From the NCBI RefSeq assembly GCF_964275005.1, contig NC_092706.1, positions 10,656,739 to 10,720,738 of the forward strand: a DNA stretch of 64,000 bases, given 5' to 3'. How positions within the stretch are numbered: the stretch's first letter is position 1; each line of letters opens with the position of its first letter. This DNA is from Diadema setosum. Taxonomy: Eukaryota; Echinodermata; Echinoidea; Diadematoida; Diadematidae. Below the pieces are notes generated by a model. The model saw only the letters and a list, made by a program, of their open reading frames with translations. It did no database searches and was not told where the DNA came from. Shown here piece after piece: positions 1-64,000 of this stretch. Made by a program: the position numbers and the translations under genes.

Positions 1-3000
1 GTAGCTTTGTGCAAGTTGTACGGCGCTAGGAAGAAGGGGAAAAGAGGATATTAAAACAGGTATCACTTAGGCATGAATACTTTTAGCCATATTTTCTCTT
101 CAATACTGACTGCCATAATGGATAATGGTATTGCCCAATATACACAGATGTTATTAGTAATAAATCCAAGAATGATGGTTAATTATCGCACCAGGATGAT
201 GTCTCATACAAGTTTTGAGGTAAGCGAATTCATAATCCAGTTAGGTGTTTAGTATATCTTTTCTTTTACTCTCTCTCACTCTCTCTCCCTCTCTCCATCT
301 ATATCAATCAAAATATATATTTATCTATACATACAATTATATATGTCGTGTAAATGTCCATGCATGTCTTACTATTTACATGTATGTACATACTAAAGCA
401 TAAATCTGAAATATTTCTCCACACAAACATACCACAGTTTGGCATCTACCCGCCTTTTAATACTGGTACAGTGCATTCCCGTTATAACGAACACAGTTAT
501 AACGAAATTCAAGTTACAATAAAATAAAAATCCCGGTTGCAAAATTATCAGCTATATGTTCTTTTACTGTTTATTTGTTCAGTTATAACAAAATTTTGAT
601 ATAACGAAAGAAAATTACTGGTCCCAAGGACTTCGTTGTAGTGGGAGTCAACTGTACAAATTAAAGCAGGAAGGAATACATACACAAACATTTCATAAAT
701 ATACACGTACAGTTCAGCCAGCGATCAAGTTCCCCCTAGATCGCGATCATGGGCGATCAGTGATTGCATACGCGATCAATTGATTGTATGCAATTCGGCA
801 TACAATCCATTGATTGCGACATATCGCGTATGCGATCACTGATCGCCCATGATCGCGATCTAGGGGGAACTTGATCGCTGGCTGAACTGTATGTAATCAC
901 AAAGAAATAAATATCCACCCTGGATTTCTCACCACAGATCAGGGCCACGCAGGGCTGGTAGGACATCCCATCCCCCTTGAGCTTCAGCTGGTGGTCCATC
1001 TGGCTGGCGATGTCCCGCAGCGAGGGCTGGGCGGGGCTGCACGGGTGGCTGTGGTACCAGCCCACCAGCTGCAGGCCACGGGATCGCATGGAGCGCTGGA
1101 TGTCCGCTTCCACCGACGCCCCGCCGCTCTGGTCCCCCAGTCGGCAGCGGCAGGGGAAGGCCTGGAGAATGCTCATGTCTGGGAATGCAAGCATATTCAG
1201 GTCATAATTTATAGAATATTCCCGACACGATATTAGTTTTGTGCTGAATGAAAACACATGACAGTGTACTGTGTACAGCAAATGTACATGTGCACATCAA
1301 TTTCATTTTGGGATCAGAGTTAAAACAGTACTAAAATATCATATTGTGTTTAAATTTGCGAATAGTGCATGACTTGCAAAATTCGTGAAGATAAAACCCC
1401 CACGGAATACAAGGCACATACAGTACTTTGTCATTACCATGGTACACTGTATGCATGCTATTATGTAATCAGCTCCCATGGAATTCCACTTCACTCTGAC
1501 CTTCAGCCCCTGTTAAGGAAGATTCCACTTCAGCTTATCAGGCACTTGCCATGCATACAATCTAGCATAGTGCATTTGATCTTGTGCGCTATTTACATGA
1601 TGTTGCATGTCCATTCTCATTGCACTGATTGTAGCACAGCACAGCAGCATTAAGCCACCCCTTGAAACACACTCTCCTGGTTACACTTGGCATACACAGA
1701 AAAAATTACACACTAACAGAGAAAGGCTTGCAATCGAGGGTGAATACCTTTGAAGAAAAATGTTCTATCAGTATATTTGTCAGCCTTGAAAAATTACAAT
1801 TGCGCATTCAGCGACAATCACAAAACACTACGCTGTGAACATATCTGAATAAAATCTGATACTTTGCTTGCCCTGCTGAAACTTTAATCCCTGTGGCAGA
1901 GTAATAAGCCCTGTTTCTGAGGTTGTACTCACGCTGTGACTCCGGATCCCATTTCCCGGCCAGGTAGCCCAAAACTTCACTCGTTGTGAGATGGCAGTGG
2001 AAGTCCTACAGTAAAAACAAACAAACAAACAGCATAGTCAATCAGAAATCAGCAAATATCAAAATTCTAAGCTAACAACAACAACAACAAAAATAGAAGT
2101 GAATTATGTCATCAGATATTTTACGGCACGCTCCAATCTGGTCATAGTTTCAACACATTATTATCTATCTAGCACTGCAATGATTCATGCACACAAGTTG
2201 TGCAAATTCTAGTTTCAGATACATATGAAGTCCATCTGACTAAAGTAAAAACTAAGCAAATGTGGAGAACACTTCTGTCATACAGTACACAGGTACGAAC
2301 AAATTTGACAAGTGTTTTTCATAAATCACAAGCTAACAAGATATGGGAGTTGGCTAAGACTGATGGACAATCCGAAAACATGATACCTCTGACATGAGGC
2401 CGAGGCATAAAAAAAGTACTGCACTGAAATCTTGCATCTCTTACCACAATCAGAAGACAATTGGTAGTGATGGAGAAGGTGAAAGGCTGCAGCTTTCCCT
2501 GCTCCTTGAAAGACAGACATTTGACGAGAATACTGGGATCCCTGCACACACAGTTTGGCAATCACAGAGAGAGAGAGAGAGAAGGGAAAGACACGTCGTC
2601 AGGGAAAAACACATCAGCACGAAAAGAAAATAATGTGATGGAAATGGGGCCACCTTGATAATGCAGACCATGAACCAAATTTGTGTACAGATGAAAATTA
2701 AAATAAAAGAAGAAAAAAAAAACTATTTTGAGACAAACCATATTCAAGTAAGGAAATTAAGAAATTGCACATATACTGTACATGAAGCATGTAAAAATCC
2801 AGACTAAAAAAACAACAACAAACACTGTTGTTATGAAGCTATATTTTCTCATTTTGGAGGAAGAAAAAAAAAAATATTACGGCTTAGCAATAAGCACAAG
2901 ACATGGCAAAAACAGACAAGTTGGCAGATCTGCAGTAAGCTATGGGAAGGACACACACAACAGACAAATTACAATGTCATTGTTGGAAAAGAAAGCGTGA

Positions 3001-6000
3001 ATCTTCAAAATCAAAACATAAGGGGGAAAATCAAAAGGTCAACAATAATGGAAAACATTGGAATTAAAAGCACAAAGAAAAGAAATAGACAAAAGACACT
3101 TTCTGGAAGACAAAAAGGACCATTAAAAATCATGACAATAACTTGTGAAGATTTGGTAAATTGGCCAAAAAATAGTCAGGCAATTAGCAAATGGCTGCTC
3201 CCACTGTATTCTCTCAAATTTGTTTTCTCAGGGGACAGACTGGGACTATCATTCTCTGATGACTTCAAACGAAACATTAAAAAAAATGGACAGCTTGTTT
3301 AACCCTCTGTGCACCATATTAATTCCCTGACCACCTTTATGTGTGTAAGATTTGTGCACATTTGACTAATTGGCACAGCAAGGGCTGAAGGGCCATTATC
3401 TCCTTGAAGATTTATTACAAAATGCATCCCATTGTTTACTCTCTCTCTCTCTCTCTCTCTCTCTTCCTGTCAAAGGTTAGAGTAATTACCTGTGATTTCA
3501 TCACAAACACTGGCCTGTATTTGTTCCCGTTCCCCAACTGCAACAACTAGCTACATTTGAAAAGGGCTAATTTATCATGGCAACAAACTTACATCATTCC
3601 CATTCCTTACCTAACCATCTTCAAGAAGGCTAATTCATCCCAGAAACAGAAATATATTCACTCTTTTTCCTACCACAATGGCAGGAGCTCTACTATGGAA
3701 AAAGCTTTTACATAACAAAGTCAGACTTATACTGTAAAATGTCAATATTTTAGCGCGATTAATTTTTCGCACTGAGTGACTCCAAAAGATGTTTGTGGGT
3801 TTTTGAACTCGTGTTACACAATTGCTTACTTGTATATTTTCATCAAATTCACACACACAAAAAAGACAGAATTTGATTTGCCATTTCCCTGTATGAAATC
3901 CGACTTGCTGCACAATCTATTTGAATCTACAGCCTGCACAGAAACTACTAGCATATGCATATCCCCTCAAATGAAGCCTATTGATAGTACTACCTTGTAG
4001 GGCAAATGCACACATGCATACCAGGGAGTTATTACTGACAAAGTGCACAATTCCACCCATTAAAAATGTACACAGAAAATTGTGAATATATCTCCGCGGG
4101 TCATAGAATTAGCACTAGCCAAAAATAGTGCCAAATATGCGCCATTAATATCTCCACATTTACAGTGTATTCAGAATATTCTTTATTCTGACCACCAGTG
4201 CAGGTACTGCATATAATGTAGGAGGAAGAGAGAAGGCAAATTTATCACAAACACTGACCTGTTTTCGCTTTTCTTCCCCAAGGAAGAATACTGAACGACT
4301 TTGGTATGCATTGGATAGCCCCCACTCCTCTTCCTCTGGTGGCCTGTATGTGGTATACGACATAAACATAAAAAGAATCACGAGTGGAAGGCAGGGGAGA
4401 TACCTTTCAAGAAGACCATCGTTCACAATTCTCACTTCGTTGTACCTCGGTCTCTGGACATGCACCTTACCAAATGTGGCAAATAGAAAGATTCACCAAA
4501 TATATTCACATTTTTGCATCTCTACATGGTACCTCTCTCACACAAGTTTATTCCTGAAATCCACAAAGTTTGCCCAAGAGCTGCCCAACAGAGGCACCAA
4601 CTAATTGAGTCGCTTGGAATCCAAGTATCCAAACGTATTCACAAGATATAGGGAAATTATGCTGCAAGTTATAAGGCTCATCAGGGGGAAAAATGTACCC
4701 ATGCATTTGAATGCAAGCACAGTTTTAGTCTCATCCCCCATCCTGTGCCTATCATTTGAGAATGGAGAATGATGCATTCACTTCCAGGAGCTGACACTGA
4801 GACCGTGAGACTGTAGCTAGTGACGGGGGTGATGATAATTGTACAACACAGACGAACATGGTTCAAGTGTGTTTGCAGAAACCTCAAACACACTAACATC
4901 ACTCATATCACACATTCACAAACACAAGTCTTGTCTGATTCAGTTTTGATGCAGTGGTACAGCTTAAGCACACATCACTACCTCCTACTGTACAAGTGGA
5001 AAGTTTTGTAGTGCTTAAAATTTTGCACATTTTGCGCATCCAGAAAATAGCGTGAATATAAAAGCACATGAATATTTTTGCTTGCCATACGTTCCAGTAT
5101 TTGCCGTCTTGATTCCATGGAATTAAAAGCATGCAAAACTCATCTTGCCCGGTCGAGCGCAAAAAATTAGTCGCGCAAAAATATCCACTTTTACACTATC
5201 ACACACACACACACAAAAATGGAGATTACATAATGTTCACCTGTATCATTGTCATTTTCATCTGGAATCTTTCGCTTGAGATGGCGAGTGACCTCTGACA
5301 CGGGTGGGTGTGGTCTCTTTTCGTCGCCCTTTAACGCCTCCTCCTCGTCAGCTTCGCTGCCTGCTAATCTGCTTGGGGAGTCGCTGCCATTTTCCAGCAG
5401 GCTTGAGTTGTCATGGGAATTCTCATCATCCTGGAAAAAGAAGATCTCTGTCATTTACCAATTAATTCTTGCAAGGTGATAGGGTATATTGTAAAAACTT
5501 TCAGTATCCCATTACAGTCCTGCACTAGAGAAGATTTGTAAAGATTCCCGAATTTGGAGGTTTTGGGCCCCCTCAGGTCCATCATGTAGTTTTTAAGAAA
5601 ATAATGAAAACATTTATGAAAAGAGTTTACGCACTATACACAACTGACAACAGATGACACATGACGGATGCTAGACGATAAGCGCTTGCAATAGCTCACT
5701 TGAGCCTGGCCGAGGTGAGCTAAAAAGGGTCTCAGTATTCTTTTTTAACAGAAGTTGAATAGTTTGAAGAACAAACTATACATAGTTCAAATACCAAAGT
5801 TTGAATAACAAAATACACTGTGACTTATATAAGTTACTGTCAACAACTCAATATTTGCTTGAACTCTTCACAATCAAAACCTTGTACTGGTCTTTCACAA
5901 TAATTTTTTTGAAATATCTTTTATAAGCATTCCAAATTTGTGTTTATGTGTTTGTCTGTTCTCTCTGACCATCCACTTATAGGTCACTGTCACTTCACCA

Positions 6001-8311
6001 CAAATTCCCCATCTCAGCAGACATTCTTTTTACTACAAAATGAACAGTTCACTGTCAACCTAATCCCACTACACAAGTCATGTATATATCGTCGGTTGAG
6101 AATGATAAGGGCGTTAAGTTGTCACAAAACCCATAGTGTTCGAGACAACTTAATGCCCTTCTCATTCTCAACAGACGATATTTGGTACCCACAATTTATG
6201 GTCATATCAATTTCTGCAGGGTTTTTACACATAAAAGAATTTGCACTTTCATTTTATTGTTTTACTTTTGCATCTTGTTTTGTCTAGTATTTTCTATTCA
6301 ACTCACCAGGTAGGGAATCTTCATATTCCTGAACCACTGAGATTTGACCATGTCCAGTTTCATCCCTTTGTACTTCACCTGAAAAAGAAAAAAAAAAAGA
6401 AAAAGAAAAAAGAATTTCAGTGAGCATTCAAATTTCATTTCCATCACATTCCTGTCAAGCTCTTGTACAATTTTACATCCAAGGGGACACATGGCAAAAT
6501 TAATCAGGCAAGACGATATACTGTTAGAGTTGTAAGATTTTGCACATCAACTGAAGTTCATAAAATGGACGATAGGCCAAACTTCTACCTTGTGTTACAC
6601 TTATATGCCATGTGCACTGTCTCCTCGTCGGGGTAACTGATGCCTTTGCTTCATGATAAGGGATACCACTTCATTCTCATTCTGTCACTGCAGTTCTCAT
6701 TCCCAAATTTAACTCTCATAAAATTGTTGTACCAGTGCCAGCATATGTCTTTATCACAGTTACATCAATCAAAAGTTTTCACTGAAGACGACACATCACA
6801 TCAAGACTGCTTTCATGTGCTCAGACTCGAAATGGTGAGGTCGGCCTAGCCCACACATAAATCAATTGGCCCTACTTGACCCTACTATCAGCTGAAGCAA
6901 TAAACTCACTCCACTTGCATGGAGTTATATGAAGTCGGTGATAGAATTGCACGATCACAAATCCAAGTGTAAACACATCCTCCTCGCTAATGTCACAAAG
7001 TAAGCATGACAAATAAATAATGCAGTGGGATATTCCATCGATCTTACCGAAGACCAGCCGCACCCAGACCGCTTTCCTGGGTTCAGAATTGACTTGATGT
7101 GGATGGCCCACGCGCTGGGCGAGTTAAAGACCTGACTCTCCTGGGGCCAGAATATTTTGCCATTCTCCATCAGGTCTGCAGTGAATTTCCGTCCCTAGAT
7201 AGAGACAGCGGCAAGATAATCCAAACAAAATGTTACACAAGACAAGCTTAGTCTTGACATAAGTTGCACAAATCTCCTCTTCATTGTGCTGGAATTTCAT
7301 TGCTTTAAGTTTCTTTGTAGCATCTTGCTATCACAGTGCAGGTCCCTAATCAAAACGGTCCAAAACTGCTGTAAAACAAGTAAATACTGCATGATATTTC
7401 TTCATTCTGTAACACTTTTCAATACAGCACAATCACAATTGTTTCCAGAATACATAAAGTATTTTCTGATGAAAAATTGTAGTAATATAATCAAGAGCAA
7501 CAGCTCAATGAAATTTTCAGCAAAGTTGAAAGAGCATTATATAACTGTCATCTCCTTTGATATGCTGCTAAGACTCCACAAAAGATAAGCAACCCTGCTT
7601 AAACTGCTAAATGGATCAACCATGCTGCTTCTGTTTATCCTAATGTTTGTAATAAACATCAATTGTATTCTCGTTAGCTCACATGAAATCAAGCAAACAC
7701 ATTAAGGGTAACTGTGAACAACTACAAATAAAACCCAACGCTAAACAAACAAATGAAATACATGTCCTTCCAGGGCTACCTATAACTTAAGCTGTGCCTG
7801 TCAATTTCACTCTAATCTGTATTTTTACTTTGCTGACTGCCTTCACAGTAACTTCCCTAAATAAAGCCCGCTTCACACTGTGCGATTTTGACTAGCGACA
7901 GTTTGTGATGCGTCGCAACACAACACTGACTGAGCTTGATATTGTGCACTGTTGCATAGTTGCTCTCCGTTGCAGGATGCTAAAAAATTGCCAGCTCTTG
8001 TATCTCAGACAAGCTCACATCACTGAGTGCCATCTGACAATCTTCTGTGATGCGACATTGTATTACAAGAAATTGCACCGTGTGAGGCGGGCTTCATGGG
8101 ATAATTTTCTTGATGTGAATGATCATACTTACCAAGTACTCAATGGTCAAGCACCCCTCTCCCGCCTCCATGACTCCGTCAGCCATCAGCATGCCGAGAG
8201 TGACACCCCGCCCCGTCACGGCCTTCTCCTTCTTCGGGGGACTGGTGGAGAAGGAATCTGTGCTGTCCGCCTCGGACAACGTGTCATCGTCCTTCAGCAT
8301 TGACTTACGAT
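1..8311 (-). CDS. MPND: MPN domain-containing protein (MPND orthologue), RAMA + JAMM metalloprotease; 3' end off the window
   Basis: Exons in transcript order are 8311-8133, 7194-7048, 6378-6307, 5430-5241, 4343-4259, 2541-2445, 2005-1933, 1178-933 and 25-1 (cut by the window edge). All junctions are GT-AG and all phases agree. The first three exons encode a RAMA domain (VTLGMLM..., FNSPSAWAIH, SGCGWSSVKYKG), a module predicted to sense modified DNA. A short acidic linker follows. The MPN domain starts near DFHCHLTTSEVLGYLAGKWD; its Glu plus HSHPCSPAQPSLRD complete the JAMM signature E...HxHx7Sx2D, so the zinc protease site looks intact. Human MPND has the same order and close identity in these blocks, as remembered. 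In mammals MPND is a nuclear deubiquitinase-like protein linked to chromatin. The start is uncertain: ATG 8298-8300 is in frame, but the exon begins at a good acceptor with two leftover bases, implying an upstream coding exon. ATGG followed by gtaatg at 9955-9952 would fit in phase, but this is speculative. Confidence 0.92.
468..657. mobile_element. pogo/Tigger-like MITE
   Basis: The left end reads TACAGTGCATTCCCGTTATAACGAA. The right end, reversed, reads TACAGTTGACTCCCACTACAACGAA. The ends are imperfect inverted repeats beginning at TA. TTATAACGAA motifs recur inside. The pattern is typical of pogo-type nonautonomous elements with TA target duplication. It lies 3' of the 933-1178 MPND exon, inside the last visible intron. 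Confidence 0.6.
710..889. mobile_element. 180-bp near-perfect palindromic MITE with TA duplication
   Basis: The arms start CAGTTCAGCCAGCGATCAAG and match perfectly for about 55 bases, then with few mismatches to the centre. TA dinucleotides flank both sides (708-709 and 890-891). The sequence is very rich in GATC/GCGATC. No coding capacity. It sits in an MPND intron about 45 bp beyond the donor of the 933-1178 exon. The near identity of the arms suggests a recent insertion or conversion. Confidence 0.8.
3439..3463. repeat. (CT)n microsatellite in MPND intron
   Basis: A run of about 12 CT units inside the intron between MPND exons 4343-4259 and 2541-2445. Confidence 0.85.
3731..4166. mobile_element. 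Nonautonomous DNA element with ACTGTAAA ends
   Basis: The left end is ACTGTAAAATGTCAATATTT and the right end reversed is ACTGTAAATGTGGAGATATT. Both are followed by GCGC-containing, TTCGC-like sequence. About 436 bp, within an MPND intron. It resembles in style the elements at 4987, 30890 and 45018, but is not clearly the same family. Confidence 0.5.
4987..5197. mobile_element. MITE, family of the 45018 copy (TGTAaAAGTGGA ends)
   Basis: The ends are TGTACAAGTGGAAAGTTTTG and, reversed, TAGTGTAAAAGTGGATATTTTTG. An internal block (TCCATGGAATTAAAAGC... GCGCAAAAATATCCAC) recurs at 45018-45237. It lies in an MPND intron just 3' of the 5430-5241 exon. Confidence 0.6.
6086..6181. mobile_element. 96-bp palindromic MITE
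   Basis: ATATCGTCGGTTGAGAATGA at the left is mirrored by ATATCGTCTGTTGAGAATGA at the right. The arms are about 40 bp with a handful of mismatches, around a central spacer of about 15 bp. It lies in the MPND intron 3' of exon 6378-6307. Confidence 0.75.
7865..8095. mobile_element. MITE with AAGCCCGCYTCACAC ends
   Basis: The left end is AAGCCCGCTTCACACTGTGC and the right end reversed is AAGCCCGCCTCACACGGTGC. About 230 bp, noncoding, and it ends about 38 bp 3' of the 8311-8133 MPND exon. A fragment with the same end (AAAGCCCGCCTCACTCG) occurs near 20404. Confidence 0.65.
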
Positions 8312-8443
8312 CTGCATGAAGTGGAAAGATAGAGTAAAGTACTACAATTAAAAACTTGGTTTCAACTGGAAAGTTGATGGAACAATATCTAGAAAAATAT
8401 CCTGCAACCTTCCTGTCACTTGATGTCTTTAACAGGGTATAGG

Positions 8444-8600
8444 ATTTGTGGGTAAACTCGGCCCCTATATACCATATATGTGTTGTGTACGGCGACAGGG
8501 CTGCATATAGTTACCGTACCTATAGTCATGATAGTTGACCCCATTACAAGGGGCCCCGAGTTCACCCATCATTAGGCCTAATCGAGTTTACCCACAAAAT
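8444..8600. mobile_element. Nested palindromic MITE
   Basis: ATTTGTGGGTAAACTCG at the left is mirrored at the right by CGAGTTTACCCACAAAAT. A second inner inverted pair, ACTCGGCCCC and GGGGCCCCGAGT, lies inside. 157 bp, upstream of the recognised MPND exons. Confidence 0.65.
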
Positions 8601-8651
8601 GCGCTTCTGCCTACTACTGGCTGGGTATGTTGAGTGAGGGCCCTTAATTTT

Positions 8652-8777
8652 AGCCCGACCAGACGGCGTGCGAAGTGTTGTGTACAGTGACAGGGCTTGG
8701 TGCATGGTGTATAGTAAACTATAACACAGCCCAGTCGCTGTAGAATAAATAGCGACTGCACGGCGTCTGGTCAGGCT
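8652..8777. mobile_element. MITE with AGCCYGACCAGACG ends
   Basis: The left AGCCCGACCAGACGGCGTGC is mirrored by GCACGGCGTCTGGTCAGGCT at the right. The core (acagggct... cagcccagtcgctgta) is also palindromic. End-like pieces (GCCCGACCAGACGCTG, GAGCCTGACCAGACCG) recur near 19155 and 20418, so this is a family. Confidence 0.65.
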
Positions 8778-9134
8778 ATGTGTATGCATGGTTAAATCTA
8801 CCTTATTTAGCAGTACAACATTGGAAGAATTTTATTGCATGCAGTCATGCCCACAACTTTTACTCAGTAGCATGACGTTGCTGCGAGGTCAAATCACATC
8901 ACAACAGAAAGGTTATTGTATTGCATTAAAACTGTTAGAAACTTCTATTCTAGTGTAAGCTCGACCAGGCCGGAATCGAACCTGTGCACAGCACAGGCCA
9001 CAACGCAAAGCCTTTCATTTGTTGTCGCGACTTGATGTACATTCTACAAACACGACAAAAGGGAACATCATTATGAAAACCGTCTCCACACTCAAAATAT
9101 GAAATTATTTGCAAAGGCTTAACTCAAGACCTAG

Positions 9135-9267
9135 ACAGAAAGATCCGTCTGTCCGGAGGACTCTTTTATATTTTGCCATTGACGCCGTCCTGGAGGGGAT
9201 CCGTGAAGCCAGACGCAGTCTCCGCGGAACATTCCCCGACGGACAGATACAGACCGATCTTTCGGTC
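9135..9267. mobile_element. MITE with 14-bp flanking direct repeat (copy 1)
   Basis: The inverted ends are ACAGAAAGATCCGTCTGT and, reversed, GACCGAAAGATCGGTCTGT. The flanks on both sides read AACTCAAGACCTAG (9121-9134 and 9268-9281), a likely target duplication. A second copy in opposite orientation lies at 40779-40929. No transposase inside, so the family is unassigned. Confidence 0.75.
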
Positions 9268-9488
9268 AACTCAAGACCTAGCTAGAAATCGTTCCGTTAC
9301 ATCAACTACTAGTAGTTTACGCCCAATATACCCTGCCACCCTAGTGTACCCAGCTGTTAGTGTTGGGATTCTTAACTGTTAACGTTAGGTTAGCCCGCAT
9401 GGCTGTCATAAACAACACACAGAATTAGGCAGCGGAGCCGGGGGAAGTCAGTGGCACGAACACTTATCCCGCACTAGCTAGCTAGCGA

Positions 9489-9698
9489 GTGCAGTGTTAC
9501 CATCCAAACAAGTTGCTGGCAATTCCTACCCGAACCCAACTCTATCGGAACTCATTTTTTCCACGCACAGTAACTGCTTGGAATAGGCTTCCTAAAAACG
9601 CCCTTGAAGCCACTTCATTGGAGAGGCCTTCAAGAGAGCTCTTCCACTCGGCATCTAGACTGAGGAACTGGATTTTTACTCGCACCATATATTTTTAA
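9489..9698 (+). pseudogene. LINE ORF2 C-terminal relic (non-LTR retrotransposon)
   Basis: The 69-residue frame contains YRNSFFPRTVTAWNRLP followed by SLERPSRELF. This is the signature found just after the reverse transcriptase domain at the C-terminus of Jockey/CR1-group LINE proteins. No RT motifs lie upstream, so it is a 5'-truncated fragment, as is usual for LINEs. The clade assignment is from memory of the motif only. Confidence 0.65.
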
Positions 9699-11165
9699 TG
9701 CACCAACAAGCATGCACTGCAAATGAGCACCTAAGTTCAACTCCTTAGCACTAACTTGTTACATCCTGACTTATGGATCCTGCTGAGTATCTTCGTAGAA
9801 GTCGTAGAAGTTACTATGAACCCTACGTCTTTCTCGTGAAGTCGCTGCGATGCAACACACATGAGACGATCCTACATAAATTACTACATTTTCGTTAATA
9901 TTTACGATACTCAAATCATATGCACTGCTCAGAAATGTAATTTCTCATTACCCATCTCAAAGAGTACACTTCCGCGTCATTGAAGAGTTGAAATGATGAA
10001 ATTTCTACGAATGACAGACAACGACCGGCCACCGACAAGCATGATTCCCCTTTGTTTTCCTTCGTGTAAGGAACATCTGGCGCTCATTCCATATTGAGAG
10101 TAAAGAATATGATTAGGGAAATTATGTAAGAATAAGAATAAGATGTATTATTCGAGGAAATGGATACACAAAATATGTCTTATCATGTATTTTCATCCAT
10201 GTACATCCTCAAATATGCTCAACAACTACCAATGAACCAAAGAAATAAAGAATATGGGATTTCATGCATCCCTAATATCAAAATAGATTGTTCCTACTTG
10301 ACCGTGTTGTCGACTGAAGCAAGAAACCAACTCACATTGCATGTGCGTGAACCGCAACCGATTGTGCAAGGCACTGCTGCACGATAATACTATTGGGTCG
10401 GTGTGAACACACCTTTTGCTACCGATGTACGACGATAGCACGACCACTCTACTACTACAACATGTGTACGAGTACATAATTCGTTTTTCTCTTGTTCAAG
10501 AGGGGTGTCGAGGGGATTTCCCTGAGAGACAGGGGTGGGTCTCGTGATCAACCCCCATTTTAAAGGAATAATGTACTATTGAAGGGGATGAGGATTTAGT
10601 TGGGCTTTTTTTTTGGTGAGATACCAAGAAACCACTAACGAAGAAGTACATGTCTTGGAGCATCGCCATTCTAACATCAGGAATTCAATGTTTCTTTGAT
10701 GAAAATCGGTTTTGGAATGGCCGAGACATCCAAAAACAAAATAAAGCAAAGTGATTGTACAAAATCAAAGCTGGGTCCCACCTTTTATCAGGATCGCTCT
10801 TTTTTTGTTGTTGATATCTCAGCCATTCAAAAACTAATTTCCATCAAAAATTTGAAAATTGATTTTAAAACGATGATTTTCTCTCTTTTATCGAATGGTA
10901 TAGACAAAGAGCGACAGGTGAGGTATGTTACTGTTATAACTTGTACTTGAAGTCATATTGGACCTGTTTTATGCAGTTTTGATTTTCGTGGGTTTGCAAA
11001 TGTGGGCTAGTACCTTTAAGTCTCAACCAAACCTATACAATTCCTCTAACCCTTTCTATGTCCATGAGCCAAAATCAATTAAGTTCAACAACATGCACAC
11101 ACTACCGTATATGGACAGGAAATGTTTTGTAGTTTGTTTGTTTATTCATTTTCCTTCTGACAAGA

Positions 11166-11486
11166 TGGCTGGATAGCCCATATTCAGCTACGTTAAGCTG
11201 GTCTACCATGGGGTCCAGTTGGATGTGAGGTGGGACCACTTCACCGGGTTAAACACCCTGCTCTTTGCGATGAATGAATGAAGCGGGATCTTTTACGTGC
11301 ATGAGTTGTTGCTCTCTCATACACGGGACCTCCATTTTATGTCCTATCCGAGGGACAGAGTGTTTTGCCTCTTGCTAGAGGGGACGGTATGTTTACACAC
11401 AACATTGCTCAGTCCAGACTCGGGTTCGAACCCGGGCCGCGTGATCGTGAGGCAGACGCGCTACCGACTGAGCCAACTCACCGCCC
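11166..11486 (-). mobile_element. tRNA-derived SINE
   Basis: Read on the minus strand from 11486, the head has an A box (TGGCTCAGTCGGTAGCGCG) and a perfect B box (GGGTTCGAACCC) near 11430, the RNA polymerase III promoter pair of a tRNA. The head is followed by a body of about 230 bp containing GGACATAAAATGGAGGTCCC and CACGTAAAAGATCCC. These body motifs recall SINEs common in invertebrate deuterostomes (from memory). It is not a functional tRNA, since the 3' acceptor half is replaced by the SINE body. Confidence 0.8.
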
Positions 11487-12379
11487 TGGAAATGAACAAG
11501 GCATTAATTAATTCTTTCACATAGGAGGAGATTGTCATAACTGTAGACGGTTTATTCTAGAAACGATTTTTTATTACAACTATTGTTCACCTTTTGAATA
11601 CTTAATAATACTTAACATTATATTGATTAACATTTTTACATTGGTTGTTTCTATCCCTATATACTCACACTTTAGAACTATTTTGAAGCACTAAAGCTGG
11701 GTTTTTGTTTCATCTGCAAATGGTAAATAATGTCTTTAGGATACGACTCATCATCGATTTTCATTTTTGTTAAAAATGTAAAGCTGCTTTGACTTTGCTA
11801 GTATTTCTTCGTCTATATACAACTAGAGCTTATTCATTTACAGTAAACAGTGTAAGCGCATCGGGGATTTTTGTAAGAACGGATATGGATACTCACAAAC
11901 GATAAACGATGGTGAACCTTCTCGGGAACAAAGCCACCACACGGGTGACGTTGACCAAGGCAAAGCAGCTGATTTCACTTTCTGGCCTGTTGACTCTATG
12001 AAAAAGCCAACGGTTATACTTCTTGCATTTTCTTAGCTATAATGCAAACACATCTTTTTACTTCCGTTAAAAATGTGTGGGTTTTTTTCAATTGAATGTG
12101 CGTTTATACGAGAATGTATCAGCATTTCAGTGACGCCAATTTATGGACATAGCATTTACAATGTTAGACCCTATAACCTTCTTTTGATAAGGGGATGCGG
12201 TTCTCACTCCTCTAAGTTCCCTCCGTGAATGCAATGTAATTTTAATTAGGGCGCTTAGCATTCCTATTGTATCTAATGCAATCTTGGATTGCTATTTCAT
12301 ATAACGTGGAAATTCATGGTGAGCATAGCACAGGCCGTGAAACGAGGGGGTGGAGTCCAAACAACCACCCCCATACCAC

Positions 12380-12620
12380 ACACACCAACACACACACACA
12401 CACACGCACACACACACACACTTTTTTGGCTCTACCACCTCCCCCCCCCCCCCCCGCCCAAAAAAAAAAGAAAAAAAGAAAAAAAGATGCGGGGTGGAGC
12501 AGAAGACAAACGACTTGGAGGGCTTCATTCCAAGCGAAAGGGAGGGGGGGGGGGGGGGGGAGTGACATTGATTCTTGACCAAGCCACAAGTACAAGCATT
12601 ATGCCCTCCCCCCCCCCATA
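12380..12620. repeat. Low-complexity cluster: CA repeat, poly-C, A-rich and poly-G tracts
   Basis: (CA)n at about 12385-12421, C runs at 12440-12456 and 12606-12617, an A/AAAG tract at 12460-12487, and a G run at 12543-12560. The long frames through this block on both strands are compositional, not genes. Confidence 0.9.
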
Positions 12621-12984
12621 ATACAAATAATAATTATTAAAATGTAGGTGTGGGGAAATCAAATACTCTTCGATCATTTAATGACCAATCACAAGAGTGA
12701 CAAAGCAGCTCACGCTCACAGTGAATGATTTATTTGATCTGTGAACATCTGCGACTTGTTACTGATATTGGTTGGAATCGTGCGAACCGTATTATCTTCG
12801 TCGCCTAACGTAATCTGTAATAACCAAATCGTAATGGGCATTGTATCGTTGGCGACGGTTCTCGCTATGCTTGATTAGGCTGAGAAGTAATCGAGTTTAA
12901 TACATTTCGTCATCACCTTTGCATTCCGCCAATATAACAGAGGTCCGAACAGCGAATCCGCTTCAAGCAAAAAATCTTGAAAAC

Positions 12985-14802
12985 ATGGGTGTTCCTCGTA
13001 AGGAACGGCTATGTTTCGCTGTTGCGATACTCCTCATGACTATAGTTGCTTGTGTTGACTTTTCTATCATTAATCACCGTCTCCGCACACCGCTTGCGCT
13101 ATCATCACGGAACTCAGCGATCGATCTGGAAGCTCAGAAAGTTAGCAGTCGGGTAGATTCGAGAACTCGGGAGCCTGAACATTTGGGCAACGGGCAAGAT
13201 AATCAGAACCACGAGTTGGTAGCACCACAACCGCTGGATTCACAAGATCTTGAAGGCATCCAAGAGATCCAAAATGACGTCGCAGAGGTCGAGAACGGAC
13301 GCAAGGAGACACTGGACTTGAAAAGGACCATTAGGGACGATTCGAGGCAGAAACCGTCGCGCGAAATTCACCAGCATAATGGTTCCGAGCTGGAGAGACC
13401 TCGAAACGAGACACCAGAGAAGGTGAGAGACCTCTCTCAAGTTCGGAAGGACAGTGATGGCGTCCTACAAGGAGAGGATAAGAGAGAGATACCACTATCA
13501 GATGACCTGGTAGATGCGATTCTAGCGAAGATGGAAGCCAACGGAACACTCTTACGCAGGATTGGACAACTGATATTTGTTCCAAAACCCGTTGAGCAAC
13601 AGCAAGACAATCCGAAAGAGCAGTCTGGTGGACAGATTGTAGGTCAGAACAAGGATCGACTGACGGGCTTACAGCCCGGGGGACAAATTTTAGGTCAGGA
13701 CAAGAGACCAATGGATTCACAGATAAGTAACCAAGAGAGAAAAATTTTCGAAGTGAACGCAAAGGGTAATGATACCGGTGTCGAACACTCAAACGTGCAC
13801 TCGGAGCAGGTGGCTCCAAAAGATGTGCGAATTTCTAAAAATATGACGGTGTGGAAACCTCGCACAGATCAGCATAATTACGGGTATCTCCTCAATCCTA
13901 AAGAAGCGTGCAGCAAAAATGTGAAACCGAGACAGAACCTGACCCTGTTGATAGTCGTTGCCACAGCGCCCTCAAACAGAGACCGACGCAACATCATCCG
14001 CCAAACCTGGGGTGGAAAGGCGAAAGCTTACAACGCGTCCGTCAGAAGCCTGTTTCTCCTGGGCTCTCCTGACTCAGCAGAAGCCCAGAAGGCGATCTAC
14101 GAAGAAGCTGCAAGGTACGGTGACATCGTACAAGAGGACTTCCGAGATTCTTACTTCAACCTATCCATAAAGACCGTCATGGGCTTTAAGTGGGCGAGGA
14201 CGTTCTGCCCCAACAGTGACTTCGTTATGAAGACGGACGACGATGTCGTCCTGAATATCCCCAACCTCGTGCACGACCTGGCGGCGATATCGCAGATATT
14301 CCGGACCAACTTCGTTGTAGGCAAAATGACCATAGTATCACCAATAAGAGATGTCAGGAGCAAATGGTATACTCCCTTAGATCTATTTCCCGAAGATAAG
14401 TATCCTGTTTATCCTCAAGGGCATGGCTACATCGTGTCCTCGGATGTCGCGGATAAGCTATTCCGCGCTTCCCAGCAGACTCCCCTCTTCCCCTGGGAAG
14501 ACGTCTACGTGGGCCTACTTCTAAGGAAGCTCCAGGGCGTCAACTTCGTCGACAGAACTTCCTTCGGCTTTTCCGACTGCATTCGTCACTCGACTCATGG
14601 GGTTATTCAGACGAACAATACCCTCCTGGCGCTGCGTCGGGGCTACCTCACCTGGGATCTCGACGTCGAGCAGATGAAACTGGTGTGGAATGCGCTAGAG
14701 ACTAACCGATGGCCCGGAATCAATGGAAATGACAAGCTTAAGTGCAATCAAACGTCCATTGAAAGGGCTAGTCTTCTGACATGGATAGAAAGCAATCCAT
14801 AA
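12985..14802 (+). CDS. Beta-1,3-galactosyltransferase-like protein (GT31), intronless
   Basis: 605 aa. The first ATG in frame is at 12985; the frame is open 5' of it to 12919 but only through a TTG. It is a type II Golgi membrane protein: a short basic N-terminus (MGVPRKERL), one membrane segment at about residues 9-28, a long charged stem (about 30-320) with N-glycosylation sequons and a GGQIVGQ/GGQILGQ near-repeat, then a GT31 catalytic domain. Family signatures seen are NRDRRNIIRQTWG, the metal-binding TDDDV (D418-D420), PVYPQGHGYIVS and WEDVYVG (E505, D506). Members transfer galactose or GlcNAc from UDP-sugar in beta-1,3 linkage; the exact donor and acceptor cannot be read from sequence. 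The single-exon structure is common for B3GALT genes. The stem is unusually long for the family. A possible poly(A) signal lies at 15089. Confidence 0.9.
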   Translation: MGVPRKERLCFAVAILLMTIVACVDFSIINHRLRTPLALSSRNSAIDLEAQKVSSRVDSRTREPEHLGNGQDNQNHELVAPQPLDSQDLEGIQEIQNDVAEVENGRKETLDLKRTIRDDSRQKPSREIHQHNGSELERPRNETPEKVRDLSQVRKDSDGVLQGEDKREIPLSDDLVDAILAKMEANGTLLRRIGQLIFVPKPVEQQQDNPKEQSGGQIVGQNKDRLTGLQPGGQILGQDKRPMDSQISNQERKIFEVNAKGNDTGVEHSNVHSEQVAPKDVRISKNMTVWKPRTDQHNYGYLLNPKEACSKNVKPRQNLTLLIVVATAPSNRDRRNIIRQTWGGKAKAYNASVRSLFLLGSPDSAEAQKAIYEEAARYGDIVQEDFRDSYFNLSIKTVMGFKWARTFCPNSDFVMKTDDDVVLNIPNLVHDLAAISQIFRTNFVVGKMTIVSPIRDVRSKWYTPLDLFPEDKYPVYPQGHGYIVSSDVADKLFRASQQTPLFPWEDVYVGLLLRKLQGVNFVDRTSFGFSDCIRHSTHGVIQTNNTLLALRRGYLTWDLDVEQMKLVWNALETNRWPGINGNDKLKCNQTSIERASLLTWIESNP

Positions 14803-15088
14803 ATGGGCTACGTTAACAATGTCAGAAAGAAAAAATATCACAGCAACCGTAAGAGTAACGTTTAAAGAGAAACCTCCATACGTACGCGTTCAAGTTGAAT
14901 ATTCAAAGTAAGAAGTAAACAAAATGATTTTGATTGGAACATCCCATCAAGAGGTTCGGCGACGAAGAAAGCTAACTGACTTAAAGAAGGCTATCATACA
15001 AATAATATCAACGTAATTTCATGACTTCCTGACATTGCTAAACGGGAGTGCGTGTAAAAGTTGCCTTGGATTATAATCAATACAGATA

Positions 15089-15094
15089 AATAAA
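15089..15094 (+). terminator. Possible poly(A) signal of the GT31 gene
   Basis: AATAAA about 290 bp after the GT31 stop codon, in an A-rich context. Position only; no transcript evidence. Confidence 0.3.
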
Positions 15095-15647
15095 AAAAAA
15101 ACAACTCTCCATTACAATATCAATCAAGACCGTTAAAGGGAGAGGAGCAAAGATATCCCCCATGCTCTTTCTATAAAGTTTTTGCGATAACAAACTATTT
15201 TCTTACATATTGAAAATAAACAGTTAATTATAATCTTCTAGCACATTACATTTTCCCCTGATTTTGCATATAGTACTTTTTATTACCTGATAAAAAAAAA
15301 AACATAATATGAAAATCGCTTGGTGGCAACAGTGTCCCTACTACCATTCAGCTAAGTACAACCATCATGGCATGCCGCAAATATCAATTGTCATGTGCAC
15401 GCCGGTATATCCAGACCAAATCCGCCTTTAAAATTATCCGCAAGAATTTTTAAAGGCATATAAAATCGAGATACACGATTTTGGAGAATAGAGTCTAAGT
15501 GCAATTCAAAATTTGCAATTAGAACAAAATCTAACAAACAGAATTGTTGATCGAGATGTCTCATAACCATGAGTCATGGAATAAGAAAGTTACGGAATTA
15601 TATAGTTCAACATGATTTCAAGCAACAACTGCAAGTTATAAGTTACA

Positions 15648-15818
15648 GTCAACCCTTACCTGAGTGGAATCCAAATGGACACGTGCATAATTTTGACTTA
15701 GGCATTAGAATTAACACATTTTTGTATTCACTCAAGGTAGAATTTCTTCCTCGACTCAGGCAATCATTCGAATTATGCAAGGTCGACTCAGACGAGGTTG
15801 ACTGTACCCCGGGACTGT
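15648..15818. mobile_element. MITE with TACAGTCAACC ends
   Basis: The left end is TACAGTCAACCCTTACCTGAGT and the right end reversed is TACAGTCAACCTCGTCTGAGT. TA at both outer edges suggests a Tc1/mariner/pogo-type insertion. About 170 bp, noncoding. Confidence 0.65.
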
Positions 15819-16912
15819 ACACAACGTGTTGTACGGCGGATTGCCTCCAAATGCTCCTCCTTGATATTAATACTGTTCGCAGATCGCCATTTTATACAGG
15901 CATCAATGAACATTCAGACGAAGAAGGTGTATCTATCGAGTCAAAACTAACAATTTTACTGTTGCAGTAACTTACGTTGATAGTTCCTATAGTAGAATAT
16001 ATGATTTCTGTTATAAACGTTGTTAGTATTTGTATAAAAGCCAAGAGGAGAGCTGTGAGACGAAAGAATCATCTTATTTAATTTACATGATATTGTCTGA
16101 TTTGTGAATTAGGTCTCCTTTTGATAATGTGCATTCTTTCGTAAAAACCTGTGAAACGTAATAATTGCATAACGTCCTTACAGTTCTGCTACTTTAGTAA
16201 GTCAACTCACAAACAAAAACTACTTTGCTCTTGACAAATGCTTGATTATGAAAGACTATAAGGACTGACAATTGATTAACGATTATTGGTCAAAGCTTCG
16301 TATCAAGTTCGTTGAAACCGCTGTTGAATTATTGTGTTTTTGTTTTATCGTATAATTTTCCCCACCATTTTGTGGGGAGGTGGTGCTCATGTGCTTAACA
16401 CGCAGAACGACTGGATGTCAAAGACTATACATGACTTTTACACACACACCTGTCTTTTTTCTCGTCTATTGATTCTACCACACAATAGTGCAAATTTTCT
16501 TTGGTCATCACTGACTATTAGCATAGCTGTGACAATATGTGTTATATGCCAGTGCGGTTACAGGAAAGGCGAGCAAACAAGATTATGATGTTATCATCTA
16601 ACGATCGATAATTCTTCTGTCTTCTCAAGCAATACAAGATTTTTTTTTTAAATTTTTTATTTCATTATCATTCATATTCATGCGTTGCTTGTAATCCACA
16701 TTTCCATTTCATTTATACCGCTGTATGATTCAATAACTCTCGCTGTACTATTTTTATTTATTTATTTTTTTTTAGATGTTGCTATCGTACAATAAATGCT
16801 CATCGTCATTAAATAGATTTTGAAAGGATATCTATACTTGATGGTCATCTTCAGCTTTGCTTTGCATTCGTCAGTTAGACCTTTTGGCTTTGGGGTATAC
16901 TATTATATATAT

Positions 16913-16969
16913 TGTGTGTGCATGTGTGTGTGTGTGTGTCTGTGTGTGTGTGTGTGTGTTTGTGTGTGT
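16913..16969. repeat. (GT)n microsatellite
   Basis: Imperfect GT run of about 57 bp with a few C/A interruptions. Confidence 0.9.
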
Positions 16970-17268
16970 ATTGAGTAATTCGTAGTCCACGTGTTGGTAC
17001 GATGATATATAAAAAAAAAATAGAACAGAACTCAATTAAGAAATGTATCATGCTGTCAATACCAGTAGCATACTTTTGAAGAATACACAATTTTTCGGCC
17101 TCTCTGTCATTTACCAGTCACTTGAAGTGAATTTGTATTTTAAAAAATAGGCCTACATTGCATAACGTTCTATATCCACTCTGTTAACACATTCAAACTT
17201 ATTGCGTATATTCAACATGTAGTACATCGGATCAGAAACAAAGATTGCTGGGAAACTATTGCAAAAAA

Positions 17269-17300
<32 letters not shown>

Positions 17301-17348
17301 GTGTGCGTGTGTGTGTGTGTGTGCGTGTGTGTGCACGTGTGTGCACGT
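17269..17348. repeat. (GT)n microsatellite
   Basis: About 80 bp of GT with scattered GC steps, grading into GTGCACGTGT motifs. Confidence 0.9.
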
Positions 17349-17670
17349 GAACGCGCGTGTCCTGTTGAATCGTAGGTCATTCTCCCAAGATGAAGATTAT
17401 TTTGGATATTGTTCTGCTTTATTTTGTTACCACATTCAAAGTAATGGATTAATGAGTAATTCCAAAGGTCTGACACTTGTGAAATACAACGCTAGTTTCA
17501 TGTTTTTGGTCTCTCTGTCTCTCTCCCTCTCTTCTTTGTTTGTATCATTTCCGCGACGTCCGGATACCAGTATTTTGTTTATTTTATAGAATTGATGATT
17601 GAATCAGAGTAAATACTCTGTTGAAAAGGATAAAGCAGTAAAGCAAGCGGGGTTACAACTGTGGGTCATT

Positions 17671-17773
17671 AGCGAGCTTTAGGTCTGCGACGCGAACGCT
17701 AAAACGACGCTAATTAGGCCAAATATCGGGGCTGCGTCGTCTTAGCGTTCGCGTCGCAGATCTAAAGCTCGCT
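17671..17773. mobile_element. 103-bp palindrome (MITE/foldback) upstream of COPS8
   Basis: The left AGCGAGCTTTAGGTCTGCGA and the reversed right AGCGAGCTTTAGATCTGCGA continue as CGCGAACGCTAA(A/G)ACGACGC. The arms are about 40 bp with two or three mismatches around a loop of about 20 bp. It ends 179 bp before the COPS8 start codon, so it lies in or next to the promoter. Confidence 0.8.
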
Positions 17774-17952
17774 TATGAGTAGATTCGGCGCGATAGTTAT
17801 TTTGTTTGTTTGCGCGCGCCGCGCTGCTGCGCTGCACGAGCACGATCGAGTGCATATATGGCATGTTCACACTTGAGCGCGTGCACTACTAATGCGATCG
17901 CACTTGCTAAACTTGTCCTCCAACTTCAGGTTGTGTCTTCTGCAGAAGGAAA

Positions 17953-20900
17953 ATGGCTTCCTTCGACGCTCTCGCTCTTGTAGAACAATGTGAACAGCAA
18001 GAACTGGAGGTACGTATAGTGAACTGTTACTTTGCCAGCGATGTGAAATGCTTCTGTAACTTTCAGCAGACATGAGAGATTGTCGATAAACACCATTTTA
18101 CTTGTCATACGGGAGCAGTGACAAATACGTTCGCGCAGTCACCTATCAGTCCCATATACTAATTTCTGTGTATGCGGTGCCATTCGCATGTTATGAATGC
18201 CATGCGTGTAGTGTAGAACACGCGTATTTACACGCATATATAGAATCTCGTATCCGGGCAATTACCCCGAGAGGGCAATTACCCCCCGGCCAATTACTGG
18301 TTGGTGGTAAGGTTAGAGTAGAGATTAGGGTTAGGGTTAGGTTTAGGGTTAGGAGTTTGGGTTAGGGTTAGGGTTAGGTTCAGGATTAGGATTACGATTA
18401 GGGCCAGGGGAAGGGTGCGGGTAACTGCGACCAGCAGCCCCAACGTACAACGTACAGTGTTGGGGCTGCGCCGTTTTGGCCTCGATATTTTAATGTTGTA
18501 CCAAACGGGTGCCGTTCCGGCGCTGTATTTCCTTAATTTTTCAACAAAAACTACTGGCAATACTTACATGGGTGGACTAAACCTAAATGATTCTTATCGG
18601 CGACTGTTTGATGCATTTCATTGCTTATGATGCAGAAAATGCTGTCTTCAAGGCAAATATCTTCAGCTCACCGATGCTCACTAAAACTCACAATCACTTG
18701 CACATGCGCACACAATGCATTCAGTGCAGTGCATTGACAGCTGTATTACTCGCTACATGATGCATATTCACCTTGCGATGATGCATTATTCATATCCTTT
18801 TGCGTCCGTAACGTTGACGTCATTGTTTACGCATGCGTAGATGCGTACTGATGGATAAACACGTTCAAAATAGCAGCAAAGCTCTCCACTAGGGCAGACC
18901 GCCTACTCCTAAAAAATGTGGAAAATTATGCAGTTTCCAGATAAATTGGTGAGAAGGACCAAGGCAATGGGGTAGTGTATATTTCATTTTATATTGTCAC
19001 TGTGTTTATGATGGACATTTAGCTATGGTTTATTTGTGAAGTTGCCGTATATGTGGCAATAGGGAGTTGTTCGTGATTCTCACTTGCACGAAACTGCGGG
19101 GTAGCCGCCAGGACCCCGCCGCAGAACGGCGGGTCTCCGGGGCTAGGGTGCGGGTAGCCCGACCAGACGCTGTTAATACGCTACGCGAATACAGCGTCTG
19201 ACCAACGAGCGGGCACCTACAAAGTGGGGAACCACAACACAACTACAAAACTTATGAAAATTTATACGTTCTTTATAAACAATGTACACGTTACCAAACG
19301 TTACTCACCTTAAGTGCATGCTTGTATTACAGAAGGTTCGTAAGTCCATTGAGAGCCCTCGTGATAAGTCCGTGGAACCAAAAAATGATACTTTCTGGCG
19401 GATTCCCTAACACCGTCAGGGTTCATCGTTGCAGAATTCAAAATGGCGCCTTGATCTCTGCGGAAATCTTTTGCGTGCGTGCGATGCGCGATATAGCGCT
19501 GCTTGAGTGTTGGTGTAGCAGCACGGTCGACAGCGCGACCTTTTGAAAGGGCATTCGATCATGTGACCTCCCGAATATTGGAAATGGCCTGGCGTGAAAG
19601 ACGATGTACCGTTCGTGAACCGTTCACACATGCTGCATATAACCATCATTTTAGGTAAGTTATTAAATCTAAATTTCAATATTCATAGCATAGATATGAA
19701 GTCTCATTATCATTTTGTTCGTCAGATGAGTTTGAAGTGACAAAAAAATTATCTAAAGTATCAAAATTCAATCCGATCGCATGCGATCGTTGGACCCTCT
19801 TCGTGTTTGGAGCTTCGTTGGTACAGCCCTGTCGCGCTACGTATGTACAGCGGCGACTGGGCTGTGTATAGTTAGGGTGCGGGGTAATTGCCCAGGGGGT
19901 AATTGCCCTAGACCCATAGAATCTAGCCTGCCTACATGCCTGGTCATGATCTAGAAACCGTAGAGTATAACTAACGTTACAAAAGGTGTTTTACAGGCAA
20001 AATCGTGAAATAGGCCCAACCGCAGTGCGCGTGCACCCGTGCGTTAGCAAGCAACTAGCAAGGTTAGGTTTAGGGACCCTAACCTACATGACCTAGATTC
20101 TAGTCCCTATTTGTTAGGCCGGGAGGGCGGCCGGCCGGGCCATACATAGCCTTAGCCATTGGCATTAGGCATTATATGTTTAAATTAACAAACGTTAGGG
20201 GTGTTACTAGGTAGGCATCGTATTCATGACTGTAATTGTGGCAATTATGCACTTTACGGCCCTATATTATCGGTACCTCACGGTACCTCGCCGTGTGCTA
20301 AGGTGATATCCCATTGCCATAAACCACCCCGCACTGAGCAGCTGGCGAGTTTCTCTTGCTGTGTGGAATTCGGAACGCCGTTTGACAAGTGATATGGTCA
20401 CTAAAAGCCCGCCTCACTCGAGCCTGACCAGACCGCTGTGCACAGCACAGCAGTCTGACATGTACTAGTGTTTAAACGTACGTAAACGACTGTCGCTTTT
20501 GACGGCAAGACCACAAAAATGTCTTTTATTTTGTTTGATTTTAACAGTAATACCACCCACCTATATCATATGTTGCTGATGGTTGAGTTGAATTTGGTGT
20601 TTTGTTGGTATCCAAACCTTATTGTTGAATTTTTCGGAGTAGAATGTGCTATGATTCACAAAATTAACGAACAGCCACGAACGCTCAACCCGAGATACCG
20701 TGTTAGCATTTTACGTACGACCGTGTGTTACGTAAAGCTTGTCGACTGGTCTCGTCTTCTACCATGTATTTCCGCGCGTGCTGCTCTCATGATATAACGT
20801 CACTCCGACTACCTCCGACTACCTACGTTGTAGCATAGGAGAGTGATTGCCATTCAATAACACGCAGAAGATGAGGAGTGAAGCAATACGGACGCTCACA

Positions 20901-23900
20901 GACCTGATTTTAAGGACGGATTTCGGTAGGTTTTTGACGTAATTAAAAAAAAAAAAAAAAAAAAAGCATACCGATTATTGGATGATTATCATAGATTACG
21001 GGAATTCCTTATATTTTAGTTTTCCACGATTAAAAAAGATATTCATGAAGGAGTCGCACAACCACCACTGAAAAATGACAACGTCTGCGAAAGAGTAGAG
21101 GTGCTGCGTGTAGTTAGCCTCACTCACGACACATCAAAGAAGGTGCGATCGCAATTTTGCGTGCCTTTGCTCTCCGCTGCAGGAAAGGGTTCAAGCTTTA
21201 CATAATATACAATGTTGCATTGCAGAAAATTGCCATGATCATGGCGCAAAGTGTGAGAAAGTTTGCAGTAGTCTGTGATACAATAGATTCCATTTTTGAA
21301 CTTCCTAGCTCGCGCCAGCTCGCCACAAGCAGTTACGTGAATACATGTATTTACATGCATGTTCATCCATCCCGATCCGAACCCATCACAAATCGTGCAA
21401 ACCAACCATGCGGGCGAGGCTTGTGTGTGTGTGTGTGTGTGTGTGTCTCCGTAGTGGCTGCCCGTAAATCGGTAGCTATACACACTTCGCACGGCGTCTG
21501 GACGGGTAACTGTGTGTAGACGAAATAAACACTAACAGACTGACAAATTGAGATAAGATTTTTGGTCTCTTCATTATTATTTTACAGAAAAATTCTGCCA
21601 AGGCCGTGACCGGGCATATGCCCTCTGCAATAGGTTAATTAGTGATACCCTGCTTAATACATAAACGCAAATTTCATTCATTTAAAATCATGATTGAAGC
21701 ATGGAAGTTTACCACTCGTTGCGTTCCAATTGTGTGCCAATGCACTGCTCGCGCTTGATCACGCCGCGCCTGCCGCACAGGCAGGGAAGGGTGTTAGAGC
21801 AACCATGTGGCGTGCCGTAAGAGCTTTCATCATGCACACGCATGTTGACACAGTCACACACACTGCATGCATCCCAACACGAAATCTCACACACATGAAC
21901 ACAGTACAGTGTTGGAAGACCCGCTGTCGACCCGCGGTGCCTGATAGGAACTCGAATTCGCACGCACTGCTCGATTAGGGTAAAATCTAGCACCGATAAT
22001 ATGGTTGAAATAAATGCAATTGGCCGTGGGCGTTAAATTAGTCGAGAGACATTAGGAAGTCCTTCTGAGAATAAAAAGTTGAAGACCAAAGAAAAAAACG
22101 GGAGAAAGGGAGGACAAAAGATGTTATGCCGTGGAAATCAGCCCTACCGCTGTATCAATCTCGCGTAAATGCTGTTTGTTTTTGGTGGGGGCCGCATTCA
22201 CGAGTATTCACTGTGGAAGAAAGCCCCACCGCCGTGCTTATCTACCGATGAACGCCACATGGTGGGGCTGAATTCACGAGTATAATTAGTCGAGCCGCCG
22301 TAGTATTAGTACGGACACGCAGTGGTGGGGCCTATTTCACGAGTATGCCATTCTACATTTAGGCGTTAGACCTCAGGAAATTCCAGTTCTGGATATGTGA
22401 TACAAAGGATGAAACTTGAGTATGTGAAGCTGATAGACGATTATGCAAATATTTAAATTTACATGGTGCAAGTAAAAAACTAAATTTGCCCCCCGGCCCC
22501 GCACTGTGCTGTGGAGCTAGTTGCATGCTGTTGCAGAGATGCATGATCCTGATGAATGCCCAATGCACTGATATGGCAGTATCCGGTGATGGCGTGACAT
22601 GCTTCTGCGTCTGCAGTGTATTCCATAGCCTTACTGCTGTTCGTGCACGTGTGAAGCCAAGGAGTACCAATGGATCCTCTAGCTGATATGTTATGCAAGG
22701 TGCTACATAATTCTTTTTCACCACTTGCCCGGTTGGGCAAGCAGATTTTTTAATTGTTGCAGAACACTTGCCCGAACATGAATTTTACTTGCCTGAAAGA
22801 AAGTCCAAAATATAAGAAAGTGATGAAGAAAATCACTTGTAAGGCAAAGGCATAATGAATCACAGTCATTTGAATATTCACAGTAAAGCAAGTTACCCAT
22901 TTTTCGACCGCCTAAATTGCGGAAGCAAAACAGCGTGCATGATTCGAACGCCTGTGCTGCGATCATCGTTCGAACGCCTGTACTCATTGTTCGACCCCAT
23001 ATGTCCATGCTTCGACATTCGCAACATACCACGCTGTGCGCTCGCCCTGCCTATGAATGGATTAGCATGCGTGCCACGCGCATGCACGCATGGGCGAAAC
23101 GGTATACATTGCACTATGAGAGCGCGGTACTCCACGCTGTGCGAGAAATTTAACGCATAACACGTTATGTTACATATTGCTGAATGAAGCAACACATAGG
23201 CCTATACCACTTTTCATTAGCTTGAAATGTAATTAAGATTAGAGATGCCAACCAATACGATTTTATAGTATTGAACTAATAAACAGAGTAAAATGCAATA
23301 ATGTGATATTGCCTTTTGAAGGTATGACTTTCATCTTTCCAATAAAAAAAAAAATGAAGCCAGGATAAACCCCAGAAAACAAACCAGGTCATCATATAGA
23401 AAGATGTACAACTGAATTCTTGCAACCCCAACAAAAACGTTCAAAGACAAGCCTGAATGGGCGGGAAATGTGCAGATGCTTTACAATTTTCTCATCAATG
23501 TTGATGAAGTAGCGACATTTTACTTGCCAGTCCTTACCAGAGAAGTATTTTTTCCCCTAACATTTCACTTGCCGAGGGCCAATGGGCTAATGATGGTGTC
23601 ACAATTTTATGAAAATCTGATTTTCCTCTCCAAAATTTGATTTTGTTTAAAGGAGACCTCCGGATGATTTTTGGATTTTTACATTTTACCAACTATAAAT
23701 TGATTATACTGAGGACAGAGTTTCAGAATTTATGATAATTGGGATGAAGAATAAGAATATTTTCAAAATTTAGAACAAATTTCAATGAACAAGGATGATG
23801 ACATGGCAGAGTCACCATAAGAATGCATGAGTTGGGGCTCAAGGAAGCAGAACAAACAAAGAAGGCATGCATAGATTGTACACAGGTGAACTTACAAGCA

Positions 23901-26900
23901 AGAGGTATTGTAATGGAATTACACTGCTACATTTCTGAAGTATGTGAGCCTCCTATGTCATCATCCTTGTTCAGTGTAATTTGTTTAAGGTTTTTCAAAG
24001 TATTGTTTCTCTGCTCAAGAACCACAATAAATTCCACAAATCTATACATGGAGTTGTTGATTTATGTACTACATGATGTGAAATTATGAAAATCGTCTGG
24101 AATGCCCCTTAAAAGGATATTCTGTCTTAGTTATAAATGTCAAGAAGTTGGCATCTCTGCAAGAAGCACCCCCCCCCCCCAAGAATACATGAATATCCCT
24201 GGCATAAAAAGTTTTATAGAGTTGTATTGTAACATATTTTTCAAACTTATTTCATGTCCAATTCTATTACAGTTACGGTAATTCTTTTTTGTTTTAGAAA
24301 AATATTCCTCAATTTATCTAAGAGACTGTCTGTAACGTGGATCAGCTTTGATCTGTAACACACTTTTAACCTTCCATTCTGTTCTGCTTTCATATCCAGG
24401 CCCCAGGCGGAGTTGCTGCACCTGAAGTCTACAAGAAATTGCTGACACTCTACTTGCTTCAAAATGATCTGTGAGTATTGTACAGGGGTATATCACATGA
24501 GTGACTAATTAGTTATAATTAAGGTAACCCAGTTGTATCAAAAGGTAAGTCCTCTTTTATAGTATCAATGTGTCACATGTAGCATCTAAAAGTTTGTAAG
24601 TGGTAAAGTGAAAAAAATGATAAGTGTGTAAAGTTCGACCTGCCCTTAGCAGCTGCAAGGAGCATTTGAAAACTGTTTTTTTTTGTTTTTTTGTTTTTTT
24701 TTAAAACAGAGGCTCACCTCCACTGGTGAAGTCATCATGAGAGCAAACAAACAAACAAACAAACAAACAGTAAAGTGAGAGGAAGAAGTTGATGTGTGTA
24801 TGAATAAAGTCTGAAAAAGAAACAGCACAAAAATTTTAATTTTGAAATGATAAATTATTTGTTGTGGTAGAGTTCTACGGGAACATGAACTTTTCTGATA
24901 CTAACAGCCACCAACTTGTATACTTTATGAATGACATTCTGAAGTGGTGGTCTGTAGAGAATTAATTTAATACTGGTCACATGGTTGTGATGTAACTTTT
25001 TTCAAAGTGTTTTCTCACTGCTCCTGCATGGAATGACATTGGTCTATAATCAACATGACCATGTTTTACCGTGTTTTGGGTGCAAGAATGAGGAAAAGTA
25101 CTTGTACATAAAATTTGAGTTCATAGTGATTTTCCAGTTAGATTGTAGATCATCTATTGATCATTTAAACTTGTAAGGAAGACTGTTTATTATATATGAC
25201 TGTAATATTCCTGTATTCATTGTGTTTGTGTATTATCCCAGAAGTGATGAATAAAGAGACATGTTGTAGATGTACAATTGAAAATCTCGTCAGCAAGGTA
25301 TCTGTGAGACAAAGTTTGTGAAGTTCTTTGTGTAGAAAAACTTTTATAGTGCTACTAAACATAGCGTTAAACTGTCTCCTGTTCATGTAGTTACATGTAT
25401 GACAAATTACTTCTTTTCCTATTTGATTGATCGATTGATTTTATGTATGTATTCATTTTGTTATCTATTAATTCATTGTTTTATTGTTATTTACAATTAG
25501 ATAATAATAACAAGAATATCCTGCAATTTCTGACTCACTCCTTCTTTCCTCTTGTCTGCAGAAATAACGCGAAATTCCTTTGGAAGAGGATACCACCCTC
25601 AGTGAAAACAGTAAGTTCCTTTCTTTAAGACAAACATGCACGCCTGATATTTGGGAGAAGTGTCTATGGAGCAGATTAACTACATTCAGAGGCCACACAT
25701 ACATTGTCCACACAGAAAAGGGCTCGGCTGGAAAACAACATGGCATTTGTATGATAATATTACAGGCATTTTGTAATGTCATCTATTCAGTCTATTCTGT
25801 TCTAATGTTGGACGAATTGCAGGTGTTCGTGAACCAACTGCGTAGTGGTGTTAGATGAGCAAAATATCATTCATGCCTCATGATGGAGTTTTTCTAGTGA
25901 TGAAGATGGTGTTGTGACAAGGTCATGAAAGTCACATGGAAGTCCTCCTGCAAATCTTTGAATGATCCAAGGGAAAGTAAAATAGGACACATAAACCAAG
26001 CAGCAACATAAAATGGAAGTTTCAAAATAAGGTGTGGATGTTTGCACTGGATCAGTAAAATTTTTCCAAAAGTTCAAACCAGCCTTCTGAGATGGTGCTG
26101 CTGGAGCAAGTGAACACAGCTGCCATTGTCCCCTTACTCTTATGTTTTACATCTTATGCTCATGAAATGGCACAAATTTCAGAGTTTTATGCTTTGTTCT
26201 TTACAAGAACAGCATCCAAATGGCCTACTAATACAAAAGTATACTTCTGTGGTATTATCACACAGTAGACATGCTATCTTTATGCTGCACGTTAACAATC
26301 TGTTTGCTTGTGTTTCTTTTTCTCTTTCACTGTGTCCTAAAGAATTGACCTGCTTATGGTTTAATATTTTAAAAAGCACCTTTGCTTGTGCGGGATAAAA
26401 CAAATTTTAAATGAACTTGCAAATACGCAATTACATGTACTACATTTCAGAATCCCTCTGGTGTCCCTGTCAGCTTTATCAGCCTTACAAAATCTGCTTC
26501 AAACTGCTATCAGAATGTACATATGAATTTTATTGTCACTTATTTGTTATTATTATTGTCATTTTTTTTTTATAATCTATTAATGGCTGCATGAAGAAGT
26601 CTCTAAAATTTCCGTTTATTGGGAAGTTAGAAAACCACTGTAGAGTCACAGCATGCCATAATTTAAAGTTGATCTTAAAGGACAAGTTCACCTTCATAGA
26701 CATGTGGGTTTAGTGAATGCAGCAATATTATTAGTAGAACACATCAATGAGAGTTTGAGGAAAATCGGACAATCCGTTCAAAAGTTATGAATTTTTGAAG
26801 TTTCTGCTCAGTCACGTCTGGATGAGAAGACTACTATAGCTTGTGATGTCATATGAGTACAACTTTATAAAGAAAGTATAAAGAAAATTCAAGATATTCT

Positions 26901-29900
26901 CACTTTTCTCACATAATAAAAGAACATGCGACTTCTCTCTTTCAGAAGTCAGGGGAAATGATATTACCACTAACACAAGTCAGCAATATGTTGAAGAAAT
27001 GTGCACTTTATTCAAAAAGTCAAGTTTTGTGAAATTCTCTTTTTATTTTCCTTATATTGTTGTACGCATGTGACATCATGCACTGTAGTAGTCTTCTCCT
27101 CCAGCAGTGATTGCACAGGTACTTTAAAAATTCATAACTTTTGAACGGATTGTTGGATTTTCCCCAAACTTTCAATGATGTGTTCTGCTAATATTGTTGC
27201 CCTCACTCAATCCACATGTATATGAAGGTGAACTTGTCCTTTAACTTGTAAAATCAACTTAAATCCAGTCTGAAACACCTCCCTGGTAATGTTACACAGC
27301 ATTATGTGCTAACTTTGCTCTGTCTGAACCATGTCATCACCACCTGTAGGGCGATCCCGAGCTCGGGTACATCTGGGAGATTGGCCAGAACATGTGGCAG
27401 AGGGACTTCACCTCTTCAAAGCTGTATACTGCCCTCAATCGGGAATGGTCAGACAGTATCAAGGAGATCATTTCTTCTCTTCAAGGTAAGTTGGGGATGA
27501 AAACAAATCAACAAAAAGAAAGCCAGGGAAAAATCAAAAGGATGACAGAACTTGCTAAGTGTATAAAGACAAAGATGTGTGTTCTATTGGTAACCCCTTT
27601 ATCCCCCACCCCCATAAAGTTTGATCTGTACAGCCCTTTGTAGGGAGCAGGAAAACACTTTTAGTTGGTAATTATACAAAATGTTTTATTATTAAATTTG
27701 GTACTTTGGCTTCAAGTTTTGGGAAATTTACTCTTTAACCTTGAATTCTGGTGTCATAGAGATTACAGTTTCTTTTTGTGAGATTATTTGTGATGTGTAT
27801 CAAATGAAGTAGGGAAATTAATAAGACTGTAATTGAATGTAAAATCTGAATTGTTGGGCAGAATTATTGCGATGAACAAATTGCAATACTTCGTGAGTGG
27901 CGCTACCTTCCAAACTTGGACTACAGGGCTAGTAGACCAACATCTGCCAGGCCTGGAAATCATTTCAATCCAAATGGTGACAAATTTACTGCAGAAATAT
28001 AATAATCTAGTTATCAATACATTGGCATCTCTGAAGTGCACTGCACATGTCACATGTACTTTGGAGAAGGCTTAGATTGAATGGATTGAATTTGTTACAT
28101 CTGCTCAAAATCAGGGAAAAAACCACAAAAAGTCTGCCAATTTCAAACAGAAATAGGAAATGAAACCTTATAAAACATGTCACATATTAAAGGCTTAGTT
28201 ATCAAGTTAGCAATTAAGACGGTTTGGAAGATTATGCAATGACACCAAACAATTACATGTGAACTATTTAAGACTCTAATGAATGCTTTTTTGTTAACCC
28301 TACTTTGTGAGACATGAGCAAGGAATAGTAAAATGATATTTAAAAAAAAAAGACAATAAAAATGGTTTAGTGGGACTTTTTTCACTAATCACATGCACTT
28401 GAGTTTGTTTCAGTGAGATCTGATTCATTTCCTCAGTCTGTGCCAGATGTGGTTAGAAAAATTACATGTAATTCTGCAGCTGGCGAAACAGACAGAAGAC
28501 TTAACTCTGGAATATAATAAAACCCCCTGTGCTCCTGACACTTTAATAACTAGATAATTTTGTAGCATATCTCCTCTGAATTTACTCCATGAACCAACTC
28601 ACCCTCTCTTCACAAATTTGCTCCACTCCCCTGTGTGATCAGTTCATGCCCTTTCCAGGGTCAGCAATACTGACTTCCTGTTCTTTTTTTTTTTTTTTTA
28701 ATTGATTTGGTTTTGCTTTGCCTAATATTTTGCTTTGTTATGTTGTGCTGCATTTAAAGAGAGAGTCTCCTACCTGTGTTCATGTATTATGTATACCATC
28801 AATCACACATGAATGCCAGTTTTCAGGCAAAAGCCTGAATTCAGGCCCTGGCAGTTTCAAAGTTCAGGCTTTTTGATGTACAAAGGAGCTTCATGTAGAT
28901 GTACTTCAAGCCCTCTTTGTCATTTCAACTGGCATCTCGAATCACAGTCCTCTAGTCTTTGAAACTTTGAAAAGACTCCAGGCAGACCTGAACTGTGCAG
29001 TCAATACAGTGCAAGTGAGAGCTAAGTCTAAGGACAGGAAGTGAAGTTTTAGCACATTCTTTCTTGATACACACTGGTAGAATCATTCCCCTATTCATTG
29101 ATGAAGTGGTAGCTTGACTACTTAGGCAGATCAAATTGATTCTGGTGTCTGCTGTTTATTCATTGAGCAGTCTCAGGTAAGATGAGCTCTATAAAGAAAA
29201 GATTGATGAGAATTAGGAGGATGAAATAGGGCCAGGGTTGGACTTTGTCCAGAGCAGCTTATCAGGATCAGACCGGGTGTGAAGTAAATGGCATTGGACT
29301 TCCTGTGGCTGTGATATTGGTAGCCAAGCTGTGCTTCTTTATGTACATCACTAGACAAAGGACCAGCCACACTAGCGCTGCTTTGGCTGTGTCTCAATCA
29401 GTGCTGTAATGAACAATGAGGCTTTTGATGCCTGACTAAGTGGCTCTTTGAGGGATGAAGGGGGGGGGGGGGGGTTGAGTGGAGAAGCAAGGAGGGTGTA
29501 ACAATAGGAGATAAAGATTAATGGAATGATAGCCCCTACTTACATGTACCAAGTAAAGATGAAAAGGGGGTGGGGGAAGTGGGTAGGAAAACAATAATGA
29601 CAACAATGTCTTGTGTGTGTGTGTGTGTGTGTGTGTGAACACAGTGGGTCCTCAAAAGTCAACAAATCAGTTATATGCTTGTGGATTGGGGTCAGCCAGG
29701 TCACACAATGTGAACTGTGTCTGTCCTTTAACCCGTTGAGGATGGGCAGATTTTCCTATGACGTGCACTTTCCCATAGACACCTACCCAAGTATGCTCAG
29801 GACTAGTCCTCAGTGGGTTAAAGGTTACCCCCCTTTTTGAAGTCACTCAAGGTGCCAAGTTGAGCTCAGCACTGCGCCTTATAGCATGAAGTTGTGTATG

Positions 29901-30339
29901 ACAAGCAGTCACTGTCTTTTAATGGATGAAATTCTTGTGTCAAGTTAAACGACTGGATGCAAGAATTTCATCAAGTTGATTAATCATGCAGTACCTGCAG
30001 CATTCTATACACAATTTCTTTTGTCATGGCTACTTTTAAACACTGATCAATCAATGCTTACTTACATCAATGTAGGGCAAATTGTCAGTCAATTGCAGTC
30101 AGTGTCTTTCTTAATTACATGGTGCATATCATGTGTTTTGTCTGTTTTGGATGGTTTTACCCACTTACTGTAAAAAGTCTAATTTTCTTGTTTGTGTATC
30201 ATTTGAATATTTTTGAGTCTCTTTGTGCATGTGAGCATATTATGTGAGTACCTTTATTTTGAGATATTGCAAGAGATAAGAATGCACGCCTCAAAAGAAA
30301 TCTGTGTGCTCATGTATCCTCCCCCCACTCACACACACA

Positions 30340-30393
<54 letters not shown>

Positions 30394-33300
30394 CACACAC
30401 AGATTTCCTGTCTTGTTATCATTCCAAAGTATGATGTTAGTAACCGGACAGTGAATATCAGCTGTTGCTACCTCCTCTTTTATCTCTCAGTTTCTAGTTT
30501 CTCTTGTTCTTCTGTTTTGATACTTTGCATAAAATGTTGTGTCCTTGCTTACATGCTGTGAATCTTGCCTTTGGCTCTAGTCTTATTCAAATTATATTCC
30601 AGTCCATCTCTTATACATTTCTTTTTCTTTGAGTTTTTCCTCTGTCTGTTGTCTCTTTCTTCTTATCTTCCTCCCTCCTCTCCCTCTTTCACCCTCTCTT
30701 CCTTTTGATCCATCACTCTTTCATTGTGGAAGCAATTTTATGTGTGGTGAGTTTGTCTGAATAAAGTAGACTAGCTCGGACTCGAGTCTTTCATCGTGAA
30801 AGTCATTTTGCATTTCATGAACGCGTCTCAAAGGCAGACTCGCCCACAGTCAAGCTTTATCCACAGCTAGCTACTGTTGCAAGTTGAAATACTGTGAAAC
30901 GTGATATATTTGGGACATGAAATTTTCGCGAATTGGAGCTGACGGCCTTTTTCGTGGCATGAAATTTTCGTGAATTGCCATTGGCACTCAATGCATACAG
31001 TGTAAACAAGAACCTTTGCGTGCATTTTATTTTCGCGAATCTTGGCGCTTGCGAAATTCGCGAAATTAAAATGCATGTGAACATTCCTCATTTTACAGTA
31101 CTTGGTTAAAAGGGGTGCATACTGTTTAGTTCACTTTCTAAGTTTCTTAGCAGCATTTTGAACCGTATGAATTGCCAGTAGATTGAAATCATGGCTTTGT
31201 GTGCCACAATCAGTCTTAATGGTTATATTGAAAAGTTTTTATTTTCTTTTTCACTGTATGCATCTAGATCGATGTGTGTGAAATGTAGAGTTTGATACCT
31301 TTTGCCACTCAAGTCGACTGACTGACTTCAGCCATATTGAACTTACTTCTTGCCTGTTAACATTGTTTCTCATCTGCTCTTGTACTAGATTCCATCAGGC
31401 AGAGACTATTCCACTTGATAGGGAGTGCTTACACATCCATCGAGGCCGACCAGTTCGCACTCTACCTTGGGATGTCCAAGGAGCAAGCGATAAATGGTGA
31501 GTGTGAACAGGGCCGAGATGGGGATTGGCATGTGCAAGGTATAATGTTGAATGCATTCACACCTCAACACTTGTATGCTAAAGTTTTTAAGACTTTTCTG
31601 TGCCTTGTTATTCATGATTTAAAAAAAAAAAAATCATCCCTTTTCACTTTAACATGGACACTTTTTTTTCAAACTCCTGAAAGGAAGTTTTTGAATCCAT
31701 TTTGATGAGAATCTGCCAGTTTCTTTGTTTAGGCTACTAGATTTTTCACAATGGCATCTTCTCAGATTTTGATTATTACTCCCTCCCCCAGCTAAATATC
31801 AGTTAGTGATCTACAGAGTTAGAGTAAAGGTTAGGGTTTGGGTTAGGGTTAGGATTTGGTTCAGGATCAGGATTAGGGATAGTGTCAGGGCAAGGGTCTG
31901 TGGTGTTTGTCCAGGGGGTAACTGTCCTGGAACCCAGGGAAACCCCCTTATAATGAGCTTGCATATGAGTTACTTAGTAGTTCTAATGAGGTGAATTTGG
32001 TGGTCTCAATTTTTTCATCACTCCATGACTCGATTTTCCATTAATCGATTTTCCATCACGCTGATCTGGCATGGTAGAGTTGTCGGTCCTGGCAATCTCA
32101 TTATACACAGGGTTTCCCCTTTATTATACCCCCGCCAAACGAAGTTTGAAGGGGGTATATAGGAATCAGCGGACGGTCGGGCGGTCGGGCGGTCGGGCGG
32201 TCGGGCGGTCGGTCGGGCGGTCGGGCGGTCGGTTGGGCGGTCGGTTCGTTGCAAATCTTGCGTCACGAACTACTTCCTCAGTTTTCAACCGATTCCCATA
32301 AAACTTGGCACAGATGTGTGCCTTGGGTTGTAGATGTGCAAGACATATTTTTTGAGAGTACCCAAAAGTACGTTGCCATGGTAACGGCATATTATGGGCA
32401 AAAATGGGTACAAATCTTGCGTTGCGAACTCCTCCCACAGTTTTTGATCAATTTTTATGAAATTAAGTACAGATGTTCATCTGAATATGTTAATGTGCAA
32501 GACACATATTTCCGCAGTGGCAAAAAGTGCGTTGCCATGGTAACGGCATGTTATTGGTAAAATATAGGGCAAAATGCTTCATGGCAAAACTGCTTCATCA
32601 GTGTTCTTCCAATTCTCATGGAATTCATATTGAATGTTTGTCTTAGGATATAGGTCAGCATGACACATTTCTTGACAGTGACAAAAAGTATGTTGCCATG
32701 GTAACAGCTCACATATTATGAGCCAAAATGATGGAAAATTTTGTGTTGCAAACTACTTCCTCAGTTTTTGCCCAATTTCCATGAAACTTGGTACAGATGT
32801 GTGCCTTTGGTTGTAGATGTGCAAGACGCATTTTTCGACAGTACCCGAAAGTACGTTGCCATGGTAACGGCATATTAATGGCAGAAAATCAAGGAAAGAT
32901 CTTGCGGATTTAACTATTTCCTCAGTTTTTTGACCAAAGCTTATGAAATGTTGTTTGGCGGGGGTATAACCAGTCGCTGTAGCGACATTTCTAGTTCTAT
33001 TTGATAGGTATCTCGCTTATCAAAACTTAGGAGAAGAAAAGAAGGTAGAAACTTATATATCAAAACCAAGTTTTGAGGATTTTTTTTTTTCACCCATCTA
33101 AGCATTTGGCAAATATGGCCTATTCCAAATCGCCCTAGTGTCAGAGTCAAACCATAATACTTAGAGGTTTGCTTCATGTGAAAATGTTAATAACCGGACC
33201 GCTGTTTCACAATATTTAGCAGTGATAATATGAAATGTTTTGTTATCATACTGTCTTCCCCTCTCTCTCTCTCTCTCTACTTTCAAGCTGTCCAAGAGGA

Positions 33301-34095
33301 AGGCTGGGCCTACAACTCAGAAAGTCAAATGATCCTGCCAAAGAAGCCAGGTGAGATCTCTCGCTGACCACTTTTCTCGTCATTAGACTCTCTAGCCTGG
33401 AGAGACTATATATCCACTTTGTTCATTTACTTTTCACAATACTTGTGGAAAGACGAGTGCCTGCTAAAACTACCTGCAGTGGAAAAGCAACAAAAACAAC
33501 AACAACAACACCAGAAATCATGGACAGCACTACACTGTGATGAATTGTCCTAGTAACTGTGATAGAAAAAGAAGGGTTTCATGAATATGCTAATCTTTTT
33601 TTTTTTCTTTTTTGAACACTGCTGCATGTTAGCCTGTGGTGGAAAAAAAGGCTCATCACTTTTTCTTTTCTTTTTTTGTACTCTTATATTGAAATTCTTA
33701 TCATACAATGTATTTCCATGATCAAAATGCTTGATTACATTCTAAAAAGAAGGCTGCTTTATATCTGCCATCTGCATATATTCACAAATTGTTGTGGGTT
33801 TGTTGTTGTTATTGTTGTTGTTGCAAGTTTTATCATGTGTAAAAATGTGGTTACATGAAGTTAGAGCCACAATTATGTAATTAAGTCATTGTCACACATA
33901 TTCATAGTGATTCACACACTTCATTTGCCCTCAGTATTCTCTCTCAGCCTCAGGTCTTATTTCTCCATCTTCATTGTCATTTTCTTTTGTTTTGTTTTTA
34001 CATCATATTTTGCAGTGCCAAGGAAAGAACAGCCTGTACCAAGTGAGCAACAAATCGCCCAGCTGACGGATTTTGTAGCCTTCCTGGAGAATTAA
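17953..34095 (+). CDS. COPS8: COP9 signalosome complex subunit 8
   Basis: Seven exons: 17953-18009, 24400-24470, 25562-25610, 27350-27485, 31389-31496, 33288-33350 and 34016-34095. All have GT-AG borders and matching phases, giving 187 aa plus stop. CSN8 is a PCI-type subunit of the COP9 signalosome, which removes NEDD8 from cullins and so controls cullin-RING ubiquitin ligases. Recognised family blocks are [74 protein letters not shown] and the C-terminal EQQIAQLTDFVAFLEN. The length is slightly under the human protein (209 aa), which has a longer N-terminus. ATG 17953 is preceded by AAA and opens the first family block. Introns total about 15.6 kb and are packed with inserted elements. Confidence 0.95.
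18249..19915. mobile_element. 1.67-kb element with doubled GGGCAATTACCCC ends and TTAGGG-like core
   Basis: Left end: two GGGCAATTACCCC units near 18256-18285. Right end: the same doubled motif in reverse (GGGGTAATTGCCC twice, 19880-19910). Both sides are flanked by ATAGAATCT (18240-18248 and 19916-19924), a 9-bp target duplication. The core has TTAGGG-like repeats (18310-18400) and GC-rich palindromes (18431-18472; 19150-19200). AGGGTGCGGG recurs at 18412, 19146 and 19874. No protein is recognisable, so it is nonautonomous. It lies in COPS8 intron 1. Confidence 0.7.
18310..18400 (+). repeat. Telomere-like TTAGGG/TTAGGTT repeats inside an element
   Basis: About a dozen variant units (TTAGGG, TTAGGT, TTAGGA). 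A similar array occurs at 31818-31875. Because it recurs with the same flanking motif (GGGGGTAA.TG.CC), it is part of a dispersed repeat rather than a chromosome-end relic. Confidence 0.8.
20950..20966. repeat. Poly-A tract in COPS8 intron 1
   Basis: An A run of about 20 bases. The surrounding intron (19925-24399) holds no recognised exon. Seen in it are a GT repeat (21421-21446), the diverged units at 22130-22346 and otherwise unclassified sequence. Confidence 0.6.
21421..21446. repeat. (GT)n microsatellite
   Basis: About 13 GT units in COPS8 intron 1. Confidence 0.85.
22130..22346. repeat. Three diverged units ending GGTGGGGC...TTCACGAGTAT
   Basis: TTCACGAGTAT (with GGTGGGG shortly before it) occurs at 22198, 22273 and 22336. 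The units are 63-75 bp and also carry GCCCCACCG, the reverse of the GGTGGGGC block, so each can fold. Origin unknown. Located in COPS8 intron 1. Confidence 0.6.
26679..27240. mobile_element. 562-bp foldback element with TTAA duplication (Kolobok- or piggyBac-like, nonautonomous)
   Basis: AGGACAAGTTCACCTTCATA at the left is mirrored at the right, and TTAA sits on both sides (26675-26678 and 27241-27244). The arms keep clear similarity for well over 100 bp (CAATATTATTAGTAGAACAC; TTCAAAAGTTATGAATTTTT). AGG at the tips with TTAA is the Kolobok pattern; piggyBac tips usually start CCY. It ends 109 bp before COPS8 exon 4. A degenerate relative lies at 39376-39897. Confidence 0.8.
29613..29637. repeat. 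(GT)n microsatellite
   Basis: Short GT run in COPS8 intron 4, preceded by a G homopolymer at about 29460-29475. Confidence 0.8.
29725..29824. mobile_element. 100-bp MITE, CCTTTAACCC ends
   Basis: CCTTTAACCCGTTGAGGA at the left is mirrored by TCCTCAGTGGGTTAAAGG at the right. The arms are about 18-20 bp with two mismatches. In COPS8 intron 4. Confidence 0.7.
30331..30402. repeat. (CA)n microsatellite
   Basis: About 70 bp of CA with a few interruptions, in COPS8 intron 4. The CA-run frames across it are not genes. Confidence 0.9.
30890..31100. mobile_element. MITE with TACTGTRAAA ends and TTCGCGAA motifs
   Basis: The left is TACTGTGAAACGTGATATAT and the right reversed is TACTGTAAAATGAGGAATGT. 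Inside, AAATTTTCGCGAATT-type motifs repeat on both strands. About 211 bp, in COPS8 intron 4, ending about 290 bp before exon 5. Confidence 0.65.
31806..31935 (+). repeat. Degenerate relative of the 18249 element (TTAGGG-like part)
   Basis: GGTTAGGGTTTGGGTTAGGG followed by GGTTCAGGATCAGGATTAGG, then CCAGGGGGTAACTGTCCTGG. The order and motifs match the core and right end of 18249-19915. It abuts the MITE at 31936. Confidence 0.6.
31936..32119. mobile_element. MITE with AGGGAAACCC ends (copy 1)
   Basis: The left is AGGGAAACCCCCTTATAATGAG and the right reversed is AGGGGAAACCCTGTGTATAATGAG. The inner text (ACTTAGTAGTTCTAATGAGGTGAATTTGG) also recurs in the copy at 34172-34361. In COPS8 intron 5. 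Confidence 0.7.
32125..32968. mobile_element. Element with TATACCCCCGCCAAAC ends and four internal ~160-bp units
   Basis: TATACCCCCGCCAAAC at the left is mirrored by GTTTGGCGGGGGTATA at the right. Near the left end is a GGGCGGTC tandem tract (32172-32245). The body is four units of about 160 bp, each with CTTC.TCAGTTTT...GATGTG and the palindrome GTTGCCATGGTAAC (32372, 32531, 32692, 32855). No protein. In COPS8 intron 5, about 320 bp before exon 6. Confidence 0.75.
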
Positions 34096-34171
34096 TTAGC
34101 TGTAGATAGTTATTGGTATGAAAAGCTGAAGAGAAAACTAAACGTGTGTCATTTAAGAACATTGCCCGTTC

Positions 34172-34361
34172 GGGGAAACCCTGTTATAACGAGCTTGCCT
34201 ACAACAAAGTACTGCTTTTTAATGGGGGTGAATTTGGCAGTCCTGAGCTTCCATCACTGTATCAGCTGGCCTCATTTTTAGTACACTTACAACCAGGTAC
34301 TTGGTTATAAAGAGGTAGACATCGGCGATCCTGGTGATCTCGTTATAATAGGGGGTTTCCC
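34172..34361. mobile_element. MITE with GGGGAAACCC ends (copy 2)
   Basis: The left is GGGGAAACCCTGTTATAACGAG and the right reversed is AGGGAAACCCCCTATTATAACGAG. Same family as 31936-32119, and the two copies bracket the last two COPS8 exons. This copy starts 77 bp after the COPS8 stop, so it probably lies in the 3' UTR. Confidence 0.7.
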
Positions 34362-34661
34362 TGTGTTCTCAAAAGCTGATGAGATCTCAACCAGGTCTAG
34401 ATCTCCTTGAGTTTGTGAGTTAGTGTGCTTTATGTAATTCGCAGCAGACCAAGTGTCACCCTCTCCTGTCCAAACAGAGTCTTCAAATTCTACAACCCTC
34501 ACCCCTCCCCCATTTTCCATGAAACAGAATTTCTTCAGCTGTGAATCTTCAAGATACAATGACTCTTCATAATGAGCGGAATTTTTGTCAATCTGTAGTC
34601 AGTTACAGCCTTGTAATAAATTGGTCAAACATTGAAGGTTGATGTCTGTCATGCACCATTC

Positions 34662-34686
34662 CCCCCCCCCCCCCCCCCCCCCCCCC
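34662..34686. repeat. Poly-C tract
   Basis: About 25 consecutive C in the COPS8 3' flank. Confidence 0.9.
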
Positions 34687-34890
34687 GAGTGGATGAGGGC
34701 TTAGTTCAGCCATTGTAGCCAGTTCAGCCATGCTGAATGCTTTTGAGACCATTGCAGTACTTTCGTTGTAATCAAAAGTCAAATGATATGTGGAGATTGA
34801 TGATGAATAGTTAGTCTGGAATCCCAAGGGGAACCAGCTCAAGACATGCTGGTGCAGTATTTGGGCAAGAGATTTGTTTCTATTTCCCTC

Positions 34891-34896
34891 AATAAA
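34891..34896 (+). terminator. Possible COPS8 poly(A) signal
   Basis: AATAAA about 800 bp after the COPS8 stop codon. It is one of several in the AT-rich flank, so usage is unknown. Confidence 0.3.
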
Positions 34897-35397
34897 GGTG
34901 CTTCATCATCCTTAAAACACCGTATTTCACACTTTTATGATTGCCCATTATCAGCAAATAAACCATGTACATTGTACGTTGTACATGCAACAATGATTTA
35001 AAGGTCGCAATCAAAAGTACACTACTGTAACTACCCCCCCCCCCCATAAAAAAAGAGACAAAGTGTAAACCAAGCTCTGCACATAAATCATGCAAGTCAT
35101 GGAGCTTGTTGTAGAATGTGCTCGCTATGTCACAGTTTTTTTATTCTGACGCAAATGGGGTCTTTAAAGGCCTATAATCACAAGATGGTCTCTCAGCCAG
35201 GTTTCTGTTTCGCTTGCATAAAACTTGTCTCATTGTTTTGGTTGCGTGGTTAACTCAATGACTTGTGGGTTTAATTATGCTACCCATTTAAAGTCCTTGC
35301 ACTATTGTCCTGTAAATAATATCATCTTGTCATTGTGCTGTAGATGATATCATTTTGTCATGGTTTAGACGAGTAACTGTACATGTAACTCTCTATC

Positions 35398-35530
35398 TAC
35401 ACTTCTCAACCTTTTCTAACCCGGGGCCCACTTTGGCTCTTATAAAGTTTTTTTTTTGATGCCCAGTGACATGTGTATATCAAATGATATTATGTGAAGA
35501 CATTGCGTGCACAGTCTGAGAGGCACTGCT
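35398..35530. mobile_element. Possible hAT-type MITE
   Basis: The left end has ACTTCTCAACCTTTTCTAACC followed by GGGGCCCACTTTGG. The right end reversed starts AGCAGTGCCTCTCAGAC. These resemble hAT tips (CAGTG...CTCAA/GAC). The target duplication could not be seen. Confidence 0.35.
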
Positions 35531-36740
35531 CTTTTTCCTGTAATGGAAAGGTAACTGGTTATAATGATTAAATGTGACCCTGCTCCACAAAACCAACAAA
35601 AAGTCGTCAGACATGCATTTTTAGTTAAGGGCAGATTCTGAAAGAGCAGACTCTAAGCTTTAAAATGATGTATAGCTCAATTAATATGAACTCTCCTAAC
35701 CTATCTAAGTATTGGAAAGAAGGCACACACTCAGGAAAAGTGTAAACTGAGAAAAGAGGCTCTGAAGCACAGGGTCTATTCAAGCGCTTAATCTTTACCA
35801 AGCCGTGCTAGCTTTGTGATGAATGGAACAAAAAACAGGATGTAAACCACTGGAGTAATAACAATGAAGGGATTATTAGATTAAGCTGAAATTGAGCATG
35901 CTCTATTAACACATTCTGTCCATGATTAATGCCATCTTTCAAAGCAGTAGCATTATCCTTTCTAAAGTTATTAGAGTTGAAATTGAAGAGTGTGTACAGG
36001 GTTTCTAAGAAATGAAAAGGGGACTCTAAAGACAACCCTAATCACGCTATTATTTAAAAAAGTGTTCAAAATAAACTGCTAAAAACATATTTTCCTGTTC
36101 GTTTTATGATACCAAATTTTACCGTAATGTAGAAGAAGGCTTGCTCTTTCAGAAATATGAAAAAGTCAAAATTGGCTAGGTTGGCCCATTTCACCTTTTT
36201 TTCACTCCTCACACAAAATCAGTGCGTGCGACTTTTTGTTCGTTTTGTGATGCATGGTCACAAATATGTATGAAATGAGGTAAAAAGATACCAAGTTTGC
36301 CAATAGAAACAAACATTAATGGTAATCTTGTAGAAAGCACAGGTATTGCTGATTTCAGGATCAAATATGAATTGAGCAATTTAGAGACTTTGGTGATTCT
36401 GTAGCAAACGGTGGTATGTGACCAAAACTTGGTTCAAAAGAGAGAGAAGTTTTTGTATTCTGCCTTGAATGCTAGCAGATACCAGCAATTAAGAATGGAA
36501 ATACAAGCAAAGAAAGATTACATTCAAGAGTTATCAGCATCAAACCATAAAATTTGTTTCTTGGGGCTTAATTCGGTGAAGACTTGGCATGCAGTCTGAT
36601 CCCTCTGGAATACAATGTTACAGGACCTCCAGGCAACGGCATAGGCAGATCATGATTTACAAGTGTTTTGTGAAAGACCAAAAAATGGATGGATAGATTT
36701 ATTACTATTATTTTTTTTTAGCTACTTTACAACCATTGTA

Positions 36741-36869
36741 ACTATACAACTTTTGGTTGTACGACTGACAGACTTTGGATCTGAAATAAACAAGCATTTT
36801 TATTCCAAGGCTGTTGTGATTTATCTCAGATCCAAAGTCACTCAGTCATGCGACCAAAAGTTGTATAGT
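36741..36869. mobile_element. 129-bp palindromic MITE
   Basis: ACTATACAACTTTTGGTTGT...GACAGACTTTGGATCTGA is mirrored by TCAGATCCAAAGTCACTCAG...ACCAAAAGTTGTATAGT. The arms are about 45 bp with few mismatches. Confidence 0.8.
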
Positions 36870-37042
36870 GCGTGGCGGGCTTAACCCATCATAGATCGAT
36901 CGTACTTGGCCACAAATCTGTAATGGCTTAACTCTTCCTATTTTTTGCTTTTTAGCCAGAAGTAGGAACTTTCTGTACTGTAATTCACACTCAAGCTAGC
37001 TTTTGTGCTTCGGTAACTTTTTTATGGCGCTCTTGAGATTCC

Positions 37043-37226
37043 CAGGGCCCCATTTCATGAAAGATGTTACGATAGCAACTCTTGCTAGAATAGCAACTTC
37101 CCGAAGCAACAGCCAATCAGGAAGCTGTATTCTTGTCATTACCATGACAATTGCCATTCCGGTGTTGAGAGTGTCCAGCGTAGAGAATTTGCTAGCATAG
37201 CAACTTTTTATGAAATGGGTGCTCTG
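37043..37226. mobile_element. MITE with CAGRGC(A/C)CCATTTCAT ends
   Basis: CAGGGCCCCATTTCATGAAA at the left versus CAGAGCACCCATTTCATAAA reversed at the right. The subterminal GATAGCAACTCTTGCTAG and CTAGCATAGCAAC are also mirrored. About 184 bp. Confidence 0.7.
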
Positions 37227-37920
37227 ATGCAAAAGCAGCCTAAGTAATGGCTTACAACAGTGCAATGAGTGTATTTGCATACTTTTGTTTTGCAATACAC
37301 ACTCCAGCAGTGGTATCCCACATGAAGTTTTGAAAAATAAAAGTTCCAATGATAATCAAGATGAGGAAGCAAGTTGTGGTCACTCAACAGAAAGTTTGAA
37401 TAGTGTCGTAATCACGAAGTAAATGCGTGATTGGCGTTTGCGCAATTCTTATCTAACTTAATAATTCTTATTAGTGCTTCTTTGAACAATGTATGGAGGA
37501 AGAGGAGATGCAAAAGTGTTTGTGTTATGCCATTTTTCTGTTCAAGCTTCATTAAAAAGTTAACTGTAGAAAAAAAAATCAACATCATTATGTGGATATG
37601 TTGGCAGAGTAAATAAAGGCATCTGCTTATTGTGTAAATAATGAATTTTATATATCTCAGTTGTGAGTATTAAAGTATGAACTGCTGTAAACTGATATGT
37701 TGCTTCAGTTTCATTCCTGTTCCTTCCTGTGAATGTTGGCAGAGATGAGAAGTGACTCTTTTTCTTTCTCTCTTTTTTGGACATTGCCTCTGGATATGTG
37801 GCCACAGATTTGACTGTTATGATTGAGAACTACAAAATGTAGAGGTATGCGACTGCAATTGTACCACCTATTGCAGGTGTTTATAAAAATCCAATGTTTC
37901 ATGTTTCATGTTTCATGCTG

Positions 37921-37922
<2 letters not shown>

Positions 37923-37998
<76 letters not shown>

Positions 37999-38010
37999 GT
38001 GTGTGTGTGC
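37923..38010. repeat. (GT)n microsatellite
   Basis: About 88 bp of GT with two or three interruptions. Confidence 0.9.
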
Positions 38011-38458
38011 ATGCATGTGTTTATGCACTGTACTCTTTTTTTTGGGAGAGGGGGTGGGATTTGTGTTGAAATTATTTGTGACTTTTAACAGTGCATATTT
38101 GTTTGTTGAACATAAGAAAAGAAAATATACTTCTACTGAGATACTGTATAGAATTTCTTGAAATTACTGATGTACACTTAAATTTTCATTCAGGCCACAG
38201 ATGGAGGTGATGAGGGATGCACACGTGAAATCCAGACTGCATGTATGAATATACAAATACATAACACACATCAATGAGGGCACAAGTAAGAATTTCCCAC
38301 ACAAGATCCCCTTGGAACAGTCCAACACAATGATGTGTGTTATTTGTTTTATAAAACGATGAAGCAGCTCCTTGTCGTTTAATCCACTGCAGGTATTTTC
38401 GTAAGTAAAGAAAATAAAATCTTGTTGCTACCGCATGCACTGTTGCATGAAAATGCTG

Positions 38459-38537
38459 GTGACCGGTCATTATGCTTTACTAATAGCCAATCATAAGCAA
38501 AATTTTTTACGGGAGGCAATATTAAATGACTGGTCAC
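38459..38537. mobile_element. 79-bp inverted-repeat element
   Basis: GTGACCGGTCATTA at the left is mirrored by TAAATGACTGGTCAC at the right. Short, noncoding. Confidence 0.5.
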
Positions 38538-38638
38538 ATGTATGCTCTCAATGGATCATTTGACTGGGATCAGCTTCACCATTTTATAGTATACAAATAA
38601 TGCATGTTTATGAGTGCAATGGACAGAATATTTCATGA

Positions 38639-38707
38639 GGTGAAAGATGAAATGATCCATTCAACGAGATGCAGCAGAGTTGAATGGATCAACATTTTAT
38701 CTTTCAC
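38639..38707. mobile_element. 69-bp palindrome
   Basis: GGTGAAAGATGAAATGATCC is mirrored by GGATCAACATTTTATCTTTCACC, with ATTCAAC and GTTGAAT near the centre. It could be a small MITE or the core of a larger one that includes 38459-38537. Confidence 0.55.
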
Positions 38708-39122
38708 CAAATGTGGAGCAAATCGTGTGGATCAAAAATTGCACGGTAAATGGAGCCACAATTGCACGGATGATGACGTCATAGTGAAATGGGCCGAATG
38801 ATCAATGTCAAACAACCAATCAAATGACAAGGATCTCTTCAGGCGTTATATAATACATAATATATTTTCTAATGGTGTGCTTGGACAATGACTATGTGGA
38901 CAGAATATTCTGAAACAGGGAACTGTCTGAAGGGAAATTTACCCACCAAACTTTAGGGAGTCATCAACCCCCATGATAAAATGCTCTTTATATGTAATTT
39001 AGTTCAAGACAATGCAGTCTAGTCATGCATTTCTCTTTGTGAACTGACATTGTCCAGAGACCAGTGAATATCAGATGAAGTTTGATCTATGATAACATAA
39101 CAAGGAAAGGAAAGTTCGAAAT

Positions 39123-39369
39123 GAAGAGTCTGTTCGCAAAAACCGATAAGTCCATTTTTAAAGATTTTGAAGTACGGTCTCTATCATAAAGCACAAAATA
39201 ATACCTTTTAAATGATATATTGGTCACTGCATATAAAGGTACATTTTTGAAGTTATGATCAAAAGAAGCAAAAATTTTCTTATTATTCTCCTTATTTTTC
39301 TTGACCTTTAATCGCGAATATCTCCATTTGGCAAATATGGACTTATCGGTTTTTGCGAACAAACTCTTC
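39123..39369. mobile_element. 247-bp MITE with 33-bp ends and AAAT duplication
   Basis: GAAGAGTCTGTTCGCAAAAACCGATAAGTCCAT-type ends (39123-39155) are mirrored at 39337-39369 with one mismatch seen. AAAT flanks both sides (39119-39122 and 39370-39373). The low-divergence ends suggest a young copy. Confidence 0.8.
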
Positions 39370-39375
39370 AAATAC

Positions 39376-39897
39376 AACCTAGATATGACAGATGGATTGA
39401 GGAAATGCGGCAATATTAGTAGAACACATCAGCGAAGTTTGAGGAATATCAGACAAGTCATTAAAAAAAAAATCATGATTTTTTTTTTTTTAAGTTTTGG
39501 TGCCACCATTGCTGGACAAGAAGACTACTGCAGTCCATGATGTCATGTATAAAGATATAATGAAAATATATGGAAAAAAATGACAAAATTTCATTTTTTT
39601 TTTTATTATAAGGCACACAATCCCTTCACTTGTTATTGGCATAAGTTAAGGATGATATTCCCCCTGCTTTCTGCAAGTCGAGTGCTCTTTCATTATGCCA
39701 GAAAAGTAAAAATATGTTGAATTTTCTTTAAATTTTCTTTATGTCGTTGTCCATACTTTATGTGACTTTCACTAAGTGTTGTAGTTTTCTCATCCAGAGG
39801 TGGCTGCACTAAATTATTAGAATTTCCTAATTTTTGAACGGACTGTCCAATTTTCCTCAAACTTTGCTTTCTACCAATATTGCTGCATTCCCTCAAG
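39376..39897. mobile_element. Degenerate relative of the TTAA foldback element
   Basis: Shared blocks with 26679-27240: GCAATATTAGTAGAACACATCA, GAAGACTACTGCAGTC, and near the right end TTTTTGAACGGACTGTCCAATTTTCC. The tips are eroded and no TTAA pair is visible. Confidence 0.6.
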
Positions 39898-40316
39898 TTA
39901 TATTTTTGTAATGAACATTCTCTAGTCTTCTGGTACAGTCGTAAATGTTTGTGAGATAAAAGCGCACAATATTGCGCGCCGTCTGTAAAATGTTGTGAAG
40001 CTGGCCCGTATCAATGCAATGCATAAGCACAGCAGGGAACGCGCGTACAACGAGCGAGCGAGATGTGCATGCACTAATGCTCAAGTGTGTGTGTGTATTT
40101 TATATGGCATTGCATTTGTTGTGTGTAAGAGCCATTGTACCATACCAGTGTGCGCGAAGGTATCTCTGCTGGGCGTACATCGAATCGAATGACATCTATA
40201 ATATAGGGTGCAATCGCTAATTTCCTCATTGGATTTCTTTGGATATTTTTTCGTGCACTCCATTAATTTACGTCTACGGAATTTTGGCATTTTCACTATC
40301 ACGGTGGACCGCCAAA

Positions 40317-40407
40317 ATGGCCGAGAGGGGCATGGACGTTTCCCAGTTTCAAATACCAGCCCACGTTCAGGTGTCGCTAGCTGAGCTGGAACAGGAGTTG
40401 GCCGAAG
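40317..40407 (+). CDS. DIP2: First coding exon of a DIP2 homologue (DMAP1-binding domain); partial
   Basis: The exon encodes MAERGMDVSQFQIPAHVQ... ending SLAELEQELAE plus a split G codon, then GTAAGG. Vertebrate DIP2 proteins start MA(E/D)RG and have SLAELELELSEGDITQKGYEKK here, the opening of the DMAP1-binding domain. The G codon is split by the first intron as expected if GDITQ follows. DIP2 proteins are large (about 1,500 aa) with two acyl-CoA-synthetase-like domains and act in axon patterning and lipid metabolism. No following exon was recognised in the rest of the window. DIP2 first introns are long in other animals, so the gene probably continues past 64000 and encloses the two genes downstream. 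An alternative is a truncated duplicate. Confidence 0.75.
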
Positions 40408-40778
40408 GTAAGGGCCCAGCGTCGCAGTCGAATAGCCAGCGCAGCGCTTCAGGCGCTGTGTCTTGTTTCGCAGCTAGAATATTTTGTTGTTTAATTTATG
40501 TCGATATATCCCTCTTGTTCCTTTGTTACTCTTGTTATGTTAAGATACGTATGCACTTACTCATGTGTGGAGATCGTTGTGCAAATTCTCAAAATTCGAC
40601 TGTAGCATATCGTGCTAGATTCTGTCAAAACAAAAGTTGATTCTGTTGCATTTCCTGATCCTGTGCTGTGCTGTGGCCTATCGATGTATCACACCAAGCT
40701 ATTCACTCTAGCAATCTACAATGTAGTTAGTTTTTGGATTGGAATTGCATTTAAGAGGTTTTACATTACAGGTCTGGC

Positions 40779-40929
40779 TTGACCGAAAGATCGGTCTGTA
40801 TCTGTCCGTCGGGGAATGTTCTGCGGAGACTGCGTCTGGCTTCACGGGTAAATTTTTACCATATACGGAGGAGAGCGTTAATGGCAAAAAATAAAAGACT
40901 CCTCCGGACAGACGGATCTTTCTGTCTAC
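40779..40929. mobile_element. MITE, second copy of the 9135 family
   Basis: GACCGAAAGATCGGTCTGTATCTGTCCGTCGGGG-type left end and CCGGACAGACGGATCTTTCTGTC right end; inverted relative to 9135-9267. Flanked on both sides by GGTCTGGC (40771-40778 and 40930-40937). Longer than copy 1 by about 18 bp in the middle. Confidence 0.75.
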
Positions 40930-41202
40930 GGTCTGGCCTACTTGTGGCTCGCTACTACTAGTACTACTACCCTTTAATCTATGATTTGTATGTGCGTGTG
41001 TGTGTGTCTGGCTGAAAATTAACCATTGTAAATCATTGCAGTAAGGTGGCCGTCATCTCTTTTGCATGATGTACATGGATAGATGTACAGGAGTTGACTT
41101 TGCTGTTGTTTTCTTCTGATGTACAGAAAGAAAAGAAGTAATAATGGGGGAGGGGGCTACTTTTTATGATAGCAAATATACATGTGTATCTTCTCCGGAG
41201 TG

Positions 41203-41230
<28 letters not shown>
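41203..41230. repeat. (CA)n microsatellite
   Basis: About 14 CA units. Confidence 0.85.
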
Positions 41231-41234
<4 letters not shown>

Positions 41235-43653
41235 CACACACAAAAAAAGGCATAAGGTAAAGGTAGAGGTAGAACCGACTGAAGAGAGAGGGAGAGAGAA
41301 AAAGAATATGAGCTGTAAAAGAGAAAAATATGGAGTTCATGCTGCTTACTTTGTAATCTTTCTTGGATTTGATGGGTATGTCTGTGTGACGTTTTCAGAC
41401 CACATTGTGCAGTCCACGATATCACATGATCTATGACAAACAATATAAAGAGCATGAAAAGTGTGCATGCCCCCAGGTTTGCATATCATCTGCTGATGGT
41501 TATTATTTTGCATTTAGCTCATTTTTATCTTGTCTTTGCTTTAACTATAATGAAAAGAGTATAAAATGAGTTAACAGGACAAGGAAACTACAAATTGTGT
41601 TTTCCTATTCATTAACAATGCAAATATTTTGTTGATCTTTGATGTTCTTTTTTTTTTTACGAAAAGCATTAAGCTGCTGTTTTGTTTTGTTTTGTTTTGT
41701 TTAGTTTTTAATTGTGATGCACATGGCAAGATCAGGCTATATTACCTATTGTATCTTGTACATGTTATAATCACTGTTTGCCCCATTTTTCTCTCTGCTT
41801 CTTTCTTTAAAACAACAAACAAATCAATGTGTATCTAGCACATGAATTCATTCAAATTTGGAAATCAAGATTTTTGATTTATTTATTTTATTTTTTTTTA
41901 GATCACAATTTTCTGTCATTTAGGGCTTTCAATGTAGTGGATCTACATGTACACTCCAAATGTACATACAATAACTGTAAATACTGTACATAATAAAAAT
42001 TACTTTCTGTTTCATGTACAGTACATTAATTTGGTCTTGGACTATGTGGAATTATGTCCATATCTGCATTTTATAACATATTTTTGTATACTACCGTACC
42101 TTTGAATACCATTCAATAACTTTTTTTGGGGGTGGATTTTGCATGCTTTATGAGGTTACACACTGTAAACACTAATTTGTCGATGCTGTGGATGAGTAAA
42201 AGGTATGGAATGCCAACTGATTCATTGATAGTATTTTCACTTGTGCTGAAACCACTCACTGTAACATGCTATTGTCTAAAATAAAAGATAAGAGAAAATG
42301 TGTGAGTACATGTGTAGATCTGATTTGCATGAGTAAACATGGGATTCTTCCATTAATAGGACAATAAGGTGAATGATCAGATTATGGGTTTTAGCTACAT
42401 GTACATTTATAGATCTTTCTTTGGTATACTTGATAGCTAGTTCTTTGGGCTGGCTGCCTGGAACTGACCAAAGAGGTATTCAGGCCTCTCTCCAAATTTA
42501 TGAGCAGCTGAGAGTTAGTTAAAATTTATGAGTGTTCCAAAAGAAAATTGTGTAGGGGTAGCCTTGATGTGTAATGCCAAGACTCTGTAGTGTGGCTGCA
42601 TGATACAGCCTCATTTTTTTTTCCAATTTCTTCTGCTTGAGTGTTATGTTAGCTGTTCAAGTGTTAAAATTGAGATTTGTGCTTCAGCTAAATATTGGGA
42701 CTGCAAAGATGTACATTTAGAGTGTTGAGTAGAACTACAAGAAACTCTTCATTCATGTTTCCATCATGAATACAATTGTAGACCAAGTGGTACATTGTAC
42801 ATGTACAGTCTGTACAGCACAGGATATGCAGGGCACCTAGGTAATCACCTTCCAGTAGCCAGTGTCTTCAGATATCACTTCGCATGCCCCAGACAAATAG
42901 CAGACAGCACACATTACACAGGAGAAAGTAAGGGCTTTTATATAAGATAACCGGTCTGGTTGGTACTTCACAAGTATCACAGGCTCAAATCAGCGCAGAC
43001 CTAGAAAGGAAGCCCGACTTCCATCGAGGGAAGGTTGATAATTTCCTCTCTCTCGCACTAGCATGAAGTCCCCAGCCCACAGGGTCGCCCCGGGTGCAGA
43101 GCGCGGACATCACACTGTAATGTGCAGGATATCGAGGTTAACCCGCTCAGTGCCAAAGACATGGTATAGGCCTACAGCATGTGCAAATAAGATGCTAGTG
43201 GTAATTACAGAGTTACATGTAAATCACAATGTCTTGGGGAAGGGGGAGCCAATCAAAATATGACAGAGTACAATTTGTGGTTGTTGAATTTAGGGAACGG
43301 AAGGGCATAAAACTATGGGATATTCTTTATACGCAAGATTTGTTTCTGATTTGAACGTGTAAATGGGTAACATACTGTACAGTGTGTGGTTCCAAGGTAT
43401 ACAAATTATGCATCCCTGCCTGTGTTTGATTGTCCTTACAGCAGTATTTCTCAGGCACTCACGATAGTTTGCTATTCATCCATCTTTCTTCTTCTTTTTT
43501 AAGCCCATTGACACGTGAACAAGGTGTAGCTGTTCGAGTAGAATATCCCCCTTTGTTCAACTGTAAACACGAATGTACAATTCTGTATGTTGTTCCTTTA
43601 GGATGTTAGCTACTATACATGTACGTACAATTGTACAATGTACATTTTTGTAC

Positions 43654-43688
43654 CAGGGAGGTGAGACGAAACTCGTCTCACCTCCCTG
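43654..43688. repeat. Perfect 16-bp stem hairpin
   Basis: CAGGGAGGTGAGACGA, a three-base loop (AAC), then TCGTCTCACCTCCCTG. Every stem position pairs. No T-run follows, and nothing indicates a terminator or microRNA precursor, whose loop would be longer. Confidence 0.75.
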
Positions 43689-43878
43689 ATTGTACACAGT
43701 ACAGTACATGCTGTGTATAATGTTTTAATCAAGCATTATGAAGACACCGTTATCAGATGAAGATGTAATGAGATATTGAGAGTGCATTGAGAGTGCATCA
43801 TGGTCATTTGATCGTGTGGAATATTAATGAGGGGAGGCTTTCTCCGACATCATTCTTTATACATTACGTGCATCATGG

Positions 43879-43970
43879 CAATGGGCATCGCCAGCAAATC
43901 CCACCGCTGTGTTTGCAAAAGGTCACTGCATTATGAAAGATGGTTTGGGAGTTGGCGATGCCCAAAAGGC
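43879..43970. repeat. Short inverted repeat GGGCATCGCCA
   Basis: ATGGGCATCGCCAGCAAATCCCA and GTTTGGGAGTTGGCGATGCCCA face each other about 50 bp apart. Probably the core of a small MITE. Confidence 0.5.
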
Positions 43971-45017
43971 AACTGTGCAGTTGGCATATTTACCATTATA
44001 AGAAACATTTGAAGGTGTTTATGGCCCCTGGGGTGGCTGATGTTACTTTGTAATGCTTTGAAAAGGAATAGATTGATCGGTCACCAGAAAGGTACACATA
44101 CTGTGTATTATGTCACATATATTTTTTAGTTGTTCAAGCTGACTATTGCTGGTTGAATTTATGGAAACTTGCCTTCACTCTGTCGTGCTCAAAAATATGA
44201 AGAAAAATAATCTAGAATTATTACTCGCAAATGTTTTCAAACTCTCCTGGTTCTGTTTGCATTATTGTGAAGTGACTGAGTTAAAAAAGAAGTAATTTAA
44301 GGTTGTAAGGTTGGGTTGTCTGTCAGCTGCTTTTGTACACTTTTGGATCTTTCCACAAGTGGCATTAGCATGACTATAAAAGCAAAGGGATGCCCCTTCC
44401 CCTTGTTTTCTTGCCTTTCACATGTTTATTTATGGCACAGAGTATGTACACACTGTATTAAGTTCCTCGATCGAAGGTTTACATCTCACCATCAAATAAT
44501 TTCACTTTCCATTTTTGACATCATGGGTGTGAGTCTGCGTTGGGAAGAGCCTGTCGCCTTCACTGACTACGCACATGAAGAGCCAGGTAGGGTTGGGTCA
44601 CGTACAGGTAGTGCTGGAAACAACACTGGACAGTTTTGATGCACATAGTAATGTATATTACATGTAAATCCAGTTAAAAGGCACAGGCTCTTTAAAATCT
44701 AGCAGGCTTCGATTGGCAGAGTACCAGTATCCTCTGTTTCTGAAGCTCTTGGATTTCTTCGTCTAGACTTTGCCACCTTCCCCTGGCTCTAGTTGCAATG
44801 TGGCTTCACCTTCCCCAGAGGAGCATGTTCTTCTCTTTCATGTTCAGTATTGAGACTATCTGGGATAGTATTGTCATTATTTCTTTTCTCCTTTTTTTTT
44901 TTTTTTTTGAATTAGTTACTCTTTTGCACTTTAGGGTTACTAATTGCATACTGAACACAGTGGCAAACCTAACAGGCAAGGACATGGGAGTGAATTGATA
45001 ATGTGTAAATACAATGT

Positions 45018-45237
45018 ATTGTAAAAGTGGACATTTTCTGTGTATTTCATGCAGCCAGAAGCTACATGTAGCATGAAAATAAAGGCATGCAAATACATAA
45101 TTATAAAATGTAACAGCTTGCCACATGCTACATTAATGGATGTGTTGATTTCATGGAATTAAAAACGTGAAGTTCTTTTTACCATACTCGGCTAAGCGAA
45201 AAAAAAAAAAAATTCACACAAAAATATCCACTTTCGT
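45018..45237. mobile_element. MITE, second copy of the 4987 family
   Basis: ATTGTAAAAGTGGACATTTT at the left and AAAATATCCACTTTCGTAGT at the right. The inner TTCATGGAATTAAAAACGTG block and the A-rich stretch before CACACAAAAATATCC match 4987-5197. Confidence 0.6.
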
Positions 45238-46969
45238 AGTGTGTATTTCCCTCTCTTTATTCACAATTCAACACTGATGGGAAACACAATGTAGATAATA
45301 TACTGTTGGATGTTTGCACTATAGAGATACAGCTGTACTCGGATCAATTTTTATGTGGGCTTGGACAGCTGGAGGATTAAACAAAAATTGCATTCATAGT
45401 ATTGTAAAATTTATCAAATGCATTGCTCTGAAGAAAATATCAGGACATACTATGCAGGAAAGCAGTCTTTGCACACCTTTGTTAATGGACAGATATCTGG
45501 TACTTAGTAATAAATGAAAGAAATTCATATTATGCAACAGTAAATAATGAAATGTCAGATGTTCTGTCCAAAGGTAAACAGAGGTCAGGATATGTCTTTA
45601 TCCTGGTTCAAATCACTTGATAAGTTACAGGAAATTCCATTTTGATATTATGCCAAAAACATTAACACTGTGAATACATGTAAGTGGTCTAGAAAATAAT
45701 TGTGAGGAAATGTCATGTTTTCTTGATTTAGTCTGTAGGCTATCATGGGCAGGCTGTAAACTTTGTCACAATCCAGAGGAAGATAAACTTCAACCTGACA
45801 TGAATTTAAATATGTGGGACTGAGCAGTCTGTCTGTAGTGACAACATTGAAGACAGCATATTATATGAGAATCTGAAAGCATCTATGAACAATTGCAAAA
45901 TATCTAGAATGAGATCTATATGAATAGAAAGAGCTCTGCTTTCTGGGGAGCAAAATACTGTACCGGTACATTGTTCTGTACTTCGTAGATACAGCTGTAT
46001 GGTATTTAGGTTACAATAGGTTTGCTGGCATAGTGTATTTCTCCAATCTGATTCAATAAGCTACATAGCATTAAAAGGGTGTTTATAAGCTGATTTATGA
46101 TGACAGTTTATGTTATTAAATGCATTTGCCCTGTGATAATCATTCATAGAGGTCTGTATGAATAGCAGATTTATGCAAAATCAATGAAGTTTTTCCCCAC
46201 GTCATGGTACTGTGAGTTTTTCCACACGACTACTAGTCCACTGCCTGGACTGCCTTCGTATTCGGCGTGCACACTAGCTGCTAGCATCACGCGGAAGTAC
46301 CGTCGTTGAGGGCGTGTAGTATAAGGAGAGACCCCCCGAAGACAGTCCAGTCGATCTTGCCACCTTTTCCCAAAATCTTGGAGCAACGCAATAAACGATG
46401 TGCTCCGCCTTCAACCCTTCCTCGGTGTCTGATTGGTTTAATTGCGTGTCAATCGATGAACGTTGTTGCGCGATGCAAATCTTTTCCTGGAAAAATACCT
46501 TGATCGCTTGCACGTTGGATATTCTTGGTGAAAGGCGCTAGAGTTATTTTCTTTTTACCTGATATTTGTAAAGTACGTCATATTTTACTAATTTATGATG
46601 AATAAACTCAAAATATTTGATTTTCCTCAAAAAAGAGCAAGTTGACTTCTGTGATAGGACAATAAAGCAATAAAATAAAGTTTTGGAGTACAATATTGAT
46701 TTTAAAAATTGAGACCGATTGACACATAAATGAAAACAGCTGGAATTTGCATGCATGCTGTGTTGCGCAAGGATAGCGATCGGTGTATTTTGTGCATGGT
46801 GTCATATTCCTGACTGCTTCTTGATTTGAGTGTACATTTATTCCTTCTACTGTGATTCGCGTGTATTACTATTTCGCTATTCGCTGGGGTTTGTTTTCAT
46901 CGATTTCGCTCAACTCATCCATGGCATAGATCAGTTACAGTTCCATCATTTTGAGTCTAATTTTGCATT

Positions 46970-49900
46970 ATGGCGACTGCCAGAGTTCGTTGTTTCACGG
47001 ACAGCGACATTCAGGCGGCTTTGGACCACGCTTCTACGCTGCTCGGATTCAGTTTTAGGAGTCAACAAGTACAAGCTCTCACATCTTTCTTGAAAGGACA
47101 TGACTTGTTCTTGAGTCTGCCTACAGGTTTTGGAAAGAGTGTGATCTTTCAAGCGGCCCCATTGTGCGTGGATTTTCTCTCTGACCAGCAGGATGGCCAT
47201 AATTCAGAAAGGTAAGACAGAGTTAAAGAACATCGCTCAAAGCTTTTATTTAACGTTACTTCCGTTAGGGCTTTAATATTCAGCTGGAAAAAAAAATAAT
47301 GTAGGAATAGGATACTAGGAGTAGGAGTGGACCCTACACACATGTAGCTAGCCTTGGTCTAGATCTAGTCAATGTGACAATGATTCTATTTGTTTTGTAT
47401 TAAACTTCTAACACGCTGTCAGTGTCACGTCATGATACCAGTGGGAACGTTCGTTAGTGTACCATGTAGAGATGTAATGTTTGTTACCAACGTTAAACGT
47501 TTAATGCTGATCTTGAGGTGTTTATCAACTGCTTAAAAATATACTGATACTAGTGATAGATATTTACATACATTGTTTGAAATTAAGCTTTGCCTTTGTT
47601 GTCTTTTAAGAGCAAATTTTAGGAAAATATTACATTGTATGTGCCAATAAATCCCACTCATATATTTATATATATATTTTTTTAAATCATGAAACTTGAT
47701 TGTTTTACCTGGGTTTTATTGCTGTGTTTCAGTTCACCGAGAGCAGTGGCCATAGTGGTTATGCCACTCAAGTCATTGATAGCGGATCAGCTGAGCAGAG
47801 CCAGGGAGCTTAAGATCAACGCTGCCGACGTATCTGGAGGACTTACAGATGAGCTACGTGAAGGCATAACCTCAGGGAACTACTCAATACTCTTCGCAAG
47901 TCCAGAGAGTTTATTAGGAGAGGCTGGAAGAGAGCTCTTCCTCATCACTACCCTGACAGACCATCTCTGTGGATTTTTCATCGATGAGAGTCATTGCGTT
48001 TCAAAGTGGTAAGTGTATTATGTAGGCTTACATGTACATGTGTGCACTGAAACATGCCAAATGACAAATTCAGATCAACTTTAAGCTGATTTGGAACAAA
48101 AAAAACCCAAAAAACAAAGTGAAAGAAAACAATTTTTGTGAAACTTGGGTCAGAATCGGACAATAAGATATTGGTGACATATTTCATAAGCTTCAATAAT
48201 TTTCACATTTGAATTTTAATTTCACATTTGAATGTGAATTTACTTGGTTTCTCTACAATATCATGTATTACATAACAGAATGCATCAAAATTTGTTTGTA
48301 GATATCAATATGTAGATTTTTTATTCATAAGAAAGTGTCTGAATAACATATATTTTTAATGGTTTGTTGTATTGTAAGAAAATAAAATGATATTAAATAA
48401 GGAACAAATTTACAAATTGATAACTCTGAAGAGAGGCTGACACAACAAGAGAGACTGTAACATCATGTTTGATGGCAATCAATAGATTTATTTAAAGCAT
48501 AAATTGTACTTGAGCAAATTGATATTGCTGATATTTGAATGCTGTTTGGAGAGAAGTTCAATTTCCATCACAATTGAATCATGTACCCGGTATTTTGAAT
48601 TTGATTGAAGTTGGTACAATTTCATATTTCAACAAGAGAGATTTATCTTGTTTTCCCTATTTCCAATTATTTATTTCAACTGGATATTTAAAAAGGTTGT
48701 AATATTGGATGGCAATACAACTGCGCATAAATTGTACTTGAGCAAATTGATATTGCTGATATTTGAATGTTGTTTGGAGAGAAGTTCAATTACCATCACA
48801 ATTGAATCATGTATTTGTCAACATGTCAATTTTTTTTTTTTCCTTTGTCCCTTTTGTACAGGGGTAATTCGTCTGGCGATACCAAGGCCTTCAGAAGTGC
48901 GTATGGTCAACTTGGTGAGATCAGGTCAAAGATGAAGTCTCACGTACCAACAATTGCGCTAACAGCAACAGCCACTACAGAAGTTAGGAACCTGGTCTCA
49001 CACAGTCTTGGTCTCCGCAACTTTGTTGCTGTAAGTGAGTCACCGGAGAGGAAAAACATTAAGCATGTCGTGTTGAGGTCACGCACCAGAGATTTCGACG
49101 CTATCTTCAAGTGGCTAATGAATGAGCTTAGAGATAAAGGACGGGACTGCCAGAGGATCATCATCTACTGCCAGTCGAGGAAGGTGGTAAGCGAGTTGTA
49201 TTCATCGTTCTTGGCGAATATTCCAGGCACTCACCACCAGTTTGTGAACATGTATCACACGAACACCGAGTCAGATGTTCAAGATGACATCATTCAGAGT
49301 TTTGCTGAAGAAGATGGAACCATTCGAGTCTTAATAGCAACAATCGCATATGGTATGGGGGTTGACTGCAGGGGGGTCTACAACACCATCATCTGTGGGC
49401 ATCCAACTGACATCGATGACTATGTCCAGATGAGTGGAAGGATTGGACGTGATGGAAAACCAAGCGTAGCGGTTACAGTGCAATACCCTGGAGACAGTTG
49501 TGGGCGACCAACTACTCAGAGCATGAAAGCCTTCCTGCAAGGAGATCGTTGTAGGAGAGGAGTGATCCGGGAGGTGTTTGACTGCAAATCGGCAGATACA
49601 AGTAGCATCAGTGCACAGTTTTGCTGTGACGTCTGCAGCAGCGAGCATGCCTGCAAAGAATTCGACGTCGAAAAACAATTACGCGATGCATTGCGTGAAA
49701 AGGACATCAGAGAGGAGTTGCCTATTAATGTGCCTTCTGCCAACCAGATGACAAAACTAGAAAATGCTCTAGAAGAGTACAGACTGTCACTGCTGAATCA
49801 CGACCCGGACCACATTTACTGTGGTGGAGACATCACATCAGGTCTACCAAGAAGCGTATTGGAGAAAATCGTGAGAGAGAGCATAGTGGAGTATCCATTT

Positions 49901-50116
49901 CACTCGTTTGTGAAGCGTTATGCTTTCCCGAACAAAGACATAGCGGATGAAGTATGGTCAATACTCTGCACAGTCCTTCAGAGATCACCTTCGAAAACAG
50001 AAACAGTAGCTGCTTGTGATAGTGACAATTCAGATTCCGAGTATGAGTCTTCCATTGTAGATGATGAGGACGAGTATCAAGAGGCAGTTCTGTACAGTGA
50101 TAGTGACAATGACTGA
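46970..50116 (+). CDS. RecQ-type ATP-dependent DNA helicase, 590 aa, three exons
   Basis: Exons 46970-47211, 47733-48008 and 48862-50116 join in phase. All SF2/RecQ motifs are present: motif 0 (FSFRSQQ), Walker A PTGFGKS (51-57), Ia VVMPLKSLIADQ, II DESH (165-168) followed by CVSKWG, III ALTATAT, IV IIYCQSRK, V ATIAYGMGVD and VI QMSGRIGRDG (about 362-371). A RecQ zinc-binding segment follows (C403RR..., CC427-428DVC431). There is no recognisable winged-helix or HRDC domain, and the C-terminus is an acidic tail (DSDNSDSEYESS... DEDEY). It is shorter and more diverged than host RECQL, BLM or WRN. RecQ helicases unwind DNA 3' to 5'. No frame breaks were seen. Its convergent neighbour at 56541-63153 is transposase-like, so this may be a transposon-borne helicase. 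Alternative: a host RecQ paralogue. Confidence 0.88.
48497..48813. repeat. 89-bp direct duplication in the helicase gene intron 2
   Basis: 48497-48585 and 48725-48813 are the same 89 bases (GCATAAATTGTACTTGAGCA ... CAATTGAATCATGTA) with two differences, offset by 228 bp. The second copy ends 48 bp before the exon 3 acceptor. Confidence 0.9.
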
Positions 50117-52088
50117 TCAATTAGTGGAGGACTTCAGTTGTAAATGCATGAACTTACAGTGTAACTTATCCTATTGAAGGTATCCTATTGAAACAGACTC
50201 ATGTACTGTACATGTTTTCTTTTCTTTTCTTTTATGTACTAGTTTTAATAGAAACTTCAGTAGCTTGATTGGGCCATCTGCATGTCATTGAGGCTTTTCT
50301 GGAATTTATTTCATGCAACATTCATGTTTGGCATCCCTGGGCAACTTGGCTACCAGTCGTGGCTAGCCTTGATTGTATGTCACACACTGTAAGCACATAC
50401 ATACAGTAATAAGAAAAATTGATTTCTGCTGTTCACATTGAAGATATCCAGCATTTTTTTTTTTCATGAGGGATGTGATTTGTAAAGTATATTACTTTCT
50501 ATGTAAAAATGTACACCATTTTAATCTTGCTGGAAGTATCCTTGTACATACTGTAGCCACATACATGTACATATATTATACACCGTAGTAGGTCTTAGAT
50601 GTTTGTCCATCCAGTTACAATCACTTTGAATAGGACAGTACCAAAAAAAAAAAAAAAAAAAAATATGTCAGGCTGCATTTATGCCTTCACTTTGAATTCT
50701 TACATATATTTCCTTTTTTTCATGTCACAGTGTGGGCATTGTTTTTTGGCACTTTGTGTGTAAATTTAATGATACATGTATAAAATATAGCAGCTTTTTC
50801 TTTTGAAGTGCCAATTTCGCTTTATACATGTGTATGAAATTTCCTCCGTAATTACTGTACTGTACTTATGTGATAAACAGAGAATAGATTTTTATGACAT
50901 TGAACAGGTTAATGTGTAAAAGCTAAGTGATCAAAGTTGTTGTTTTTTTGGAGATTATGAATGGGGTGATTTTGTTGTTTTTGTTGTCTCAGTTTATTAG
51001 GATTGAAGTTTGTTCAGTGCTTTGTAAACTTATCCATGTTCATTGTACTTTCTGACTTGTTGAAATTTGCCCACAATTAAGATGTGGACAGTTGTCACAA
51101 ACCATGTAACATGCCTGTCACGTATCACCAAACTACACTGTACAAGCACTTTTGAGTGAGCTTTGCATACATACAGTGTACCTGTTCATGTTCAATTTTT
51201 TTTTTTTTTTTTATGTGAGGACAAACATAAAACAGTGTCTTACAGGATTTGAAGCTGTCAGGAATTTAGATAAATGTCTGTACAAACTTTAACAAAATCA
51301 TTGAGTGATTTTTTTTTTCACCTTACTGGTTGTTAATCTGCATGTTACTTGTAATTACTCTTTAAAAAGAGATTAGTTTCGTAATTTGCTTTTGTTTCTA
51401 ATTTGATTCAGTTGTGCAATTCTTGAAGGTGTGTGTAGTGCTGCTTTGTTAAAACCTGTCAAAAAAAACTTCATGCTTTCTGGCAGCATGAACACTATAC
51501 TGTTGTCAAGGTAATTGTAATAGTGATCTAATTGAATCTTGCAAATGGAGCAGTCAAGCATTACATGTACAGGTCCTATACATAGTCTTGTCTGAGGGAT
51601 TCAATGATGCTGCACTTAAAGTGAAAACATACTGTATTTCTGGTAAGGGTTTGAGGACCTGTCTTGCACCATTTCATATTTGCATGAAAGAAAGAGTCTA
51701 CATGTACCATAAAAAACTTACTAGTAACTGGCTGACACGATTTGCAGGGATGATAAGTTGTTTTAGAGTTGTCCCAAAGTCCGAGCTAGCCTAACCCAGA
51801 TCGAGTATTTCTGAGATTGCGAACTCGGCAAACCTTTTTTTTTTGTTTAATAATATTTCACATTTTTGTTGTTACCTTATGAATATCTTGTTATTCCACA
51901 CATTTCTTAAGCATACATGTACATTTGGGAGCAAAACTTGTTTGTTTTTGGAGGCTTACCAGAATTACATTGTATGTTTTGGTTTTAAAGAGTTACGTGC
52001 AGACTGTTTTGACGCTTTGTTCATGTCTTTGCTTTCATGTTCAAATATGTGTAAATGTTTTTTAAATTATTGTTTCTCTGTGTACGTG

Positions 52089-52094
52089 AAATAA
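52089..52094 (+). terminator. Possible poly(A) signal downstream of the helicase gene
   Basis: AATAAA about 2 kb after the stop. Other AT-rich candidates exist closer, so usage is unknown. Confidence 0.2.
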
Positions 52095-52262
52095 AGAACC
52101 CAATTTGAAAAGGTAAGAAAATGATGTGAATGTAATTTTTTTTTTCAACATAGCATTTAAAAGGTGTTCAGTGTTGACATTTATTTTTTTTTATTTATTT
52201 TTTTTTTTGCAATTCATTATATTTTAGAATAACTTGGGAATGTTGTAAACATATATCATATA

Positions 52263-52879
52263 TCCTGTGTGTTCGGTGTTATATTTTGAATGAAAGTGTT
52301 TGTGTGAGAATGTCCTGCAGAGGTGCGGTTCCTTGAAAGAATGGTGGAGATCCTGTGTGTTTGGTGTTATATTTTGAATGAAAGTGTTTGTGTGAGAATG
52401 TCCTGCAGAGGTGCGGTTCCTTGAAAGAATGGTGGAGATCCTGTGTGTTTGGTGTTATATTTTGAATGAAAGTGTTTGTGTGAGAATGTCCTGCAGAGGT
52501 GCGGTTCCTTGAAAGAATGGTGGAGATCCTGTGTGTTTGGTGTTATATTTTGAATGAAAGTGTTTGTGTGAGAATGCCCTGCAGAGGTGCGGTTCCTTGA
52601 AAGAATGGTGGAGATCCTGTGTGTTTGGTGTTATATTTTGAATGAAAGTGTTTGTGTGAGAATGTCCTGCAGAGGTGCGGTTCCTTGAAAGAATGGTGGA
52701 GATCCTGTGTGTTTGGTGTTATATTTTGAATGAAAGTGTTTGTGTGAGAATGTCCTGCAGAGGTGCGGTTCCTTGAAAGAATGGTGGAGATCCTGTGTGT
52801 TTGGTGTTATATTTTGAATGAAAGTGTTTGTGTGAGAATGTCCTGCAGAGGATGCGGTTCCTTGAAAGAATGGTGGAGG
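52263..52879. repeat. 88-bp minisatellite, seven near-identical copies
   Basis: The unit begins TCCTGTGTGTTTGGTGTTAT and ends AAAGAATGGTGGAGA. Units start at 52263, 52351, 52439 and so on. Differences are single bases only (C for T in units 1 and 4, one extra A in the last). The homogeneity implies recent amplification. 88 is not a multiple of three, so frames through it are not a coding repeat. Confidence 0.95.
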
Positions 52880-53988
52880 GAGGAATTCAAAGGAAGATGT
52901 AGATTTGGTTCTCAAGATTTACTAAGGTACAAGAAGAAAAAAGAATCACTGCGAAAGAGCTTTAAAATAGGATACATACTACACGTACCTTGTGACTGCA
53001 ACAAATGAACATACATGTAATTACACATGTAATTTCATTTATATTGTAGATAACATTGTTGATACAAACTTGTACATGATACCACACATGCAAGAAATAT
53101 TGCATCACACAAGTGATAATCTGGCAAGAGAAGATTTTATTCACTTCCACCTGGTATCACAGAACATGAAGACAAAAGCCTACAATAATCTAACTTGTCT
53201 TTTATGTGTTTAACCTGACAAGAAAAGAAACAATCGTAGGGTTAATCATTCCAAGTACATATGTTATTATGCATGTAAAGGCAAGAATTGACTGACTGTT
53301 ACAACCATAACTTTATTTCTGAGGGGCTGGCTACTTAGAGCTGCATGTGTGTACATCACTTATGTACTCCTTATCGAAAAGGAACAAAAAATACCTGTAC
53401 TATCTGTTGTATCTTTGATTTGTATACCTGCATTTCAGAATTGTAATGGCAACTACGGTAGCTTAATATGGAACATTTTACCAACCAGACTAGGCATAGA
53501 ATGGCAAGAAATGATTGCAGATTTGAATTTCGATTATACGATGGCAAGTGAAGATGAATTTGTATATTTACACGAAGGTTTACAATAGAATGCCTATAGA
53601 CTGAAGGCTAATCCGTACTGATAAGAGGAAAAAATAACTTGCAAATCTTAGAACATAATACATAAGTGTATGCATAGATACGGGTGTACACATAAAGGAC
53701 ATCATTTATGGCAATGTTTATGTATGGATTGGCAATTTAGGCATGCCTAGTGTGAATGGCATCAAGGTATCATGATAAGAAGACAAGCTCCAACTAACTT
53801 GACTGACCAGCTGGTTTTCAACTCAATAGGAGGAATTCACAAGATTTTCTATCAAACTATCCTCCATACACCATCCTCCCTTGCCCGTCAAAACATTCTA
53901 TCTTTAACTCTAAATAGATCCCATCACACCATTTTCTTCACTCAGTTAATTCCGGATTTCTCCATTTTGAAGATGGATTTTGCTACTC

Positions 53989-54001
53989 CCCCCCCCCCCC
54001 C
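53989..54001. repeat. Poly-C tract
   Basis: About 13 C in a row. Confidence 0.8.
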
Positions 54002-56540
54002 AACTGACAAACTTTAACATACAAAATGTTGACACAAACTTCAACCTCATAATAAGTTGAAGACACAGATGTTGCACAACTATGGGTCTGAATTTGCTGT
54101 GCCATCTGAAATACTAACACATATTTGTCACTTCTGCTTCACAGGCCAGACAAAAACAAAAAAAGTACAAATTTGGTCAAATTAGGACAATCTTTCAATT
54201 AATTATGGCTTTTCAATGTTTTGATAATTCTTTGCTAAATGGGGTTCCTTAAAATGGCAACTGCTCTAGCATGCTTGATGACGTTGTGAAGAATCCACAG
54301 GTTTGTACACACATTGTCTCATATCTTTGTTTCTCTTTCTGAAATTCTAATTGTGCAATTGTCCTGTTTCTTTCAGAGTTATTGTAGCCCTGGCATATTG
54401 AAAAGACATATCAATTTGAGGATCCCCATAATAATGCAAGTAAACTCTTCCTGAATATTACAAATGCAATTAAACAAATGAACTTTGATTACATTGTACT
54501 CTATGCAAATTTTTCATTCACAAACAAAATGGTGCATCATGAAAAGTATGTGTTCAAACAAAGAGAAATATCACCGTATAGAGCATGTACTGTGAGTATA
54601 TACAATATGTAAATTCCTTTTCCTCTCTCACAGGGAAAGTACATATATACAATGTATGCATGTACCAGTACTAGTAGTCAGTATATTCAGAGCACGAGTA
54701 ACTTTGTCAATTAAAGTATTATGATCAATCAAAAGAAAACCTCAAAGATGAACTTGGGAATGGTTTCATGTACAGTGTTACAGTATCTTGAGTATAAGAT
54801 ACGGCATACCCATACATTTGTAGGAATGTAATGCAAACAACCACATTTCAAGTTGCATATCCTTCAGTGACTCAACTGAATTTTGTTATATTGAAGTCCT
54901 CCTGACTGGCACTTTTCTTTCTTATCAAGTATATTTGTTATAACTGAACATATAAACAATAAAAATCATAGAGTGGATAATGCGGTGACCTGAATCTTTA
55001 TGTTGCTGTGACCAGAATTTCATTATACATGTAGCTGTGTTATTTGCAATGGGAGTGCAATAGTACAGCACAAAATTTCAAGGCAAAATGAGGTAATTGA
55101 GAGAAAAATAGAATAACTATATTTGGCATAATGAACATATTCTGCTCAGTATCTTAATGAGCTACCCTAAAGTAAACATTCCAGAAAAAAAAAAATAACA
55201 TACTCTCACGGTAATCTCACCATCATGTCAGCTGCACAATGTTTCAGAGAAAAACATAATTCTTTATATACAGCAGTATTGCAAAGTCAGCACTACACAA
55301 CATTAAGTTGACAAAATTATGTGTCATGGCAGAATAATTGCACCTTGAACCACCTTCCAATGACATTTGTATCTGAACTGGCATTTTCTAGCACCGGCAC
55401 AAAGGGGACTTAAGAGTCATTTTTCATACAGGAACATAGGCCCTACAGTGTTTGTATTCATGTAACTGAAATACACTAAATGCATCAATGCAAAATCACT
55501 CACATACTTTAAACAGTATTTTTTTTTTTCAGTTCGCAAAAAACTGTCAAAACTGAATTATACAGTTAAAGCTGCCAGAGAGGCACCCTACAGCGTATCT
55601 CTGGCAGCCATCCTACCTAAATGGACCCAAAATAATTTTCTGCAACTAGCTCAATATGATTTGCATGTAACACATAATTCTTTTTTCTTTCGCTAGCCTA
55701 AGACAAACTAATTGCAAAACACATATGACGTTTTCCACTTAAGACCCGACTGTCTCACAGTAAACATTGAAATATTCTTAAAAACAAACCAAGGACATAT
55801 ATCACATCACAAAGACTAATTTTTCTATGTTGACATGCTGATAGTAATGGCACACATTGAACTATATTGCAGCAATTAAGAACGAGTACTTCAAATACAT
55901 CATTCAAAGTTAAAACATCCAAAAGCTTCACTTCTGTGGCAAGAAAATTACTGGTACTGCTTGAACACAAGCAATTTTTACATCATATAAATAGAAAAGA
56001 ACAAAAAGAACAATAACTCCCATTACATGTGTATCAGGTGTATTCTTTTTTCAGATCATGACAAAAATGTTGCCATTCATACACCTATGTCAGAAGGTCA
56101 TGTACTTTTATGCATGATTATAAACATTTGTACAAGATATGCCGCAAAACCTAGTTCTTTTAAATTTCACAGTACCTAGACAAGTACTGATTGATGCTCT
56201 TCATGAGTATCCAACTGGTGTGACTACTGGGCATTGTGATGTATGGAAATGTAAAGATTGTATCCACTATTTCAGGTCAATTTGTTAGTGTTGATGACAA
56301 AGATTTCACTTTTACCCACACTTCACAATGCTTTTCTTTGTATAATACAATCTACCAACATATTTTGCAGAAAAAAAAAAGTTCCACAACACATAAACCT
56401 TCTTGTCTACATGTCACTATCACATGTGCACCATAAAATAATAATAAAAAAAAAATAGGGAGGGGGTGATGCAAGACAAGGACAGATAGACTGCCAAACA
56501 TAGGCCTATGGACACATTGTGGGGCATCAAAACATATGTA

Positions 56541-59500
56541 TTACACATGCTGAAACTGATTCTGCCTTGATAGGGACTTTAATGTAGTGGAGATCCACCT
56601 ATGTAAATCTGAAATATCAAGGGCTGAGAGGACATTCACAGGAAAGTCTGGAAACTTTGAATGCTTCCGCCCTGCAGTTTCAACAAAGATGTCCTCATCA
56701 TTCAGAATTTTGGCCAATGCGTCCACATCTCTGTGGCCAGTTTCCTGCCTCTTTGCCGAGTCTTTCTTCACGCTAATCTGTGCATCCACATTCGTCAGTA
56801 AGTCATGCACTATTTGTGCTGACCGACTAACCCTATCAACACTCTGCTGTGTGATATGTCCCCGTAGTCCATGACAGCTCTCCTTAAATATCCTATTTCT
56901 GTGCTCCATCGCTCTGTCCACTTCCACATTACATCCAATTTTCCCTTTGGAATTGACAAATCTGTTCCAGGTTAGCTCATATGCAAGACGTGGTGAAAGG
57001 AAGCATTTTACCTGAGCTAAAAGCCGAAGAATATGGAAACTATACTTCGGTTTATTTGCTGCTCGGCAATGTAACAGCAGGAGTTTGTATAATCTAATGA
57101 TACGCTCCCCATCCCCCATTTGTCGCGCATCATTGAAGTCATGTGCTAACATGCCCATACCAAGGGCACACCTTGTGTAATTGAATACCCCATCTTGGTT
57201 TGATGGATGCTGATCCTTAGGACCTGGAGCCCCTGGGTGCTTGCTCCTCTCGTGTTTGAGAAGACCTTTCCTTGACATGTATTTTTTCCCACAACTGCTG
57301 CAGATCCACTCATGATGATCCATATCAATCTCAGATTCTGTCGGGAGCATGTATGTGTCCACAAACTTTGACATTGTTGCCTCAGCATGTTGCTGAACAT
57401 TACCATGTTCCTGGAGGTTGAATCTTTGTTTGGTTGGCTCAGCTGAAATATCTTCCAGTCCAAAGTAATGCAGGGCTGCAGCAAGAACCAGGGCAGTTGT
57501 AAATTTCATCATCAGATCTGCAGCAGCATTGATATTGTCCATGGGGTTTGTTGTGACATTCCGAGCTTGCAGGAAATTGCGCGCAGAATACAGGGTACCT
57601 GTGTCAGCCGCAGATGATGCGTCATAGAGGTGCTTCCAAATGACCTGCATAAATAATGAGAGAAAAAAAGATGACGAAAACAAGATTATGGGGAAAAATG
57701 ATTAAATGATAAAATGATCCATTGAAAATAAGAAATAAAAAACATGTTCTATTACAGACAGAAACTCATCTTTGGCAACGTACTTTGGCAAACCTCCCTA
57801 ACTTTTGAAGGGTTGGAAGGGGGAGGGGTGGGAAAGGGTGAAGTCCACCCGACCAAACACTTCTCCAGATCATTCCAAACAACCGCATCTAGATTTATTT
57901 CATAACTAATTTTATTAAAGTCTGGAACATCTTTTGCAACCAAGACTACGAATACAGGAGAAAACTAACAAATTATTCTACATGTGTGTCAGCACAAAAA
58001 TCACTCAATTTTTTTAGACATAATCCGTGAAATATATGTTGTCGAAAATGCAAATTCTCGCAAATTTTATTACAGTCTTGTATAATGCATTACATGGTCG
58101 TCACAGCAACACGTATTCCATAGCTATGATCTAAAGGTTGTATCAAAACCTGAATACATCAGACTGATTAGGACAAAATGTCACTCACATGAGGAACAGT
58201 GGTATGTATCTTTTTTACCCTGAAGAAAAACACAATATGTATATTGTATTTGCTTTGTGTATTGACAGTACTAGAAATAGCAATAATAATGTCACAATAG
58301 AGGAATGCATTAAATTTGAATTAAATTGAATTTTGAATTAAAATCAAGGCAATTGGCATTTAATGTATTCCTATTGTGGCATTATTATTGCTATACATAC
58401 TTACCTTATAAAAATTGGCAAGGGCATGGAAATCAGCAATGACTGGGACCAAGCCTTCCATCCTTCTGCTTGGGGTGGTTGAGTTCCTTTGCTGCTCAAT
58501 GCAGTTTGATTCCCTCTCACATGTTAGCAGGTCACCTGCACTCAAGATCCTTGTTGGATGTGATGATGCATCTCCTGGCACATACGCATGCATGTGATGC
58601 AAAATTTTCAGGATACCCTCCGACGTGTTTTCGTTTTCCATTAGCACTCCAAGGTTGACCTGGCATTAAAAAAAAAAAAAACAAAACAAAGAGATTCCAA
58701 GAAAAAGCATGTCAATTTAGTTTTTATTTCAAGTTAAATTATCAAAGAAAGTGAGGCTCTAATGTAGCATGTGTAAATCACTAAAAAGAAAAATAGACGG
58801 AAGTTTTTTCTGATATGAATCTTAAACAAATCGTTTTAATTTTTTGTACAACAATTCCAGATATTCATGATAAAAGTGAAAAAAAAAATTAAACACTGTT
58901 TATTATAGTATGATTTTCATGATAAATATAAATTCAAACTCTACTCTTTAAATGATTTAATCAAACATTTTTTCTTTTTGTGCAACTCCAGATATTAATG
59001 GATTCCATGTTAAATATTAAAACAAATAATTATAAAAGCAATTTGACATTATAAAAGGCCAGGGTATGCAAATTATTTCCTAAAATGTAATTCATACAGT
59101 CAGGTCAACATTTCATTAATTCCATCTGTCACTACTTAACAAATAAAGACGAGTTTTTACCACTTTTGATTTTTCCTTCATCTCAGTCATATGGTCATGA
59201 ACTATAACTTGTGGCAGCAGATCCATCATGGGCTTCAGAGATGGTATGTGCTCTGCAATCATTCTTGCTGATAAAACCATCCAGTCATGTTTCAACTGTG
59301 CATTGTCTTGCATGTTTGGTAACAAGTCTTTGTTATCGAATGATTCCAAAGTGGCAACTGGATGTGTACAGGGAAGATGCCATGCAGAAACTCGGTGCTG
59401 CACTGCCATCAACTGAACCATATGATGGTCTTTCCCGAAGTTTTCTCTTGTAGGGTGTCTTGCCCTCACCACCATATCAACATTGTCCATAACAAGTTGG

Positions 59501-60247
59501 TAACTGCTTGTTCGGGTAGCATTCAACTCATCTATCTTTTCTGTGTCACACATTGTTTTGAAGACTCTTTCTTTTTCACTGTCTTCATGAACCTCCATAG
59601 CCCACTGCTTAAGGGGTACATCATAGTCTTTGCCGCATTCCGTTTGAATTCTAAGTGTTGTATCATACGACGAGCTAATTCCTTTGGCATTCAATCTTCT
59701 GAAAGTCGATTTTTTTGCAGCACCTTCCTTCAAAGTCAGGGCATTCAGAGCTTGATGAGCATTCATGTTCTGGCTTCTGCAATTCAGCAGTACACCCGCA
59801 GCAATCATCACTCTTGGCTGCAGGCTTTCTTTGGTTTTTCTGATGTTTCTCTCCACACGTGGTGCTACAGCAGCAGTCTGTAAAGCGGCAAAAAATGTGG
59901 GTGCAGTCTCTTTTAATTCCTGCTCCTGCTCCTTGTAATCAAATGAAAGCATATCATCCACAGATGAGCCCCTAAATGCAGATTTTGTTGTTGCCCTACA
60001 CATCTCAGTCACCTCATTTTGAATTCTTACAGATATTGCATTGTCCACTTCCTTTTGTGCAATATCCATGGCAACCACCTGTTTTACTGCTGACATTTCA
60101 TCCCCATGGCATAGTGCTGCAGCCACACCATTCCATGCAAAAGGCAAGGTTTTTCTTCTGCTTGTTCTGCCATCGTTGAAAGCCACCTACAATTACAGAC
60201 AAAGAAAAAGAAAAGAAATAAGAAAATGGCATTTGCTTATTTTACAG

Positions 60248-60287
<40 letters not shown>

Positions 60288-63153
60288 TCATTTATATTCA
60301 GTGCACAATATGATGCCGATGAAGTGCAATTTGGGGGTATTATTTTCCTGCCTACAAAGGCTCTCTTATTTGGAAAAAATCAAGCATGCATCTTTGTATC
60401 ATATGTAAAAAATACATAAACTTTGGGGAAATGGTTAATACATGCATTTCCATGTCCATCAATCAAACCTTTCATTATCCAAAAACAGATCAAAGTCAGA
60501 GTTTAATTTTTGAACACTGAAGCTTTATTTTGAAAGTTTTAGCTTCAAGTACAATGTATGTGTATCCCTGGCATTACACTAATCCTCATGTTGCATCTTT
60601 CCAGATTAGTGTTGTCTCTCTTTTATAAATCTGATATCTGCTCCAGATATTTGAAAATGAATGAGCCATCTTTGTTATTGTTGCTGTTGTTGTTGTAGTT
60701 GTTGGTCACTTCATGATTTTAATTTCACTTTCATATTTTTGTCAAATATGACATTTACTCAGATTTCTAGAATATAAAAAGAAGCAAAGTGTATGGAACA
60801 CATCTAAAAGAATTACAGATAAAAGGAAATCAATACACTGTCATTATTACAATTCTATATTTTAACATAAAAATTATCTAAATTGAATTAAGGCATACCT
60901 CTGAAGAAAGGGAAGATGAGGCTACTGCTGCTGGTTGGTTTTCATCTTGCTCCAGGAACACAATCCGTCTTTGCGATACTGATGCTTGAGGTGAAGCAGT
61001 GAAGAGTTTTTTGCTGTGATGCTGCAAAGAATAGGATAGAAAGACTCATGATGGGTCATTTTCATTCACTCACCTCTTACTTGCATTTTGTTTGAACTAG
61101 ATTTTCTTTTTTTTTTAATGCTCTTGAAACTGATAGGAAAATTAATGATGGAACTTGAAATATGATACAGTTCCTGTTTCTGCATGTACAAGTCTTTGTG
61201 CAAACAGTGTTCTATAGTCAAACTACTGTACTAGTATTTTTTAATGAGGGGTAACTATATGGATTGTACAGCAGATGTAGGATTTTTTTTTTGTCATTGC
61301 AAATATATACAGAACAGGTGTTACTATTCTGCACAAAACCTACATCATCAACCCCCATATGCAATTGTATAGTTGGGCTACACTGTACTATACACAAACA
61401 AATATGTAGCACCTACATTGTTTTTTTCCATTGGACAAAATCAGTATGGGTATTGATTATTTGTTTTCCATTGCTATTATTATTATTATTCAGCTTATTG
61501 GCAATCAGACTTGTACCACAAAAATGACCAAATAATGAGCCATTTCACAAGGAAGTTTTATACCTGGTATATTAAAAGTATGGTTGGCCATTGCTGGCTT
61601 TAAAAAATGGGTTCCTTCTTTTTTTATCAACTTTTAAATATGTGAACAATTATGTGAAATATTTGTGGGTGTGATTATTTACAATCACAAATATCCCTTT
61701 AAAAGGTGCGATACAGATACTGCAAGACAGCAGTATACTAGTGACCAATGTAACACAGTGCTACCAGTAGTATATTTCACTGCCATACTTTGATTTTATT
61801 TCTAAAGCATTTGTTTACAAAAGCCTTGTGACTTGTGTGAAGAAGTGTTGTATATTGCAGTGCAAGTTGTAGGCCTACTGTTTCGATATTTTTTTTTCTT
61901 CCAAGGGATCCCTGGCCAATACAGGGTCCACGGGGGGGGGGGGGGGGGGGGGGGATTATTGGAGATCCAGACAATGACATATCTGTAAGTGTAATATACA
62001 TTTCTGTCTGAGAAATAAACGGCAAAGCCAAAAGTCGTCATCATTTTGCAAACATTAAGTGCAAGGTGACTATTAAAGATGTTAATGATGACATAGTTGA
62101 TACTGATGACATGCTAGACAAAGAAAATATAAATAAACAAATAAGCTCAACTTTTATCTTCTTTAATCTCCCTTTCCATTATACTAACAAGTTAGGGCTA
62201 CATCAGGTCAAATGATTTTTGGGGTTTCGTTTTGTTCTTTTTTTTTAATATAGGCCTAGGGCCTACGGTGAATCTTCATGGTGACACAACCTGCCTTTGC
62301 CCCACCTCCACTTGTTTGTGTGGATACCCTAGACCTAGACTTCAACTTTTTTTTTTTAACCAAATGCTAAATGGCTTATCCACCTCCTCTTCTTCTATTC
62401 ATGATCAGAGTATTCATGACGTATAGGCCTAGAACTAGGCCTATATATCTACACACTAAGAAGTGATTAAATGTAATGCCTTTTGAATGGCATATGGGGT
62501 TCTAACGTTAGTCGAACTTGTTGTAACAGGTATCAGTGACAGTGGCATATTTTCTAGGGTCGACGAAGTGGTAAGACTTAATAAAAGAGTGGCATACAGT
62601 TTAGCCAACTGGCATGAATTATAGGCAGAAATCATTATATTACTAATTCAGACGACCGGTCGGGTTGTAACCTGCCACAAAGGAAAATGCAGAACACATC
62701 AGACATGTAGAAACTGTCTAGGCCTACCTTTGTTGATGGTGTTCCTGGTGAAAGCAATGCACGTCGCTTTGTTCTTTTACCCACCGGCAACGGTGAAGAC
62801 ATACCAATTGGTACTGCGAGTTCGCGTTCAGCATGATCCTTGTTTTCATCTCTGGGCGTACCACTACTAGTACTAGTAATGGTAGTGGATCTAGCATGTT
62901 TCTCCTTGGTGGTGATGTAGTTTCTCTTCAGTACTTCCCGCAGTTCATCTAGCTTTGAAACGTTGTTTATTGAGCTGATGCATTTTCCACACAAATATTG
63001 GTTGTTAAACTCGTCTTTCCAGTCAAATATGTCCTTTATTTTAGCTTGCAGTCCGAGTCTGATGACTTTGGTTGAATTTACCTTTACGTAATGCTTTGTT
63101 GTGACCAGCTGCACATTACACACCATGCACCATCTCAGCAGTGAGCTCGCCAT
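56541..63153 (-). CDS. DDE transposase-like protein (DUF6589/Academ-like) with ZAD-like and C2H2 zinc motifs, 977 aa
   Basis: Five exons: 63153-62728, 61021-60899, 60186-59161, 58659-58405 and 57644-56541. Each has a length divisible by three and GT-AG borders. The start ATG opens MASSLLRWCMVC. Residues C9, C12, C55 and C58 form a ZAD-like treble-clef pattern, followed by a basic linker. The core has YQLVMDNVDMVVRARH (D417), AGDLLTCER (D568), VIADFHALANFYKVIWKHLY (D601, H603), RFVNSKGKIGCNVEVDRAMEHRNRI (E857) and HGLRGHITQQSVDRVSRS. I recognise this arrangement as the DUF6589 family of animal and fungal mobile-element proteins. D417/D601/E857 are proposed as a DDE triad (inference). A C2H2 finger (C725, C728, H741, H746) sits between the second Asp and the Glu. 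No breaks seen. It converges on the RecQ gene. Alternative: a host gene derived from a transposase. Confidence 0.78.
60250..60285. repeat. (CA)n microsatellite in intron 2 of the transposase-like gene
   Basis: About 18 CA units, about 65 bp upstream (in transcript sense) of the 60186 exon acceptor. Confidence 0.9.
61935..61954. repeat. Poly-G tract
   Basis: About 20 consecutive G in intron 1 of the transposase-like gene. Confidence 0.9.
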
Positions 63154-64000
63154 AGCTGCAAGTTGCTTAACTTACTCCAAACACCGTTTCCACAGGCATC
63201 ATCACTTCTACTACTAGTACTAGTCCTCGCACATTTCATTTAAATGCACTAGATCAAGGCGAATCATGTGTTTTGGGGACAGCTCGATCCTTCCAAATCT
63301 CTGAATCACACAATAGTGAAAGTATTGAAACGTCAAACTTTCAGCCAATGCAACGAATGCATGCAACGCAGTATGCACAATGCATCCAGGGGTCAGCTCA
63401 TTCAGCTGTGACAACACACTGTACAATGTAAACAGGATTTGCACAACACGTGCACGACGGATACTGGGTCGATCAAGTTACCGATCGAAACGTCCTTGAG
63501 TGTTTTGCATATTCATGATTTGAGCGGTGCGCCAACCGTTACGTCACTTATTATGACAGAGGTTCCACGCCCACTGTTTGCCAACTTCGTCGGGACTCTT
63601 TTTTTCGGGGGCAGCAATTTGTGGACTCGCGCGATGCGTGGACTGTCGCGATCAAGAAGACTTCGCGCTACCGCCAATGAGGGCGTATAAGAGAGTGAGA
63701 AAAAAAGAAAAGAGTCCCGTATCGGGACTACACGACTACCTGCCTTTGTTTGGCTCGCCTGTGTGAAACACACTGTGTCAACAATTGCATACAATGGCAC
63801 ATCCATAGAACTGGTCTCCATCTTTTAACACACACACTTCTAGTTGGTTTGCTGCTTTTTGATAACAAGATTCAGCCAAGTTGATACCCCACCCTCCAAA
63901 TTTGCCTCTGTTGTTGTCAAGTTCTAGGCATAGCCAAAATTTGAACCATTTCCAACCGTTAGAAAAGTTAGTTTCACCATAAGTTAGAACTAGTGGTGTC
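63154..64000. other. 5' flank of the transposase-like gene; GC-rich patch, no gene seen
   Basis: Contains the promoter region of the minus-strand gene. CGGGACTCTTTT (63592) and AAAAGAGTCCCG (63708) form a 12-bp inverted pair about 115 bp apart, a possible small element. If the helicase and transposase genes form one transposon, its right end should lie here or just beyond the window. No inverted match to the left flank (46160-46960) was found by eye. Confidence 0.45.

Follow-up and report, generated by a model that had tools for sequence, protein, structure and literature searches.

A 17.5-kb DNA transposon with a RecQ-like helicase gene and a DUF6589 gene in the echinoid Diadema setosum

In a stretch of 64,000 nucleotides of the Diadema setosum genome (GCF_964275005.1, contig NC_092706.1, positions 10,656,739 to 10,720,738; hereafter the window), a gene for a RecQ-like helicase faces a gene for a DUF6589 protein. 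This arrangement raises the question of whether the two are mere neighbours or belong to one mobile element. We consider it very probable that they form a two-gene, 17.5-kb DNA transposon of the AcademH kind, in which the DUF6589 protein is the putative transposase and the helicase aids it.

The two convergent genes

Both genes could be rebuilt as intact, spliced and convergent, as an initial annotation made from the sequence alone had proposed: each has an open frame without stops and GT..AG introns, and the satellite reported between them is an 88-bp repeat.

46970..50116, plus strand: RecQ-like SF2 DNA helicase gene, 590 amino acids (splicing and translation, Pfam, relatives among solved structures)
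52262..52878, no strand: internal tandem repeat between the two genes, 7 copies of 88 bp with 99% matches
56541..63153, minus strand: DUF6589 transposase-like gene, 977 amino acids, 5 exons (splicing and translation, Pfam)

The helicase gene has three exons (46970-47211, 47733-48008 and 48862-50116), and its product matches DEAD (7.9e-17) and Helicase_C (2.3e-16) in Pfam; the closest solved chains are those of BLM, WRN and RecQ. The exons of the DUF6589 gene are 63153-62728, 61021-60899, 60186-59161, 58659-58405 and 57644-56541. DUF6589 itself (PF20231, 3.9e-41) is the sole strong Pfam match of the 977-residue protein, in which the DNVDM, IADFHAL and AMEHRNR blocks of the initial annotation were located at residues 417, 599 and 855. 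Pfam gave no nuclease match for the proteins of the window element. The DUF6589 alignment had zero matches at E<=10 among solved structures and no relative in one scan of viral contigs, and no mention of DUF6589 was found in the literature searched.

The acidic motifs DN(V/A/I)D, GD, DFH/DWH and E...N(R/K) are shared by most of the relatives compared, the exceptions being a C17 copy with K in place of E and the protein at C10:13407582, with A in the DFH motif (judged by eye). The conserved GD at residues 567-568 would be as good a candidate as IADFHAL for the second D of a putative D-D-E. A weak C2H2 finger at residues 724-746 scores 18.4 bits against zf-C2H2_4, below the cut-off of 27; its two cysteines and two histidines are retained in the C6, C7 and C3 relatives.

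When compared with partial C2 copies, the helicase gene has a dN/dS of 0.23-0.53 depending on the stretch and 0.33 overall (408 codons), and the transposase gene one of 0.18-0.42 and 0.30 overall (179 codons). Exon 1 of the transposase gene shows no constraint against a derivative on C3 (dN 0.095, dS 0.067, 139 codons).

Long single-frame DUF6589 proteins were also seen elsewhere in the genome, for example at C10:4683253-4687699. The C-terminal part of this protein resembles, by eye, XPG/PIN nucleases in its motifs; neither Pfam nor solved structures confirmed this XPG-like end.

Ends of the element and duplicated target

The ends of the element were located by means of the C3 derivative and a repeated 10-mer. 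They enclose both genes and lie 0.6-0.7 kb beyond the coding limits.

46225..46233, no strand: left copy of the target-site duplication, CACGACTAC, identical to 63731-63739
46234..63730, no strand: whole transposon, 17,497 bp, bounded by ends plus 9-bp duplication (the left and right ends form an exact pair at this spacing)
46234..46251, plus strand: left terminus TAGTCCACTGCCTGGACT, an imperfect palindrome (genome-wide count; identical at the C6 element end)
63713..63730, minus strand: right terminus TAGTCCCGATACGGGACT in minus-strand reading, a palindrome (genome-wide count; matches in derivatives)
63731..63739, no strand: right copy of the target-site duplication, CACGACTAC, matching 46225-46233

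Terminal inverted repeats are general for such transposons. Here they read TAGTCC...GGACTA, span 18 bp and are imperfect, with 12 of 18 positions alike between the ends (counted by eye). The initial annotation had found neither terminal repeats nor a target duplication and had expected one of 3-4 bp: both exist, and the duplication is an exact 9 bp. A length of 10 bp was rejected: of the 17 short elements, two (L085 and L087) agree in the tenth base. The ends were not among the 25 longest of 166 matches from a generic inverted-repeat search, most of which were AT-rich, and aligning the flanks directly with each other revealed no long inverted repeat either.

Both termini are repeated in the genome. 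Allowing up to two mismatches, the left 18-mer occurs at 405 places, against 17 for the same pattern read backwards, and the right 18-mer at 119, against 24 for its backwards-read control. Among the listed places with one mismatch to the right 18-mer, most share one variant, which may be another family.

The left end accompanies many helicase sequences. We merged the 76 RecQ matches listed in the genome search into 56 loci and compared them with 100 listed exact places of the left 18-mer: it lies upstream within 10 kb on the same strand at 32 of these 56 loci, and at none of the 56 on the other strand or downstream. Many of the helicase matches contain stops. RecQ loci (at least 56) outnumber transposase loci (at least about 13, counting any listed match), and the two genes are therefore not always kept together.

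Other loci, an empty site and short derivatives

Finding other loci with the same pair in the same order had been set beforehand as a test, and contig C6 provided one. In the C6 element (31802814-31836948, 34,135 bp) the two genes converge as they do in the window, the left 18-mer is identical, and exact copies of a 9-bp target, CTGTTGTAG, stand on either side. The comparison with an empty site that the initial annotation had suggested was possible at the same place: a neighbouring repeat unit holds the uninterrupted target, and with the flanks joined, 755 bp spanning the junction match this unit at 98.9%. C6 thus adds another complete insertion, together with the site as it looks when empty. 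At a third locus, on C7, a decayed version persists, in which a fragment of the RecQ gene faces exons of the DUF6589 gene.

Transposase loci examined for an adjoining RecQ gene were C24, C6, C7, C3:4.3 Mb and C3:16.3 Mb, and the helicase stands in convergent order at the first three. Both searches matched four loci in two or more exons; at one of these, C3:4.32 Mb, the adjoining 12.3 kb contained no RecQ match at E<=1e-4. Neither end 18-mer, with up to four mismatches allowed, occurred in the examined C7 and C3:4.3-Mb stretches. Genome searches with both genes found no second copy that resembles the window element closely across the two.

Seventeen short elements of 236-1588 bp have both ends, 11 of them with exact duplications. 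Taking 8 short copies with one shared flank as a single event leaves 10 independent insertions, in which the 9-bp duplication is exact (7), carries one mismatch (2) or is missing (1). In the C3 derivative (L016+L089), left-end and RecQ-exon-1 DNA is fused to transposase-exon-1 and right-end DNA between copies of the 9-bp GTCTCCTGT. The recent activity that had been suspected is supported for some derivatives, to which the right-end DNA is up to 99% identical; for the full element, the open frames and exact duplication suggest, without proving, that the window copy can still act. All together, the window pair forms a single unit, much as the initial annotation had conceived it; its ends are defined, 9-bp duplications accompany them, and the ends recur in many copies, some of them in short derivatives.

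Relationship to known transposons and proposed mechanism

A passage of PMC10045372 describes AcademH elements as having a helicase and target duplications of 9 or 10 bp, and the title of Kojima 2020 (Mobile DNA 11:15) places them in animals and fungi. The window element likewise has a helicase (DEAD and Helicase_C; BLM, WRN and RecQ as relatives) beside its transposase, and 9-bp duplications flank it, the C6 element, the C3 derivative and 7 of the 10 independent short insertions. It fits AcademH because these two features match the wording of the citing papers; we call it a new family of the known AcademH kind, placed by helicase and 9-bp duplication and compared with published AcademH by description only. 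AcademX, nuclease-linked and with duplications of 3 or 4 bp in the same passage, has a counterpart here in the DUF6589 domain of the long single-frame proteins; it was rejected for the window element, which has a 9-bp duplication and no nuclease match. ProtoRAG/RAG-like transposons of animals also carry a convergent gene pair within a single element, as PMC7204232 describes; their proteins differ, and the analogy is one of layout only.

Could another kind of element account for the pair? A Kolobok-superfamily element with a RecQ gene would resemble it in combining helicase and transposase: according to PMC9587614, RecQ helicases are encoded by KolobokH, confined to fungi, and by Kolobok-1_CCri of a red alga, there on the complementary strand. 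Kolobok elements, however, duplicate the 4-bp TTAA and end in 5'-RR and YY-3', whereas the element here ends TA...TA and its 9-bp duplications, like those of the short insertions, are not TTAA, so that we rejected Kolobok and KolobokH and find such an origin scarcely credible. MuDR/MULE elements make 9-bp duplications, and the length seen here would suit one that acquired a RecQ gene; the MULE transposase domain, however, had no match at E<=1, DUF6589 being the only strong Pfam match, and we rejected this membership as very unlikely.

That the genes are unrelated neighbours, or a host-domesticated pair, not mobile as a unit, would agree with the lack of another close copy spanning both and with the constraint on each that the partial comparisons suggest. 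The exact duplication at the outer ends, the second locus in the same order, the empty site and the two-ended derivatives refute a chance neighbourhood, and we regard this explanation as a whole as highly improbable. A different proposal keeps the DUF6589 protein as transposase and makes the helicase a passenger dispensable for movement. Derivatives too short to hold the helicase gene have moved, though possibly served in trans, and many helicase matches are interrupted by stops; against this, the convergent order is kept at C24, C6 and C7 and the helicase gene bears signs of constraint. We judge a passenger role unlikely.

In an AcademH-like element, the DUF6589 protein would most likely be a DDE-type transposase, one that binds the short palindromic ends, may itself do the cutting, and attaches the ends to the target across a 9-bp stagger. 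For the RecQ-like helicase, the most likely task is to open or process either the ends or the gaps that strand transfer leaves behind, and an element of this sort probably mobilized the short derivatives in trans. A bolder version, which seems to us quite doubtful, is that the 18-bp palindromic ends fold into hairpins opened or resolved by the helicase, which would join in cutting and set the unusual 9-bp stagger, helicase copies without an obvious transposase sharing one transposase in trans.

DUF6589, a Pfam family of unknown function, can now be linked to a transposon that has been mapped and whose ends and target duplications are defined. With a two-gene copy whose frames are open, another complete element, an empty site and short derivatives all available, the role of a RecQ-type helicase in DNA transposition becomes testable.

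Genes and ends of the window element

The two spliced genes with open frames proposed in the initial annotation proved to be real: in the window (C24:10656739-10720738 of a 913-Mb genome of 102 contigs), splicing yields a RecQ-like protein of 590 aa and an opposing gene of 977 aa, as had been claimed. Pfam detected DEAD and Helicase_C domains in the first, of which residues 28-386 resemble BLM, WRN and bacterial RecQ, and a DUF6589 domain in the second. An 88-bp tandem repeat lies between the two genes (window 52262-52878, 7 copies at 99%), and a degenerate interstitial TTAGGG array of ~13 units is found at window 18311-18408.

Features of the window
757-1296, JAB-like exon
8094-8510, RAMA-like exon, scoring below its cut-off
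12901-14802, galactosyltransferase frame
46970-50116, plus strand, RecQ-like gene, 3 exons
56541-63153, minus strand, DUF6589 gene, 5 exons

A transposase search of the same genome retrieved C3:16332041-16335445. When reversed, this stretch carries DNA resembling the left flank and RecQ exon 1, joined to DNA resembling transposase exon 1 and the right flank; it is therefore an internally deleted derivative, and its make-up placed the ends of the window element near 46.2-46.6 kb and 63.7 kb. A 10-mer common to both flanks revealed TAGTCC...GGACTA ends at window 46234 and 63730, bordered on each side by CACGACTAC, whereas the initial annotation had reported no terminal inverted repeat or target duplication. 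The left end is a short palindrome, TAGTCCACTGCCTGGACT, as is the right end, TAGTCCCGATACGGGACT (minus strand). The C3 derivative is flanked by an exact duplication, GTCTCCTGT. Within it, at roughly positions 119-255 of stretch L016 when reversed, lies a short palindromic insert with termini GTGCGTCAGTCGGAAT...ATTCCGACTGACGCAC, which may be a further short inverted-repeat element.

Ends and duplications across the genome

With up to two mismatches, the left 18-mer occurs at 405 places in the genome, versus 17 for the pattern read backwards, and the right 18-mer at 119 versus 24. For the right 18-mer, most listed one-mismatch places are a single variant, TAGTCCCGACACGGGACT, perhaps the mark of a different family whose ends are similar. 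The exact places listed (100 for the left 18-mer and 25 for the right) include at least 18 left/right pairs facing each other within 40 kb, one of which is the window element at 17,497 bp. A search with right-end DNA gave 44 matching stretches of at least 78% identity, and the best of the short ones reached 97-99% over ~125 bp; the query ended at the element end, and these matches say nothing on the boundary.

We compared the flanks of 17 short elements, comprising all 14 exact pairs below 2 kb and three with one mismatch at the right end. A 9-bp duplication was exact in 11, had one mismatch in two and two mismatches in two; the remaining two, with four or six mismatches between flanks, have no duplication. 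Eight elements (L072, L074, L075, L076, L077, L079, L082 and L083) have one flank, GCAGGATGCTGGAT, in common and are therefore copies of one insertion, a derivative itself multiplied inside another repeat. Counted as ten independent insertions, the duplication is exact in seven, has one mismatch in two and is lacking in one (L084). The tenth base agrees in only 2 of the 17, setting the length at 9 bp; this is the length at the window element, the C6 element and most of the short derivatives, instead of the 3-4 bp initially expected.

The C6 element and its empty site

A second locus with the same pair in the same order, which the initial annotation had proposed to look for, was found at C6:31802814-31836948 (RecQ-like, plus strand, 31804556-31809041; DUF6589, minus strand, 31819752-31831264), the genes being roughly 36-73% identical to those of the window by stretch. 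Its left end, at 31802814, has an 18-mer identical to that of the window element; with the right end at 31836948 and an exact duplication, CTGTTGTAG, the element measures 34,135 bp. Its flanks (L070, L093) belong to a tandem repeat of 396 bp, with ~99% similarity between the units compared. The adjoining uninterrupted repeat unit shows the empty site: the target stands in it a single time, and it is 98.9% alike to the joined flanks in an alignment of 755 bp spanning the junction. Damage to the C6 helicase is possible, as stops fall within some of its matches.

A RecQ fragment on C7 (34.8% identity, 2e-17) converges with DUF6589 exons; at C3, 4.3 Mb, the 12.3 kb searched beside the DUF6589 locus contained no RecQ match at E<=1e-4. 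Of the four loci for which both transposase searches matched two exons or more, three thus have the pair; of the partial loci, C3:16.3 Mb was inspected for RecQ.

Helicase copies, constraint and classification

In the RecQ genome search, 74 of 265 candidates were scored, and the 76 listed matches merged into 56 loci. Among listed matches, 32 of the 56 have an exact left 18-mer upstream, on their own strand and at most 10 kb away; none has one on the opposite strand or downstream. When 22 of these loci were compared with one another, 18 of them (17 places, two overlapping) gave alignments 0.2-3.7 kb long at about 72-99%, and many of their helicase matches have stops. L064 (C4:23734473-23737904) and L065 (C22:16736245-16739676) are 99.1% identical over 3.4 kb and, with about 15 further loci, are related helicase-bearing copies, many with stops and several with the exact left 18-mer upstream. 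RecQ loci outnumber transposase loci (at least 56 versus about 13 with any listed match), and it is probably non-autonomous copies that carry the helicase remnants.

When partial C2 copies served as the comparison, dN/dS was about 0.33 over 408 codons of the helicase (0.23-0.53 by stretch) and 0.30 over 179 codons of the transposase (0.18-0.42); it exceeded 1 against the C3 derivative on 139 codons, and dS was saturated against C6. These comparisons suggest a source lineage under selection for protein function.

The motifs DN(V/A/I)D, GD ~150 residues on, DFH/DWH, and E then N(R/K) recur in most relatives inspected, among them, for the last three, DUF6589 proteins of one long frame on C10, C15 and C9; exceptions are a C17 copy with K in place of the motif E and, by eye, the C10:13407582 protein with A in the DFH motif. 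Some of these acidic residues may be catalytic. Our best guess is that a DDE-type transposase would bind the palindromic ends; the helicase, too, would have a role in the element.

At C10:4683253-4687699 (L098, L095 and L099), one uninterrupted reading frame, 1482 aa or longer, has DUF6589 (3.8e-13) and a C-terminal part resembling XPG/PIN nucleases by eye, with EESD, SIDRD and GCDF, which we take to be motifs of these nucleases. Neither Pfam nor solved structures confirmed a nuclease in this protein, which may represent AcademX in this genome.

The word DUF6589 did not occur in the literature searched. In the passages cited, AcademH has 9 or 10 bp duplications and is seemingly related to helicase, and AcademX has 3 or 4 bp duplications and is seemingly related to nuclease (PMC10045372); KolobokH has a RecQ gene, and the duplications of Kolobok are TTAA (PMC9587614). 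The window element shares both AcademH features given there, the helicase and the 9-bp duplication. On these features we class it, provisionally, as a new family of AcademH type.
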